Source: Lunularia cruciata (taxonomy: Eukaryota > Streptophyta > Marchantiopsida > Lunulariales > Lunulariaceae). Taken from it: a stretch of DNA of 64,000 bases. The notes beneath the pieces are model-generated. The model ran no database searches, was not told where the DNA came from, and was given only the letters and a program-made list of their open reading frames with translations. Made by a program: the position numbers and the translations under genes. This document shows, in pieces, positions 1 to 64,000 of the stretch. The DNA lies in NCBI GenBank assembly GCA_948567375.1, contig OX419759.1, positions 48,078,593-48,142,592 on the forward strand, read 5' to 3'. The first letter of the stretch is position 1, and each line of letters begins with the position of its first letter.

Positions 1-639
1 ATGTCACATTCAAGCCACTATGAGAGGACAACAAGCTCTATAAGATAAAAATAAACTCTTTCCTTACATTAAGTATTATGCAAGAATAAATCATGCAAAA
101 TAGGGGAGTTTTAACTGAGGCTCAATTGGAGAATGACAACAAGTCAAAGAAGTATAAAATTAAGACTTTGTCAAGGGAATTTGGCACTTTCAAAGAAATA
201 TCTTGTCCCTTTAAAGAGTGGTCTTGAGGGAGTTAGAATTACAAGCTGCATTGTTGGTTTAATTTGTGAGAGACCAAGAGATAGAGAGCACACAATGCCA
301 ACTAAGGGCAATAGAAATTTTTTTAACTTTTAGTGCAAAACCTTGCAATTTGAAAATTGGACATGGTGTCTAGGATCAAAGTCTTGAGTCAACTTTTGAT
401 CACATTTCTAGCCTAGAAATTGGAACTTGAGTTTTTTAGGTTTCTTGGCAAAAATCACTACCAATAATTGTATAGATGGTCCTCAGGCTGAGGGAAAGAG
501 AGGAAACCTTATTTGATGGATAGAGTTGGGTTGGAGACTTATGTTGGGAAGAGAAGCAGGAGATGTGACAAGAATCACCTTCAATCAGAAGTATGATCAT
601 GTAGAGTAGACTAAAGAGTTGAAGAATACCTTTGGTGCA

Positions 640-1560
640 CCTTGCATGAAGAATGTTTACAAGGTAGACACTTAAAAAGACCCAATAAGGCAAAGTATCA
701 TTGGGGCTCTGATGGCCCTGATGAAGGTAGAGCAAACCACATATATGACAAAGCAACATGTAGTTTTCTTTCATCTCATGTTTGTAAGAGAGACGGTGAA
801 TTGGGTGAATTGTTTTCTCACAAGACAAGGCAAATGATCAAGAATTGGGGAATGGATATGGCACCCCGTTACTTTGTACTATTTGCAGCACATCTTTGAG
901 TTCGAACCTGCTTAGCTCCAAGGAGATGGTGTTGTAATTTCACCCGGATCTTTGTTGAGATGCAGATGAAGACAAGAGACATTACATGGTGGGCATTCAA
1001 GAAGGAGATGACTTGTTTGCTAGAACTAGATGGGAGAAGATAGTATTAGTGTCCACTTTAAAGTAAAGAAAGCAAATTCAACCAAGGATATGGTGTTCCT
1101 AGTGAACAAGAGGACAATTTGGAGACTAAACCTAAGGCATGAGATGGTGGTGGTTGATTTGTTATAGGGAGTTGAGTTGAGGTAGAGGTAGAGCCCAATT
1201 ATGAGGATTCAGGAGAAGAAGAGCTCACTCTAAAGAGTAAGGAGTCAAGCAAAGGCATTGGAGAGGAACTTGAGGTTCAATAGTCAGCAGAAGAAGTTGC
1301 TGAGGAGGAGGATCAGGAGTTCTATGCAGAGATTGAATGTATGAAAGGAGGAAAAACCTTGTACCTGGGGTTGCATGAAGTAGACACCCTAGAAGAGCGG
1401 GAGGAGGAGCCAAGGCTAGTATTCCAGAGGGGAGTGAGGTCAAGAGGAAATATTCAACTTGAGAGTGTAGGACCAAGTTGAGCCAAAGAAGATAAAGAAA
1501 GCTCGAAGGAGGTCAATCTGAAATTAAGGAGATCTAAACTTTAGGATAAGGCACCAGCAA
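640..1560 (+). pseudogene. decayed R1 ORF, N-terminal FF...NW domain and acidic linker
   Basis: Read on the plus strand, about 660-900 gives a segment with HVVFFHLMFVRETVNW, which aligns with HQVVFFYKMFAREPINW in the better preserved R1 copy at 5.9-6.4 kb. After it, 1,150-1,480 encodes a Glu/Lys-rich linker (SKESSKG..., EEREEEPRLVFQRG) interrupted by stops and frameshifts. The matching linker in the minus-strand copy at 60 kb contains EEEPRLVFQREG. That sharing across dispersed copies shows the ORF was once real. I do not recognise the domain as a named family. Confidence 0.5.
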
Positions 1561-1979
1561 AAACATCACCTACCAAAGCCAAGGATGAGGAAGAGTTCAA
1601 AGGAGTGAATTATTTGTCAAATGTGGCTTGTCTTTTACAAGGGCATTTGCAAGAGAAGAAGAAGGAAGTGATGAAAGATCATCTAGAGGTGAAGATGAGC
1701 TTCAGGTGGTGAAGCATTTGAACAATGAAGTCTTACAATTGAGGAAATGATTGATCCAAGGTGAAGAAGAAGGCAAAGTTCTTTGTCTTGATGTGGTGAT
1801 TTTGTAAACAAAGTTTGGAAGATCTATAAGAGAGTTTTGAGAAGTACAAATGTGATTTGGAACACCAAAAAGTAGAGTTGAAGAAGCAAAAGGTGGAATT
1901 CAAGAAATTGAAGGAAGAATTTGATGATACTCTACTCAAGGTGATATGCTCCAAGACTTGAGCATTGATAAGAGAGTAG

Positions 1980-2354
1980 GTGATGGAGGAATTGAGATCA
2001 GTTGCAGCAAAAAAAGATCAGGCCTGGATACAAGAATTAGCAAGCATAGAACATGAAGAAGAAAGGTTGTGGGATTTGATTAAGCGCTCAGAAGCTCAAG
2101 TGGCATACAAAACTAAAGAGAAGAAGACATTAGAGGCAGAGCATGCAAAGGAGTTGATGATGCTTTGCGAGAAGGTGAGAGAGGAGAGGACTCAGAATGA
2201 GACGATCTCAAAAAAGAATAAGGAGGTAGAATCAGTGGAAGAAACTATTAAGAGAGTGAAGGTGATGTTCAACACTAAGGCCAAAGTATACTTGGAGGAT
2301 TCTAGACTGCATGAGGTGAATTTGGTGGTGCAAGAGGCTCAAAAGCATAGGTGA
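1980..2354 (+). pseudogene. R1 coiled-coil ORF segment
   Basis: This open segment of 124 residues is rich in Glu, Lys and Arg with heptad-like spacing and no helix breakers over most of its length, so it is predicted to be a coiled coil. Its C-terminal part (NTKAKVYLEDSRLHEVNLVV) matches STKANIQIEEMRLHELKLLV in the R1 copy at 7.5-7.6 kb. It is therefore the C-terminal portion of the R1 protein and not an independent host gene. Earlier coding sequence (1,680-1,960) is in pieces. No enzymatic motif is visible. Conserved heptads in two diverged copies suggest a self-assembling, gag-like structural role, but that is inference. Confidence 0.5.
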
Positions 2355-3309
2355 AGGACATTGACATCAATAATATTTTAATTCATCTCAGAGTTATAGT
2401 AGATAGGAAAATGATTGAAGTAGGAGATAATGTTTGTCTTGTAATAGATTTAGTTAGATCAAAATGTGATTAGCTTCACAATAGTTTAAAGGAAAGTGAA
2501 GAAACCTAATGTAAAGTAGTTGAAGTAGGAGCGTAGGTGACATTGGGTGAATAACTTGAGGTTACTTAAGAATTTAGGATAGAGAGAGAGGATATAGATA
2601 GAACAATTATGATTTCAGTCTAATTTCAAACTGAAGATATGACAGAAGTAAAATGAAGATGTGGAAATAGTAGATGAACTTGATGTGTATAAGGTGCTTG
2701 GAAGAAACTTGGGAGGATACACTGAAGTTGATGTAGAAGTCGGATCAGATTAGAAGTAACAGATTTGAGATCTGAAGTGTTAGAGTGTCAATTCAGATCT
2801 AGAGATTTGTACGAAGTAGTTTAGGCAATTTCTCTAACTATTGAGTGCTTTGTCTATTTCAAGCAGCCATTCACAATGTTGTTTGTTTAGTATTACGTTT
2901 GAAGTTGAGTAAAGCAAAGCGTTGATACTCAATGCTTATTGTTTTAGCTTAATTTTAAGTATCAATCTTGTGTGTGTGGTTATGAGTGTTTGGAGAAGCT
3001 AGAATTGAAATTTGAGTGTATTAGATGTTGGATTCTACAACTCTAATTTCCATTTTATGTGAATGATACTGATTGGATACCAATCAAAGGAATGCCTTGA
3101 TGAATCCATGGAGAATTGTAATGTTTGGATTATTTTGCATTTATGAGCGCAAACACTAGATTGATGCAAAGCAATTTCAATTGAAGAAGTTGTACCTTCA
3201 ATGGAGGGGTGGAATACAATTTTGAGGCAAAGCCACTTTGCGGTGACTTCTTCAAAGCAATTGAATCATCACAATCAATATCAATTTGGAGGGATTTGAA
3301 GAATTGTGA

Positions 3310-3830
3310 TTTATGGATGATGGTATATTGTTACAAGATTGTAATTAAGTGCTTGTTACTCTATTTTGGGTGTGGTTTCTACCCAAAAGGCTAGAGGCAC
3401 AATTGATGAGAATTGAATTGTTTCTTTTACTTCATATTTGATCATTCTTGACTAGTATCTCTATGAGAAAAAACTCTTCAAACAAAATCACCGATTATTG
3501 CAAAAGTGATACTTTCCATATTGCACCAACTCTCAAAAGTGATACTTGCCATATTGCACCAACTCTCAAACCACCATCATCCACTTTATGGATGATGGTA
3601 TATTGTTACAAGAATGCAATTAAGTGCTTGTTACTCTCTTTTGGGTGTGGTTTCTACCCAAAAGGCTAGAGGCACAATCGATGAGAATTGAATTGTTTCT
3701 TTTACTTCATATTTGATCATTCTTGACTAGTATCTCTATGAGAAAAAACTCTTCAAACAAACTCACCAATTATTGCAAAAGTGATACTTGCCATATTGCA
3801 CCAACTCTCAAATCCTTTTCTTATCAAGCT
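3310..3830 (+). repeat. 275-bp tandem duplication at the R1 right end
   Basis: The segment starting tttatggatgatggtatatt occurs at 3,310 and again at 3,585, about 275 bp apart. Each unit runs through ttgggtgtggtttctaccca and ends in gccatattgcaccaactctc. A shorter copy of that last motif is duplicated inside the first unit at about 3,515-3,560. It looks like slippage or unequal exchange at the end of the R1 copy. Confidence 0.85.
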
Positions 3831-5063
3831 TCATATTCTTCACCGTGATGAACTTCATGTTGGATGGCATTGTAATTTGGGCTTGCATTCATGAAGTAGA
3901 TGATGGAAAGCCTGGGTCCAATTTTCCTTCCTGTGCTTACTCATGAGCAGGTCTAGGACTTGACAATTTATATGCAATTTATTTGCTCTTATAGATGGAG
4001 AAGATATTAATCTCATTCAATGATCTCAAGTTTGAGTAGTGGGGTCCTTTGGCAAAAGGAAAACCAACTTAATGACAAAAATATAAGTGATTGGGTCCCA
4101 AGAAGAGAAATCTGGAGTTTTTTAGCACTAAAGGAGAAACAAGAAAGCACTTGGAATGAAAATTTCACAATTGAAAAGAAGAGATACTAGGCTACAATTT
4201 GAAGGAATAAAACAAGTGATTTGAGCAGATACAATCAATTGAATCAAAGGGAGTAGAATTCATAATCAGGTGCACAAATAGTACAATTTGGGGAGCCTTG
4301 TAACACATTTTCATGATTCTTTAGTGATGTCTGACAGCAAACAAAGTGTTTATTGTTTTTTTCAAAAAAGTCTTGTTTTGGGTCTACCTCAAATTAGATT
4401 TGGCTGATTTAAGTGGGAGCTTTTGGGAAGTAACGTGTTAGGGATGAGTTAATGATTAAGTTTGAAATTTTGGTCACTCCTCAAATTGTAATTCAAATCA
4501 CCTTTTGGAAATTTTGAGTATTGTTTGTGGTTAGATCTTGCACCTCTATGGGAAAGTTTCATGTCAATTTCTTAAATGGAGAATTCAAGGTCTTGGATTA
4601 AATATGTTTGGATTTGTAGAAATCACAAGTTGACCTAGCTCAAGAATTAATCCATATCTAGACATTGGTGCTAGATTAGGCCATTAAACTTTACAAGTAG
4701 TTAGACAAGGGCACAAATAATTGCGGTGAAAAATTTGGTTTGATCTAGATTTATGGAGAGTGAGAGCTAATACAACAAGTTCTATTAAAAATCATATTGT
4801 AAGCTAAGTAGAGTATTTCTATCTTCTATCCTGATTGAATATCAATTCTCTAAGATTATGATTATGATTATGATAAAAAATTATGGTTGCTAGGGTGGTT
4901 GTGAGGATTATGTGTGCATGTGATCCAAAATTTTAGAAAATTTTCCAAGAATCAAGAGTAAACCCTCAATATGGGATTTCAAAATTAGAGTGGAAATTAT
5001 ATAAAACTATGGCCAAGTTTGAGATCTTGACATGAGATCTATAGTGAGCATATTTTGGCTTAC
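3831..5063. other. no gene seen; host sequence of the 5,069 insertion
   Basis: I see no coding region with support here. The stretch is AT-rich and stop-dense in all frames. A short run of repeated attatg/gattatg units lies at about 4,853-4,880. The sequence from about 4,000 is the pre-insertion host of the R1 element that begins at 5,069 and should continue beyond 8,833. Confidence 0.6.
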
Positions 5064-5898
5064 TTCATTGTGGTACCCACATTTTTGTTTTTTTTTAAAA
5101 TGAAGAAGAAGTGTATAGAGAAGTCGGATTGTGCCTGTATGGCCAAAGAAGGCAAAGAAAAGAGTCTTCGGGATGAAACCCGAGGGAAAGTGGCTTTGGG
5201 TCATAAGGCAAAGTACTTGGATTTGCCTTGTCAGCATACAACCCAAAGTAAGGAGTCTTCTTATTGGAAGGAGCTCAACCCGAGGCAAAGACAATGTAAC
5301 AACCTTTCTTTGGGGTGAGAAATTCAAGAAGGGACCGTTCAAACCCGACGGCCCATACGCGTGAAGTACAATTGATAGTGACAGGCGCATGCAAGAGGTG
5401 TGATTTCTTGGTAGAAACTCACATTGAAGAGAGATGAAGAAGGCGCGACTCTATAAACATTGGGCTAACAACAAAGCAATGTCAAGCAATTTTCCTTTGC
5501 CGTTGAGAAGTCATCCTACAAGTGATCATGGGAAGGGAAGTAGAGTTAAAGACGCGCTAGTGTGTAGAGGAGAATTTGAGAGAGTGAAACCAAGAGACAG
5601 TGAGGAAGCAGGAAAGATGGGAGGAGGAAAGAAGAACTCCAAATTTGCAGTGAGAAATCATGCAATTTGGAGGTTAGATGTGATTGCGAGAATCAAAGTC
5701 TTGAGCCGACTTCGGATCACATTCTTGGCGTAGAACTGGAATGTGAGTTTTCCAGGTTTCATGATTGAGATAATAGAGAGTAAGTGTCTCGATGGCCCCA
5801 AGGAAGTAGGGAAGAGAGGAAATCTAGCTTGATGGACAAAGTCGGATTGGAGATTAGTGCTCGGGAGAGAGGCATGCACGGAGTAGGGTGCCACATTC

Positions 5899-6414
5899 TT
5901 GGGGAAGGGAGAAGTAGCCAAAGAAACCCAAGAAGTGAGGGATGCTTTCTCTTTGAAGAGAACAAAGAATGGGTATAAGGTTGAGAGTTACAAAGATCCA
6001 GTGAAGAGAGGGATTGTGAGTGCTCCCATGGCAATCCTAAAACCGGAGAGAACGACTTATGTGATGAAACACCAAGTGGTGTTCTTCTATAAGATGTTTG
6101 CAAGAGAACCTATCAATTGGGCGAGGTGCTTTCAGGGGAGGACGAGACAAATGGTGTGGAATTTGCGGGATAAGTCGCCTCCACACTACATCGTGCCATT
6201 TGCAGCACATTTCTACCTCGGGTTGAATTTGCTCAATTTGGCAGAGCGCAACAGAATGGTATCTCACTTCCATCCCAACTTGAGAAGAGAGGTCGACGTG
6301 GAGGAGCAGCAATACATTCTTCAAATCCAAAGCACGGATGAGTACTACGCAAAGACGGGCAAGAGCGTGGAGATAGAGGTAAGTACTCCAAAGTCAAAGA
6401 AGCAGAGTCGGTAA
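5899..6414 (+). pseudogene. R1 ORF, FF...EPxNW domain of unknown function
   Basis: An open segment of 171 residues. The core is HQVVFFYKMFAREPINW followed by RCFQGRTRQMVW and PPHYIVPFAAHFYLGL. The same domain is recognisable in R1 relics at about 660-900 (plus), about 61,240-61,450 (minus) and, more distantly, 15,870-16,110 (minus; VVFFHNIPEGESTNW). Four dispersed copies with the same spacing between FF, NW and the later APF/VPF motif argue for a protein once under selection. It is predicted soluble, with no membrane segment and no catalytic motif that I recognise. Coding continues past the stop at about 6,412 into the acidic linker, so the ancestral protein was longer. Confidence 0.55.
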
Positions 6415-6474
6415 GGAGAAGCCAAAGATAAGACAAGACCTCAGAAGACTAGAAGAGGAAACCCAAGGAGAGGC

Positions 6475-6840
6475 ATGGTGGTGATTGTGTTAGAAGACAA
6501 AAACTTAGAAGGCAAAGCTGAGTGCAAGTCCAAAGACTCGGAACAAGAGGAAGAACCGGAGCTCACGTTGCAAACTAGAGATACAAGTAGCGATAGTGAT
6601 GAAGGTGGAGAGATGACGTCGGTGCTTGTTGCAAAAGAAGAAGAAGAAGAAGAAGTTTAGGTGGAGCTAGAAGAAGACCATAATGCAAAGTTGGAGGACG
6701 AGATACCCAAGCCAGAGGAGAAGAAGTTCACGATTCAGAGAGGAGTTTGGTGGAGACACAAGGCAAAGTGTGAAGCGGGTCTGAGTAAGGCACAAGAAGA
6801 AGCAAATGCTAGCTCAAGGAGTGAAGCGTCTATTCCAATA
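6475..6840 (+). pseudogene. R1 ORF, acidic linker
   Basis: Two adjacent in-frame open segments, separated by a single TAG at 6,658-6,660, encode a Glu/Asp-rich region with a run of about seven Glu residues just before the stop, then KFTIQRGVWWR. Equivalent acidic linkers sit in the same place in the R1 copies at 1.15-1.5 kb and 59.8-60.3 kb. The lone stop between two otherwise continuous frames suggests recent decay by point mutation. Confidence 0.5.
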
Positions 6841-6994
6841 TGAAGATTGTAGAGAAGAAGAGGTAAGAGAGGAGATTTCTACACAGAGGGAAGTAGGTGC
6901 GAGTGACGGAGTGGAGTACTTGTGAGAAATTGTGTGCCCGTTGTTGGTGAAGTTGGAGCACAAGAAGAAGGAGATGTAGACAACATGTCCGGAG

Positions 6995-8038
6995 GTGAAG
7001 ATTGTGTTGCAGGTTTTGGCGAGATTGGAAGAAGAGAACCCGGAGTTGAAGAAGAGTATAACCCGAGGCGAGGAGGAAAGGGAAGTATTGCAAGGAGAGG
7101 CAGTAGTACAGAATCAAGTTATTGAGGACTTGAAGAGAGAAGCGAGATATCGAGAAGAACTTGTGAAGAAGAGTGACCTAGCAAGTGAAAGACAAGTAGC
7201 AGAGTACGAAATCTTGAAGCACCAGTTTGCTGATTCTAGACTAGAAATCATCCATGCTATGGCGAGGGAAGTAGCGAAGGAACAAGAACTTGATAGAGTG
7301 ATGGAGAGTGTAGAAGAAAAGAAGCAACTGTGGTAGTAGGAGTTGATAGTGAGATATAGGGAAGAAGAGAGATTACGAGAGTAACTTCTTTATCAAGAGG
7401 AGAAGATTGTGCAGAAGGAGAAGGAAAAAGAAATTGTGAAAGCCGAGTTAGAGGCAAAGTTGCCAATTTCCAAAGAAGACTGGCTTGCAGATCAGGAGCG
7501 TGAAAGGAAGATGAGATTGGAGCCATTGAAGGAGATCGTAATCAAGATGAATGCGATGTTGAGTACAAAGGCCAATATTCAGATTGAAGAAATGAGGTTG
7601 CACGAGTTGAAGTTGTTGGTGCAGGAGACGAGGAGGAGATAGGTGAAGGATACAGATTTGAACGTGTTGTTGATTAGTCTCAGAACTCGTGTAGATAGGA
7701 AGATATTGGAAGTCAAAGACAATATCGCAATTAGATTAGATCTAGTAAAATTGGAGATAGATAGACTTTGGAAAGACGTTAGAGCCAAACCCAAAGTAGA
7801 TGAGGTAGGAGTGCAGATGTCTTTGGAGTTATCATTAGAGACATTAGAGAAGAGTGGGTCAACAGATAAAGATTTAGATAGATTATCCACTAGTGAAATT
7901 TTAGATCTGGAAAGAGAACAATTAAATTTGGTAGAAGTTGTAGGAGTTATGAAACCCAAGGACAGAGTAGTAGGAAATACAGTTACTTCAGGTTTGGGTT
8001 TGAAAGCCGAGGAAGAAATAGACATCGGATTGGATTAG
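6995..8038 (+). pseudogene. R1 ORF, coiled-coil and C-terminal tail
   Basis: Open segments 6,995-7,336, 7,409-7,642 and 7,643-8,038 are strongly charged (Glu, Lys, Arg) with heptad character, a likely coiled coil of more than 200 residues. They end in the tail GLGLKAEEEIDIG. That tail is repeated in the minus-strand copy at 56,707-57,024 (GLGLKAEEEVDIG) and in the plus-strand copy at 57,831-57,980 (SLGLEADDEVDIG), so it is the conserved C-terminus of the R1 protein. The segments are split by isolated stops, so this copy is broken. Confidence 0.55.
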
Positions 8039-8039
8039 T

Positions 8040-8828
8040 AACCAATTGGAGATTTGAATAGGCAGATATGAAGAGGTGCATTGTCATTTTGGATCTGCAG
8101 GTTTGTAGAAGCATTAGGAAGAGGTGCATTAGGAAGATAATTGTTGATTGCCTCACTACTTAAGAGTGGCTTGTAGTGAATTGTTGTTTAGTGCTCATAA
8201 TTCTAAGAATAGATAAAGTGAAGTGTTGTGAAGCAATGCTCGTTGCTTAAGCTTGATTCTAAGTATCAACTTTGCAGTTGTGTTTGTGAGTGTGTGGAGA
8301 AATTCAAAGTGCAAGTCAGTGTGCTTGTAAGATGTTGGATTCCGCAGCCTTCATCTTCATTTTGTGTGTTTGATCCTTAGTGAAGTGCAATCAGAGCAAT
8401 ACCTTAATAGATCTGAGAGGAATTGTAGTGTTGGTAGTATTCTGCATTTGTGAGTGTAGTGTGAAGTTGATGTGAAGCAATTTCAACCAAGGAAGTTGTG
8501 CCTTCAATGGAGGGGTGGAACACAATCCTGAGGCAAAGTCATTTTGCAATGAAGTGCAGTTTTCAGGAGAGCTTGAATCATCACAATCAAGATTGTTTGG
8601 AAAGATTTGATGGAGTTGTGACTGAGGAGTGGTAATTGGTGACAAGACTGCGAGTCAGTGCTTGTTACTCTCTTCTGGGTGTGGTTTCTACCTGAGAGAC
8701 TAAAGAAGAACTCAAGAAGAACTAATTTGTTACTTTGCTTTGTATTTGACCAATTCTGAATCATATATCTGCGGGAATGAACTTTACTTACCCGATTACC
8801 GCAAAAGTGATATTTGCCGGTTGTCACA
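8040..8828 (+). repeat. R1 conserved 3'-terminal region
   Basis: About 790 bp of non-coding sequence follows the ORF and is shared with every other R1 copy (2.8-3.55 kb, 39.4-40.4 kb, 55.9-56.7 kb, 58.0-58.8 kb, 62.3-63.0 kb). Landmarks are a TATTTAAG-type box (here degenerate, cactacttaagagtgg near 8,155), ggaggggtggaacacaat near 8,510, gggtgtggtttctacctgag near 8,680 and the terminal GTTGTCACA. The layout resembles the U3/R/U5 end of an LTR. Confidence 0.6.
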
Positions 8829-8833
8829 TTCAT

Positions 8834-9580
8834 ACCATTGCAAAGCTTATTTCATAGGATTTTCCTTAAGTCTTAGATCATTTGAACCAAAGCAACAAAG
8901 AAAATGTTATTGTCATCTAAGTTACATAAAAGTTTCCTTGTCAAAAAGACATAGAATTACTCTACTTAGAAGAAACTTAGAGAATAGATTAAAATAAGCT
9001 CAAGGATAAGGCAAGAGGCTTTGAAGCTGATTTCTACCAAAAGCATAGAAATTTCTTGGTGAATTGTTGTGTTGAATCCTCTCCATACTTGCATGCTTTT
9101 TTGTATGCCTAGTTGGCTTGGATTGCTATGCAATAGTTTTGCTTAGATTCTTCTCTTTTAGGAGTGCAATATATTTCTCCATGGTTATGTTTGAAATGAT
9201 GACTAATAGACCAAGAGTGCATGTTATTGATGACAAGTTAGGTTGCACATTATTACCCTACCCGATAGAAGGAAATTCTAGAAACAAGAGTGGAAGGTTC
9301 CGATGGTAAGTTAATAAACATGATTAGACTAATAGTGATAGATTAAATTACAATCTCTAATCTGTAAGTCCCATAATTATGCACTTTGAGTTTCTAGAGA
9401 GAAAAAAGGCAAAGTATGGTAGTTGGTGAACTTGTCGTGAAACTTCTAGGGTGGAGAGTTAGGAAGGAGCTTGTTTGTGGATATGGATAGGAGATCAAAG
9501 AAGAGCATGTGGTATATAAGGGTTAGTAATTCTATAGAAGAACCCAAATTATAGCTTGATCCTCCTACTCTGCAAATATT
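8834..9580. other. no gene seen
   Basis: Right-hand continuation of the host sequence interrupted at 5,068. It is AT-rich with stops in all frames. I see no family resemblance to other parts of the window. Confidence 0.5.
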
Positions 9581-9664
9581 CCAAGCATTTGCATTGTATA
9601 TGCAGCAATACCAAGTTGTGGAACGTAAGAAGACATTTGCTACTAATGTTTTGTAATCAATTGT

Positions 9665-10720
9665 GGTAATGTTGGATCAATTTGATGGGAAGAACATCTC
9701 AAAGTACCTAAAGTATTAATCAAGGGAGATAGAGCTCAACAAGGTTCTTGAATAGGAGATGGTACACACATTTGAGCTTGCAATTATCTTGTAGCTTTGT
9801 GTACGTGTAAAGGATATCATTTGAGCTCATAGAGGCAATTGGGAGAGATTTTCTCTAAAATCTAAAAGAGAAATATTGCTTGGAGGATATAGATATGGTA
9901 ACCAAAAAGTCATTCATGGAGTGGGTGAACAAAGCTACCAAGGGGCTGAGTGCAATTGAGTTTCAAGTCTTGAATGGAAAAATTCATGCTTGAGAGTGAC
10001 AAGGTGGAGTTGCTCCTAGAATCAAAAAATAGTAAAGTAAAATGGGAGTTGGAGGTCTTGTTGGTGGATGGGTTGGAGGATAGTGGGCTGAGATATGATT
10101 GGAGATAGGTCTTAGAAGAAGTGAATGTTCTTGCCAAGCAAGAATATTGTGGTAGTAAGATTGGAAGTAATACCACCTATGGTCACAAGGACTCCAAGAC
10201 AGCCAATGATACCTCTTACCATAGCACCAAGTGTCCCTAATCCTATTGTCATAACTCCATTATAAAAAACCACCATCAATGATTTGATGAAAGGGATGCA
10301 AGACTTGCAAATCAAGTTGGAGGTTGGAGGAGAAAGGAAGCAATTCTAAAACCAAAACTATGACAAAGCAAGGCTATGTTCAAATGTGCATTTGGTGTGA
10401 TGGTAATGAACACACTAGGAACAACTGTGGTGACTTTGCTAAAAATATTTAGCAAGGAGTGGTTTTTTGGAAGGATGAGAAGATTGCTTTGAAAGAGATA
10501 GGAGAATTCTTAAAAACTAATTTTGGGAAAAGGTGAATGCAAAAGGTGTTGAAGGATTTCCTACCACAACAAGATATTTCATCAGTTGAGGCCACTACAT
10601 ATGGAGTGGAGGTAATAGGGGTGGAGAATGAAGCATTTTTGAAGCACGTGGATAAATTATCTACATACAATGGAAAAGAAGAACACCACAAGAGGAGAAT
10701 TACTGTGGGTTGCTAAGGAA
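9665..10720 (+). pseudogene. gypsy gag with CCHC zinc knuckle
   Basis: Structural capsid/nucleocapsid protein of the gypsy element. Near the N-terminus QFDGKNISKYLKY is followed by EIELNKV, typical of gypsy gag of this sort. At about 10,385-10,426 the plus strand reads CIWCDGNEHTRNNC, a perfect CX2CX4HX4C nucleic-acid-binding knuckle. Downstream is a linker (KTNFGKR). At least ten in-frame stops make this a pseudogene. Confidence 0.65.
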
Positions 10721-11289
10721 ATCAAGCACTCCACTCAATGAGCTGATTCAGTAGATACTATGTTAGCTCATATCTACTTGGCAAGAAATGAACATGAAGC
10801 TCTCATTGAAGAAAAGCAAAGGAGAGATGACATAGAGGTTGGTGAAGAGAGAACAACTCAAAAAAGACAATTGAGTGGAGATAGACTCCGTCAAGAGGGT
10901 GTTCCTCAAAAGCAAGGAATGGTGCTTACATGGAAGGAAGTCATGGAGTATACCTTGCCTTTTGATTATCAAAAATCAGTGAAGGGAAAGTGGAAGAAAA
11001 GGAGTAAACCACCCACTTACAAATTTCAATTTGATATTGAAGCGGTTATCGACCTAAAAGGAGTACTAAAAGAGAGTATACTCGATCCAAGGTGGAGTTT
11101 ATTCTTTAGGAGATCATTGGGATTGCCAAGAAGGAGTTTCAGGATGTCATCACAAACACCATCAAGTGCAAGTGGGAAATGACTAGAGAAATGACTGTAT
11201 CAAATGCCCTTGATATTATGGTTATCAAAGAATAGGAGTTAGAGCTAGCTTGATGTTATAACAATCACAAGGTCACATTTGCAATGGAT

Positions 11290-11680
11290 GAGGATGGGTA
11301 TATCTAGCCATTATAATAGAGTGCACTAGGCCAAAGCTACTATTGAAACCTTGGTAGAGATAGGCAACATGACAGATCTTGTGGTTACTCTTATTGATCA
11401 CAAATAAGAAATTAACATTGTTGCCAAGTAGCTCTACAAGCATGGAAAATGGCAAATCAACAAGGAGTATGGTTGGGTGATCAGAGAAGCAAAAAACACC
11501 AAGGGAAAGCTTGATGGTGCCTGCACAGGTGTGAGACTAAAGGTTGGAGATGTGGTTATTGAATAAAACTTCTTTGCTCAAGAGAGTACATCATATTTGA
11601 TGATCCTTGGACAACCATTCATTAGAACAGTAAGGATAGAGACCAAAGTCCTTGATGATGGTTTTGCCTAAGCTTGGGTC
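11290..11680 (+). pseudogene. gypsy aspartic protease, active-site variant
   Basis: Translation gives VALIDHGSEINIVAK near 11,385-11,430 and LMILGQPFIRT near 11,600, the two halves of a retropepsin: the catalytic loop and the later ILG motif. The catalytic triplet D(S/T)G is DHG here, so the enzyme is probably inactive in this copy. It would cleave the polyprotein during particle maturation. Stops occur on both sides. Confidence 0.65.
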
Positions 11681-11923
11681 AGAAGCCAAGGTGGCAAGAA
11701 AGCAATGTAATTCTCACTATATATACAAACCATGAGCGCAACCATGATTACTTGAAGAGTGATTCTCTACCTAAAGTGATAGTGGAGTTCAAGGATTTTA
11801 TCCAAGTACTACTATATGGTGAGAATATAGTGGTACATCAGAGAAAGTTCTCTTGTTTTAAAGGAGAAGTACCTTATGTATAGGAGCAATGAGGATTTCT
11901 CAAAGTGAATTTTTTGTGCCAAT

Positions 11924-12850
11924 TTGCACATATGGGAGCGGAAAGTTGAGAAAGGACATGAAAATAAGTTACAAAGAGTGGGGTTAATTGATGAGGATGA
12001 CACCATATCAAGGGTGTATATGGAGATAAGGTTAGAGGATTCTCTAGAAGAACTCAAGAGGATGGAGGCTGAGCATGAAGTGGTGGAAATACATTTGAGA
12101 GAGCCCTATTCATCAATAGTCTTTTTTTATTATGAGGCTAAGGTGGAAACCATATACAAGAGAGTGAAGAGGAAGGTCAGGTCTATGGTGAAACCTATTC
12201 CAAGTGACTTTGATCAGCATATCAAATGCTCAAAAGAAAAAGAGCTCAAGGGATCCTATCAGATAGGTCACAAGTTCACCAAATTTATGCTCAAGGACTT
12301 GATAGTTGATTCATCAAATTCTCTTCTACCAATTAAGGAGAAATTATTTTGGGAGATGTTGAGTTGGCACGGGAAAGCTTTCCCTTTTGTGATTTCTAAA
12401 ATTGGGTTTGTGAATCCAAGCATTGTGGCTCTGATGATCATGTTTATGGTTCCACATGCAATTGAGCTCCCGGAATGGGACTTGAGGCCTATTCTAGTAC
12501 CTAGGGCTTACATGACAAAACTTATGGAGCTCTTGAAGAAGAAATTTGATGCAAATATCCTAGAGCCATCATTTGCATCTTATTCTAGTCATTGGTTTAT
12601 AACATATTAGGAGAATGTAGCTTTGAGTTCATTCAAGATATGTAGCCATCAAACCAAGTGAAGATTAGCAATAAGGGAATAGACCCAATTGTTGGGAAAT
12701 TTGCTAAAGCTTTTGCGAGTAGAGTCATATATTCTTTGGGATATATGGACACAAGCAAGCTCTTAGAGCTTGGTGTGATAAGACCATTGGTATCTTGTAG
12801 TTGTTTGAGTTTAGAGTGTGCAATTCAGACTCTTCACTCTATGTTTTGAG
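11924..12850 (+). pseudogene. gypsy reverse transcriptase N-terminal part
   Basis: The longest open piece (11,924-12,610, 228 residues) runs from the protease-RT linker into the RT fingers: MELLKKKFDANILEPSFASY then SSHWFITY, where intact elements read on into the KK(N/S)G..R strand. A stop follows, then 12,658-12,760 (NKGIDPIVGKFAKAFASRVI, YSLGYMD), the conserved strand before the first catalytic Asp. The sequence then leaves the RT family abruptly at about 12,780-12,850, before the YxDD box, and a copia sequence takes over. Confidence 0.7.
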
Positions 12851-13850
12851 TGAAAACAATTGTTATATTGTCATTACAATCTATGTGGATGATTTCATAT
12901 TGAGTGTGAGTTGTGAGAAGCAGATAAGCAGAGCTTGCAAGTTGAGTTCAAAATGAAGGACTTGGGGGAGTTAAGATACTTTCCTATAGTTGAGTTCATC
13001 AAGGATGGTGAAGATATGTGGCTGTTGCAGTGATAACATGCTATAAACATGTCTGAGAAGTATGGTATGATGGCTTGCAAGCCAATTTCTACACCCTTAG
13101 AACAGAATTTGAAGTTGAGTCCTGTTGAGTGGGAGCAGCTTGAAGATCTTGTTATGTATAGATGGATGGTAGGGAGTTTGATCTTCCTCACAATCACTAG
13201 GTTAGACTTCAGCTATGTTGTGGGAATTGTGAGTTTGTTCATGCATACTCCTTGATAATCACATCTTGATGTAGTTTGGAGGATTATGCAGTACATGAAG
13301 TTCAATGTACAGTTTGAACTTCATTATGTGGCCACAAAGAGTGCAGTTTTGTGGGTTTACAGATGCTGATTGGGCAAGGAGTACTTTGGATAGGCAATCC
13401 ACATCTGGCTATGCTTTCAATTTGGGAAGTGCAGCTATTAGCTAGTCCTCAAAGAAACAAGCTATGGTATACTTGTCTTCTTGCAAGGCAGAGTACAAAC
13501 ATGTGACTTACAATAGATGTGATGCAATTTGGCTTCAAAGGTTACTTGCTGACATTTGTTTTATGTGTATGGTGCAATTGTTATTTATGTAGATAACAAG
13601 AGTAATATTAGACTTGCTAGTGATCCCTCGTTTTTGTTGGGACAAAACACATTGAGGTGCAACATTACTATATTAGGGAGAAGGTAATAGCAAGAGAGAT
13701 AGATATTGTATTTGTAGATACAGATGAGTAGGTAGCTGACGTCTTTACAAGGGCTTTGCCTAGAGATATATTTGATGTGTCCTAAGATCAGTTAGATGTA
13801 CATTGCATTGATATGAGTTTGAGGAAGAGGGTTGAGACTCCAAGCTCTCT
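12850..13850 (+). pseudogene. Ty1/copia RT C-terminus and RNase H fragment
   Basis: Plus-strand translation gives IYVDDFILS (the copia YVDD catalytic box) at about 12,880-12,905, then MKDLGELRYF-like sequence, the RT-RNase H connection, DADWARSTLDRQSTSGYAF at about 13,365-13,425, SCKAEYKHVTY and finally HYYIREKVIAREIDIVFV and DVFTRALPRD at about 13,665-13,765. All are in the order of a copia pol C-terminus. Several stops and frameshifts disrupt it. The 5' part of the element is absent. Confidence 0.85.
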
Positions 13851-14750
13851 ATAGGTGTGAACTAGCTCATAGTTGGACCAAACTTGTATAGCATTGCATT
13901 CCCACTTGGTATACTTGTTACAAAGTTAGTTAGGAGGCTGCTGCCTATGTGGTGCACCGGATTCTTGGCCCTACACTCAATTTGTGTAACATATTGTTCT
14001 TTGATCTGCATATATCCTAGGGGTGTTGCCTACCTAATTATTCTCTTGGTTTATCTCTTCTCTCTCCTGTGCGAGTTTGGTGTTTCTTGACAACATGTAC
14101 TACCCTTCCTAGAAGGCATGCCATCTAAGGAGTCTTTTTTGCATCAAATATCTCTGATTTTTATTCCATGTTACTTGTGGCACTTAGGACTCATCAGATC
14201 CATTGTTGGGCTACTCTACACCTTCAAAGTCCAATTTTAAACACTCTCCCTAGGATTCAAACAACTCAAGCTTCTACTTTATTATTTGCACCACTACTCA
14301 TGCAAGGCATTTGGTGCTAGGAGACTAAGTACATATAGATGAATGAAACTAGACTTTCTTTTTGCATAAAAGGTCGCATGGAAAAGTGGAGTCTAAGATT
14401 ATGAAGCCAAAGCCTTAAATAAAATTTTGTACTCCTACTCCACTTTGCTCCTAAGTGTCTCTTATGGCTTAGTGGGTTCATTGCCAAACCTAAATACTCC
14501 ACAACTACTAATGAAGGTCTTAATTCCTATCTTATCCTATTGTAACTGCCTAATTAAGTATTGACAAGTGTAAGGGAAGGTGTAAGCTCTTCACCAAATT
14601 ATACATTTTAATCATAAATTCCCTCCAAGTCACTACGCCAAAGTGGTACTAAGCCTGAAAGGTGTTAGAAACCCAAAGCTCATTTTTCCTAGAAATTCAT
14701 AGAGGGCTGAAGTTCTTTAGCTTCTTTCATATCTTACAAACTTTACAAAG
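13851..14750. other. copia 3' end and unassigned sequence
   Basis: Immediately after the copia RNase H the sequence contains gaggaagagggttgagact (13,820-13,840), a plausible polypurine tract. What follows would then be the 3' LTR, but there is no second LTR copy to confirm its limits. I see no supported gene. Confidence 0.35.
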
Positions 14751-15541
14751 AATTTCTTCTTCTTAAAGGTGGTTGCAATTTTTGCAAATCTTACTTTGTT
14801 CTATGTACAAGTATTGGGGGGAATGGCTGAGTGCAGACTAATCTAGCACTTTGGTTCCTTTTACTACCAAGGGAATCACCTTTGGCTTGGTGCTCTATTG
14901 TGAAGAGCACCCTTTGCCTTTGAGTTACCAAAGAACTTACTTGGTATGCTCCTTGTACTCTGCAAACTTAAGCAGATAGGAATTGTGGACTTTTTTTAAT
15001 CTCCTACCTCAATGTCCCTTGGGTCAGAGAGCTAACTAGTCCATTTGCTCCTCATCATAGACATTCCAATCCAATTTTTGTACTTGCAGCTTTAGTTTGT
15101 GGATCTTTTTTTTTAATTGCTCTTCCTTTGGCTTCTTCTCACAATAGCTCTATAAATTGGTCCCAAAATTCTTCCACTTGCTAGACCTATGCTGCTTTTA
15201 CTTCTCCACTTGTTGGCACTTCACTCAAAAGTCTTCTTGCAAGGTCTGTTGTAGTTGCACCACCAATGTCAAGTCCTTTGCTGAGTTTCCAACTGCAAGG
15301 CCCCCTCCTTTTGACACTTTTGTCATTTGGGTGTTGAAGGTGGCCATATACTTTTGCTCTTGAATCAAATTGTCTTTGGTCAGAATGTCTTCTTTAACTT
15401 TGGAACAAAGTTCTTTCTCTCCAAGTCCTTGGGGATGAGTATGCTTCTTCCCCAAAGGTGGGGATCATGGAGGAGGGATGAGAGGTATGGGTAATGGACT
15501 TGAAGTGCTCTCATGCACCCCTTTGTCCTTTGTGTTGCAGG

Positions 15542-15796
15542 TTATGTTGGATGGGGAGCTGATTGAGCATCCTTATACTGCTCCTCTTCTACCTCTTTTT
15601 TGTCTTCTTCTTCCTCATTGTCATCTGCAGAAGCTACTTCCTCTTCTTTGTTTAAGGTTACTTTGATGACTTCAGAATTCTTCTTGGCTCTCTTCTTAGG
15701 TGGAGTTGCAGTCTTGACCAGGGGAGGAGTACACTTCTTTTTTGTCTTTTGCCCTGCAACTACTAACTCCATGTGAAAAAAATTGCATGTCCTCAT
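15542..15796 (-). pseudogene. acidic/lysine-rich linker of the minus-strand relic
   Basis: 84 open residues containing TPPKKRAKKNSEV, which looks like a bipartite nuclear-localisation-type basic cluster, followed by a stretch of Asp/Glu. No known domain. Its position after the FF...NW segment matches the linker of the R1 ORF. Confidence 0.35.
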
Positions 15797-16828
15797 ATAC
15801 TCTAGATTTACTTCTCAATACTTTTTGATCATCAACCTCAGTTTGGCTTGGGAAGCAAAGTATCCTATGGGAGAGTAATGACTAGGGAACCTTTTTTGCT
15901 TCTGCAAGTTCAGCAAGTTAAGACCCATTTAGCAATGATCACAAAGGGGGCTAAATAAGTGGCTCCACCTTATTCTAAGGAGTCTTGATGAAGAGTTTGG
16001 GCTTGTAGGTAAAGTATATGGGCCCAATTTGTTGATTCTCCCTCAGGAATGTTGTGAAAGAAGACCACCTGCCTGTCTGCTAAGTAAGTTGTTGGTTTGT
16101 GTTGGAACAAAAACATAATTGCTTTTACTATTTACTTTGAGCCAGATCCCTGAAATTGAGAACCTGCCAATCATTGTTTTGGTTGCTTGGTTCTCCAAAA
16201 TTGGCCTTGATCTCCTCTGTCAACTCTGTATTTGAGAACTTGGTATTTATTGTTTTTGCCCCAAATGTGCCTGCATTTGGACTGAGTATGCCCTTCCAAT
16301 GTTCTTTGGTCTAGGTATAGGATTCCCTCTCAAATCCCCACTATTCTTCTTCTTCCTCCCCATTGTCTCATGGATGATATCTTAGTCAATCACATCCCAA
16401 TCCCACACCAAGAAACACCAATGCTTGTTGTATATCACTTCCTTTCCACAATACACCGCACATTGGTTCATTGTAGTGCTCCATTGGACTTTCCCTGATT
16501 GACTTCTGAACAAAGACCATCTTGTCTAAGTGCTAAGGGAACAAAGACAAAATAGGTTAGGTGAATGGTGAAGCTGTGAAGACTAAGACTCAGGTAGGCA
16601 ACTAGTTGCAAGTCAAGACTAAAGGCCCATATTTGTGTTGTGAAAAGTGGAATTGACAATTCAATACTTTGTTTTATAGGCAAAGCCTTTGGTCCTTCAT
16701 CAGCTAGGAAGTGGTTGGGCACTCCTTCTTCTCTTTCTCATCCATTTGGTGTGGGATACCATCCACACATGCAAGACATAATCATCATCAATGGACTTGG
16801 TTACCGAAGTGGGTAATTAGTCAAATAC

Positions 16829-17119
16829 CTACAATTTTCCTCTAAATGTGAACCACCGTTCTTGAAGATGAAAAGGCAGTCCTTGAAGCAGGTGGCGGGC
16901 ACATTCAAATATGCTACAGTCCTCAACATCTGTGGGATCCTGGTCAAAGTGGGATTGGGGCAAAGTTAGCGGCTGACTTTTGGTTTTGACCAGCACTCCC
17001 GGAGTGCCAAAGTTATTCTCCATGGAAACCGTTCCTTTTTTTAACATCTTTTTGTCTTGTGGCTCATACGGCATTCTTCCTTTAGCTTGCATTTTTTCGT
17101 TTTGGCTTAGAAGGCACAA
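16829..17119 (-). pseudogene. unrecognised ORF piece at the start of the minus-strand relic
   Basis: 96 open residues, no membrane segment or recognised motif. It lies upstream of the FF...NW segment on the same strand and may be the N-terminus of the same decayed protein. Low-complexity composition is not evident, so it may once have been coding. Confidence 0.3.
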
Positions 17120-17220
17120 CTCTGAAGAATGTTACATCTAAAAACTTTCCTTGCATAATACTGAAGTAAATTATCATTTCCTCACAATGAAGTTGAAACT
17201 AAGAAAAACGTAACAAATAA

Positions 17221-17366
17221 TGCAAAAATGTGTGCACGACAACAACAGTTATTACTAGGAAATTTCATGAATGACATCGTATCTTCTCCATAATGCAAAA
17301 ATGTGTGCACGACAACAACAGTTATTACTAGGAAATTTCATGAATGACATCGTATCTTCTCCATAG
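17221..17366 (+). repeat. 73-bp perfect tandem duplication
   Basis: The unit beginning tgcaaaaatgtgtgcacgac at 17,221 is repeated at 17,294 with at most one difference at the end. Such identity means a very recent duplication or an assembly artefact at the edge of the low-copy island. Confidence 0.9.
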
Positions 17367-17946
17367 TAAGAAGTTGAGATAATAATTTTTTCTCATAAAT
17401 AGGAAGTTGGGATTCTCGCTTACTTTCTTAAGTTCAAAAGGTTAAAAAATAAACACTCAAAATATGTTCTTTGCTCTTTCAGAATAATATGTTGTGAGGG
17501 TAGATGAATACTATAAATTATTTTCTCCACTGCAGTTCAACCATCCCCATTATAATATAGACATCTTTTAGAAAAGAAACAGATATGTAAGAGTTTATAT
17601 TCTAAACAATTTTAACAACCAAAACGGATAAATAGATAAGAATTGTAGAACTTGTTCTGCTACTTGACTACAACTTCAATTATGGCTATTTTATAGAAGT
17701 AGATAAGAGCTGTAAAACTTGTTACACTACCTGGTTACAAAGTCGCTATTCTGTTCTTAGCCATTTTAACCAGGACTCGCGCAACAAGTCCTCCGTTTAC
17801 TTTTCATCTCGCTTCTTTCTAGGACTAATGAGATTTCCACAATGAAACACTAGATTCAAAGCTCGAAATGTTTCATGCTGCTAGAATCAAGGAATGCAGA
17901 AATTATACTGACACTCCCATTGTAATCCAATTCACAAAAACGAATT

Positions 17947-20089
17947 TCAGACCAGATACGTCTTTTCTGATTGGACATTCCTCCTCTTGAGAAGCGCCTG
18001 CAGCTTGAAAGTTCCATACGCTGACTTTCCGACACGTTCAGCTGTGTTCACCTTGAAGCCGTGCAGGATTGAACGCGATATACGCAGTCCTCTCTTCAAG
18101 CCAGAATCAAGGAATCGGGCAGAACAGCGCAACTCCTTAGTCTGCAGGAAATTCACTCGGGAACTGGCGAATTAAAACCGAGTCCTCACAATCTTTAGAA
18201 GAGCTCAAAAGGATCAAGTGCAACCAGATCTAGTCAGCAGCCACATGCATTTGACTTATTTCTTACTCACATTCTCACTGGGAGTGTCTTCTTGAAATTG
18301 ACCCTGGGAGATGTCGATGATACACATTGGATCCTGTAGCTGTTTCATATTTTGCGGAATTTCAGTCGTATTGGCGCTGAAAAATTCAATGGCGGGACTA
18401 GACATATCCAGTTCCCTATTTATGGTGGAGCCAAAATGTCGGAGAAGAAAGCAAGACTTCTTAGCCTGCATGCAATCACGAAAAGTATTGCAACGCATCA
18501 AAATCAAATTCTCACTCAACTAAGATTGGTATCAGATTTCGAGTCAGCAGCTAGAAGAGCTCAAAACGATCAAGTGGCAACCAGATTTCCAGTCGAGCAG
18601 CCACATGTATTCGACTTATGTCTTACTCACATTCTCACTGGGAGTGTCTTCTTGAAATTGACCCTGGGAGATGTCGATGATACACGTCGGATCCTGTAGC
18701 GGACTCATACTTTGTGCAACTTTAGTCGTACTCGCGCTAAAAAATTCAATGGCGGGACTTGAAATATCCAGTCCTCTGTGTATGGCGGAGTCGAGGAGTC
18801 GGAGAAGAACGCCAGACTTCTTAGCCTGGACACAATAACGAAATATATTGCAACATATCAAAATCAAAATCTCACTCAACTTAGATTGCTATCGGATTTA
18901 TAGTCAGCAGCTAGAGCTCAAAAGGATCAAGTGGAACCAGATTTCCAGTCGAGCAGCCACATGTATTCGAATTATTTCTTACTTACGTTCTCACGGGGAG
19001 AGTCTCCTTGAAATTGCCCCCGGGCGATGTCGATGATACACGTCGGATCCTGTAGCTGATTCATATTTTGTGCAACTTTAGTCGTATTCGCGCTAAAAAA
19101 TTCAATGGCGGGACTTGCCATGTCCAGTCCTCTGTCTATGGTGGAGTCAAAAAGTCGGAGAAGAAAGCCAGACTTCTTAGCCTGGATGCAAGCACGAAAG
19201 CATTGCGCCATATCAAAATCCAAATGTCACTAAATTAATATTGCTGTCGGATTTCGAGTCAGCAGCTACACTGGATTGGATTTACTTACATTGTCGGCGA
19301 GATTCTTCTTCTCAAATTGCCCCTTCGAGATATCCATGATCCACGTTGGATCGTGTAGCTGGTTGAAATTTACATAAACGTCAGCTAGAGATCAAACTTC
19401 TATCGCCATCAGGAAGTTTGACCATAAATGAATCAATTCGAAGTTGAATTCCTATGCCTGATAGGAACAACCTACGAATCGAACCAATGAAACACAAAGA
19501 AGAAAATGACAAGTAGATCTAGTCTTTCTTACAGTGTCACGGTTGATTAGGAGCTGCAAGACCGACTTCTCTCCCATCGGGACAAAGAGAGGAAGTTCTT
19601 TGTCGTCCACATTGAAGAACTTTGTGATACTGCCCGGAAGACGAAATGCAATAGACAATCCCAAGCGTCTGCTTAGGCCATATAATTTACGGAAAGCTCG
19701 GATTCCCTTGTCGAGGTATTTGATAATGATACCAAAACTCTCCGGCTGCTCACGATTCAAAGTTCCCATAAAGTCAGAAAGCCTAGAGAAAATCCTCATA
19801 CTGACCCATTTTCCTTCACTTGATACCAAATGGTTTCGAGTGGTACACAAAATCACGAGACAAAAAGTAAATCGACATGAAAGAATACTATAAAATGGAA
19901 GTTACCTACCAAATCCATGAGCTCGAGGAAGCTTTTCTGAAGTCCTTTGGCCAGGACTTTTCTGGACACCGGTGGAAGAAACCATTTGAGTGTATACAGC
20001 AAATAAGCTGTAATACCCAGGACGAACACCAAATTGAGAAACACGGGTCTGTCCCCAATTGTGTTGGGTGCGTTCAAATCCATCTCCAT
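17947..20089 (-). CDS. seven-exon membrane-anchored protein with tandemly duplicated exons, function unknown
   Basis: I build the gene from splice signals on the minus strand: exons 20,089-19,906, 19,813-19,533, 19,358-19,290, 19,181-18,987, 18,825-18,631, 18,465-18,271 and 18,141-17,947. Lengths sum to 1,314 nt, 437 codons plus stop, and the frame is kept at every junction. Donors are GTAACT, GTAAGA, GTAAGT, GTAAGT, GTGAGT and GTGAGT; all acceptors end in AG. The start is the first of two ATGs (MEMDLNAPN). Residues about 16-36 form one hydrophobic segment (FLNLVFVLGITAYLLYTLKW), so an N-terminal signal anchor is predicted. Exon 2 holds a basic helical region ending VLQLLINRDT. Exons 4-6 are three copies of a 65-residue repeat starting AKKSG and containing SPAIEFFSANTT and DPTCIID. 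I do not recognise the family. Codon use and CpG content differ from the flanking transposons. Confidence 0.7.
18271..19181 (-). repeat. three tandem exon-plus-intron units, about 358 bp each
   Basis: Exons at 19,181-18,987, 18,825-18,631 and 18,465-18,271 are each exactly 195 nt and start GCTAAGAAGTC after a CAG acceptor. Spacing is 356 and 360 bp. The introns are duplicated too: agtcagcagctagaagagct and the following gatcaagtgg...accagat recur at about 18,190, 18,545, 18,905. Exon 3 resembles only the last third of the repeat (DPTWIMDISKGQF), and exon 7, also 195 nt, resembles only its first part. Confidence 0.85.
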
Positions 20090-20129
20090 TTCACTGAATG
20101 AAACTTTGGAACAAAGTTCCACCAATTAC

Positions 20130-20375
20130 GTATCGAAACTGTGGATCACTGTTTGTTGTATTCGATCCTTTTGCCCACTGAATGTAGCGCAATGAGCCCA
20201 ATAGTCGAATTGCAACGCTTGATCAAAGTTCGACTGGGATCTGAATCGAACACCTAAGACTGTATACTTGACTTTTTGTGGATAACTATGCAGGACGACT
20301 CAATGGATTTTTCCAGCTGTAAGCAGGTAGAAAACGAGAGTCGCATTGCAGTTGGAACGCTGAAACAAAGCCTAC
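20130..20375. repeat. dispersed repeat, copy near the gene start
   Basis: Contains caaagttcgactgggatctg, ctaagactgtatacttgac and gtggataactatgcaggacg followed by actcaatgg. The same words occur in permuted order at 23,488-23,660 (gtggataactgtggtggaag, actcaatgcttttgccaac, caaagttctaatgagagctg, ctaagacttctatacaagat). Permutation suggests derivation from a tandem array of a unit of about 150 bp. Confidence 0.55.
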
Positions 20376-20412
20376 AAAAGACAATGAAGAGTTTCGAATC
20401 GCCTTTGTCGAA

Positions 20413-20420
20413 TATATAAT
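20413..20420 (-). promoter_or_regulatory. possible TATA box of the seven-exon gene
   Basis: The minus strand reads attatata here, about 325 bp upstream of the proposed ATG. It is the only TATA-like site I see between the ATG and 20,450. A leader of that length is plausible, but nothing else confirms the start site. Confidence 0.25.
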
Positions 20421-20520
20421 ACGCTTTACCTATCCGTTGTGCTATATTTGATCAAGGATCAGGTTGCTTTACTACCCGTTGTTTTATATTTGTTCTATAT
20501 TTGATCAGGTTGCGCATGAA

Positions 20521-20740
20521 CTTAGCCGCGGATGATAACGTCCACCGCCGGGAAACACCCGGATGTAATATCTTACCGCTCAAGTTTTGGTTCTTCATGT
20601 GGTCTGCTCCAATTTTCACCGCAACCTGAACTTAGCAGCGGATGATCACGTCCACAACCAGAAACACCGGATGCAATATTTCACCACTCAAATTTTGGTT
20701 CTTCATGCTGTCTGCCCCAATTTTAGAAGACCGAGTTCCA
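20521..20740 (+). repeat. 110-bp tandem duplication with CCGCGG-type motif
   Basis: The unit cttagccgcggatgataacg (20,521) recurs as cttagcagcggatgatcacg at 20,631. Each unit continues through ggttcttcatg(t/c)(g/t)gtctgc and ccaatttt. A third copy of the core motif, attagccgcggatgataaca, lies at 23,340 inside a perfect palindrome. Confidence 0.75.
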
Positions 20741-22250
20741 TTAAAATTTTACGAAAGATAGCGTTAATTGCTTGACGTCAAGATTGTGACAAATCAATTC
20801 ATACTCGCTGAATTCGTTCGCCCCAGCACTGTGAAGAGTCATTTGTTTGGTTAGTAGGGGCTAGCAGATGTATGTATGTATGTGATTCCATCAGCAGAGA
20901 TCAAGTTGCGTGGTTTGATTCCATACATAAAAGAAATGTCTCATATCATTCACTCCAAACAACATCTGTCAAGGTCTAACGATGACGGCCGATGTCCTGA
21001 CTAAATGACTCTTATGTATTATCATCTTGAAGTTAACCATGAACGATGTCTCTGCTCTTCAATGCACTTGTCGAAGGTCCCTAAACTACAGCCTCAAATT
21101 CGCTAAGCATCGTGAAGACAGCGATAATAAATACTAATGCGAATACTGATTCGACGGAGTAAGCCAGATCCTGCTTTCCCACTGGAGTCAGCTGTAATCT
21201 AATTTATTCACGTTGAATCAAAAAGGAATGACATAGTTTCGTCAACGTGGCATCAGCTTTTTGACCACTGCAAAGTTCTTGATTCCTTTCTAAACCTTTA
21301 CGTGTACCTGTCCCATCGTCTGCATTATATCTGCTAGTAACTCACAGGCTCTAATAGCTAATATCCTGGTTTGGTACAAAACTTTTTACTATCTATATAC
21401 GATATTTAATTGAACGACATTATATCTCATTTCATGCACTGTAGGGAGTCCAACTCTCAACCAATCAGGCGTGGGCCACTATATTCTCGAGCATTCCTTG
21501 CTTCCACAAGTTCATACGATCACTCTCTGTACTATCTCTTGTGGTTGGCTTTCTTCCGATTCTTATACTGGATTCTGGACCCGCCACCATAATCAACATT
21601 CTAGGGGCTTGTCTATTGTAATCAGTGACGAACTAGTGCCAGCCCTCGAAAGCTATCTGGCAATCCGCATAGAAAATCGTTCCTGTATATTCCAGTCAAC
21701 TGTCAGCAAAGTATTGATATCTACATAGAGAATGAATGTGATCTCGAGTTGCCCACGGTTGAACGTGTCGACTTTCATGAACAGGCTCAGTCCTAGAACC
21801 AATAACGCCGTTGTGGTCGCGAGTAGTTCAACTGGCCGTGTCACATTTTACTTTGCCCTCGTTGTTCTTGCTTCCCTTTCTAAACCACGTCCCCCCTGCA
21901 CCTGGGGCGATTCTAAGAACGCGGTGTCCCAGCTGTTGTTTCCCGTTCAGGTCAAACCAGTTTGATTTGAAATTCCACTAACGTTAGCCTTAATCCGAAG
22001 TTGGTATGTTCGATTTTCGGTCTTCGATATACGACTTACTACCAACCCACTTGCTCACACCTTCGTCAAACGAGTAAACGGTGAAGGAGATTTGGTGAAC
22101 ATGACACAAGATTCTTGTCTATGTTTCCCTGTCGCTCCTGATTTCTCTTCTCTTCTTACCATCGCGCTAGCCACATCCTGACCAACCGTCACCTCTCGTT
22201 CACCTTTCTTCCTTTCCAGCAGGGCCGCTGGACGCCGCAGGTCCCCTGCG
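20741..22250. other. low-copy sequence, no supported gene
   Basis: No exon chain with consistent splice sites is evident. A minus-strand open segment at 21,653-21,844 encodes a hydrophobic stretch (LLATTTALLVLGLSLFMKV), but it lacks an ATG and has a stop just upstream, so it is weak. CpG dinucleotides are visibly more frequent than in the transposon regions. Confidence 0.4.
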
Positions 22251-22259
22251 CTGCAGTTT

Positions 22260-22291
22260 CACGGTAACTACATTTTACAATAGTTACCGTG
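22260..22291. repeat. perfect 11-bp inverted repeat, 10-nt loop
   Basis: Arms CACGGTAACTA and TAGTTACCGTG are exact reverse complements separated by cattttacaa. It lies in a locally GC-rich, CpG-rich patch, 19 bases before a second hairpin. Confidence 0.9.
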
Positions 22292-22309
22292 GACGCGGTC
22301 ACGCGCGTG

Positions 22310-22348
22310 TTGATAGAACCGCGGCTACACTGGCTGCGATTCTATCAA
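22310..22348. repeat. imperfect 15-16-bp hairpin
   Basis: TTGATAGAA and TTCTATCAA are exact 9-bp arms. Inside them, one base further in, CGCGGC and GCTGCG pair with one mismatch around the loop tacactg. Together with the preceding inverted repeat it makes two hairpins within 90 bp. Confidence 0.8.
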
Positions 22349-22399
22349 CTTCTCTCCTTATACTTCTCTCCCGATCCAACTGGTGCGGTCTGTAAGGTG

Positions 22400-23330
22400 C
22401 AACCGCGGGGAGTTCACCGTTCCTTACTCATCTTTTGGTAGGAGGGCACATGATTGCCTTAATTTACGGTCGCAGATCTTTACCTTCTTATCATTTATGG
22501 TCGAAATCGTTCGCGCGTTAGCCTCTCTTCTCTTCCTTATTCTCACTAGCCTCTGCGCCTGCCCTGGGGACACACCCACACAACTGCGCCACAGTTTATC
22601 GTTATTATTATAACTAGCGTTAGTCTAAGGTATCTGGTCCATATGACTCGGGTTTGTAGATCCTATCGCCTCGCTACTATACCATAGTAGATATAATGAT
22701 GCCAATGGGAATTGAATGGTACTTGTACATTAAATGAAGTATTAGATTTGGAACGAGATGAAGAGATTCGAAGTAGACCCAAAGTTGATGCGATGTTATA
22801 GGATTATGTTCTTTCTTTCTGATTGAACGTGAGTGATGAGCTTATAGTTAGCTCGAGCAAATGAGCAGGATCGGATGCACTTGGTCGTATCCATTTTCCC
22901 CACGAATACCGATTAGCGCACTCTTGAGGATGTAAGATTAATGATTCTAAGCGAATGTGTAGTTGTAGTTTATGGAAGTTCGACAAGGAGCTGGGAGAGC
23001 GGGGATGTAGGTGATTTCGCTCAAGATGTTAGTAGATGTAATTCAAACTTCTCAGCACTAGGCAGTTCTTCATCTGATAGTGTTGTTTGCAGTATCCGAT
23101 ATAGCAAACTTGTTTTTGGTATAATATCAAACCACGCAACAATATATCTGCTGATCAAGCATCTCTGTCATAACAATGCTGGAGCACAAGAATCAAGCAT
23201 GAGCTGCTTTTTCACAACTTTGACGTCAAATGCTTTTTAAATTTTTAAAGCATGTTATCATGGCCTCCAAAACGTAGCGTAGATATCATGAAGAAACTAA
23301 TGCTTGAGCGGTAAGATATCGCATCCGCTG
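22400..23330. other. low-copy sequence, no supported gene
   Basis: Short open segments occur on both strands, but none has flanking splice sites that chain, and none resembles a family I know. Confidence 0.4.
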
Positions 23331-23343
23331 TTTAAGGAAATTA

Positions 23344-23367
23344 GCCGCGGATGATAACATCCGCGGC
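23344..23367. repeat. perfect 10-bp palindrome with 4-nt loop
   Basis: GCCGCGGATG and CATCCGCGGC are exact reverse complements around ATAA. The left arm is shared with the tandem duplication at 20,521-20,740, whose right arm is only partly palindromic (cgtcc in place of catccgcgg). Confidence 0.9.
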
Positions 23368-23487
23368 CGCCGCCTGTTGCATCAAACCAGTCGAGAGTGT
23401 ATAGCATATATGCCGGGAGACCAAATGCCTATATCATCAGCGGAGAAACCAGTCCAGAATGTATAGCATGTTGCGGATATTCCAGAT

Positions 23488-23665
23488 TGTTGTGGATAAC
23501 TGTGGTGGAAGACTCAATGCTTTTGCCAACAGAAAGCAGCCAAATAAGCACAAGAGTCGAAACGACTCTGCAACAAAGTTCTAATGAGAGCTGAACCGAA
23601 GAGCTAAGACTTCTATACAAGATTGTCGAAGGTAAATGCTGGAACTCAATGCTTTTGCCAAGCTG
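23488..23665. repeat. dispersed repeat, second copy
   Basis: Shares several 12-20-base words with 20,130-20,375, in the same strand but in permuted order. Actcaatgcttttgccaa occurs twice here (about 23,513 and 23,647), consistent with a decayed tandem array with a unit near 135 bp. Confidence 0.5.
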
Positions 23666-23734
23666 AACATATCTGTATAAAAGAGAGAATCGAATTTCGA
23701 TTGAAACGACAACACTATCTGTAACAACAGAGTC

Positions 23735-24049
23735 TTAGAGATTCAATATGTACATCACATGAACTTCGGCCCAAAGTTTCATTTCGCTACTCGTGTTTAT
23801 TGAGCTGGTTAAAGCTATTGAAAGCATTGATTCATACACCATTCGTATCTGTCTAGCAATGCCTTGGTGCTTGGGTTGCACATTGAAATTGTGGTGGCAA
23901 GCTTGGTCTGCCAAAGAAGATAATGCATTTTCCATGAGGTAATCACATTGGCAATGAACAACCAAAGACCAGGGAGCACCAATAAGCGATGGAAATTGGG
24001 ACGATTTAGTGGGGTTGAGCAGCAAGGAAGTGAGAGCTCCAGAAGTCAA
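23735..24049 (-). CDS. hypothetical 104-residue ORF
   Basis: Open minus-strand segment beginning MTSGALTSLLLNPTKSS. Mixed amino-acid composition, no low complexity, several Cys/His (HCQCDYL, QACHHNF) but no spaced zinc motif. I do not recognise it. It could be a single exon or chance; no convincing donor or acceptor chain connects it to the seven-exon gene downstream on the same strand. Confidence 0.25.
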   Translation of the reverse strand: MTSGALTSLLLNPTKSSQFPSLIGAPWSLVVHCQCDYLMENALSSLADQACHHNFNVQPKHQGIARQIRMVYESMLSIALTSSINTSSEMKLWAEVHVMYILNL

Positions 24050-24585
24050 GAGAAGGACGTTGGCGCGTCCAAATTTTTAATTAGTTTGAAACCTGCATAG
24101 TAGACTATATAGTAATCCATTCCTCATTCATGCGACTAGACATGGGATAAGAGGAAGCTAGCATAATGATTTGAGTATATTTTAGTCAATATTTTGGCTC
24201 CAACTATGTTGGAGTCACAACTGCCCAAAATTTGAAGAATGACTGTCCTCAAGTCAAGCATTAGAAGGAACGCGGCTCGACAACCGCACAGTGCTTCCTC
24301 CACCCGTATGGATCCATAGTCTGGATGTTTCCATTTTGAGTATATCCACTGCGAGAGCCCACCTGCATTTTATTGCAGGATATTTCATCAGAAACTGTTG
24401 GAGATGTACATATCTTGTCCAATAGTAGTAGAGTTCCGAAGGTCATGGCACTTGAATTGCCTTAAGCTAGAGAGAACCAATTATGTTGAAGCCTGTGACG
24501 CAAAACTCCAACTCGCAGTCGAAACTAATCTCAGAACTCAGAAACTTCGTCTTAAGGAAGTACGTTATACGTGGAAGTTACTACC

Positions 24586-24725
24586 TCAGAGATAATCATA
24601 TCCCGTGCATCAAGTCCAACGCTGGCGAAAGTAGCGAAATCGTCTGTCCGTTTCGTTAAGCTGATATTCACGGTTTCCACGATTAAAACTGCCCCGTCAA
24701 ATCGGCCCAAGGATACTGGCCATGC
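24586..24725 (-). other. possible orphan exon
   Basis: On the minus strand, from an AG acceptor near 24,726 the frame reads GRFDGAVLIVETVNISLTKR and continues DARDMIISE before a GTAGTA donor near 24,589. Composition is protein-like and both splice signals are present but unremarkable. It lies about 4.5 kb upstream of the seven-exon gene on the same strand and could belong to it or to a lost gene. Confidence 0.25.
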
Positions 24726-24779
24726 TCAGCCACCACCCTGCATATACTTGTTCAGATTAACATAATTAGTACTACATTT

Positions 24780-25400
24780 TTGTTGTTGTATATTATTCCC
24801 AGTGGAAATCCGTAGGCAGCTTTACCAGGATCAGTTCTGCAGATATGATCTGATCTCCACTTGTAAGTAGAAATACTTACCTTGGAGGTGGCATCTCGTG
24901 CGACCAAAGGTAAAATATCAGTACATTCTGGAATATAAGGGCTAAATTAATATTAAACACCCAGTGGGTGGATGCCAAAGATAAACCATCATCAGCTGAA
25001 GGAATAAATCCCTTTTGACATTCCCTTTTGCCCAGAAAAATCACTTACGTACCTGCAGAGTATGGGAATTGCATTCTTTCACCAACCCTCTACAAGGCAC
25101 AAGTAAATTGCAGATCGCACTTGAACACAATAGAATACACACAAAATTCCATTCGATAAAAAATTACATTCTATATACACTGTGCCACATGTAGATCCTA
25201 GCGCTAGAGAATCATGGGTTCAGAATCGTAATGAGATTTTGCGGGCTGTACGGTAGTGTGATACTTAAACCAGTCAAATTTGAGCTGTCTTCGTTAAGAG
25301 TGATTCGGATTATTGCATAGCAGCTGTCATGAATGTTGATTGGACGATTGCCCTTCATCCGAGGTGTAGTAGATTGCTAGGTTAGCTTTGACCTGTAATC
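24780..25400. other. no gene seen
   Basis: Low-copy AT-rich sequence without a supported ORF. It marks the right edge of the CpG-richer island. Confidence 0.4.
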
Positions 25401-26650
25401 TGTAGAACATTGTCTGGATCTACTAATTAGTTTGAACAGGTACAACACTCTTATGACATTACTACAACCAAGGTCTTTAGCCTTCAGCCTGAAGTTCTCC
25501 CTGGGTCTGGTAGGAGTTCGCATCTTCTGCCACTTCTTTAGCTTTGAGCACTTCGTCCCTTGTAGCTCTGCTCCTCCTATGGGTGGAAACAAGGGGATCT
25601 CGTTATTCCCGGGCTATCTGCTACATTCTTCTTGGGGCTTGAAGGCTTGACTTCTCCATCATTCTTCTTGAGGCAGGAGTTTGTTCTTCTGGTGGAAGAT
25701 AGTCCTTCGTCTTTGGAATAGTCTGTGCCATGGAAGGTTGCGCTTCTCCACCCTGGTCTTCTGCCACCTCATGGTCCAATGAAATGACAATTTGGGTGAA
25801 CTATTGGGTGTGTGTTCTGGTTGTGGTCCAGCTTCATCTTTGTCCTCTTTGTTCCTTTTGCGGCCATCATCTTTGGCTTGGAAGGTATTGCAGGTCTCTT
25901 CCTTTCACATCATCCTTCTTGGTCGCCTTAGCCTCCACCATCTTTGCTGTGTATTCTCTACATACTAAGATGTCCCGCTTGTGCATAGTTCTAGTGATAG
26001 GCTGGATTGGCCATACAAAATCAATCCCCCACTTCTTGAAAGGGTCCAAGGGTAGATTGGGGCAAAGAGGCCACTGTGTAGAAGGTCTTGGTAATCATGT
26101 TCTCATCATGGCCTGCATCAAAGTGTAGCATGTGCATGTGCACATCCTTAAACATTCCAAAGAACTCTTGGTATAGTCTCTTCTATGGATATGGTCTCTT
26201 CTAAGTGAGGCACCTTCTTCCAAATCACCTTAACATGTTGTCGCGGGGAATGTTTAGTTTCAAGAGTGCGGCGGGCACATGCTGTCTGTGCTCAGTTTGT
26301 CCTCACTGTCTTTCTTTTGGATTTTTCCAGTAGAATGACATTCCTTCCTACTCCTGGATTGTTGGGAATTTGTCCTTGTATGAACTTGTTGTTGTAACTT
26401 CCTCTGAGGTCAACTATTTCCAAAGGTTTTGTGTTTGTTCTTGGCTTTCTTAGCACCGGCTTGTCACGGCTGTATGGTTTAAGGTTCTTACCTATGCTAG
26501 TATCATGATGTATTCCCCTGTCATGCTCGGCTATGGTTTTGAGGTTTAGGTTTGAGAAATTAGTTAAGGTGGTCTCTACAGAAATAGTGAATGTTCTAAC
26601 CAGACTTGAACCCAGCACCCAGACTGTTGTATTACTCCACTCAGGTAGAC
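25400..26650 (-). pseudogene. Ty3/gypsy integrase relic
   Basis: At 26,049-25,867 the minus strand encodes PFKKWGIDFVWPIQ and later YTAKMVEAKATKKDD, the start of a gypsy integrase catalytic core (first catalytic Asp in GIDFV; the usual GPI is WPI). The core then stops and a charged tail follows down to about 25,450, with stops. A further open piece at 26,618-26,292 has no family I recognise. RT, RNase H and the other two integrase catalytic residues are missing. Confidence 0.7.
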
Positions 26651-26659
26651 CAGACTGTG

Positions 26660-29106
26660 GGCTCCTAGAATGGAGCTTCCTTTGACTTTAATCCTAATTC
26701 ATAACACACATCGGCTTCCAAATTTATCATTCATAGGAATTCCACTTCTTCCAACACTTACAACAGTCCTTTCTACATTCAAAATTTCACTCTACTCCTG
26801 CACTCCACCTCTCAAAAACTTCATCAGAACTTCACTTCTGCCAACACTCACAACAGTTCTCTTCCACACTCAAAATTTCACTCTACTCCTGCACTCCACC
26901 TCTCGAAAACTTCATCAGAACTTCACTTCTGCCACCACTCACAATAGTTCTCTTCTACATTCAAAAGTTAACTCTACTCCTGCATTTCACCTCTGAAAAC
27001 TTCATAAGAACTTCACTTCTGCCACCACTCACAATAGTTCTCTTTTACATTCAAAAATTCACTTTACTCCTGCACTTCACCTCTGGAAACTTCACAAGAA
27101 CTTCACTTCTGCCAACACTCACAGCATATACTTGAAGTTTCAACTCCTGTCCAAGGCCAAGCTCAACCTCTTAAACTCCTTCTCCATCCTCTTTGTAGGA
27201 CCAGGCCAACCTAATTTGAATTCCTCCCTCTCTTCTCACTATCACTTTGCCAAGGCTGAACAAAAGAACTCTCGAAATTCTCCCTCTCTTCCCATGCTCA
27301 GCCAGCAGTTTTCTCTCAAAATTTCCTTCACTCCCCTCTTGCCATGCTCAGCCACCAGATTTCTCTTGAAATTTCTTCCTTTCTTGCCACCTCCTCAGCA
27401 GAGCAAACTCGAATCCTTCAGCCCTTTCCTTCAGTCCAGTTCTGTCTCAGGCCAAGCTCAAGTAAACTTTTGAAAATTCTCTATGCTCTTCACTCTTCAT
27501 GTCACGGTCCAAGGCCCAAGCAAAACTTCAAAAAATACTATCTTAGTCAATGTCTTGCTGTCCAGGCCAATCTCTTGAGAACTCCTTCTCCTCGTTCCTG
27601 TCTTCGTGTCCAGAGCAACCCAAGCAAATTCCAACTCAAAATTCTTTCTCTCCTCCTGTCACTCAGCGAGCTGAAGCAAACTCTCCAAAATTTCTCTCCG
27701 CAATTGGTTGCACCTATGTAGGGCAAAACTCCCAAAACCCTAACTCCTTTCCTCTCTTTCCTATTACAGACAAAGCCAAGCAAACTTTTGAAAATGCTCT
27801 CAGCTATTCACTCTTCATGTCACAGTCCAAGGCAAGCAGACCCAATTCAAATTTACCCCTCTCTCCTCATTGTAGTTCACCAAGCTGGACAAAAATCCCT
27901 TGAAAGCTCCCTTCTGTTTCAGAAATACACTAAACTTCTTCTCTCCTTCTGTTTGACACTGGTCAGGCCACTTCAAAGTTTTCTATCCAGATTTCACACT
28001 CTCCTTCCAACATTCAAAAATAGTCTCTGTTCAGCCCTCTATCTCCTTCTCAGTCCATACTCTTCCTTTGTGGAAAAGACCCCTCCTGTCATGCACTCTC
28101 AAGACATGCTTCCTATGAACATTTTCTCTCCTCTTGCCTGCACACTCTGAAGGCATTCTCCTTGCAAAATTGTTCCGCTGGCCACTGTCTTGCACAAGAG
28201 CACTTCCAAATTTTTTCCCTCTCTCCTCCTGTCACAGACCAAGGCTAGCCAAACTCTGAAAACTGTCTCTGCTCACTTTTGTCACTTACAAGCCCTTTGT
28301 CAACTTGAAAAATCCTCTCAAGCTCTTTGTTGTCTTGTCAATGGTTCACTAATTTCTCCTCAAGCATCTCATCAGTTCCACTTTTCTCTCTTGAAGTATT
28401 ACTATCTATTCCTCATCAGCCAGATTCCTTCACAACAAACCGAGCATCTTCTTGAAATTTCTCTTCATGCTCTAAACTGTCAAACTTTCCTCTCTCGAAG
28501 TACTACTCTCTATTCCTCGAGCCCAGTTCCTGCTAAGCATCTCCTCAAAACCCTTTGTTTAAATCCAACAGAGCATCTCTCTTCAAATTTCTCCTCAGCA
28601 TGCCCCTCAAGCCATGTCACTTCAAAACCCTTCCTTCAATCCTCATTCCGAGCTCACCTGAACACCTTCTGTGACACTCCTCCTTGGCAGCCTTCAGCAC
28701 ATCTCACGAAAATATGCCATACTCTTGCCCTTCAACTCAAGCCCCACATTGCCCGCAAAAATGTTCTCTCCTCTCACTGTCCCTCCTCTCCTTCAACATT
28801 TCTTTCTCAACATCCTTACCTTTGCAAAACCTTCTCTCAGTCCTCCCGTCCAGGCAGAATTCTTGGGCTCTCTCACATCTTCCTATCTCGCCTTGTCACA
28901 AATCAAGACCCAGCAAACCCTCAAAAATTTTCCTCTCTTGTACTCCTGCCACAGTTCAAGTCCAAACCCTCACTCAAAAATTTCTTCTTCTCTATCCTTC
29001 TATCACAGTTCAAGCCCAAGCAAACACTCACCCGAACTCCTTCTCTCCTTCCTATCCAAGCACAGCAACCCTAACACAAAATTACCCATGTCACTAGCTA
29101 CTACTC
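26660..29106 (+). repeat. pyrimidine-rich arm left of gypsy G1
   Basis: About 2.4 kb in which the plus strand is dominated by C and T. Long overlapping open frames on the plus strand (for example 28,190-29,074, 294 residues) are Ser/Leu/Pro/Phe-rich and occur in two or three frames at once, which is what strand-biased, stop-poor composition produces and is not evidence for a gene. Words such as tgtcacagtccaaggc and aagcaaactttt(g)aaaa recur irregularly, indicating a degenerate repetitive origin. A similar composition in opposite orientation lies right of G1. Confidence 0.7.
26745..27125 (+). repeat. 90-bp minisatellite, about four copies
   Basis: The word ttcacttctgcca starts at 26,831, 26,922, 27,012 and 27,102, so the period is 90-91 bp. 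Each unit also contains ctctactcctgca and acctctcgaaaacttca with few differences. A first, less complete unit begins near 26,745. Confidence 0.9.
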
Positions 29107-29797
29107 TGTGAGCCGGCCTGCCTCTCACTCACAATGAACCTCTGATGGTTATTATGGTAGGGCACCATGGACTAAGAAGGCAAGGAACCCCAACTCCATC
29201 ATACTCCTCCAAGGCTAACACTCCAAGATTTAAGACATTGCTCACTAGAGAACTCAATGTAAGAGAGATAGTTGCAAATGAAAGGATGATGAGTATCTCC
29301 TCACCCCTTGTTTATATACTTATGAAATAGTTACCTACCAAAGTTACTAATTACCGTAGTAACTCAAGTTATTAGACTAAAAGTCAAGTAAAGTCAAAAA
29401 GTAGAAAGGAATATCCATTCACATGGGCATATTTCACTAACATGTGATCTTCTCTTGACCCAACCACTAAGTCAAGGATTCCCTCACATGGGCTATCCTT
29501 GGACTATAGAAGAATCCAAAACAAAACGGCTTGCAGACCCACGAGTTCTCGACTCTTTCCTCAAAGCCAAACACCAAGGAATAATGCCAAGTCAACGCAC
29601 TAGAATCCAGAATAGTGGTGCTCATCTTTTCCACTTCCTCTAAAGTAAGGTCTCCTCTATCTTAGCCATGACTAATTTTAGCTAATCATGACTAATGTAG
29701 AACCATCCTTTATCTCTATATAAATAATATCTCTCAAGTACTTGTAATACCAAGCTAAATATCATAATACCACACACATGCACAAATGGGTGTTGTA
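29107..29797 (-). repeat. G1 3' LTR
   Basis: On the plus strand it begins TGTGAGCCGGCC and ends cacaaatgggtgttgta. The same sequence occurs at 58,870-59,563, ending ggggttaca, which gives the TG...CA form, so the present end is mutated. In element orientation it is immediately preceded by the purine tract cgggaggtaaa. Length 691 bp. Confidence 0.85.
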
Positions 29798-29812
29798 TTT
29801 ACCTCCCGACTA
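29798..29812 (-). other. G1 polypurine tract
   Basis: Minus-strand gtcgggaggtaaa abuts the 3' LTR, the expected site for priming plus-strand DNA synthesis. Confidence 0.6.
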
Positions 29813-30112
29813 AGTTTTCACTTTGTCCTCAAAGTGAAGGTCTCTCTACCTTCTATGATACATCTTCAACTTATCATGGTTAATCATATCAAAGTGTCTT
29901 CCTCCCAACTCCTTGAGATCATAGGTGTAATTGCCCCACACCTTCTCCACTATGAAAGGTCCAAAGTATTGAGGCAAAAACTTCTTTTGCACTCCCTTGA
30001 ATCAAATAGAATCAAACAACATTACCCAATCACCAACTTTGAAAGGCTCCACCTTCTTCTTGCCTTGCCTCTTATCATAGCTCTCTTTTTGTTTCCTTGG
30101 GGCTTGCTCCAC

Positions 30113-31130
30113 TCAAACCATAGCAACTGCTCTTGCCTCTTCCAACTCCATGAGTTGATCCTTCCTTGACTTCTCTACATCACCTCCTTGTGTTTTCTTC
30201 AATCTCCCATGGATGCTTTGGAAGGTAGGAAGATCAAAGTGAATAGGTAAGGTAGACTCAACACCATATACCAATTGAAATGGAGAATATCCAGTGGAAG
30301 TTTTCATGGTTGTCCTATACTCCCACAAAAGTGGATGAATCCTCGTGTCCCAATGATGTTTAGCCCTCTCCATTTCTGCCTCTTTGGCCAACATCATGCA
30401 CAAGGTTTGGTTGGTTCTCTCTGCCAAGCCATTGGAATTTGGCTTAAAGGATGTAGTTACTCTATGTGTGATAGAGAAATGCTATAGCATGGCTGTAGTA
30501 ATGCTTCCTATAAACTCTCCTCCTTTATCAGAAACCAACTCCAAAGGGCATCCAAATCTAGTAATAATGCGTTCATAAAGAAATCTATTAGCTTCATCTT
30601 CATTCTTGTCCCTCAATGGTCTAGCCTCACTTGGTAAGGTAATAAGAAACTACCACAATGTACCTATTGTCCCTTTGGGTTCTATTGAGAGGACCTACAA
30701 AATCAATTCCACACTCCTCAAAAGGTCCTAGCAATGGAATTGATCTAAGTGGTGGAGTGGATGTAGACTTTCTAGAAAAAGCTTGACAAACATGACAAGT
30801 TTTGCAATAATCAAGACAATCCTTGAAAATCTCTCTCCAATGGTAACCTGCATCTAGAATCTTAAAAGTAGTCACCTTTCTTGCAAAGTGTCCTCCACAC
30901 ACTAAACCTTCATGAAACTCCTTTTTAAGTAGGAAAGACTCTTCCTTACCCATTGCTCTTTGAAGTAAACCATCTGCTCCTTGGTGAAAAAGAATATCTT
31001 CCCCTATTGTGTAAGGTCTAGATCTTGCTGCAAGGGCCTTCCTCTCCCTAGCATGCATCCCTTCTGGATAGTTACCTCTTGTCACAAAATCCACAATCCC
31101 CTTGTACTCCATTGGAACCTCTTGAGTGAT
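30113..31130 (-). pseudogene. G1 integrase
   Basis: Inserts the element DNA into the host genome. The HHCC zinc region is visible at about 30,900-30,770 (LVCGGHFARKVT, then CKTCHVCQ), followed by the first catalytic Asp in ECGIDFVGPL at about 30,710-30,680. After a break, the C-terminal part of the core reads AERTNQTLCMML at 30,427-30,390, then HPLLWEYRTTMKTSTGYSPF and LVYGVESTLP. The middle, containing the second Asp, is interrupted by stops between 30,630 and 30,430. Confidence 0.8.
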
Positions 31131-31500
31131 TGAGATTGTCATGAGCTCCTCATCCAAGAAGGAATCATCCACTGGTTCTTCTCTGTCATGATCATAGGCT
31201 CTAGATAACAAATCAACATTTGCATGTTTCTTTTCGGGCCTATCCTCAATGGTGTAGTCATACTCAGATAAGAGTATCATCCACCTTGCTAGTCTTCCTT
31301 CAAAATTAGGCTTGTGGAAGATGTACTTCAAAGCCTTGTGATTTGTGACAATGGTGGCTTTCCCTCCAATCAAGTAGTGTCTAAACTTTTTGAGACCAAA
31401 GATCACTGCCAACCCTTCTCTCTTCACGACAGAGTAGTTCTTTTCTGCTGAAACCATCTACCTACTAGCATAAGCTATTGGATGATCATGCCCATCTTGG
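31131..31500 (-). pseudogene. G1 RNase H
   Basis: EKNYSVVKREGLAVIFGLKK is followed by VTNHKALKYIF and ANVDLLSR at 31,457-31,210, the typical second half of gypsy RNase H with its catalytic Glu and Asp (VTNH replaces the usual VTDH). A TAG separates this from the first half (FILYIDASNVAIGYTLRK at about 31,560-31,506), which holds the first catalytic Asp. It would remove the RNA template during reverse transcription. Confidence 0.8.
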
Positions 31501-31502
31501 TC

Positions 31503-32570
31503 TTATTTTCTAAGAGTGTATCCTATAGCTACATTAGAAGCATCAATGTAGAGGATGAAAGGCTTACTCCAATCAGGTTTAGTAAGAATTGGAGCTACAA
31601 CAAGGGATTGCTTGAGCTCTTCAAAAGCTTTGAGAGCCTCCTTGTCCTCCAAAATCACCATGTAATTAACACCCTTCTTCATGTAGATAGTCAATGCATA
31701 AGCCTTGTTGGAAAATGAGAAGATGAACCTCCTATAGAACCTAACCATTCCCAAGAATTGGTGTAACTTTGTCATGCTTGAAGGGAATGGAAGGTCAGAG
31801 ATTTTCCTCACCTTCTTAGGATCAACTGCTATTCTATCCTTGGAGATGATGTGCCCCAAAAGTAGACCTTCTTCATATCCAAAAGTACACTTCTCTGAAT
31901 TGAGTGATGCATTTGCCTCATCCAAGCGTTGCAAGACCTTGATTAGGTGCTCAAAGTGCTCTTCTTTGCTCCCATAGACACAAAAGTCATCAATGAAGTC
32001 TCTCATAAATTTCCCAATGAAAGGTTCAAATACCTTGTTCATGAACCGTTAGAATGTAGCTGGAGCATTGCAAAGCCCAAAAGGCATGACCTTGAAAGCA
32101 TAAGTTCCCCAAGGTGTGGTGAATGTGGTGAGTTGTTGATGCTCTGTTGCAATCTTGATTTGGTTATATCCACTATAACCATCTCCAAAACTGTACCTCT
32201 CATGATATGCAACCTCCTCCAAGATCTCATCAATGAATGGCAATGGGTAGTAGTCCTTCTTGGTAACAACATTGAGCTTCTTGTAATCTATACATACCCA
32301 AAGCTTGCCATTCTTTTTCTTCACAATGACAATTGGAGACACCCATTCTGAATTCTATATCTCAAAGATAAATCCAGCCTCCTTGAGCTTATCAATCTCC
32401 TCCTTTGTAACCAAAGATATTGGTGGGCTAATGCAATGTTGCTTTTGGCGGATTGGTCTTGCATCTGACTCCACCTCTATCTTGTGCTCCTCCAAGGTGA
32501 CTTCCTTCAAATCCTTGTAACTAAAAGCAAACATATGGATGAACTTGCAGAAAATCTCCTCAAATCTCAC
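31503..32570 (-). pseudogene. G1 reverse transcriptase
   Basis: Copies element RNA into DNA. Open pieces 32,570-32,355, 32,342-32,049 and 32,042-31,503 lie end to end in one frame. They carry VIVKKKNGKLWVCIDYKKLN, TFTTPWGTYAFKVMPFGLCN and the catalytic box FIDDFCVYG (31,997-31,974), then FLGMVRFYRRFI. Two isolated stops, one after IFEI and one before the FIDD piece, are the only interruptions, so inactivation looks recent. Confidence 0.9.
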
Positions 32571-32597
32571 CTTCTCCTCCTTGGTAAAATTTGGACC

Positions 32598-33371
32598 CTA
32601 CTTCAGGGTAGATAACCTTCTCTCTACCTCCTCAAGTGTCAATGGTGATTTATCTAGGTCCTTCAAAACCTCTAGCTTAGGTGAAAAATCCACAGCACAC
32701 AAAGGATACACATTTGAATCAGATTCAGGTTCATCCTCCTCCATGGAAGTCTCCTCCTCCAAGCTTGTGTCCACACCTGAAGCTCCTTCTTTAGAATCTG
32801 ATTCCCAATAATCAAAAGATGGTGTATCTAAATGTGAAGTGTTGGTGGTGTTAGTCACAAGATGTGTGACTTTATGGTTTGATGGCCCAATCTTCAAGTA
32901 CCCTTTGTGCCATCTATCAATTGTGCGTGCAGCTCTCAACCATAGCCTTCCAAGGAGTAAGTCATAGCTTGAATCCTTCAAGACTTTGAAAGTCATGAGA
33001 TTTTGAACTCCCATAACTAAAACTACCACTTTATCTATCACCCCTACTGGTCAAACTTGTTGCTTGTTTGCCATGCTCACCACAAATGTTGAAGGTCTTG
33101 AGGGTATCATACCCAACTTCTTTATCAACCTTTCTGACATGGCATTCACAGCTGATCCTCCATCAACCAATGCATCCTTGATGTTGTGACCATTCAATCG
33201 CACATCAATCTTAGAAGCATATTCACAAGCCTCCCATGGTGCTAGTTTGGCATCCACCACCCCCATTGGTACTGGAGTTTTTGCTTTCTTCTTCCTCTTG
33301 CTCCTTGTAGAACTCAAACCACCTCCAAGCTCCTTTCTCAAGGTAGGGTTCAAAGCAATCAATTGGCCCAC
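32598..33371 (-). pseudogene. G1 aspartic protease and linker
   Basis: DALVDGGSAVNAMSERLIKK at about 33,165-33,110 is the retropepsin active-site loop, with DGG where D(S/T)G is usual. YDLLLGRLWLRAART at about 32,965-32,920 is the later flap-side motif (usually LGRPWL). A stop lies between them at about 33,045. A Glu/Ser-rich linker follows up to the RT. Confidence 0.75.
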
Positions 33372-33404
33372 GGTGATGTTAGCCTTGTGGCTACCAACAT
33401 CTCC

Positions 33405-33959
33405 CTACACATTATAGTTCCATTGTTGCTTTGAAATCAAGAAATCCTCCATCCCCAACTTCTTCCTTGGAGTCTTTGTTGTTGATGGTGTTGAGATGCG
33501 AGTACTCCTAGTAGAAATAAGAGTATCCTTGCTTGGAGTAAATCCTTGATAAGAGTGAACATCCTTTGCAAAACCAACTCTCTTCTTTTCTTGTGCCAAA
33601 AGCTCCAACTTAAGACTCTTGGAGTTTGAGCACTCTCCCTTCTCATACTTGCTCTCAACCACATCTATGGATGCTATCTCCTTACCTTTGTTTGGATTAG
33701 GAGCCACTTGGGTTTCACTACCTCCTTCTTTCCCTCTATTGGCTCCCTCATAACCCCTTCCTCCATGGTAAGTGGAATTTGGGCAATTCCTTTGGATATG
33801 GACTCTTCCTCCACAACCAAAACAATTTCTATCATTGAAATTGTTGGCTGGTTGGCCTCCTCTATATGGATAGTTTCCATAACTCCTAGGCCCTCTCTTT
33901 ACATTCTGATCTACCTCTCTCTTCTCCCATAGTTGCACCACATTGATCTTGAGATCCAC
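33405..33959 (-). pseudogene. G1 nucleocapsid with CCHC knuckle
   Basis: NRNCFGCGGRVHIQRNC at about 33,835-33,785 is CX2CX4HX4C. It sits in an Arg/Gly/Asn-rich stretch (RGPRSYGNYPYRGGQ before it, YHGGRGYEG after). It binds and packages element RNA. The C-terminal part has SISTRS-like basic sequence and reads towards the protease in another frame. Confidence 0.8.
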
Positions 33960-34020
33960 AAGTTGTTTGTGATGGTTTGAAGTGGATCCTTTGGAGGAGG
34001 TGCAAGAACTGGAGCAACTA

Positions 34021-34665
34021 CTACTTGAGGTGCAACCCTTGCCGCCAAAGTATCAAAAGTTCCACCATACTTGTAGCCTTGAGGAGGATCACAACCTCCT
34101 TCACCACCAAATCACTCTCATCCCCTTCCAAACTCTCCTCCATGCGAATTGCAATCTTGATAGCTTCAACCTTGGAAGAAGATTTCTCATATCTCACCTT
34201 GCTTCTAATTTGTGGTTTCAATCCTCCCACAAAATTCTTGGTGAGCATGGCTCCTATGCCAATCATAGTAATCTCCATGTCATCCCCACCCTTCCTCAAC
34301 ACTTTGCAAAATCTGAACTCTAACTTTTCCACTCTTTCCACATAGACTCTCACTTTCTCTCCATCTCCTTGTTTGAGAAAGGTAACCTCACTCATCAATC
34401 TCTCATAACTCTCATCTGGGAGAAAGTTCTCAATGATTGCTGAAGTCAAACTCTCCCAAGACTCTTCTTCCACATCTCTCCTTTCTCTCTTTTGGTATTC
34501 TAACTCATGCCATGTAAGTGTTGCATCCTCAAAGAAATTTGGTAATAATGAGGCCCACTCATTCTTCATTCTCTCATTATTTCCTATGCAAGCTCTCTTG
34601 AAGTCTCTCACAAAGGTCTCCACATCTTTTCTATCCTTGCTAAAGAAAACTGGATTTCTCCCCAT
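34021..34665 (-). pseudogene. G1 gag capsid domain
   Basis: Starts MGRNPVFFSKDRKDVETFVR and contains LTWHELEYQKR and FLPDESYERLMSEVTFLKQG, the retrotransposon gag pattern (aromatic-rich helices with W near the middle, then a long basic C-terminal helix). About the last 30 residues are out of frame, so a frameshift lies near 34,100. A second copy of part of this domain occurs at 54,137-54,052. Confidence 0.8.
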
Positions 34666-34674
34666 CTTAACCCC

Positions 34675-34740
34675 TCACTATCTTTCTTTTCTCTTTCTTT
34701 TCTTTTTCTTTTTCTTTTTTCTTTTCTTCCACTCTATAAC
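34675..34740 (+). repeat. CTTTT-type microsatellite in the G1 leader
   Basis: A run of cttttct/ctttttc units just upstream of the gag start (purine-rich on the element strand). The equivalent place in the second copy, 54,370-54,415, has a shorter version. Confidence 0.7.
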
Positions 34741-35920
34741 TAATAGAATATATACATGACTAACACCATTTGAGAATAATCCACTCTAGTGAACACAAAA
34801 GGTTCAGGTTGCTCCAAGCTTTCTATAGCAACATCAAATCCTAGAGTGCATATTAATCTAACTCTCATCGGCAGTTTATCCATAAGTTGAAAGATTATCC
34901 CCATCACTAATCTTGAGAACTAGCTGATGAAGGTGGTAGTACTTCTATAGCTGTACTAAGACTCTCTCCAAGCTCTTTCACCAAAGTCTCCAAAAGTGCT
35001 TTTACTCCACTATACTCATGTCTTTTTGGAAGTCCTTCCACTCCACAAACCTCACACAACTCCTTGGGCTTAGATCTTCTCCCTCCCAATCTTGGTGAAG
35101 AAGGTCCAACATGCAAACCCAAGTTAAGTAAGCCTCTCCCTTCCCTCAATCTCTTGCTCTCAAAGGTCAATGGACATGAACTTGCCTTATGTCTCTTCTC
35201 TCCACCTAGAAAGCACTTAGACTCACTCTTTCCTCCAAGTGGCGTAGGTTTTTGGATCCTCTCAATACTCTATTCAAATTCTATTGTAAACTCTCTTTTC
35301 CTCAAATCCTCCCCTAAAATCACCTCAAACCCTTTGGGAACCTTGCATAGCCTCAATTTCCATTCTTGATGACCCTTTATGTTCCCAAGATGAATCTAAA
35401 CACTCAAATATGCTTTTTGTTGCTCTCAAACTCCTCATGCATGAGATCTCAGTTCTGCATATTTGACATTTCTTCACAATTTCACTCAAAGCTCTTAACT
35501 AGTATGTGAAAGTCCTCTAAAATTTTGCCCACTTGGTAACAACTCCAGGTCATCACTCCCTGCAAAATTTCATATATTTTCATTGAGCCATTTGGCCTAA
35601 AAACCTTTCTATTCAGCACACATATTTCAAATTTGGTCTGAAAACCATCCCCTTCACTTCTAAAACTCATAAATCCCTACTAAAAAATGATCTCTCTCTA
35701 ATTTTTGTGTCAGCAGGTAGAATATAATATAATGGATTTTCTTGGAAAGTTTCACAATAATTCATTGAAAATTAAGGAAATGACAGACTCTGTACAATTT
35801 TCTAGATAGCATGTAGCATGCGGAAGCAATTTACTCTATAAACTTTCAAAACTTCTAGCCCAATGTGCATAATAGCTCTCACAATAATTCCAAGTGTGCT
35901 AACTAAAGGACAACCCAAGC
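34741..35920 (-). other. G1 leader region with a short conserved ORF
   Basis: A minus-strand ORF at 35,170-34,907 contains ELCEVCGVEGLPKRHEYSG and LLETLVKELGESLST. The second copy at 54,807-54,592 keeps the same frame (ELCEVCGVEGLLKVHECSG, LLETLVKALGESLST) with many synonymous-looking changes. A small leader protein upstream of gag is possible. From about 35,300 to 35,920 the sequence matches neither the leader nor the LTR of the second copy, so something was deleted or inserted here. Confidence 0.45.
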
Positions 35921-35986
35921 TATCAAGTACTTATAATACCAAGCTAAATATCACAATATCACACATATGCACAAATGGGTGTTGTA

Positions 35987-37740
35987 GTGCAGGAGTGGAA
36001 GGTTGGGACTGAGAATGATTTTTGAAGGTAGGGCTTGCTTGAGAGTGTGTGGATAGGGAGAAAAGTTCCCATAGGAATGTGAAGAGGGTTTTGTGAGGAC
36101 AGCAAGAAGGAAATTTTTGCAGGAATGTAAAGGCTGGAGAAATGCATGAGTTGAAAGCTTGGACAGAGGGGAGATTGATGGAATGTAAGGGCAGAACTGT
36201 GAAGGGATTTGGAGAGGTGCTGGAAGGCAATTTTCCCAAGATTGTGAAGGAGTTTGGTGAGGTGCAAGAAGGCAATTTTCACAAGATTGTGAAGGAATTT
36301 GGTGAGGTGCAGGAAGGCAATTTTCAAATGAATGTGAGGGGTTTTGTGAGGATAGCAAGAAGGCAAATTTTTGCAGGAATGTGAAGACTGGAGAAATGAG
36401 TTGAAAGCTTGGACCAAGGGGAGATTTATCAAATGTAAGGGCTGAAGAGGAGTTGGAAAGCTTGGACAGAGGGGAGATTTATTGAATGTAAGGGCTAGAG
36501 AGGAGTTGGAAAGCTTGGACATAGAGGAGACTATGCATGACATAAAACAAAGAGGAGGATTTCTGAAATGTGAGAGAATGCCTGATCTGGCTGAACACAG
36601 AGGAGACTTTGCTAACATAAAACAGAGAGGAGGATTTCCAAAATGTGAGAAAATGCCTGATTTGGCTGAACATGGAAGAGGGTGTGCAAGACATGAAGGG
36701 TAATGCTTTGAGAGAATACCTGGTCTGGCTGATTAGGGAAGAGGACATGAAGGGTAATGCTTCAAAGGAAGACCTGAAGAGAGAGAAGAAACTCTAGAGG
36801 GTTTGGACAAGAAAAGGAGAGGAATTGTGAGAAAGAGGGAAGGTATTGGAGAAGTGGTTGCATAGGAGAGTATTTTTGAAGGAGAAGAGACCTGGTTGTG
36901 CAAGAGTTTAAGAGTTTGGACAGAGGTAAGGTAGAAGGGAAATCAAGAGAGAGGGTATTGGAGAAGTAGAAGGTAGAGGAGAGTATTTTCAAAGGAAAAG
37001 GATTTTTGGGAGATCTTGTGTTGGATAGAGAACTGGACAGAGAAGGAAGAGATTGGGAAGGAGTTTCAAGAGATATTGTGTTGGACAGAGCCCCGGACAG
37101 CCCTGGACAGAGAAGTGAGAAGGGGAAGGAATTTTTGAGAGATTTTGCACTGGACAGAACTAAGGATGTAATATCAAAAGTGAGGAAGAGTGCTTAAGGA
37201 GAGAGTGAGATGAGTTTTGAGAGGATTGACAGAAAAAAGTTCCTTTTGAGGAGAGTGCTCAAGAGAATGAGATGAACTTTGAGAGGATAGGGTTTTACAA
37301 GACAAGGACTGCACTTTGAGGGAAGAATTGTGACTGATCAGGAGACATCCAGGAGAAATTTTTGAGTTTGTTGTGAAGGTTTGAGAGTGAGCCAAGAGAG
37401 ACAAACAGAGAGGAGTTTTTTAACTTTATAGTGAGGACCAGGAGAGTTGGAGACAAAGATCTTTTGAGGTTTAGAGAGGACTGAGCAGGAGAAAAGCAGA
37501 AAATTCAAAGCTTGTAATGATGGCTCAAAGCAAAGCAAGAGAACTGGACACAATAGAGTAGTTCTCGAAGGTTGGGGAATGGCTGATGTTGGGCAGAAGA
37601 TAGAGAGGCCATTTTCTTGAAGGTGATGTGAAGGTCTGATGCTGAAGTGATAGGGCAGACAGAAGAGAAGGAGAGGCTTTGAATGCTGAGTGGTGAGTGA
37701 CAATTTGATAAAAAAGAAGGAGTTGAGAAGATTGTCTGCA
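35987..37740 (+). repeat. purine-rich arm right of gypsy G1
   Basis: About 1.75 kb in which the plus strand is dominated by A and G. The minus strand has the same Ser/Leu/Pro/His-rich pseudo-reading in several frames as the plus strand of 26.66-29.1 kb. It contains a 45-bp tandem repeat and a duplicated unit of about 75 bp near 36,535-36,685 (ataaaacaaagaggaggattt...cctgatctggctgaacac). No supported gene. Confidence 0.7.
36213..36350 (-). repeat. 45-bp tandem repeat, three copies
   Basis: gaggtgc(t/a)(g)gaaggcaatttt starts at about 36,214, 36,259 and 36,304. On the minus strand it would encode a 15-residue repeat (for example PSQSCENCLLAPHQT), but given the strand-biased composition I treat this as a minisatellite. 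Confidence 0.85.
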
Positions 37741-38387
37741 TGTGATTGGGCAATTTTGGATGCTCAGCTGGAGTGTCTCGGTTGCCCAGGTGATAAATTA
37801 GGAATGGCTACTCCATAGAAAAGAGTTGTTTGTCTTGTTTGACTTATAGCTGTATGACTGGTTGAAGAGAATGATTCATGAACAGATAAATGTATTCTGA
37901 ATTATGGATGTTGTCAAGGGAAGGGCTGCATTTAGGAGCTCTTGGTCTAGTCTATATGATTGAACAGTTCAGTCATAGATACAGCCAGGTTTGATCACCA
38001 TTAGTTGCTAGTGGCTATTTCACAAGTCTCACCAGAGCCGTCTTAGGGATCTGTCCGAGCCAAGAGCCAAACCCACAGACCCGAACATAAAATAGAACTG
38101 GAGGTGATACTTTATAGGAGTAGAGCTACAAGGCCAAACACATTCAAACACAATTGAATGCTATAGATCAACTTTAGGCTACAAGATCCAACATACAAAC
38201 CCTGGGGGGGAAACCTACCCTAGGAACAATGAGAGCAACCTGACCTATTGGAATGAGCCTGCTAGCCGTACCGCAAAATGAAGAGAATATCAAACTTTGC
38301 GAAGACCCAAGTCATTAACACCAATTGCAACTAAGCACGAGCAGCCAGATGCCTTGTGCATTCTTGAGGACAAAACCCCATGACACC
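37741..38387. other. unassigned sequence between the purine arm and gypsy copy A
   Basis: No supported gene. At about 38,388 the sequence switches abruptly to a match with 45,090-45,110 (tgtaataccgtagctagtcc), which is the broken end of gypsy copy A. The flanking side does not match either copy. Confidence 0.5.
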
Positions 38388-39414
38388 GCCTGTAATACCG
38401 TAGCTAGTCCAGTGCTAATCCCACCCAACAACTGCAATAGATATATCCCCTCTACTGGATATTGTAAAGCAACAAATGTGGTATCCAGAGATGTCAAAGT
38501 AATCAACTTTGGAGGCTCATCCTCACACTCATCTACCGATGGTACAAAGGCTCCACTCCAATCCTATTGCACCAACTGATCTGCATGCTCCTGTAATGCT
38601 TCCTCTGAACTCCATAATGGAACATCCAAGGTAGATGGAACAATCCCACTTGTACTCCAAACCGAGTGATCTCCTCTAGTACAAGAGTATCCTTTGCATG
38701 GGTGTTCCCCTCCAACAAGTCACCGGACCAAGTAATTGCACCACTAAAAGCTAAAACTGATGTTGCCATGGTCCCGTACTGTAGTGAGCCAAGATTGCCA
38801 CAATTGAAGCATACTAGTAGGCGATAAACTTGTCCCTCACCAGATTGCCAACCTGGTCTATAGGAGGTTGTCTCCTCCTAATAGTCAATACTGAAACCCA
38901 TGGGGTCTAACATTGTCCCCTCAACTAGCACATCATATGACTCAGCTATTGTCGCAATAGCTTGAGTTGTCACCACCAAGCTATCAATCGGATGACCAGG
39001 CTGAACCTAAACAACAAGCTCTCCACGTGTGATGTTCTATGTCAAACCACCATCTAGAGATGTTTGGATCTGAAATGGACACCTCTCCACATTGGTCTTT
39101 CGTAACTCTAGACCAACAATTGGATCCTTCCCAAACATAAGGGATTGTGCACTAGAGTCTAACAAGATTCTCTATGGTGTAAAGACCTTCCCTGAAGGTC
39201 CCACCAAATGGAAAATCTCCCTCTGGTTATCCAATAGGACAACACTAGGTGTGAACTGTGCTCTCTCAAAGGCTGGTCTAGTTGGCACCTCCTCTAGTCT
39301 AGCCGTTGCTACCTGCCATAAACCACTGGTTGCTGAATAGATCCCGTACTCCTCAACCAAGTTAGCTCCACTACCAACCACCTCTCCTCTACTAGTAGGA
39401 GCCACATCATCTTT
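38388..39414 (-). mobile_element. gypsy copy A, left part: protease to methyltransferase motif I
   Basis: Parallels 45,090-46,085 of copy B. It retains TPSVVLLDN at the protease start (about 39,255-39,230), TWSGDLLEGNTHAKDT in the linker (about 38,735-38,690), and YLLQLLGGISTGLATVLQA, methyltransferase motif I, at about 38,450-38,393. It breaks off just after motif I. The right part of the same element is 50,775-54,051: the 5-bp sequence tcttt at 39,410-39,414 is repeated at 50,775-50,779, flanking the R1 element that split it. Confidence 0.85.
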
Positions 39415-40490
39415 TGTGACAACCCGGCAAATATCACTTTTGCGGTAATCAAGTAAGTAAAGTTTGTTCCCGCAAAGATACGACTCAAAAATTTCCAAAT
39501 ACAAGGCAAAGTAACAATTCTAGTTCTTCTTGGTTGTGTCTTTAATCTCTCAAGTAAAAACTACATCGAGAAGAGAGTAACAAGCTCACAATCTTGACAA
39601 CTTGTCACAAATACACACACACATAATCACAACATAGCAAATTTTGTCCAAACAACTCTTGATTGTGATTCTCCCAAAGACGGCACTTCACCATGAAAAC
39701 AACTTTGCCTTAAAATTTTGTTCTACCCCTCCACTGAAGGCACAACTTCCTTGATCAAAATTGCTTCACATCAACTTCAAGCTGCCCTCACAAATGTAGA
39801 ATACTACCAACACTACAATTCCTCTCAGATCTATCAAGGCATTGCTTCAATTGCACTTCACTCAAGATCCAACACACAGAGTAAAAATCAAGGTTGTGTA
39901 ATCTAACATCCAACAAGCACACTGACTTGCACTTCAAATTTTGCTACACACTCACAAACACACACACAGAGTTGACACTTGAAATTAAGCTCAAGTGATG
40001 AGCACTGAAAACAACACTTCACTTTATCTATCTTCAGAAATGAATACCGAACCACATATGACTTCGAATGCCACTCTTAAATAGTGAAGCAAATGATAGT
40101 TCTAACAACTAAGTGATGAGCACTGAAAACAACACTTCACTTGATCTATCTTCAGAAATGAATATTGAACCACATATGAATGCAAATGCCACTCTTAAAT
40201 AGTGAAGCAAATGATAGTTCTAACAACTATACCATTCTACAACAACTCTTCTAACTTGCAGATCCAAAATGACAATACATCTCTTCATATCTGCCTCTTC
40301 AAATCTCAAAACTGTTACTAATCCAATCCGATGTCTACTTCTTCCTTGGCTTTCAATCCCAAAGTAACTTCACTCACTACTACTCTATCATCGGGTTTCA
40401 CAACTCCTTATTCTTCTACCAATTCTAACATCTCTCCTTCCTGATCTGCAATTCCTTTAGTGGATAATCCATCTAACTCCTTATCTCCCA
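39415..40490 (-). mobile_element. R1 short-form element, left part, split by gypsy copy B
   Basis: Starts TGTGACAACCCGGCAAATATC at 39,415, the R1 right end in reverse orientation. It continues through the conserved 3' region (reverse complement of 8,040-8,828) and breaks at 40,490 within ...tctccca. The rest, 49,817-50,774, ends ggtaccaca. The joined length is about 2.0 kb. The flanking tcttt duplication proves that this R1 inserted into gypsy copy A. Confidence 0.9.
39993..40228 (+). repeat. 118-bp tandem duplication inside R1
   Basis: aagtgatgagcactgaaaac begins at 39,993 and again at 40,111; both units include the ctcttaaatagtgaagcaaa box (reverse complement of the TATTTAAG element). So this R1 copy has two TATTTAAG boxes. 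Confidence 0.9.
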
Positions 40491-40595
40491 TGTTGTGCGT
40501 ATAAACATTGCTACACAACATACATCACTGTCAACATCATACACTATAGAAGCACAACTCACACATAAGTCATACATAGACTCTAAAGTGCCACA

Positions 40596-40612
40596 ATCGC
40601 CCCCCTAGCTGG
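40596..40612 (-). other. copy B polypurine tract
   Basis: Minus-strand agctaggggggcgat followed at once by TGTGGCAC, a plausible PPT/3' LTR junction. The putative LTR beyond it is only 105 bp. Confidence 0.5.
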
Positions 40613-40767
40613 CGGTTAGGTCCCTCTAACTCCAGATAGCCATCTACTCTTAGTATATGGTATACCCTCTAATGGGCAAAGATCAGGAGGCCAGGTGCTA
40701 TGGAGCCCCATCGTTAGTCGCCTGTCTGCAATCTATACCATATAAAGAATGAACTAGCTATAGGTCA

Positions 40768-40905
40768 AGTACATCTAGGACATAACCATTGTCCTTGAGG
40801 AACCACCATGAGGGGAGGAGTCATACATGCCATATGCCATCCTCTTGAACAGCTATCACACACTAACATAGTAGCAGCTCTACCAAAAGAGCCACATAAC
40901 ATACA
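40768..40905 (-). pseudogene. PHD finger at the C-terminus of the copy B polyprotein
   Basis: Chromatin-reader zinc finger. The segment has CMLCG, then LVCDSCSRGWHMAC, then GQWLCPRC: the C4HC3 pattern with the GWH(x)xC core and the terminal WxCPxC typical of PHD fingers that read histone H3 tails. It is open with no internal stop and comes after the integrase C-terminal segment, which contains HVRNCAPCHLP (about 40,995-40,960). A frameshift separates them in this copy. In chromoviruses this position holds a chromodomain, so an analogous targeting role is a reasonable inference. It could be a RING or another treble clef, but GWHxxC...WxCPxC favours PHD. Confidence 0.8.
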
Positions 40906-40999
40906 CCTCAAGCTTGCACGTACAAGTGCCAAGGTCCATAGTACCATCAATGTTTGGAAGGTGGCATGGTGCACAATTGCGCACATGATCCTTCCAAAC

Positions 41000-42433
41000 A
41001 ACACTATCATGTCCTTCTAACACAAGGACTCCAGATGGCAAAACCTCACGCACTCTCAAGATAGTGCGGCCTGTAGAAACATCAAGTGTCATCGGTGTTG
41101 TCTGTTGTAGATATACGTAGTCGCCTCAATGAAATCAACAAATCGAGGGTCTATAACCTCCTCCTCGAATGGTAGCATAGCATAAAGTATCTCTATGCTG
41201 AGCAATCGCCAAGTTCTCAAAGGCCATCGGCATCACTCTCCGAAAGATCTCTACCCGCTGAGAACATGCGCTCATCCATACATCGTGGTCATCCAAGTCC
41301 AAAACTACAGTATCATCTCAATAAATGGCTGTAGGTAAATCAGGATCTCGTCCACAGAGTAGAAATTATGGAGAGAAGGATGCTAAGGAGGCTTGCTAGC
41401 TGAACCGATAGCCCATGGCCAACCAAGGTAACTAGAGATCCCAATCTCCCAAGTGGCCTCTCTACAAACCATACTTTTGCAATCCTCTCTTCACCGTCTG
41501 AATCACTCTCTCTGCTAAGCCATCTGCCTCAGGGTGATCTCAAGATGTAGTACGATGATCAATCAAAGCCTTGTCACACAAGACCTGAAACTCCCCCAAG
41601 AACTCTGTACCTTGATCAGTCAAAACCTCAGCTGGTGCACCAAAATGACTAAGAACTCGATCCAGGAACGAGTAAGCTGTCCCTTCACTAGACTTGTCAA
41701 GAAGTGCCACCAACTCAATCCACTTGGAGAAGTACTTTACCATCACCAAAACATGCCGATGATGTCTCACAGTCAGCGGTAAAGATCTAGCAAAGTCCAA
41801 ACTCCAACGGTAACCCAATCCCATGATAGGTAATGGGTGTAACTGTGGCGTAGGAGCATTGAATGATGCTCTAACTCGGTCACAAACCACACATCTGGCA
41901 ACAAACTGCTATATCGTGATCTGCATACCATGCCACCAATAATGACTCTAGAGTAAGCTATATGTACGCTTTACTCCAAAATGTCCTAGGTCCTCATGAG
42001 CATGATGGACCAACTGTGGTCTATGAGATGGAAGTGGTACTACTCGCACTCTACCATCCTCCCATACACGCAAAAGGTGTCTACACTCCAATCTGAACCG
42101 TCTGGCTTGCTGAAGAACATGGTCTCTCTCCTTGGCCCCAACTGTGCCACCCACAACACCAGTGCAAAGATAAGCAATCACTAAGACATCATCATGAATG
42201 TCTTGCTGAACTGTACCAATATCTTCACTCTTTGGATCTGTGACCTCAATAACTCCTCCTGTATGCGCTGAGAGAGATACCACCAAAGCCTCTAAAAATA
42301 TACACAAAAAGGCCGATGCATGCCAACTTAGCACCATCTCCTCATCTGTCTCACCATGCCAACGTGCTCCGGTCTGATCCTGCTGGCTGGGACATGGGTT
42401 TCTACTCAACCCATCCGCATCACGATTCACCAC
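41000..42433 (-). pseudogene. copy B integrase
   Basis: Zinc region: HHAHEDLGHFGVKRTY at about 42,000-41,950, then ARCVVCDRVRA near 41,895. Catalytic core: WSLDFARSLPL at about 41,805 (first Asp), VLTDQGTEFLGEF at about 41,640-41,600 (second Asp), then, past a stop, HPEADGLAERVIQTVKR at about 41,535-41,485 (Glu). So all three DD(35)E residues are present. The C-terminal segment (about 41,110-40,940) holds TGRTILRVREVLPSGVLVLE, an SH3-like gypsy C-terminal fold candidate. Several stops. Confidence 0.85.
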
Positions 42434-42764
42434 TCCAGGTCTGTGAACAACCGTGAAATCATACTCCTATAAAATCAGAGCCCATCATGCAAGCTTCCCT
42501 AAAAGCTTGTCGAACTCGATCAACCACTTCAGCGGCTGATGATCAGTGATGAGAGTGAAGGGGTTACCAAATAGGTAACATTGGAAATGTGCTACTGCCC
42601 AAACTGCTGCCAAGCACTCTCCCTCATATGAACTATACTTCGCCTCCGCTGAATTGTTGGAGCGACTAGCATAGGCCACCACAAACTCCTTCTCCTCATC
42701 ATCATGCTGGGTGAGCACCGCTCCAAGCCCCAACATACTCCAATCAGTGTGAACCTGAAATGGT
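42434..42764 (-). pseudogene. copy B RNase H
   Basis: VHTDWSMLGLGAVLTQ (first Asp), YSSYEGECLAAVWAVAHF (Glu) and TLITDHQPLKWL (Asp) lie in order at 42,755-42,520, with YDFTVVHRPGVVNRDADGLSR after a stop. That last is the usual gypsy RNase H end, reading directly into the integrase. Catalytic residues are intact. Confidence 0.9.
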
Positions 42765-43640
42765 TATCCCCTGATTGGTCTCCTCAAAATAGGAGCAAAT
42801 GTCAACCTCTGCTTGAGCTCTACAAAAGCTCTCTCCTGCTCATCTCCCCAACACCACTCCTGTGTAAGCTTGGTCAGCTTCGTCAAGGCCTTGGCAATGG
42901 CACAAAATCCTCTAACATAGCGGCGATAAAATTTTGCCAACCCAAGGAATGCTCGCACTCTGCTCACATCCGTAGGCCGAGGAATACGTGCAATAGCCTC
43001 CACCTTGGTCTGCTGAACACCAAGTCCTCCGGGGTAGATAGTGTGACCCAAATACTCTTCTTGCTCGTGGAAGAACCTACACTTCCCATGATGTAATTTG
43101 AGTCCATGAGATCTCAACCTCTCAAACACCTCCAACAACTGTCTCTCATGCTCCTCACAATAGTGCTATAAACCAAAATGTCATCAATATAGCACCGAGC
43201 AAACCCAATCCAGCTAGGATCCTATCTATGACCCTCTGGAATTCAGCAGGAGTGTTCTTTAACCCAAATGGTAAGAACCTCCACTGATATAACACATCCG
43301 TGCCGTGAGGATCAATAGCCCAAAATGTTGTCTTGGACTTATCCTCCTCCCTGATCAGCAACTGATGATATCCTGCTCAAAGATCCAAAGTACTGAAGAC
43401 CTTTGCATGCCCAATCGCACCAAAAAATCTCCTCCGGTGTAGGCATGGCATACCAATCAGCCTTGGTGTGTCGGTTGATAGGATGGTAATCTCCACACAT
43501 CCGCCTATCTGTATAGTTGCCATGCGTATCCTTCTTGGCTGGCATCATTGTCGCTAATGCATACTCTCCATGTGAAATCTCCACCAAACCAGCCTCAAAT
43601 AGGTCACTACTCAAGCTCTGAATCAATGTCCTCTCCATAT
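42764..43640 (-). pseudogene. copy B reverse transcriptase
   Basis: Pieces 43,638-43,339, 43,361-43,155 and 43,138-42,764 cover the RT: MMPAKKDTHGNYTDRRMCGD, then LYQWRFLPFGLKNTPAEFQR, the intact catalytic box YIDDILVYS (YIDD at 43,180-43,191) and YLGHTIYPGGLGV, FLGLAKFYRRYV. Two frameshifts near 43,390 and 43,175 and a stop near 42,764 kill it. Confidence 0.9.
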
Positions 43641-44111
43641 CACTATATCGATAAGGACGTCAGAAAACTGGTGTGTTGCTAGTCAACTCAATCCGTATAC
43701 CAGGTCCCTTTAGAGCACCCAAATCCTTCATACTGAAGGCAAAACAACTTGTGTGACTCCTCAAGAACCTCCAAACACTCTGTCTTTCCTCTCCAGTAAG
43801 CTTGGGTCCATGATCTGGCTCCCAAGTATCCTCTGTAACAATAGTAGGAGTGGAAGACGTACTGACTGACTGCTACACTGGGCCCTTGGGAGCAATAGTG
43901 TCATGCTCCCGACCACTAGAGGTCCCAAAACTCCCTCCACTCTGGCTGCAAGCTCCACACATCCTCTGGCTGCATCCCATGTGGACCAAGGGTGTAATCC
44001 AAGTAGCCCACGCTCACCTAGATGGACTCCAAGTAGACCACTCTCCCTAGTAGCTATTGGATGTGTCCCAAGAATACCATGTCCACTCGGTCCATCGCCC
44101 CCAGCATGTGC

Positions 44112-45194
44112 CTAAATTGTCTCAATAGGCACAGGGCTCACAAGTGTCCAAGTGGTGATGCCTATCAAGTGCATCCTATGCTGCTCTGCCAAGCCAAGGC
44201 TCACAATCCAGGTCAAACAGTTCAGGTCCATAGCCTGTCCTAACACTTGACGCCTGGATACCTCTGACACAGCATGAATAGCGGTAATATTGGTGCAAAA
44301 ACCCATTGCTCGCTCTCTCTCATCAGCGTTGGGCTCCACCAATTGCTGTATCTATGAGTCCCAAACAAGTCTAGGTCCTCCCTCTCGAAAAGCACGAGAG
44401 CTTGGGAAACTCATGAGTGTGGGAAATGCGGCTCTAGGCTGTCCAACTAGGTTCACCACTGCCATAGGTGACCTATCAGCCACTACCACTGTCTGAGACT
44501 GACATCCAACATCCAAGATATCATCAACAAGGATGTGGTCAAGTTGCTGAATCCCATCATAAGCATGATGTAGAACCTCTCTGGGTAAGAGATTTGTCCA
44601 CCAAAGACAAAGACGATGAGCCCGTGATCCCACTTTGGCTGCATCTAACAATACAGCAGGTCCCATCAAAGAATGGACCTAATGTGTACTCGCCACCACT
44701 CTGGTGCAAGAATCACCCAACAAAGGAAAGTTCTCCATAAGGTAAGCTGGAGAAACAGACTGATAAACCTAGAGATGTTGTAGTATCCGTAACATCTCCC
44801 AAAACACACCAGAACGAGGATCCTGAAGACCCAAACCGTGGCCCGCACATGTATGTCCCTGACATGGCCATCCAGAAATCACCAAGTGAATAGGCCCATG
44901 TCTCTCTAGGTCATGAGCCCCCAGTAAGGAAATGTCTCCTGGTAGGGCCTTTTGGTAACCTCTGACTACTGACATTGGTAATAACTCCGAATACCGATAG
45001 GCCAAGTGTGCCACATGATGTAGAGAGACTCGCCTAGCAGTCTCATCTCTCTTTACATACAAGTACCTCTGTACTCGGATACCCGCTTGTAACACCGCAG
45101 CTAGTCCGGTGCTGATCCTACCAAACAACTCCAATAGGCATATCCCCTCTACTAGATATTCCCAAGCAATGAGTGTGGTATCCAGAGGTGTCAA
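44112..45194 (-). pseudogene. C5 cytosine DNA methyltransferase domain in the gypsy polyprotein
   Basis: Would transfer methyl from S-adenosylmethionine to cytosine C5. Motifs in canonical order: I, ICLLELFGRISTGLAAVLQ (45,143-45,087); II region, YLYVKRDETA; IV, VISGWPCQGHTCAGHGLGL with the catalytic Cys codon at 44,862-44,864; VI, AYLMENFPLLGD (ENV is ENF, Glu codon 44,734-44,736); VIII, SRAHRLCLWW (about 44,630-44,604); IX, ADERERAMGF (about 44,327-44,298); X, RRQVLGQAMDLNCLTWI (about 44,255-44,205). The target-recognition stretch lies between VIII and IX. All pieces share one frame, also the protease frame, broken only by stops at 44,769, 44,679, 44,352 and 44,112. It is not the circularly permuted DRM order. 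I cannot assign a DNMT subfamily. Confidence 0.88.
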
Positions 45195-45431
45195 AGCAAT
45201 CGCCTGTGGAGGCTCATCCTCACACTCATCTCTTGATGGTACAAAGACTCCACTCCAAGCCTATTGCACCAACTGATCTGCATGCTGCTGCAATGCCTCC
45301 TTTGAACTCCACAATGGAACAATCCCACTTGTACTCCAAAGCCGAGTGATTTCCTCTGGTACTGGAGTATCCTCTGCATAGGCGTTCCCCTCCAACAAGT
45401 CACCAGGCCAAGTAACTGCACCACTAAAAGC
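45195..45431 (-). pseudogene. protease-methyltransferase linker of copy B
   Basis: Same frame as the protease and the methyltransferase. It reads AFSGAVTWPGDLLEGNAYAE, then WSTSGIVPLWSS and, after one stop, DECEDEPPQAIALTPL. The corresponding linker is kept in copy A (TWSGDLLEGNTHAKDT), so it belongs to the element and not to a later insertion. Confidence 0.7.
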
Positions 45432-45968
45432 TTAAACTAATGCTGCCATGGTCCCGGACTGTAGTGAGCCAAGACTGCCACTACTAGAGCGTACTAGTAG
45501 GTGACATACCCGTCCCTCACCAAACTGCCAACCAGGTCTATAAGAGGCTATCTCCTCCCAATAGTCAATGTTGAAACCCATGGGGTATAACATTGCTCCC
45601 CCAACTAGCACATCATATGACTCAGCTATCGTCGCAATAGCCTGAGCTCTCACCACCGAGCTATCAGTCGGATGACCAGGCTGAACTTGGACAACAAGCT
45701 CCCCACGTGTGATGTAATGTGTCGAACCACCACCTAAAGATGTCTGGATCTGAAATGGACACCTCTCCATATCGGTCTCCCGTAACTCCAAACTGGCAAC
45801 TGCAGCCTTCCCCAACATAAGGGGCTGCACACCAGAGTCTAACAAGACTCTCTGTGGTGTGTAGACCTTCCTTGAAGGTCCCACCAAACAAAAAATCCCC
45901 CCCTGGTTATCCAATAGGACAACACCAGGAGTAAACCGCGCTCTCTCACAGGCCGGTCTAGCTGGCAA
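45432..45968 (-). pseudogene. copy B aspartic protease
   Basis: VLLDSGVQPLMLGKAAVAS, with the active-site DSG codons at about 45,833-45,841, is a normal retropepsin loop. YDVLVGGAMLYPMGFNIDYW at about 45,620-45,560 is the later flap-side motif. The frame stays open for 178 residues and, past one stop, enters the methyltransferase linker in the same frame. The protease would release the methyltransferase or keep it fused to RT; no cleavage site can be predicted. Confidence 0.8.
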
Positions 45969-46384
45969 CTCCTCCAGTCTAGCCGCTGTTGCCTGCCATA
46001 AACCACTGGTGTTGAACGGATCCCATGCTCCTCAACCAAGTTAGCTCCACTACCAACACCTCTGCTCTAGTAGTAGGAACTGAACCATCCCTACTCTCAC
46101 ACAACGTGGCAGCCAACCGGAATACTGGGGCTGGGTCAACTCCCAATGTAAACATATCACTGGCCGAAAACAAAGGACGCCGCATAATCAGCTGAGCCGC
46201 CCCCAACATCATGCTAGACGCAGTCTCTGTAGTAGTAGGTGGCTGACTAGCAGGTAGTCCATCATGCACTCCATCACCACCTACCACATGCACTGGGACG
46301 TCTAGGAACCATGGATGTCATCTGCAATGCCTTAGATAGCATGAAAGACTAGGGAAGTCTGACCTGTCTCCCAACCTCTCCTCT

Positions 46385-46905
46385 CTATGGGTCCAACTCC
46401 ACTGATGCTCCTCTAGGCTCTGGAGCACGTACTGCATTCCTAGTCACTGCTGTAGATGCATCCACCTGTGCTGCTCCGCACATGAAGTCCAAAGCATCTC
46501 TATCACCAGCATATGAGGTGGAAGCCTCAGCACCCAAATCTGATCTCCTCTGAGCAATAGCCATACTAACCAATCTCTGCTCCAACGGCTCAATCCGAGT
46601 AGCCATAGCTGTGTTAGAAGTAAGGGCAGGTACTGCACCCCTACTAGGTGTAGATCCTCTACCACCACCTCTACCACCTCGTCCTCCATGAACAGGAGCT
46701 CCTCTACTACCAGCCATAGCAGCCCTACCACTTCGTAACTCCGGGTGTAGGTCAAAACACCGATCACTAGTGTGACCAAATCTGTGGCAATGCTCCCACT
46801 GCCTCTGTGTTGGCTGTGATGCACCAGAGGTATCAGGTCCGCTGCCCTGAGTTCACTCTCTCCTATGGTGAGGTCCACTACAAGTCCAACAAGCAACACC
46901 ACCAC
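46385..46905 (-). pseudogene. copy B nucleocapsid with two damaged zinc knuckles
   Basis: First knuckle at about 46,880-46,850: CWTCSGPHHRRE, then a stop where copy A has Cys. Second at 46,757-46,798: WEHCHRFGHTSDRC, where copy A has CEHCHRFRHTSDRC, so the first Cys is Trp here. After them comes a Gly/Arg-rich RNA-binding-type region (GGRGGRGGGRG) and the stretch ATRIEPLEQRLVSMAIAQRR. Each knuckle is broken once in this copy. Confidence 0.8.
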
Positions 46906-47360
46906 TCACTGGCTGTTGCTGACCCGAAAATGAGGGTAAGGGTCTAACTCCACTAGGCCCTCCACTCGCTCCATAAGATCTGGGCTGTCCACCCTGTCCT
47001 CAAAAACCAACTGGGCGTGGTGCACTCTGCTGCACTCTAGAAGAAGTCACAACCGTGGATGAGGTCTCCCTACCAAATCCAGATGTCATCACTCTCTCCT
47101 CCACCATGTTGAGCTCAATATGCTCAGCCAAACCAAAGACTACTGCCAAAGTGGGCAAAGTAGCCTGCAACAACGTAGCATCACTAACTCTACTTCGCAA
47201 CTCCTTGTCCAGTATCCCATACCAAAACTGAAACCCTGGCCTCAGTAACTCCCTAAGTGAAACTGATCAGCCGCCTCATGCAAGTGTATGCCTTACGTAG
47301 GCTCTCTCCAGCCTTCCGCTGGAACTCTTGCAAGCTCCTCAGCTTGTCAGTCCGCACTCC

Positions 47361-48080
47361 CTAGTAGTTCTGCCTCAAACGTGGAAAGAACTCCACCATG
47401 GGGTTAAACCCCGATACCACACCACCTCCTGCAGCGGTACCTCCACTCGTAGTAGCACTATCTCCAGCTAGTGCACCTCCACTAGCTCCACGAACACTAC
47501 TTGAGCTAGAACTTGTAGGTACAGCCAATCTACTCTTGGCCACCGAGCCTGAAGTGATGGAGACATAGTGTGGAGACCAAAACTGTCTCCATAACTCAAT
47601 CTCCTCCAAATGAGCTCTCCTAAACTCATGGTAGTCATCCATTGGCGGACCCTCTAAATGCTGAAACAACCCCTTCCATGCCATGAAGGGTGTGAACAAA
47701 GTCGGGTTCCGCATCTGTTGCAGATCACACCAACAGTCAAACTCCTAGATGAAGTCATCCAACTCAATGGTACCCACTGTACCTGAGTAACGCCTAGGGC
47801 CTTTGGAGGCCCCATAAATCTCGTCCACGTCCCACAACAACGATGTCGACATACCAAGTGCACTCTCAACTGAATCAGCTCCTATGTCAAACTCCAACTC
47901 AGAGTCAATCTCCTCCCTCATTGGGACCTGAGATACAGGCTGATACCGAGCACCACTCCAAGTAAACCCACTGCGTACTATAGAGCTAACTCTTCTGGAA
48001 TCTCCAAAGAACTCCGTTGTGACCAAGTAACCACAATAGCAAACCCGAACCACCAACTGCAACCGCAAGTACCCCACCAA
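47361..48080 (-). pseudogene. copy B gag capsid domain
   Basis: Segments 48,080-47,745 and 47,714-47,361 flank a single stop. They contain GTVGTIELDDFI, FTPFMAWKGLFQHLEGPPMD and DYHEFRRAHLEEIELWRQFW, the gag core, followed by a Ser/Gly-rich linker. Copy A at 52,590-52,258 retains the same region without that stop (GTIELDDFIQEF). A probable start is within 48,080-47,950, but no ATG is decisive. Confidence 0.75.
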
Positions 48081-48420
48081 GTGCCAACACCACCACGTGC
48101 CAACACCAAATAAACACCACCCACTAATGTAACTCTACCAAGATAACTACACTAGGGGAAAGGGCAACTTGTAACCTACCATCATAACACGCACTCTCAT
48201 GGTCTGCATGTCATCACTTCTTGCCTCACCGGAGAGAAACAAAGGTAGTCTGATTGGTCATCACTCCAGCCTCACCATCGAGAGAGCACACCAGAGCACC
48301 AACGCTCAAAAGTCAAGGCACCTCACACAAACGTGGTGCACAAACAGGAAGTAGAGAATGGAGGGGGTCCAATCACAAGAAATCTAAACAAAAACCCTCC
48401 ATCTCATAACACAACACGGG

Positions 48421-48436
48421 ACTGACTCTGCCACCA
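48421..48436 (-). other. copy B primer binding site
   Basis: Minus-strand TGGTGGCAGAGTCAGT lies two bases from the LTR end. Plant initiator-tRNA-Met sites read TGGTATCAGAGC, so 10 of the first 12 bases agree. Copy A has the equivalent at 53,100-53,115 (TGGTGGCAAAGTCAGT). Confidence 0.65.
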
Positions 48437-48438
48437 TT

Positions 48439-49816
48439 TGGCATTTGACATAAGAGCAGTTCGTATCTAAGTCCTAAGCTACCAGGATCACCAAGAATGG
48501 GATCAAACTGCCTCTCCTAGCCAAAGCTACATGTGTATAGATAACAATGGCACACTCACTATGACAAAAAGTGAGGGTGGACCAGTTGGCTAGGGCACCA
48601 CTCTAGGAACAAGAGATCTAGGGGTCAAACCCTGTTGCGCACAATCTAGCAGGAAAGGCAGATTTTGCCAACCAATGACCAAGATCTACTCTAAACTAGC
48701 TAGCCTCACGCCAGCAAGCTAGCTTGCTGGCCCTTTTAGGCCTTCGTAGCCTCTCATAGCCCATAGCCCTTTGCCTCGAAGCCTCTAAACACCAAAATTT
48801 AGCCAAATGAGGCCTTTCTTGTTGCCACTTTGAACCTCCTCCAAAATTGGCAAAACTTCTCCAAATCTGTAAAACTCCTCCAAACTAGCAAAACTCCTCC
48901 AAATCTGGCCAAATAGCAAAAAATCCTCCAATTCTGGCCAAAATTTGACATAAATCTGATGTAAACCCTAAAGATGGTTGTCCGCCAAATCCTTTGCTAA
49001 CTTTCCACTCGAGCCAAATTGACAAAACAGGTTTTTCCAAATCACAATTTCATGAGAAGAGCTTCCCAACTCCACCTTCAATTTGACTTTCTGAGCCCAA
49101 CTCACATCAAATTGGTCTTGCCTTCACCTCTTGAGCTCAAAATCACAACACTCCTCAAAAATTGCTCCTTCTTTGCTCAAAATTTGGCCAGCGCTTCCGC
49201 ACACCATCTGCCTAACTGCCAAATCTGCATCAACTAAACAAGTTTTTGCACACTCGAGAAACACAGAACTTGAATTGAGCTACCACGGTCCACCGAGCTT
49301 GGAGATACCACCAACACTCAAAGTTCTGCACCCGATTTCCCCTTGACTTCACTTCTATGATGTAATCAGATTGCTTAACACTCTCAACTCAACTCAACTC
49401 AACTCAGATCAATACTTGATCTGTCACTCTATAAATTGCCAACAACTGTGCATTGATTACAGTCAAGCCACACCCACTCACGCATAGAGAATCCAGGTGA
49501 CGCTCGCCGGCCTCTGTCCACCGTAGCCAGGAACTCGAAGGCTCAACATCAGAGAAGTGAGCTCTCTGGAGCTCACTTCAAAACTATACCCCCTTGACTT
49601 GAGCTAGCATTGAAACCCTAACGGTCCCGCTGATGGCACACTCAACGGTGCGAACGGTGCAAAGTGACGGTGGGCCCCACCGTGAAGTCAGTATCCCGAA
49701 CACCAAATCTGACCGTTGGAAAGTAGTCTCTGAGATACTACTAAAATAACTCTAACTACTATTACTGGAACTCCAATGTCCAAGCATCTAGATGTGGCAC
49801 TACAAATGGCGTGACA
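48439..49816 (-). repeat. copy B 5' LTR
   Basis: In element orientation it starts TGTCACGCCATTTGTAGTGC and ends TGTCAAATGCCA just before the PBS. Copy A has a shorter version (53,118-54,051) with the same two ends. Length 1,378 bp against 934 bp in A. Confidence 0.7.
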
Positions 49817-50774
49817 CCCAACCCACTCTTCTCAAATACCTCCGATGGTAATTCTAAAGACATCTACACTCCTATGTCATCTACTTCTGGTTTCATTATT
49901 ATCAATTCCTTTGGTAATTCTATTATATCATCATCAAGAATTATAATTGAAAACATGGGTACATTATCTACACCTTCAATTTGTAACTCACTTTCCCATA
50001 ATTACTCATGTAACTGACCCAAAGACACTTACAGTCTGATCCTCCACTTCGGGTTCATTCACTGCTGTTATTTCTCTTCTAATTCTATCTTATCTTCAAT
50101 CAGAATTGAAATTGAAGTCATGGGTATCCTAACTATCTTCTTTCCCTACTCTACTTCCTCTAATCCCCCCGGCAAAACACCCAAAATCACCTTCATTGCA
50201 CTCCGAGGTCCAACTACCTCGGGTTGAATCATATTTGTCTTGAGGCAAAGTCTTAAGACCCAAAGTCATGTAAACCCAAAGTCCAAAGTTTGAAGTCCAA
50301 AGTCTGAAGACACCAACCCAAAGAACCTCAACCCGAAGTCCTTCAACTACTTTGTATATCTACTCCCAAAACTTCAAATGCTTGTAACTTTTTTTATAGA
50401 CCTTCAAACTCTTCAATTTTGATAGCAATGGAAAGCCTTGAACAAGATGCTTCCAATGCAATATAGCATGTGTGATTTGGAGCATTTTTTAATGAGATAC
50501 AGCCCTTGCAATAATCCTGACCTGTAACCTCCATTTCAATGCAAAGAAACCTTCCTTCAGCGTTTGGTCGGAGTTTTTCCCTCCTCTGACATGAACTAAG
50601 CTTCTTTGGGTTTGATCCAATCCGAGTCCTTCTTCCTCCAATACAAAGTCAACATCCTCAGGCCTTATCAAAACATAGGTTTCCCCTCATTTCTTCTCTA
50701 TTTGGTTTCAATTTGGTTTAAGCAAGGCACTTCTTCTTTAAAACTTGTCGAAAATGAAAAATGTGGGTACCACA
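49817..50774 (-). mobile_element. R1 short-form element, right part
   Basis: Continuation of 39,415-40,490 after the gypsy copy B insertion. It ends tgggtaccaca at 50,774, the R1 left terminus in reverse orientation, followed by tcttt (50,775-50,779), the second half of the target duplication. Coding remnants of the R1 C-terminal tail region are present near 49,830-50,000 on the minus strand. Confidence 0.9.
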
Positions 50775-53700
50775 TCTTTACTCCCACAAAGCGTGGTAGC
50801 CAATTGGAACACTAGAGTTGGGTCAACTCCTAATGTAAACATGTCACTTGCTGAAAACAAAGGGCAACGCATAATCAGCTGAGCCTCCCCCAATATCGTG
50901 CTAGACTCAGTATGTGTAGTAGCATGTGGCTGACAATTAGGTAGTCCATCATGCACTCCATAACCACCTACCACACCTGCACTATGATGTCTAGGAGCCA
51001 TGGATGTTGTCTACAATGCCTCAGATAGTGTGAAAGACTAGGGAAGTCTGACATTTTTCCCAACCTCTCCTCTCTGTGGGTCCAACTCCACTGATGCTTC
51101 TCTAGGCTCTGGAGCATGTACTACACTCCTAGTTACTACTACATATGCATCCATCTGAGTTGCTCCACACATGAAGTCCAAAGCATCTCTATCACCAGCA
51201 TGTGAGTGATGCACAACACCCGAATTTGATCTCCTCTGAGCAATCGCCATACTAACCAATCTTTGCTCCAGCTGCTCAATCCAAGTAGCCATAGTTGTAT
51301 CAGAATTAAGGGTAGATATTGCACCCCTACTAGGTGTAGATCCTCTACCACCACCTCTACCACCTTGTCCTCCATGAACAGGAGCTCCTTTACTACCTCT
51401 ACTGCCATAGCAACCCTACCACTCCGTAACTCCGAGTGTAGGTCAAAGCACCGATCACTAGTGTGACGAAATCTGTGGCAATGCTCACACTGCCTCTATG
51501 CTGGCTGTGATGCATCCAAGGTATTAGGTCCACTGCCTTGAGTACACTCTCTCCGATGGTGAGATCCACCACAAGTCCAGCAAGCAACACCACTACTCAC
51601 TTGCTGCTACCGACCCAAAAATGAAGGTAAGGGTCTAACTCTACTAGGCCCTCCACTCACTCCATAGGATTTAGGCTGTCCACTCTATCCTCAAAAACCA
51701 ATTGGGCATGGTGCACTCTGCTGCACTCTAGAAGAAGTAACAGTTGTGATGAGATCTCCCTACCAAATCCAGATGTCACCACTCTCTCCTCCACCATGTT
51801 AAGCTCAATATGCTCAACCAAACCAAAGACCACTACTAAAGTAGGCGTAGTAGCCTATAACAACGTAGCATCACAAACTCTACATTGCAACTCCTTGTCC
51901 AATATCCTATACCAAAACTGAACTGCCTGGGCCTCAGTAACTCCCTGAGTGAAACTGATCAGCCGCCTCATTCAAGTGTATGCTTCAAGTAGGCTCTCTC
52001 CTGCCTTCTACTAGAACTCCTGCAAGCTCCTTAGCTTGTCAGTCGGCACTCTCTGGTAGTTCTACCTCAAACACAAGAAGAACTCCACCATGGGGTTCAA
52101 CCCCGACACCTCCACTCGTGGTAACACTATCTCCAACGAGTGCACCTCTACTAGCTCCACCAACACTACTCGAGCTAGATCTCATAAGTATAGCCAATCT
52201 ACTCTTGGCTACCAAACCTAAAGTGATAGAGATATAGTTTAGAGACCAATACTATCTTCATAACTCAATCTTCTCCAAATAAGCTCTCTTGAACTCATGG
52301 TAGTCATCCATTGGTGGACCCTCCAAATGTTGAAACAACCCTTTCCATGCCATGAAGGGTGTGAACAAAGTCAGGTTCCGCATCTGATGTAGATCACACC
52401 AGCTATGAAACTCTTGGATGAAATCATCCAACTCAATGGTACCCATTGTACCAGAGTAACACCTAAGGCCTTTGGAGGCCCCATAAATCTTTTCCATGTC
52501 CCACAACAACGGTGCAAACACGATAAGTGCACTCTCAACTAGATCAACTCTTGTGTCAAACTCCAACTCAGAGTCAATCTCCTCCCTCACTGGGACCTGA
52601 GATACAAGGTGATATCAAGCACCACTCTGAGTAAACCCACTGTGCACTATAGAGCTATCTCTTTTGGAATCCCCAAAGAACAAAGTAACTGCAACCACAA
52701 CCGCAAACTAAAGCAAGTACCCCACCAAGTGCCAACACTAACCAAGTGCCACCAAGTGCCAACACCAACCAAGCACCACCAAGTGCCAAAACTAACGGAA
52801 CATTGTCCACTAATGTAACTCTAACCGAGACAACTACACTAGGAGCAAGGGCAACTTGTAACGTACAAACCCTAAATGTATTCTCATGGTTTGTAGGTCA
52901 TCACTTCCTACCTCACTGGAGAGAAACAAAGATAATGTGACTGTTCATCAATCTAGCCTCACTATCGAGAGCACACCAGAGCACAAATGCTCAAAATTCA
53001 GGGCACCTCATACAAACACGATGCATAAATATGAAGTAAGGAATGGAGGAGGTCCAATCCCAAGAATGCTAAACACTCCATCTCATAAATAAACACAAGA
53101 CTGACTTTGCCACCATTTGGCATTTGACATAATTGGAGTACCAATCTCCTTCTTGAGCTACAAGGATCACCGAGGATTGGATTCAAGTTTTTTTTGCCAA
53201 AATCTAATGTAACTCTTTCACAAAATCTTATGTAAATCTGATATAAAATCTAACATAAAGCCCTAAAAATGGCTGACCACTAAACCCTCAACTAACTCTT
53301 CACTCGAGCCAAATTGGAAAAATAGGTTTTGTCTAATCTTCAATTTGTGAGGATCTGCTCCCAACTCCACCTTCAATTTTAGTTTCTAAGCTCAACTTGT
53401 AACAAATTGATCCTAAGCTCAAAATCACAACTACCGCTTGCAAATTGCTTCTTCCATGGCTCCAAATTTTTCCAACACTTCCGCACACACTCTCTCTCAA
53501 GGAAATATGAACTACTCAATCGAGACACCAAGATCCATCAAGCTTGGAGATACCACCAACACTCGCAGTTCTTGCACCCAATTTCCCCCTAACTCACTTC
53601 TTTGATATAATTAGATTGTTTAACTTGAATCAATTGAACTCAGATCAATACTTGATCTGATATTCAACAACTTGCAAACAACTGGGCACTGATCATAGTG

Positions 53701-54051
53701 AAGCCACATCCACTCTAGCTAAGAGACTCCATGTGACACTTGCCGGCTTTATGTCCATTCTAGCCAAGAACTCGAGGGCTCAACATTAGAGAAGTGAGCT
53801 CTCTAGAGCTGCACTTCCAGGGTATACCCTTGATTTCAACCTAGGTCTCATCCCAATGGTCCCACTAATGGCACACTTGATGGTGCGGACGGTGCAAGTG
53901 ACGGTGGGCCTTGCCATGAAGTCAACACCCTAAATCTAAAATTTGACCATCAAAAAGTAGTCTATGAGTAATTGCAAAAATGTCTCTAACTACTATCATT
54001 GGAACTCCAATGTCCAAGCAATCTAGATATGACACTACAAATGATGTGACA
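50775..54051 (-). mobile_element. gypsy copy A, right part: 5' LTR, PBS, gag, knuckles
   Basis: Parallels copy B from 46,090 to 49,816. Gag pieces lie at 52,590-52,258 (GTIELDDFIQEFHSW, FTPFMAWKGLFQHLEG). Both knuckles are intact at the residue level: CWTCGGSHHRREC (51,544-51,582) and CEHCHRFRHTSDRC (51,448-51,489). The LTR is 53,118-54,051. At 54,052 the sequence changes to G1-type gag, so A sits in, or is fused to, that gypsy. Confidence 0.85.
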
Positions 54052-54992
54052 TCTCCTTGTTTGAGAAAGGTAACCTCACTCATCAATCTCTCATAACTCT
54101 CATTTGGAAGAAAGTTCTCAATGAGTGCTAAAGTCAAACTCTCCTAAGACTTTTCTTGCCCATCTCTCTTTTCTCTCTTTTGGTATTCTGACTCATATTA
54201 TGTAAGTGTTGCATCCTCAATGAAATCTTGTAATAATAAGGCCCTCTCATTCTTCCTTATCTTAGTGTTTCTTATGCAAGCTCTCTTGAAGTCTCTCACA
54301 AAGGCCTCCACATCTTCTCCATCCTTGCCAAAGAAAACCAAAAATTTCTCTATCTTAACCACTCACTATCTTTCTTTTCTCTCAATTAATTTCTTTTTCT
54401 CTTTTCTTTTCTCTCACTCTATAACTAATAGAGTATGTACATGACTAACACCATTTGAGAGTAATCTACCCTAGGGAACAAAAAAGGTTCAGGTTGCTCC
54501 AAGATTTCTATAGCAACATCAAATCCTAGAGTGCATATTAATCAAACTCTCATGGATAGTTTATCCATAAGTTGAAATATTATCTCCATCACTAATCTTC
54601 AGAAAAAGTTGATGAAGGTGGTAGTATTTTTGTAGTTGTACTTAGACTCTCTCCAAGAGCCTTCACCAAAGTCTCCAAAAGTACTTTTGCTCCACTACAC
54701 TCATGTACTTTTAGAAGTCCTTCCACTCCGCAAACCTCACACAACTCCTTAGTCTTAGATCTTATCCCTCCTAATCTTGGTGAAAAAGGTCCAAAATGCA
54801 AACCCAAGTCAAGTAATCATCTCCTTTCTCAATCTCTTGGTCTCAAAGATCAATGGGCATGAACTTGCCTTATGTCCTTTCTCTCTACGTAGAAAGCACT
54901 TAGACTCACTATTTCCTCAAAGTGGTGTTGGTTTTTGGATCCTCTCAACACTTTCTTCAAATTCTATTCTAAACCCTAAAGTTCTCTCCAAG
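54052..54992 (-). pseudogene. G1-type gypsy copy C: gag start and leader
   Basis: Parallels 34,365-35,310 of G1. Gag fragment ENFLPNESYERLMSEVTFLK at 54,120-54,063, leader ORF 54,807-54,592 (ELCEVCGVEGLLKVHECSG). It is interrupted at 54,997 by an R1 insertion and resumes at 58,779, then reaches its 5' LTR at 58,870. Confidence 0.85.
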
Positions 54993-55917
54993 TGAGCAGT
55001 GGTACCCACAGTTTTCATTTTGGACGAGTTTTGAAGAAGAAGTGCCTTGCTGAAACCAAATTGAAACCAAATAGAGAAAAAATGAGAGGAAATTTGTATC
55101 TTGATCAAGCTAGAGGAAGTTGACTTTGTGTCAGATGAAGACGGACTCAGCCAGGATTGAAAGAGGACAGACCTAAAAGAGGAATGGAAGTTACAGGTTG
55201 AGATTCTTGCAGGAGCTATATCTCAATGTTCACAAGTCCAAATCAAGCGTGCTATATCTCGTTAGAAGCGACTCGTCTAGGGCTTTCCGTTGTCACCAAA
55301 ATCGCAAAGTTTAGAGGTTTGTAGAAGAAGAAACAAGTATTTGAAGTTTTAGGAGTAACTATACAAAGTAGTTTAGTGTCATCAGACTTCGGTCATTGGA
55401 CTTTGGTTTTCGGACTTCGGACTTCGGACTTTAGGTGTACACAACTTTGGGTTAAAAGCTTCTTTGCTCAAGACAAAGATGAATGTATCTGAGATAGTCG
55501 GACCTTGGAGTGCAACGAAGATGACTACGGGAATCTTACCAGAGGCATTAGAGAGAGTTAGGATAAATAAAGAATAGATAGTTAAAATACCCATGACTTC
55601 AATTTCAGTTCCAATTGAAGATGGAACAGGAATTGAAGGAGAAGTAGCAGTAGTAAATAAACCCGAAGTGCAAGATCAAACCGTATGGGTCTTTGGGTCA
55701 GTAACATGAGAGATTGTGGGAATGTGGGTTACAAATTGAAGGCGTAGATAGTGTACCCATGCTTTCAATTACAATTTGTGATGAGGATATAGTAGAATTA
55801 GCAAAGAAATTGATTGTAATTAGACCCGATGTCGCAAAAGTAGGAATACAAGTGTCATTGGACTTGAGGATTGACATATTAGAGAAGAGTGGGTCAAGAG
55901 ATAAGAATGTAGATGGA

Positions 55918-57825
55918 TGTGACAACCTAGCAAATATCACTTTTGCGGTAATCGGGTAAGTAAAGTTAGTTCCCACAGAGATACGAGTCAGAATTGGTCA
56001 AATACAAAGCAAAGTAACAATTTAGTTCTTCTTGGTTGCGTCTTTAATCTCTCAGGTAGAAACCACACCCAGAAGAGAGTAACAAGCACAAACTCGCAGT
56101 CTTGTCACAAATTAACACTCCTTAATCACAAATCCATCAAATCTTTCCAAACAATCTTGATTGTGATGATTCAGGCTCTCCCAAAAACGGCACTTCACTG
56201 CAAAATGACTTCACCTCAGAATTATGTTCCACCCCTCCACTGAAGGCACAACTTCCTCAATCAAAATTTCTTCACATCAACTTTGCACTACACTCACAAA
56301 TGCAAAATACTACCAACACTACAATTCCTCTCAGATCTATCAAGGCATTGCTTCGATTGCACTTCACTCAGGATCAAACACAAAAAATGAAGATCAAGGC
56401 TACGGAATCCAACATCCAACAAACACTCTGACTTGCACTTTGAATTTCTTCACACACTCACAAACACAATTGCAAAGTTGATACTCGGAATCAAGCTCAA
56501 GCGACGAGCACTGCTTCACAACACTTTGCTTTATCTATTCTCAGAAATAATGAGCACTGAACAATATTTTCCTGCAAATGTCACTCTTAAATAGTGAAGC
56601 AATCGACAGTTCTAACAACTATACCGTTCTACAAAAACTGTTCTAACCTACAGATCCAAAATGACAATGCTCCTCTTCATATCTGCATCTTCAAATCTCA
56701 AATCTGTTACTTCTCCGATCCGATGTCTACTTCTTCTTCGGCTTTCAATCCCAAACCCGAAGTAACTTTACTTCCTACTTCTTTAACCTCGTGTTTCATA
56801 ATTCTTACTTCCTCTACTAGATCTAACAATTCTCTTTCTTGATATGAAATTCCTATCATAATTAAGCCTTCTAAATCTCTATCTCCCGACCCACTCTTCT
56901 CTAAAGTGTCAAATGTCAAATCCGAAGACACCTGCACTCCTATCTCTCTTACCTCGGGTTTAACTTCTATCAATTCCTCTACTAATTCTATTGTGTCATC
57001 ATCAAGAATTGTAATTGAAACCATAAATACACTATCTGCACCTTCAATTTGTAACCCACTTTCTCCTAATCACTCATGTTACTAACCCGAAGACACTTAC
57101 TGTCTGATCCTACACTTTGGATTTATTCACTACTATTATTTCTCCTTCAATTTCTATTCCATCTTCAATCAAAATTGAAATTAAAGTCATGGGTATCCTA
57201 ACTATCTTCTTTCTATATTCTAACTTCCTCTGATCCCTCTGGCAAAACTCCCCAAGTCACCTTCATTGCACTCCGAGGTCTGGCTCCCTATGATTTAGTC
57301 ATCTTCATCTTGAGGCAAAGTCTTTAGACCCGAAGTCATATAAACCCGAAGTCCAAAATACGAATTCTGAAGTCACATTGACCCGAAGACACTTTGACCC
57401 GAAGTACATCTACTCCGGAAACTTTAAATGCTTGTGACTTCTTCTAAAGACCTCCAAAATTTCCAATTTTGGTGGCAATGGAAAGCCCTGAACGAGACTC
57501 TTCCAACGAGATATAACATGCTTGATTTGGAGGTGTGGTCACTGAGATATAGCCCCTGCAAGAATCCTGACCTGCAACTTCTATTTCTCTTTCGGCGTCT
57601 ACCCTCCTTCACGTCTGATCCGAGTTTTTCCCTCCTCTGATGCGAAGTAAGCTTCTTCAGGTCTGATCCAAACCAAGCCCTTCTTCCTCTTACACGAAAT
57701 TGACTTCCTCGGGTTTGATCAAAACACAAGTTTGCACTCATTTCTTCTCCATTTGGTTTCAATTTGGTTTCAGCAGGGCATTTCTTCTTCTAAACTTGTC
57801 CAAAATGAAAAATGTGTGTACCACA
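55918..57825 (-). mobile_element. R1 short-form element nested in the opposite orientation
   Basis: Starts TGTGACAACCTAGCAAATAT and ends TGTGTACCACA, 1,908 bp, flanked by atgga at 55,913-55,917 and 57,826-57,830. The minus strand encodes a 105-residue ORF (57,024-56,707) that starts MVSITILDDDTIELVEELIE and ends GLGLKAEEEVDIG, the R1 C-terminal tail, without an internal stop. Confidence 0.95.
56707..57024 (-). CDS. R1 short-form ORF, 105 residues
   Basis: The best preserved coding remnant of the R1 family. It is acidic (many Glu, Asp, Val, Ile) with motifs DLTFDTLEKSGSGDRDLEG and SYQERELLDLVEEV. The homologous stretch in the full-length R1 at 7,780-8,038 has LSLETLEKSGSTDKDLDR and LDLEREQLNLVEVVGV. 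Coiled-coil-like. Whether the short form expressed it alone is unknown. No recognised domain. Confidence 0.4.
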   Translation of the reverse strand: MVSITILDDDTIELVEELIEVKPEVREIGVQVSSDLTFDTLEKSGSGDRDLEGLIMIGISYQERELLDLVEEVRIMKHEVKEVGSKVTSGLGLKAEEEVDIGSEK

Positions 57826-58100
57826 ATGGATTACCCATGAGCTCAATTCTAGATTGTAGTGTAGAAGTTGTAGAAATAGTGAAGGAATTGGTAGAATTAG
57901 CTATACCCGAAGAAGGTGAAATAGTAAGAAGATCATTGGGTTTGGAAGCCGATGATGAGGTAGACATCGGATTGGGATAAATGTCAATTTTGAGATTGAA
58001 AGGGGTAGATATGAAGAGACAGATTATCAATTAGGATCTGCAAGTAGGAAAGGATGTTAGGAAGCGGTGCCTAGGTAGGCAAGTCTGCCGTTTGCTTCAG

Positions 58101-58108
58101 TATTTAAG
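58101..58108 (+). promoter_or_regulatory. TATTTAAG box of R1
   Basis: tatttaag lies about 670 bp from the right terminus. The same box occurs (reverse complement cttaaata) at about 40,075, 40,193 and 56,587 in minus-strand copies, always followed at about 60 bp by gatagataaagtgaagtgtt-type sequence. Conserved position suggests a TATA-like promoter that reads towards the right end, as in an LTR. Confidence 0.4.
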
Positions 58109-58869
58109 TGGAGCATTTGTAGTACGATGTTATTCAATATTCATATTTCTGAAGATAGATAAAGCGAAGTGTTGTTCTCATTACTTGTCGCTTAAGCTTA
58201 ATTCCAATTGTCAATTCTGTGTTTGTGTTTGTGAGTGTGTGAAGAATTCCAAAGAGCAAGTCAATGTGTTTGTGGATGTTGGAATCTGCAGCCTCGATCT
58301 TCATTCTGTGTGTTTGATCCTGAGTGAAGTGCATCAGAGCAATGCCTTGATAGATTTGAGAGGAATTGTAGTGTTGTTAGTATTCTGCATTAATGAGTGC
58401 AGCACGAAGTTGATGTGAAGCAATTTTGATTGAGGAAGTTGTGCCTTCAGTGGAGGGGTGGAACACAATTTTGAGGTAAAATCGGTCTTCGCAGTGAAGT
58501 GCCATCTTTGGGAGAATCTGAATCATCACAATCAAGAGTTGTTTGGACAGAATTTACTATGTTGTGATTATGTGGGTGTGTATTCGTGACAAGTTGTCAA
58601 GATTCTGAGCTTGTTATTCTCTTCTAGGTGTGGTTTCTACCTGAGAGACTAAAGAAGAACTCAAGAAGAACTAAATTGTTACTTTGCTTTGTATTTGACC
58701 AATTCTGGATAGTATCTCTGCGGGAACAAACTTTACTGACCCGATTACCGCAAAAGTGATATTTGCCAGGTTGTCACATGAGCTCTCATAACCTCCTTTT
58801 GTCTTATATAGAATTGTACACTGAACATTATCTTGCCTTCTAGAGAGGCCCCAACAACAAAACCAAAAA

Positions 58870-59563
58870 TGTGAGCCGGCCTATCTCTCACTCAAGATGA
58901 ACCTCTGATGGTTATTATGGTAATGCACCATGGACTAAGAAGGCAAGGAACCACCCCAACTCCATCATACTCCTCCAAGGCTAACGCTTCAAGACTCAAG
59001 ACATTGCTCACTAGAGAACTCAATGAGAGAGAGATAGTTGCAAATGAAAGGATGATGAGTACTTCTTCACTCCTTGTTTATATACTTGTGAAATAAACAA
59101 TGCTCTACGGTTACTATTTACCAAAGTAACTCAAGTTACTAGACTAAAAGTTAAGTAAAGTCAAAAAGTATAGAGGAATATCCATCCACATGGGCATATT
59201 CCACTAAGCATGTGAACTTATCTTGACCCAACCACTAAGTCAAGGATTCTTTCACCTGGGCTATCCTTGGACTATAAAAGAGTCCAAAATAAAAATGTTT
59301 GCGGGCCCAAGAGTTCTCAACTCTTTCCTCAATGCCAAACACTTAGGAATAATACCAAGTCAACATACTAGAATCCAAAATAATGGTGTTCATCTTTTCC
59401 ACTTCCTCTAAAGTAAGGTCCCCATTATCTTAGCTATGACTAACTTTAGCTAATGATGACTAATGTAGAACCATCCTTTATCTATATAAATAATATCTCT
59501 CAATTACTTATAATACTAAGCTAAATATCCCAATACCACACACATGCACAAATGGGGGTTACA
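58870..59563 (-). repeat. 5' LTR of gypsy copy C
   Basis: TGTGAGCCGGCC...ggggttaca, 694 bp, with the same landmarks as 29,107-29,797 (gaacctctgatggttattat, gactataaaagagtcc). In element orientation the LTR is followed by ttttggttttgttgttgggg, a candidate PBS, and then by the gag leader. Confidence 0.85.
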
Positions 59564-62295
59564 TGCCATGGAGGCCAAAGGAGTGCAACATCATGAAGAG
59601 AAGAGGACCCAACTTCCACAGAGTCTTGGAATTGTCACCTTGAAGCTACTCTAGAAAATCAAGAAGCACTCTTAGGGACAAAGCATTGTACTTTTTGACA
59701 ACTACAAGACTTGAAAGTGTGAAAATGAAACTGTGATAATAAAGCACAAGGAATTACAAAGTGTCAAGGCAGACCTTGTAGTGATAGAAACAAGGTTTAC
59801 CCAATGAGAAAAGGCCTTTATCGACTACAAGCTCCCAAGCTATCTTCTTCTTCCTTCACTTGTCTCAGTCTTGCAATTGCAATTTGTAGTCCTTTCTTTG
59901 ACCTCCCTTCCCTCTGGAACACCAACCTTGGCTCCTCTTCTATCTCCACCATGGGTAATTCCAAACATGGGATATCTCTTCCTTCCATACTATCAATTGC
60001 CACATGGAACTCCTTACCTTCCTCTTCAACCACTTTGTCCACCAACTGTTGAACTTTGGGTTCTCCATTGCTCCCACTGCTTGACTCTTTACTCTTTAGC
60101 ATGATCTTGTCTTCTTCCTCTTTTGAGTCTTCTCCCTTGGACTCAAACTCACCTTCAGATTCTACTCCCAAAGATAGATCCCTTACCACTACCTTGCCTC
60201 TTGAGTTCAATCTTTGTGTCTTTTGTGGAAAAATAGGTGATACCACCTCTTTGGGTCTATTCCACTTCTTCATCTTTGGAATGATCACTACCACTATCTT
60301 CTTCTGTCCCATCTTGGCAAATATTCATTGCTCCCTCAAATTTGCATGATCTATTGTTGCTCATCTGCATCCTCTTCTTGATGTAGATTTGGGCGAAAAT
60401 GAGAAACCATTCTTTTTTTCTCCTCTAGAGTCAGCAAGTTTAAATCCAGATAAAAATGTGCTAGAAATGGTACAAAGTAGTAGGGTGGCATATCCATCCT
60501 CTAGTTTACAATCATTTGTCTTATCCGTTGCTGAAAGCACTTCTAATACCAATAGCTAAACAGATCATCTAGAGTTGAAAATTGGCTTGGTAACATCTAG
60601 AAGAATGTTATGTATGATGGGCTAGGAATATCAAATATAGATGCCACCAAAAGAGTACTTCTACTAATAGGCAAGAGCCAAAAATAGCTTGCATTTCTAA
60701 TACCAAAAGCTAGACATATTATCTAGAGGTGGAAATTGTCTTGGTAACATCTGAAAGGCTGTTTGCATGAGAAGCTAGGTAGTTCAGATAGAGGTGCCAC
60801 CAAAAGAGTACTTCTACTAATAAAGCAAGAGCCAAAAATAGCATGGAAACTTCATAGCCAATTTTAGAGGCCTAAATGGATGAATTAGGCCTAAAAATTG
60901 TGCAGATTCCCCCCAATGAAGGAAAGGCTGGCCTTCCCTCTCCCTAGAGTTGTCTCATCAAGAGCTTTCCAATGGTACCTTACCAACACAATTTGGAGAT
61001 TCCTACCAGAAGATTCCCTTAATATTCCTTTTGGTCAAAGATGGTTTGACCAACCAAATAGGCTCAAAACCTACATGTCACCATGTATGCAACCAATCTA
61101 ATGGCAGAGCTTGCTTACAGGTCACCAATCCATGTATCTAATCCAAGGGTAGAGCTTCCTTTGTAGGAACCTCCCTTGTTATATAATATAGTCAAGGTGC
61201 TCCTTTGGGGCATCAAAGGTTGAGTGTGAAATTGTGTGTTCCTCTTCAGCTCTCCTGTCCTTGGAAGAGTACAACCCTTTGCCAATTCACCTTTTCTCTT
61301 ACAAACATCTAATGAAAAAACCCCACCTGATTCTTTTTCATGTAAGTGGTTTGCTTGGGTTTGAAGATTGCCATCGAAGCCCTAACAATACTTCACTTTA
61401 TCGAGTCCCAATGGGTATCCACCTTGTAATCATTATTGGTACAAGAAGCACTAAAAGAGTTTCTTACTTCTACATTTTCTTCTAAAGACTCACTCTTCCT
61501 ATAGAAGGTGACTCTGGCTGCATCTCCAACTTCCTTCCCAATGACTAATCTCCAATCTAACTTTGCATATCGAGCCGGATTGCCTCTCTTTCCCTCTACT
61601 TTGAGACCATCCTCGCAATTATTGGGAGCTAGTTTTACCATGAACCTTCAAAAACTTAAGTTCTAGTTCTAGGCCAAAAATGTGATCCAAAGTCAACTCA
61701 AGACTTCACCACCCTTCTTTTGCATCATGCACTCACAAATTCTAGGTCATTGGAACAATATCTCCTCTCTTGAATGTGTGATTCTAACTCCCTTTGGTCT
61801 TTCGAAAATTAAACTCTGATTTGGCATCATGATTCACATTCCTTTGGGATGACTATTTAGAGGAACAAGATATTTTGGATTTCCCTCAATGAAGCCTCAA
61901 CCTTATAGTGTTATAATATGTGGTCATTCTTTAGTTGATCTTCACTTGCTACTCACACCTTTTGCATGCATTACTCCTATCACTCTCAATTTTATCCTTC
62001 TCATGACTTAGCCATTTTCTTGATTGTACCTTCTTGACTTGCGTGACTTGAAGAAAAGTTGTTACAATTTCTTTGGATTGGGTTGAGCAACCTTATGAGA
62101 AGTTACGGTACTTTGGATCTAGAAACCCGTAAGTCCAATCCAAGTCCTCTTCCTTGGACACAAAGTCTACTTCTTTGGATCTACTCTAAAAACTCAATTC
62201 TCCTCTTTTCTTCTTCATTAGGCAGCAAATTGGCTTCAACAATACACTTCTTCTTTAAAACTCATCAAAAACAAAACAAAAATGTGGGTACCACA
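59564..62295 (-). mobile_element. R1 long-form relic, minus strand, 3' part missing
   Basis: Ends gtgggtaccaca at 62,295 (R1 left terminus reversed). It carries the FF...NW domain region at 61,450-61,240 (MAIFKPKQTTYM, QVGFFIRCL) and the acidic linker ORF at 60,312-59,818. It is cut at 59,563 by the LTR of gypsy copy C, so the coiled coil and the conserved 3' region are absent. Confidence 0.75.
59818..60312 (-). pseudogene. R1 ORF, acidic linker, 164 open residues
   Basis: Begins MGQKKIVVVIIPKMKKW and contains Ser/Glu/Asp-rich segments, LVDKVVEEEGKEFHVAIDSM and VEIEEEPRLVFQREGRS. The same order is visible in the decayed copy at 1,150-1,480. No enzyme motif. Basic residues near its N-terminus may be a nuclear-localisation signal. 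Confidence 0.45.
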
Positions 62296-63784
62296 TGTTC
62301 CCATAATGATATTGGTCAAAAATAGTCAGATACAAAGTGAAAGGTAACAATGTAGTTCTCTTGGGCAGAAATTACACCTAGAAGAGAGTAACAAGTGCTC
62401 AATAATAGACCTGCCACAGTTAAGAGTCACTGAGAATCACAATTCTCAGTGAGAATCACAATATTGAAGAATCACAATCCTTCAATAACTTTCCAATTTG
62501 ATCTCAATTAGGATGATTCAATTGAGATGAAGAAGGTTCATTTCCACATATTTCATCTTGGAATTGCATTCCACTCCTCCATCAAAGGTGCAACTTCCTT
62601 GTACAAAATGACTTTGCTACAATCTCTTGCCTACAATCACAAATGACAAATACTATCAACACTATAGTTCTTATAGATCCATCAAGGCATTGCTTTGGAT
62701 GTGCTCCATTTAGGATCAAACAAACAAAATGAAATGCAGAGTTGTAGAATCCAACATCTAAAAAACTCTCAATTCAATCCAAATTTCTCCATACTCTCAC
62801 GAGTGAAAGTTCAAGACTGATACTCAAAATTAAGCAAAACAATGAGTATTGGTCTAACACTTTGCTTTACTCAACCTCTGTTCAATATTGAATACAATAC
62901 CCTCCAACTGATTGCTTTAAATAGGCAATTCACTTGGAAGTTACAAAAACTACTAAACTATTTTACTATTACTTAACTACATTACAATTACTTTCTACTA
63001 GTTTTTAGATACAAAGCGTCTTACTTACAATTATACCACTTTGGATTTGTAATTGCTATTGACTTAGATCCACTCTGAGTACTACCTCAACTTTGGCTTT
63101 TTCACCTAAGTTATCTACAAGTGTCTCCTGCACTTTGGGTTCATCTATTCTACTTCTATCTCCTCCTCATCCATGTGTACTGACATTGAAGTCATAGGTA
63201 TCATAACACTATCCTCTTTTCCTTTCTAAATTTCTCAAACAACTCAGGTAACTTAGCCAAGTCCACTTGCACTCCAATGTCTGACTACCTTGGATCAAGT
63301 GATCCAAGGTAGTCACCTTCAACGTGAGGCAAAGTAGCTTCTAACCCAAGTAGCTTCAATTTCAAACCTGAAGTATTTTGTATCTACTCCAAAAACTTCC
63401 AATGCTTATAACTTTGACTACAAAACTTTAAACCCTACCATTTTGATGGCAACAAAAAGCACTGAAAGAGACACTTCCAATGAAATATAGTTCACATGAT
63501 TTAGACATGAATTTACCAAGATATGGGTCCCAAATTAATCCTTACATCCTAACTTCCATTCCAATGCAAAGTATCCTTGGATTGAGATGTGTTTCCTCCC
63601 AAGCCAAAGGAACTCGGATTGGATTGAATTGGATTGGTTTATCATCCTTGGATTGGATTCTACATTAGTGGATTCTATTCCTCCCTCTACTATTAACCTG
63701 GACTTAAATAGACTTAACCTACATACTAACTCTTTTCACTTCTTATAACTAATTTTACCAAGAACAAAAAATATGGGTACTACA
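62296..63784 (-). mobile_element. R1 diverged subfamily relic, minus strand
   Basis: From about 62,310 the sequence follows the reverse complement of the R1 3' region (gtcagatacaaagtgaaagg, cattccactcctccatcaaa, caaggcattgctttgg), then ctttaaataggc near 62,918 and ends tatgggtactaca at 63,784. Closest to the copy at 1-3.6 kb. Its first bases are lost at the junction with the preceding R1. Confidence 0.7.
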
Positions 63785-64000
63785 TCTTCCTCATAGACTT
63801 GACTAATCTGCAAGCTTTAGGAGGAATGCACTTGTCTCTCCTTTTGTAGGTACTAAGGAGGGTTCCTACTCATGAACCATAGAGTGTGCCATTTGGCACT
63901 AAATAGAAGGATAGTATCAAAGTACATCTTGCAAAAGTGCCATTCAAATTGCACTAGAGAAGGAGTACTATAATACCTACATTTTTTGTTCTTTATAAGT
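63785..64000. other. no gene seen at the window end
   Basis: Short stretch after the R1 terminus, no ORF or repeat recognised. Confidence 0.5.

Follow-up and report, generated by a model that had tools for sequence, protein, structure and literature searches.

Retrotransposons that carry cytosine-5 (C5) DNA methylases are known from a few protists and charophyte algae, as an earlier reading of the present locus, made by a model from the letters alone (the sequence-only reading), had correctly noted. According to the available portions of PMC5890265, a Gypsy element with a DNMT3 enzyme was published for one charophyte, Klebsormidium nitens, and was read as a capture in that lineage; the legend of Fig. 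4 assigns it a DIRS-like repeat arrangement. The same portions report that yeast DNA was not methylated by the Klebsormidium enzyme, a result judged inconclusive by the authors, that the SymbioDIRS enzymes methylate genomic CG in yeast, and that the Klebsormidium methylome resembles that of land plants. Self-methylated cDNA was conjectured there to serve as protection or as self-limitation, an idea that the sequence-only reading also put forward. The accessible part of PMC12344493 places DNMT3 members in streptophyte and dinoflagellate retrotransposons, the LTR elements among them being termed Copia, and orchid Gypsy elements carry an RNA demethylase, as stated in part of PMC9289625. Adenine methylases were previously known from DIRS elements. 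The open-access literature fits the expectation that land plants would be a new or little-described setting for an element of this kind, no land-plant report having been found in it; the supplement of PMC12344493 may hold bryophyte cases. Because DNA methylation is a host weapon against transposons, an element that keeps a de novo-type methylase for a very long time presents a paradox.

Anatomy and insertion of the element

The window (the whole stretch of DNA analysed, 64,000 nucleotides from Lunularia cruciata) contains an insertion, here called element A, and two parts, B and C, of an older copy from the same family. The features are as follows, with positions counted from the first letter of the window.

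38386..39400, minus strand: copy B, protease and methylase start of the older copy, 85% identical to 45083-46078
39415..40490, unstranded: left half of the 1.9-kb repeat hit by A (TCTTT duplication at 39410-39414)
40487..40490, unstranded: left target-site duplication of A, CCCA
40491..49816, minus strand: element A, whole insertion, 9.3 kb, TG...CA ends (empty-site comparison with 55918-57825; right end shared with copy C)
40768..40935, minus strand: C-terminal PHD finger (Pfam PHD, E 2.9e-11; P0026 residues 553-608)
41540..41908, minus strand: integrase core (Pfam rve, E 1.1e-10)
42302..42763, minus strand: RNase H (Pfam RT_RNaseH, E 5.6e-30, in 42485-42763; P0013 alignment to 42302)
42764..43566, minus strand: reverse transcriptase (RT) by homology, several frames, YIDD at 43191 (tblastn with P0013)
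43932..44111, minus strand: continuation of the methylase frame past the TAG at 44114 (P0004 aligned to 43932; HPWSTWD common to P0004)
44112..45263, minus strand: predicted DNMT3-like C5 methyltransferase with stops, motifs I, IV, VI, VIII, IX and X (translation, Pfam, PDB ranking, motifs)
45432..46188, minus strand: aspartic protease region, DSG within 45848-45831 (tblastn with P0001, motif position)
46385..47744, minus strand: gag region, split over more than one frame (tblastn, Marchantia P0003 residues 16-275 to 47236-46382; ORFs)
49817..49820, unstranded: right target-site duplication of A, CCCA
49817..50774, unstranded: right half of the 1.9-kb repeat hit by A (TCTTT at 50775-50779)
50775..54051, minus strand: copy C, the other half of the older copy next to B (gag part and 5' end)
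55918..57825, plus strand: uninterrupted 1.9-kb repeat (empty site), flanked by ATGGA

The sequence-only reading had placed a Ty3/gypsy-type polyprotein with an embedded C5 methylase at 44112..45968, and this identification is backed by Pfam, by the RT tree and by unbroken relatives. Translation of the minus strand from 45968 to 44112 yields protease and methylase in a single frame of 619 codons interrupted only by stops, five of them internal (TAA at 45434; TAG at 45263, 44771, 44681 and 44354) and a sixth, the TAG at 44114-44112, forming the frame end. The homologue P0001 aligns with this frame at 60% identity over 644 positions, in a single frame and far from chance. The frame as proposed is retained and its left limit is not: 44112 is only another premature stop, because homology extends to 43932. 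The protease frame is open from 46031. The protease site reads LLDSG, and the methylase motifs occur in the order that had been claimed, namely I (45146-45081), IV (PCQ, 44882-44856), VI (ENF, 44744-44712), VIII (44630-44589), IX (44429-44409) and X (44255-44205). RT with YIDD, RNase H and integrase likewise follow downstream on the same strand, YIDD in a different frame from the methylase and the three domains spread over several frames; the PHD finger C-terminal to the integrase was absent from the earlier list.

On the window pieces, Pfam recognised the methylase as PF00145 (E 1.5e-5, 25 bits against a cut-off of 22), in addition to the matches listed above. RVT_1 matched the RT piece of A at E 5e-6 and 26.8 bits, below the 29.6-bit Pfam cut-off, and the assignment as a probable RT rests on homologues. 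The protease piece had no Pfam match of its own and was called from the DSG motif together with homologues, among them P0017, whose protease scores 26.2 bits against a cut-off of 24.3; that of P0001 is below the cut-off. The coding order protease-RT-RNase H-integrase, with a Gypsy RT, makes A a Ty3/gypsy element by coding region, and the methylase lies within this polyprotein coding region without introns. Copy A is dead, given its stops, its frameshifts and the Cys that replaces the second Arg of motif VIII.

Flanking duplications differ by insertion: CCCA surrounds A, TCTTT the split 1.9-kb repeat and ATGGA the unsplit one. The split repeat itself interrupts an older family copy, whose halves are B and C. 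The window therefore holds two family copies, and A is later than the older one because it lies within the repeat that splits B from C. Copy B shows the link between protease and methylase that had been sought outside A. In copy C, 50773-53186 is 84% identical to 46086-48506, followed by shorter matches to the common end GTGACA. A unit from 39415 to 50774 with TCTTT duplications was considered as the element and rejected, since the 1.9-kb repeat is also present uninterrupted; it is also ruled out by copy C, which has the same GTGACA end as A in a different flank. Within the 1.9-kb repeat, 39993-40228 is a tandem pair of 118-bp repeats, 95% alike. At 54999-58779 the 1.9-kb repeat occurs twice, in opposite orientations, and one copy seems to have inserted into the other. 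Also in the window are a second, distant Gypsy element with RT, integrase and gag-like ORFs (30242-34674, minus strand) and a purine-rich, strand-skewed stretch at 36000-38385 with a CpG observed/expected ratio of 0.11.

Paired LTRs, which the sequence-only reading had proposed to look for, were not found in copy A. The ends of this one copy share no direct repeat, though both are fixed by the empty site, and no direct repeat longer than 31 nt was found inside A among the 20 largest of 57 repeat families. The absence of LTRs brings to mind the Klebsormidium element with its reported DIRS-like repeats; no such arrangement was found in A, a single decayed copy. The primer-site pattern of initiator tRNA-Met, the one tRNA considered, gave three matches against 5.4 expected by chance, and there are no tRNA genes in the window.

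Substitution ratios (dN/dS) were 0.63 between A and B and 0.78 and 0.35 for gag between A and C; these values are uninformative for the window copies because noncoding sequence in an arbitrary frame gives 0.42. Of 26 CG dyads compared between A and B, nine were kept and 16 were CG/TG or CG/CA; between A and C, 12 of 70 were kept and 36 were changed by transition. This decay suggests that the window copies were methylated in the genome, by whatever agent. The CpG value is 0.38 for A and 0.32 for the whole window, so CpG poverty is nothing special to A.

Class, conservation and distribution of the methylase

Class was judged by ranking PDB sequences against P0001. The first 26 of the 37 chains at E<=0.01 were DNMT3A, 3B or 3C (best 3.6e-11), and the other 11 comprised three of DNMT3B, two of HaeIII, four of DRM2, 4onj and 4onq; no DNMT1 or CMT occurred among the 37. 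The chains of 4onj (E 1.2e-6) and 4onq are titled 'DNA methyltransferase' and are presumably tobacco DRM. The order I, IV, VI, VIII, IX, X in the window is not the rearranged order of the DRM type, and the window methylase is a predicted DNMT3-like enzyme with unrearranged motifs.

Conservation was counted in 82 methylase rows, made up of the window and those 81 of 121 matching proteins that span at least 230 model positions. The catalytic Cys is kept in 80 rows (exceptions P0059, a gap, and P0090, Tyr), the Glu of motif VI in all 82, and the second Arg of motif VIII in 80, the exceptions being P0096 and the window (Cys). Glu-Cys replaces Pro-Cys at the catalytic loop in 12 of the 82, for example in Closterium P0157, and does so in more than one clade. 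Two very divergent methylase-RT-integrase proteins, P0106 and P0107, have PCV and PCL motifs and a PHD match below the Pfam cut-off; their relative P0167 has a degenerate methylase remnant ahead of RT in which no PC motif was seen.

A protein-database search, as had been proposed, found relatives of the protease-methylase stretch, the nearest in liverworts. At least 56 proteins match this stretch and at least 68 match the methylase of P0002, with about 8000 candidates sharing most words scored in both searches. The named hosts among them are Marchantia polymorpha, Calypogeia fissa, Sphagnum troendelagicum, S. jensenii, S. fallax and Klebsormidium nitens, to which an RT search added, among the matches listed, Closterium strains and Volvox reticuliferus. 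The RT query was P0062 residues 660-1110, and the methylase-RT clade is known through the best 120 of its 574 matches; the ranking favours methylase-bearing relatives because the query includes about 35 residues of the methylase end. In Volvox P0202 the methylase was detected by a custom model only (1.6e-13, 81 residues at the end of a partial protein) and not by Pfam at E<=0.01. The viral contigs gave one match, L001, with 43% identity in the best segment (query residues 431-490). Two of the database names listed for the protease-methylase matches are 'DNA (cytosine-5-)-methyltransferase' or its start, so these genes are already recorded in public databases.

Several liverwort relatives are better preserved than the window copy. 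Marchantia P0057 is an unbroken predicted protein of 1278 residues with a complete methylase near its end (18 cluster members), and Calypogeia P0004 has a complete methylase domain with part of the protease missing (11 cluster members). The Sphagnum proteins inspected are damaged, P0009 being without motifs VIII and X and P0086 without several stretches. The methylase-RT link recurs in Marchantia P0013 and P0062, each a single predicted protein continuous from methylase into RT, although gene prediction may have spanned a change of frame here. Two ORFs are likely in liverworts because P0004 and P0057 end about 75 residues past the methylase and the Calypogeia RT protein P0108 (33 cluster members) begins with RT. 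The longest contig is 8955 for both P0067 and P0112 and 6232 for both P0080 and P0110, which suggests that each pair, a methylase protein and an RT protein without methylase, represents the two ORFs of one element. Klebsormidium P0098 (KFL_009030040), 46% identical to the methylase of P0002 over 67% of it, is probably the published KnitGypsy-Dnmt3.

Probable joint history of methylase and reverse transcriptase

Trees were built from the RT part alone of the RT-query matches. The quick tree, with 122 rows, had a clade of 91 (SH-aLRT 100) that contained every one of the 36 rows with a methylase. The careful tree used 47 of the 122 rows, with six methylase rows omitted as near-duplicates by no measured threshold, and united all 30 rows that bear a methylase in a single clade of 35 (100/99), which includes Closterium and, on a short fragment, Volvox. 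The rows of this clade that are without a methylase may carry one in another ORF. The window row is placed with those of Marchantia and Calypogeia (100/98) and shares a 100/99 clade with Klebsormidium P0098. The careful methylase tree comprised 51 of the 82 rows, after omission of 27 near-duplicates and of the long branches P0106, P0107, P0124 and P0188; its rows are element methylases, without plant host DNMT3 genes, and many of its deep forks are without firm resolution.

The order RT-methylase-integrase, in which the methylase lies between RNase H and integrase, forms one clade of 11 rows on the RT tree (100/99) and also one clade on the methylase tree (100/99, including fragments of unknown order), corresponding to one change of order among the placed rows. 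Distances in RT and methylase are correlated over 28 elements (r 0.78, reached by none of 10000 permutations), with a methylase/RT rate ratio of about 1.18. The RT of P0124 adjoins the bryophyte group (100/98) and its methylase is very divergent on a long separate branch, through replacement or fast change; joint inheritance thus has at least one exception. On balance, these sequence comparisons favour an acquisition long ago, after which the methylase was jointly inherited and conserved; it looks like an old, jointly inherited part of the element lineage rather than a passenger.

In four further Gypsy proteins (P0183, P0194, P0197 and P0217), Pfam found a Dam adenine methylase domain (E 3.6e-7 to 2.6e-12) located between the protease and the RT. 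The Dam motif is NPPW or NPPF in three of them and NPDF in P0197. They lie outside the C5 methylase clade on the RT tree and do not form one clade there, although a one-clade constraint was not rejected (p-AU 0.243). Like A, they have a DNA methylase in the protease-RT slot and, in P0183, P0197 and P0217, a PHD finger; unlike A, the enzyme is an unrelated adenine methylase and the PHD finger precedes the integrase, whereas that of A lies behind it. No report of adenine methylases in Gypsy elements appeared in the titles and abstract beginnings of the matches listed. That an unrelated methylase occupies this slot suggests a benefit of DNA methylation itself for the elements, with selection for methylating the DNA copy, whichever base is modified.

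Proposed function and comparison with known systems

Element A is read as a dead Ty3/gypsy-type element with a long-conserved DNMT3-like methylase that would have methylated its own cDNA, and with insertion guided by the PHD finger. A probability of about 0.55 is given to this explanation as a whole; the identity part is near certain, and the mechanism, comprising packaging, substrate, timing, benefit and PHD ligand, is the weaker part. The coding order is gag, protease and DNMT3-like methylase, then RT, RNase H, integrase and PHD finger. Produced together with Gag and protease, the methylase would enter the particle and, no later than integration, mark CG sites of the newly made DNA, which would arrive already methylated. 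The PHD finger of the integrase would read histone H3 and steer insertion to chromatin that tolerates such a copy. The PDB chains nearest to this finger are CHD4, KMT2D, PHF12, KMT2C, PHF21A, KDM5B, DPF3 and KDM5A, with ATXR5 slightly lower. Several of these PHD fingers read unmethylated H3K4. A wider reading, held tentatively and at somewhat less than even odds, is that green plants harbour an ancient Gypsy lineage whose replication requires a DNA methylase, set in a slot of its own between protease and RT (DNMT3 in this lineage, Dam in neighbouring ones), together with an integrase whose PHD finger reads histones and with LTR-less ends; such elements would write methylation on their own DNA and read chromatin for its placement.

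Other functions were weighed against this proposal. The methylase might act in trans on host chromatin, altering silencing for the element or limiting its spread, and not on its own cDNA. The PHD finger within the same element and the methylation of genomic CG in yeast by SymbioDIRS enzymes accord with such action, but the finger is on the integrase side, separate from the methylase, and the Klebsormidium methylome is land-plant-like (both literature points from the available portions of PMC5890265); we regard this as rather unlikely. A target in element or host RNA (m5C), serving stability, packaging or escape from RNA surveillance, would suit a methylase that comes after gag and protease, the Klebsormidium enzyme without DNA activity in yeast (inconclusive to its authors, in the same portions of PMC5890265) and the RNA demethylase of orchid Gypsy elements (PMC9289625, in part). 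It is an unlikely target given the DNMT3 class obtained by PDB ranking and the membership of the Dam neighbours in a DNA adenine methylase family.

Glu-Cys in 12 of 82 rows, the loss of the Cys in P0090 and the degenerate P0167 would be understandable if the domain served chiefly as a DNA-binding or structural component of the particle, with a catalytic activity that is secondary or that some lineages have lost; the counted catalytic residues are nevertheless present in the large majority of rows, and such a role is improbable. The window copy is dead and the window copies are without sign of selection, as would be seen if the methylase were a captured passenger, useless to the element. Against this stand catalytic residues conserved in 80 to 82 of the 82 rows, a methylase that is nearly as slow as RT with correlated distances, and the unbroken methylase domains in liverworts, which leave a passenger very improbable. 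Nothing was found for a host DNMT3 gene fragment lying by chance within a degraded Gypsy element: the methylase is in the protease frame with no intron needed, relatives occur in several genomes, and copy B, P0013 and P0062 contradict this reading, whose chance is negligible.

Self-methylation of the element DNA is the preferred reading, and the question is now testable because relatives with unbroken methylase domains occur in Marchantia, a genetically workable land plant. More generally, relatives in green algae and early land plants allow it to be asked why some elements methylate DNA.

Among the known systems, the orchid AlkB Gypsy elements (PMC9289625, in the part available) resemble A as plant Gypsy elements with an extra enzyme that modifies nucleic acids, an active one in the orchid case; unlike the methylase of A, this enzyme is an RNA demethylase encoded in an additional ORF, in Phalaenopsis. 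SymbioDIRS-Dnmt3 of dinoflagellates shares with A a DNMT3 domain in a retrotransposon Pol, with a domain order that varies between its subfamilies, but it uses a tyrosine recombinase, whereas A has a DDE integrase (rve) and target-site duplications (available portions of PMC5890265). KnitGypsy-Dnmt3, described in the same portions of PMC5890265, is alike in having a DNMT3-class methylase ahead of RT, RNase H and integrase. It differs from A in that the nearest relatives of A are in liverworts, that a PHD finger lies behind the integrase in A (P0098 is partial there), that methylase and RT are probably two ORFs in the liverwort group, and that no DIRS-like repeats were found in A. The reading of joint inheritance broadens the published one, in which the methylase was captured in the Klebsormidium lineage (PMC5890265, same portions).
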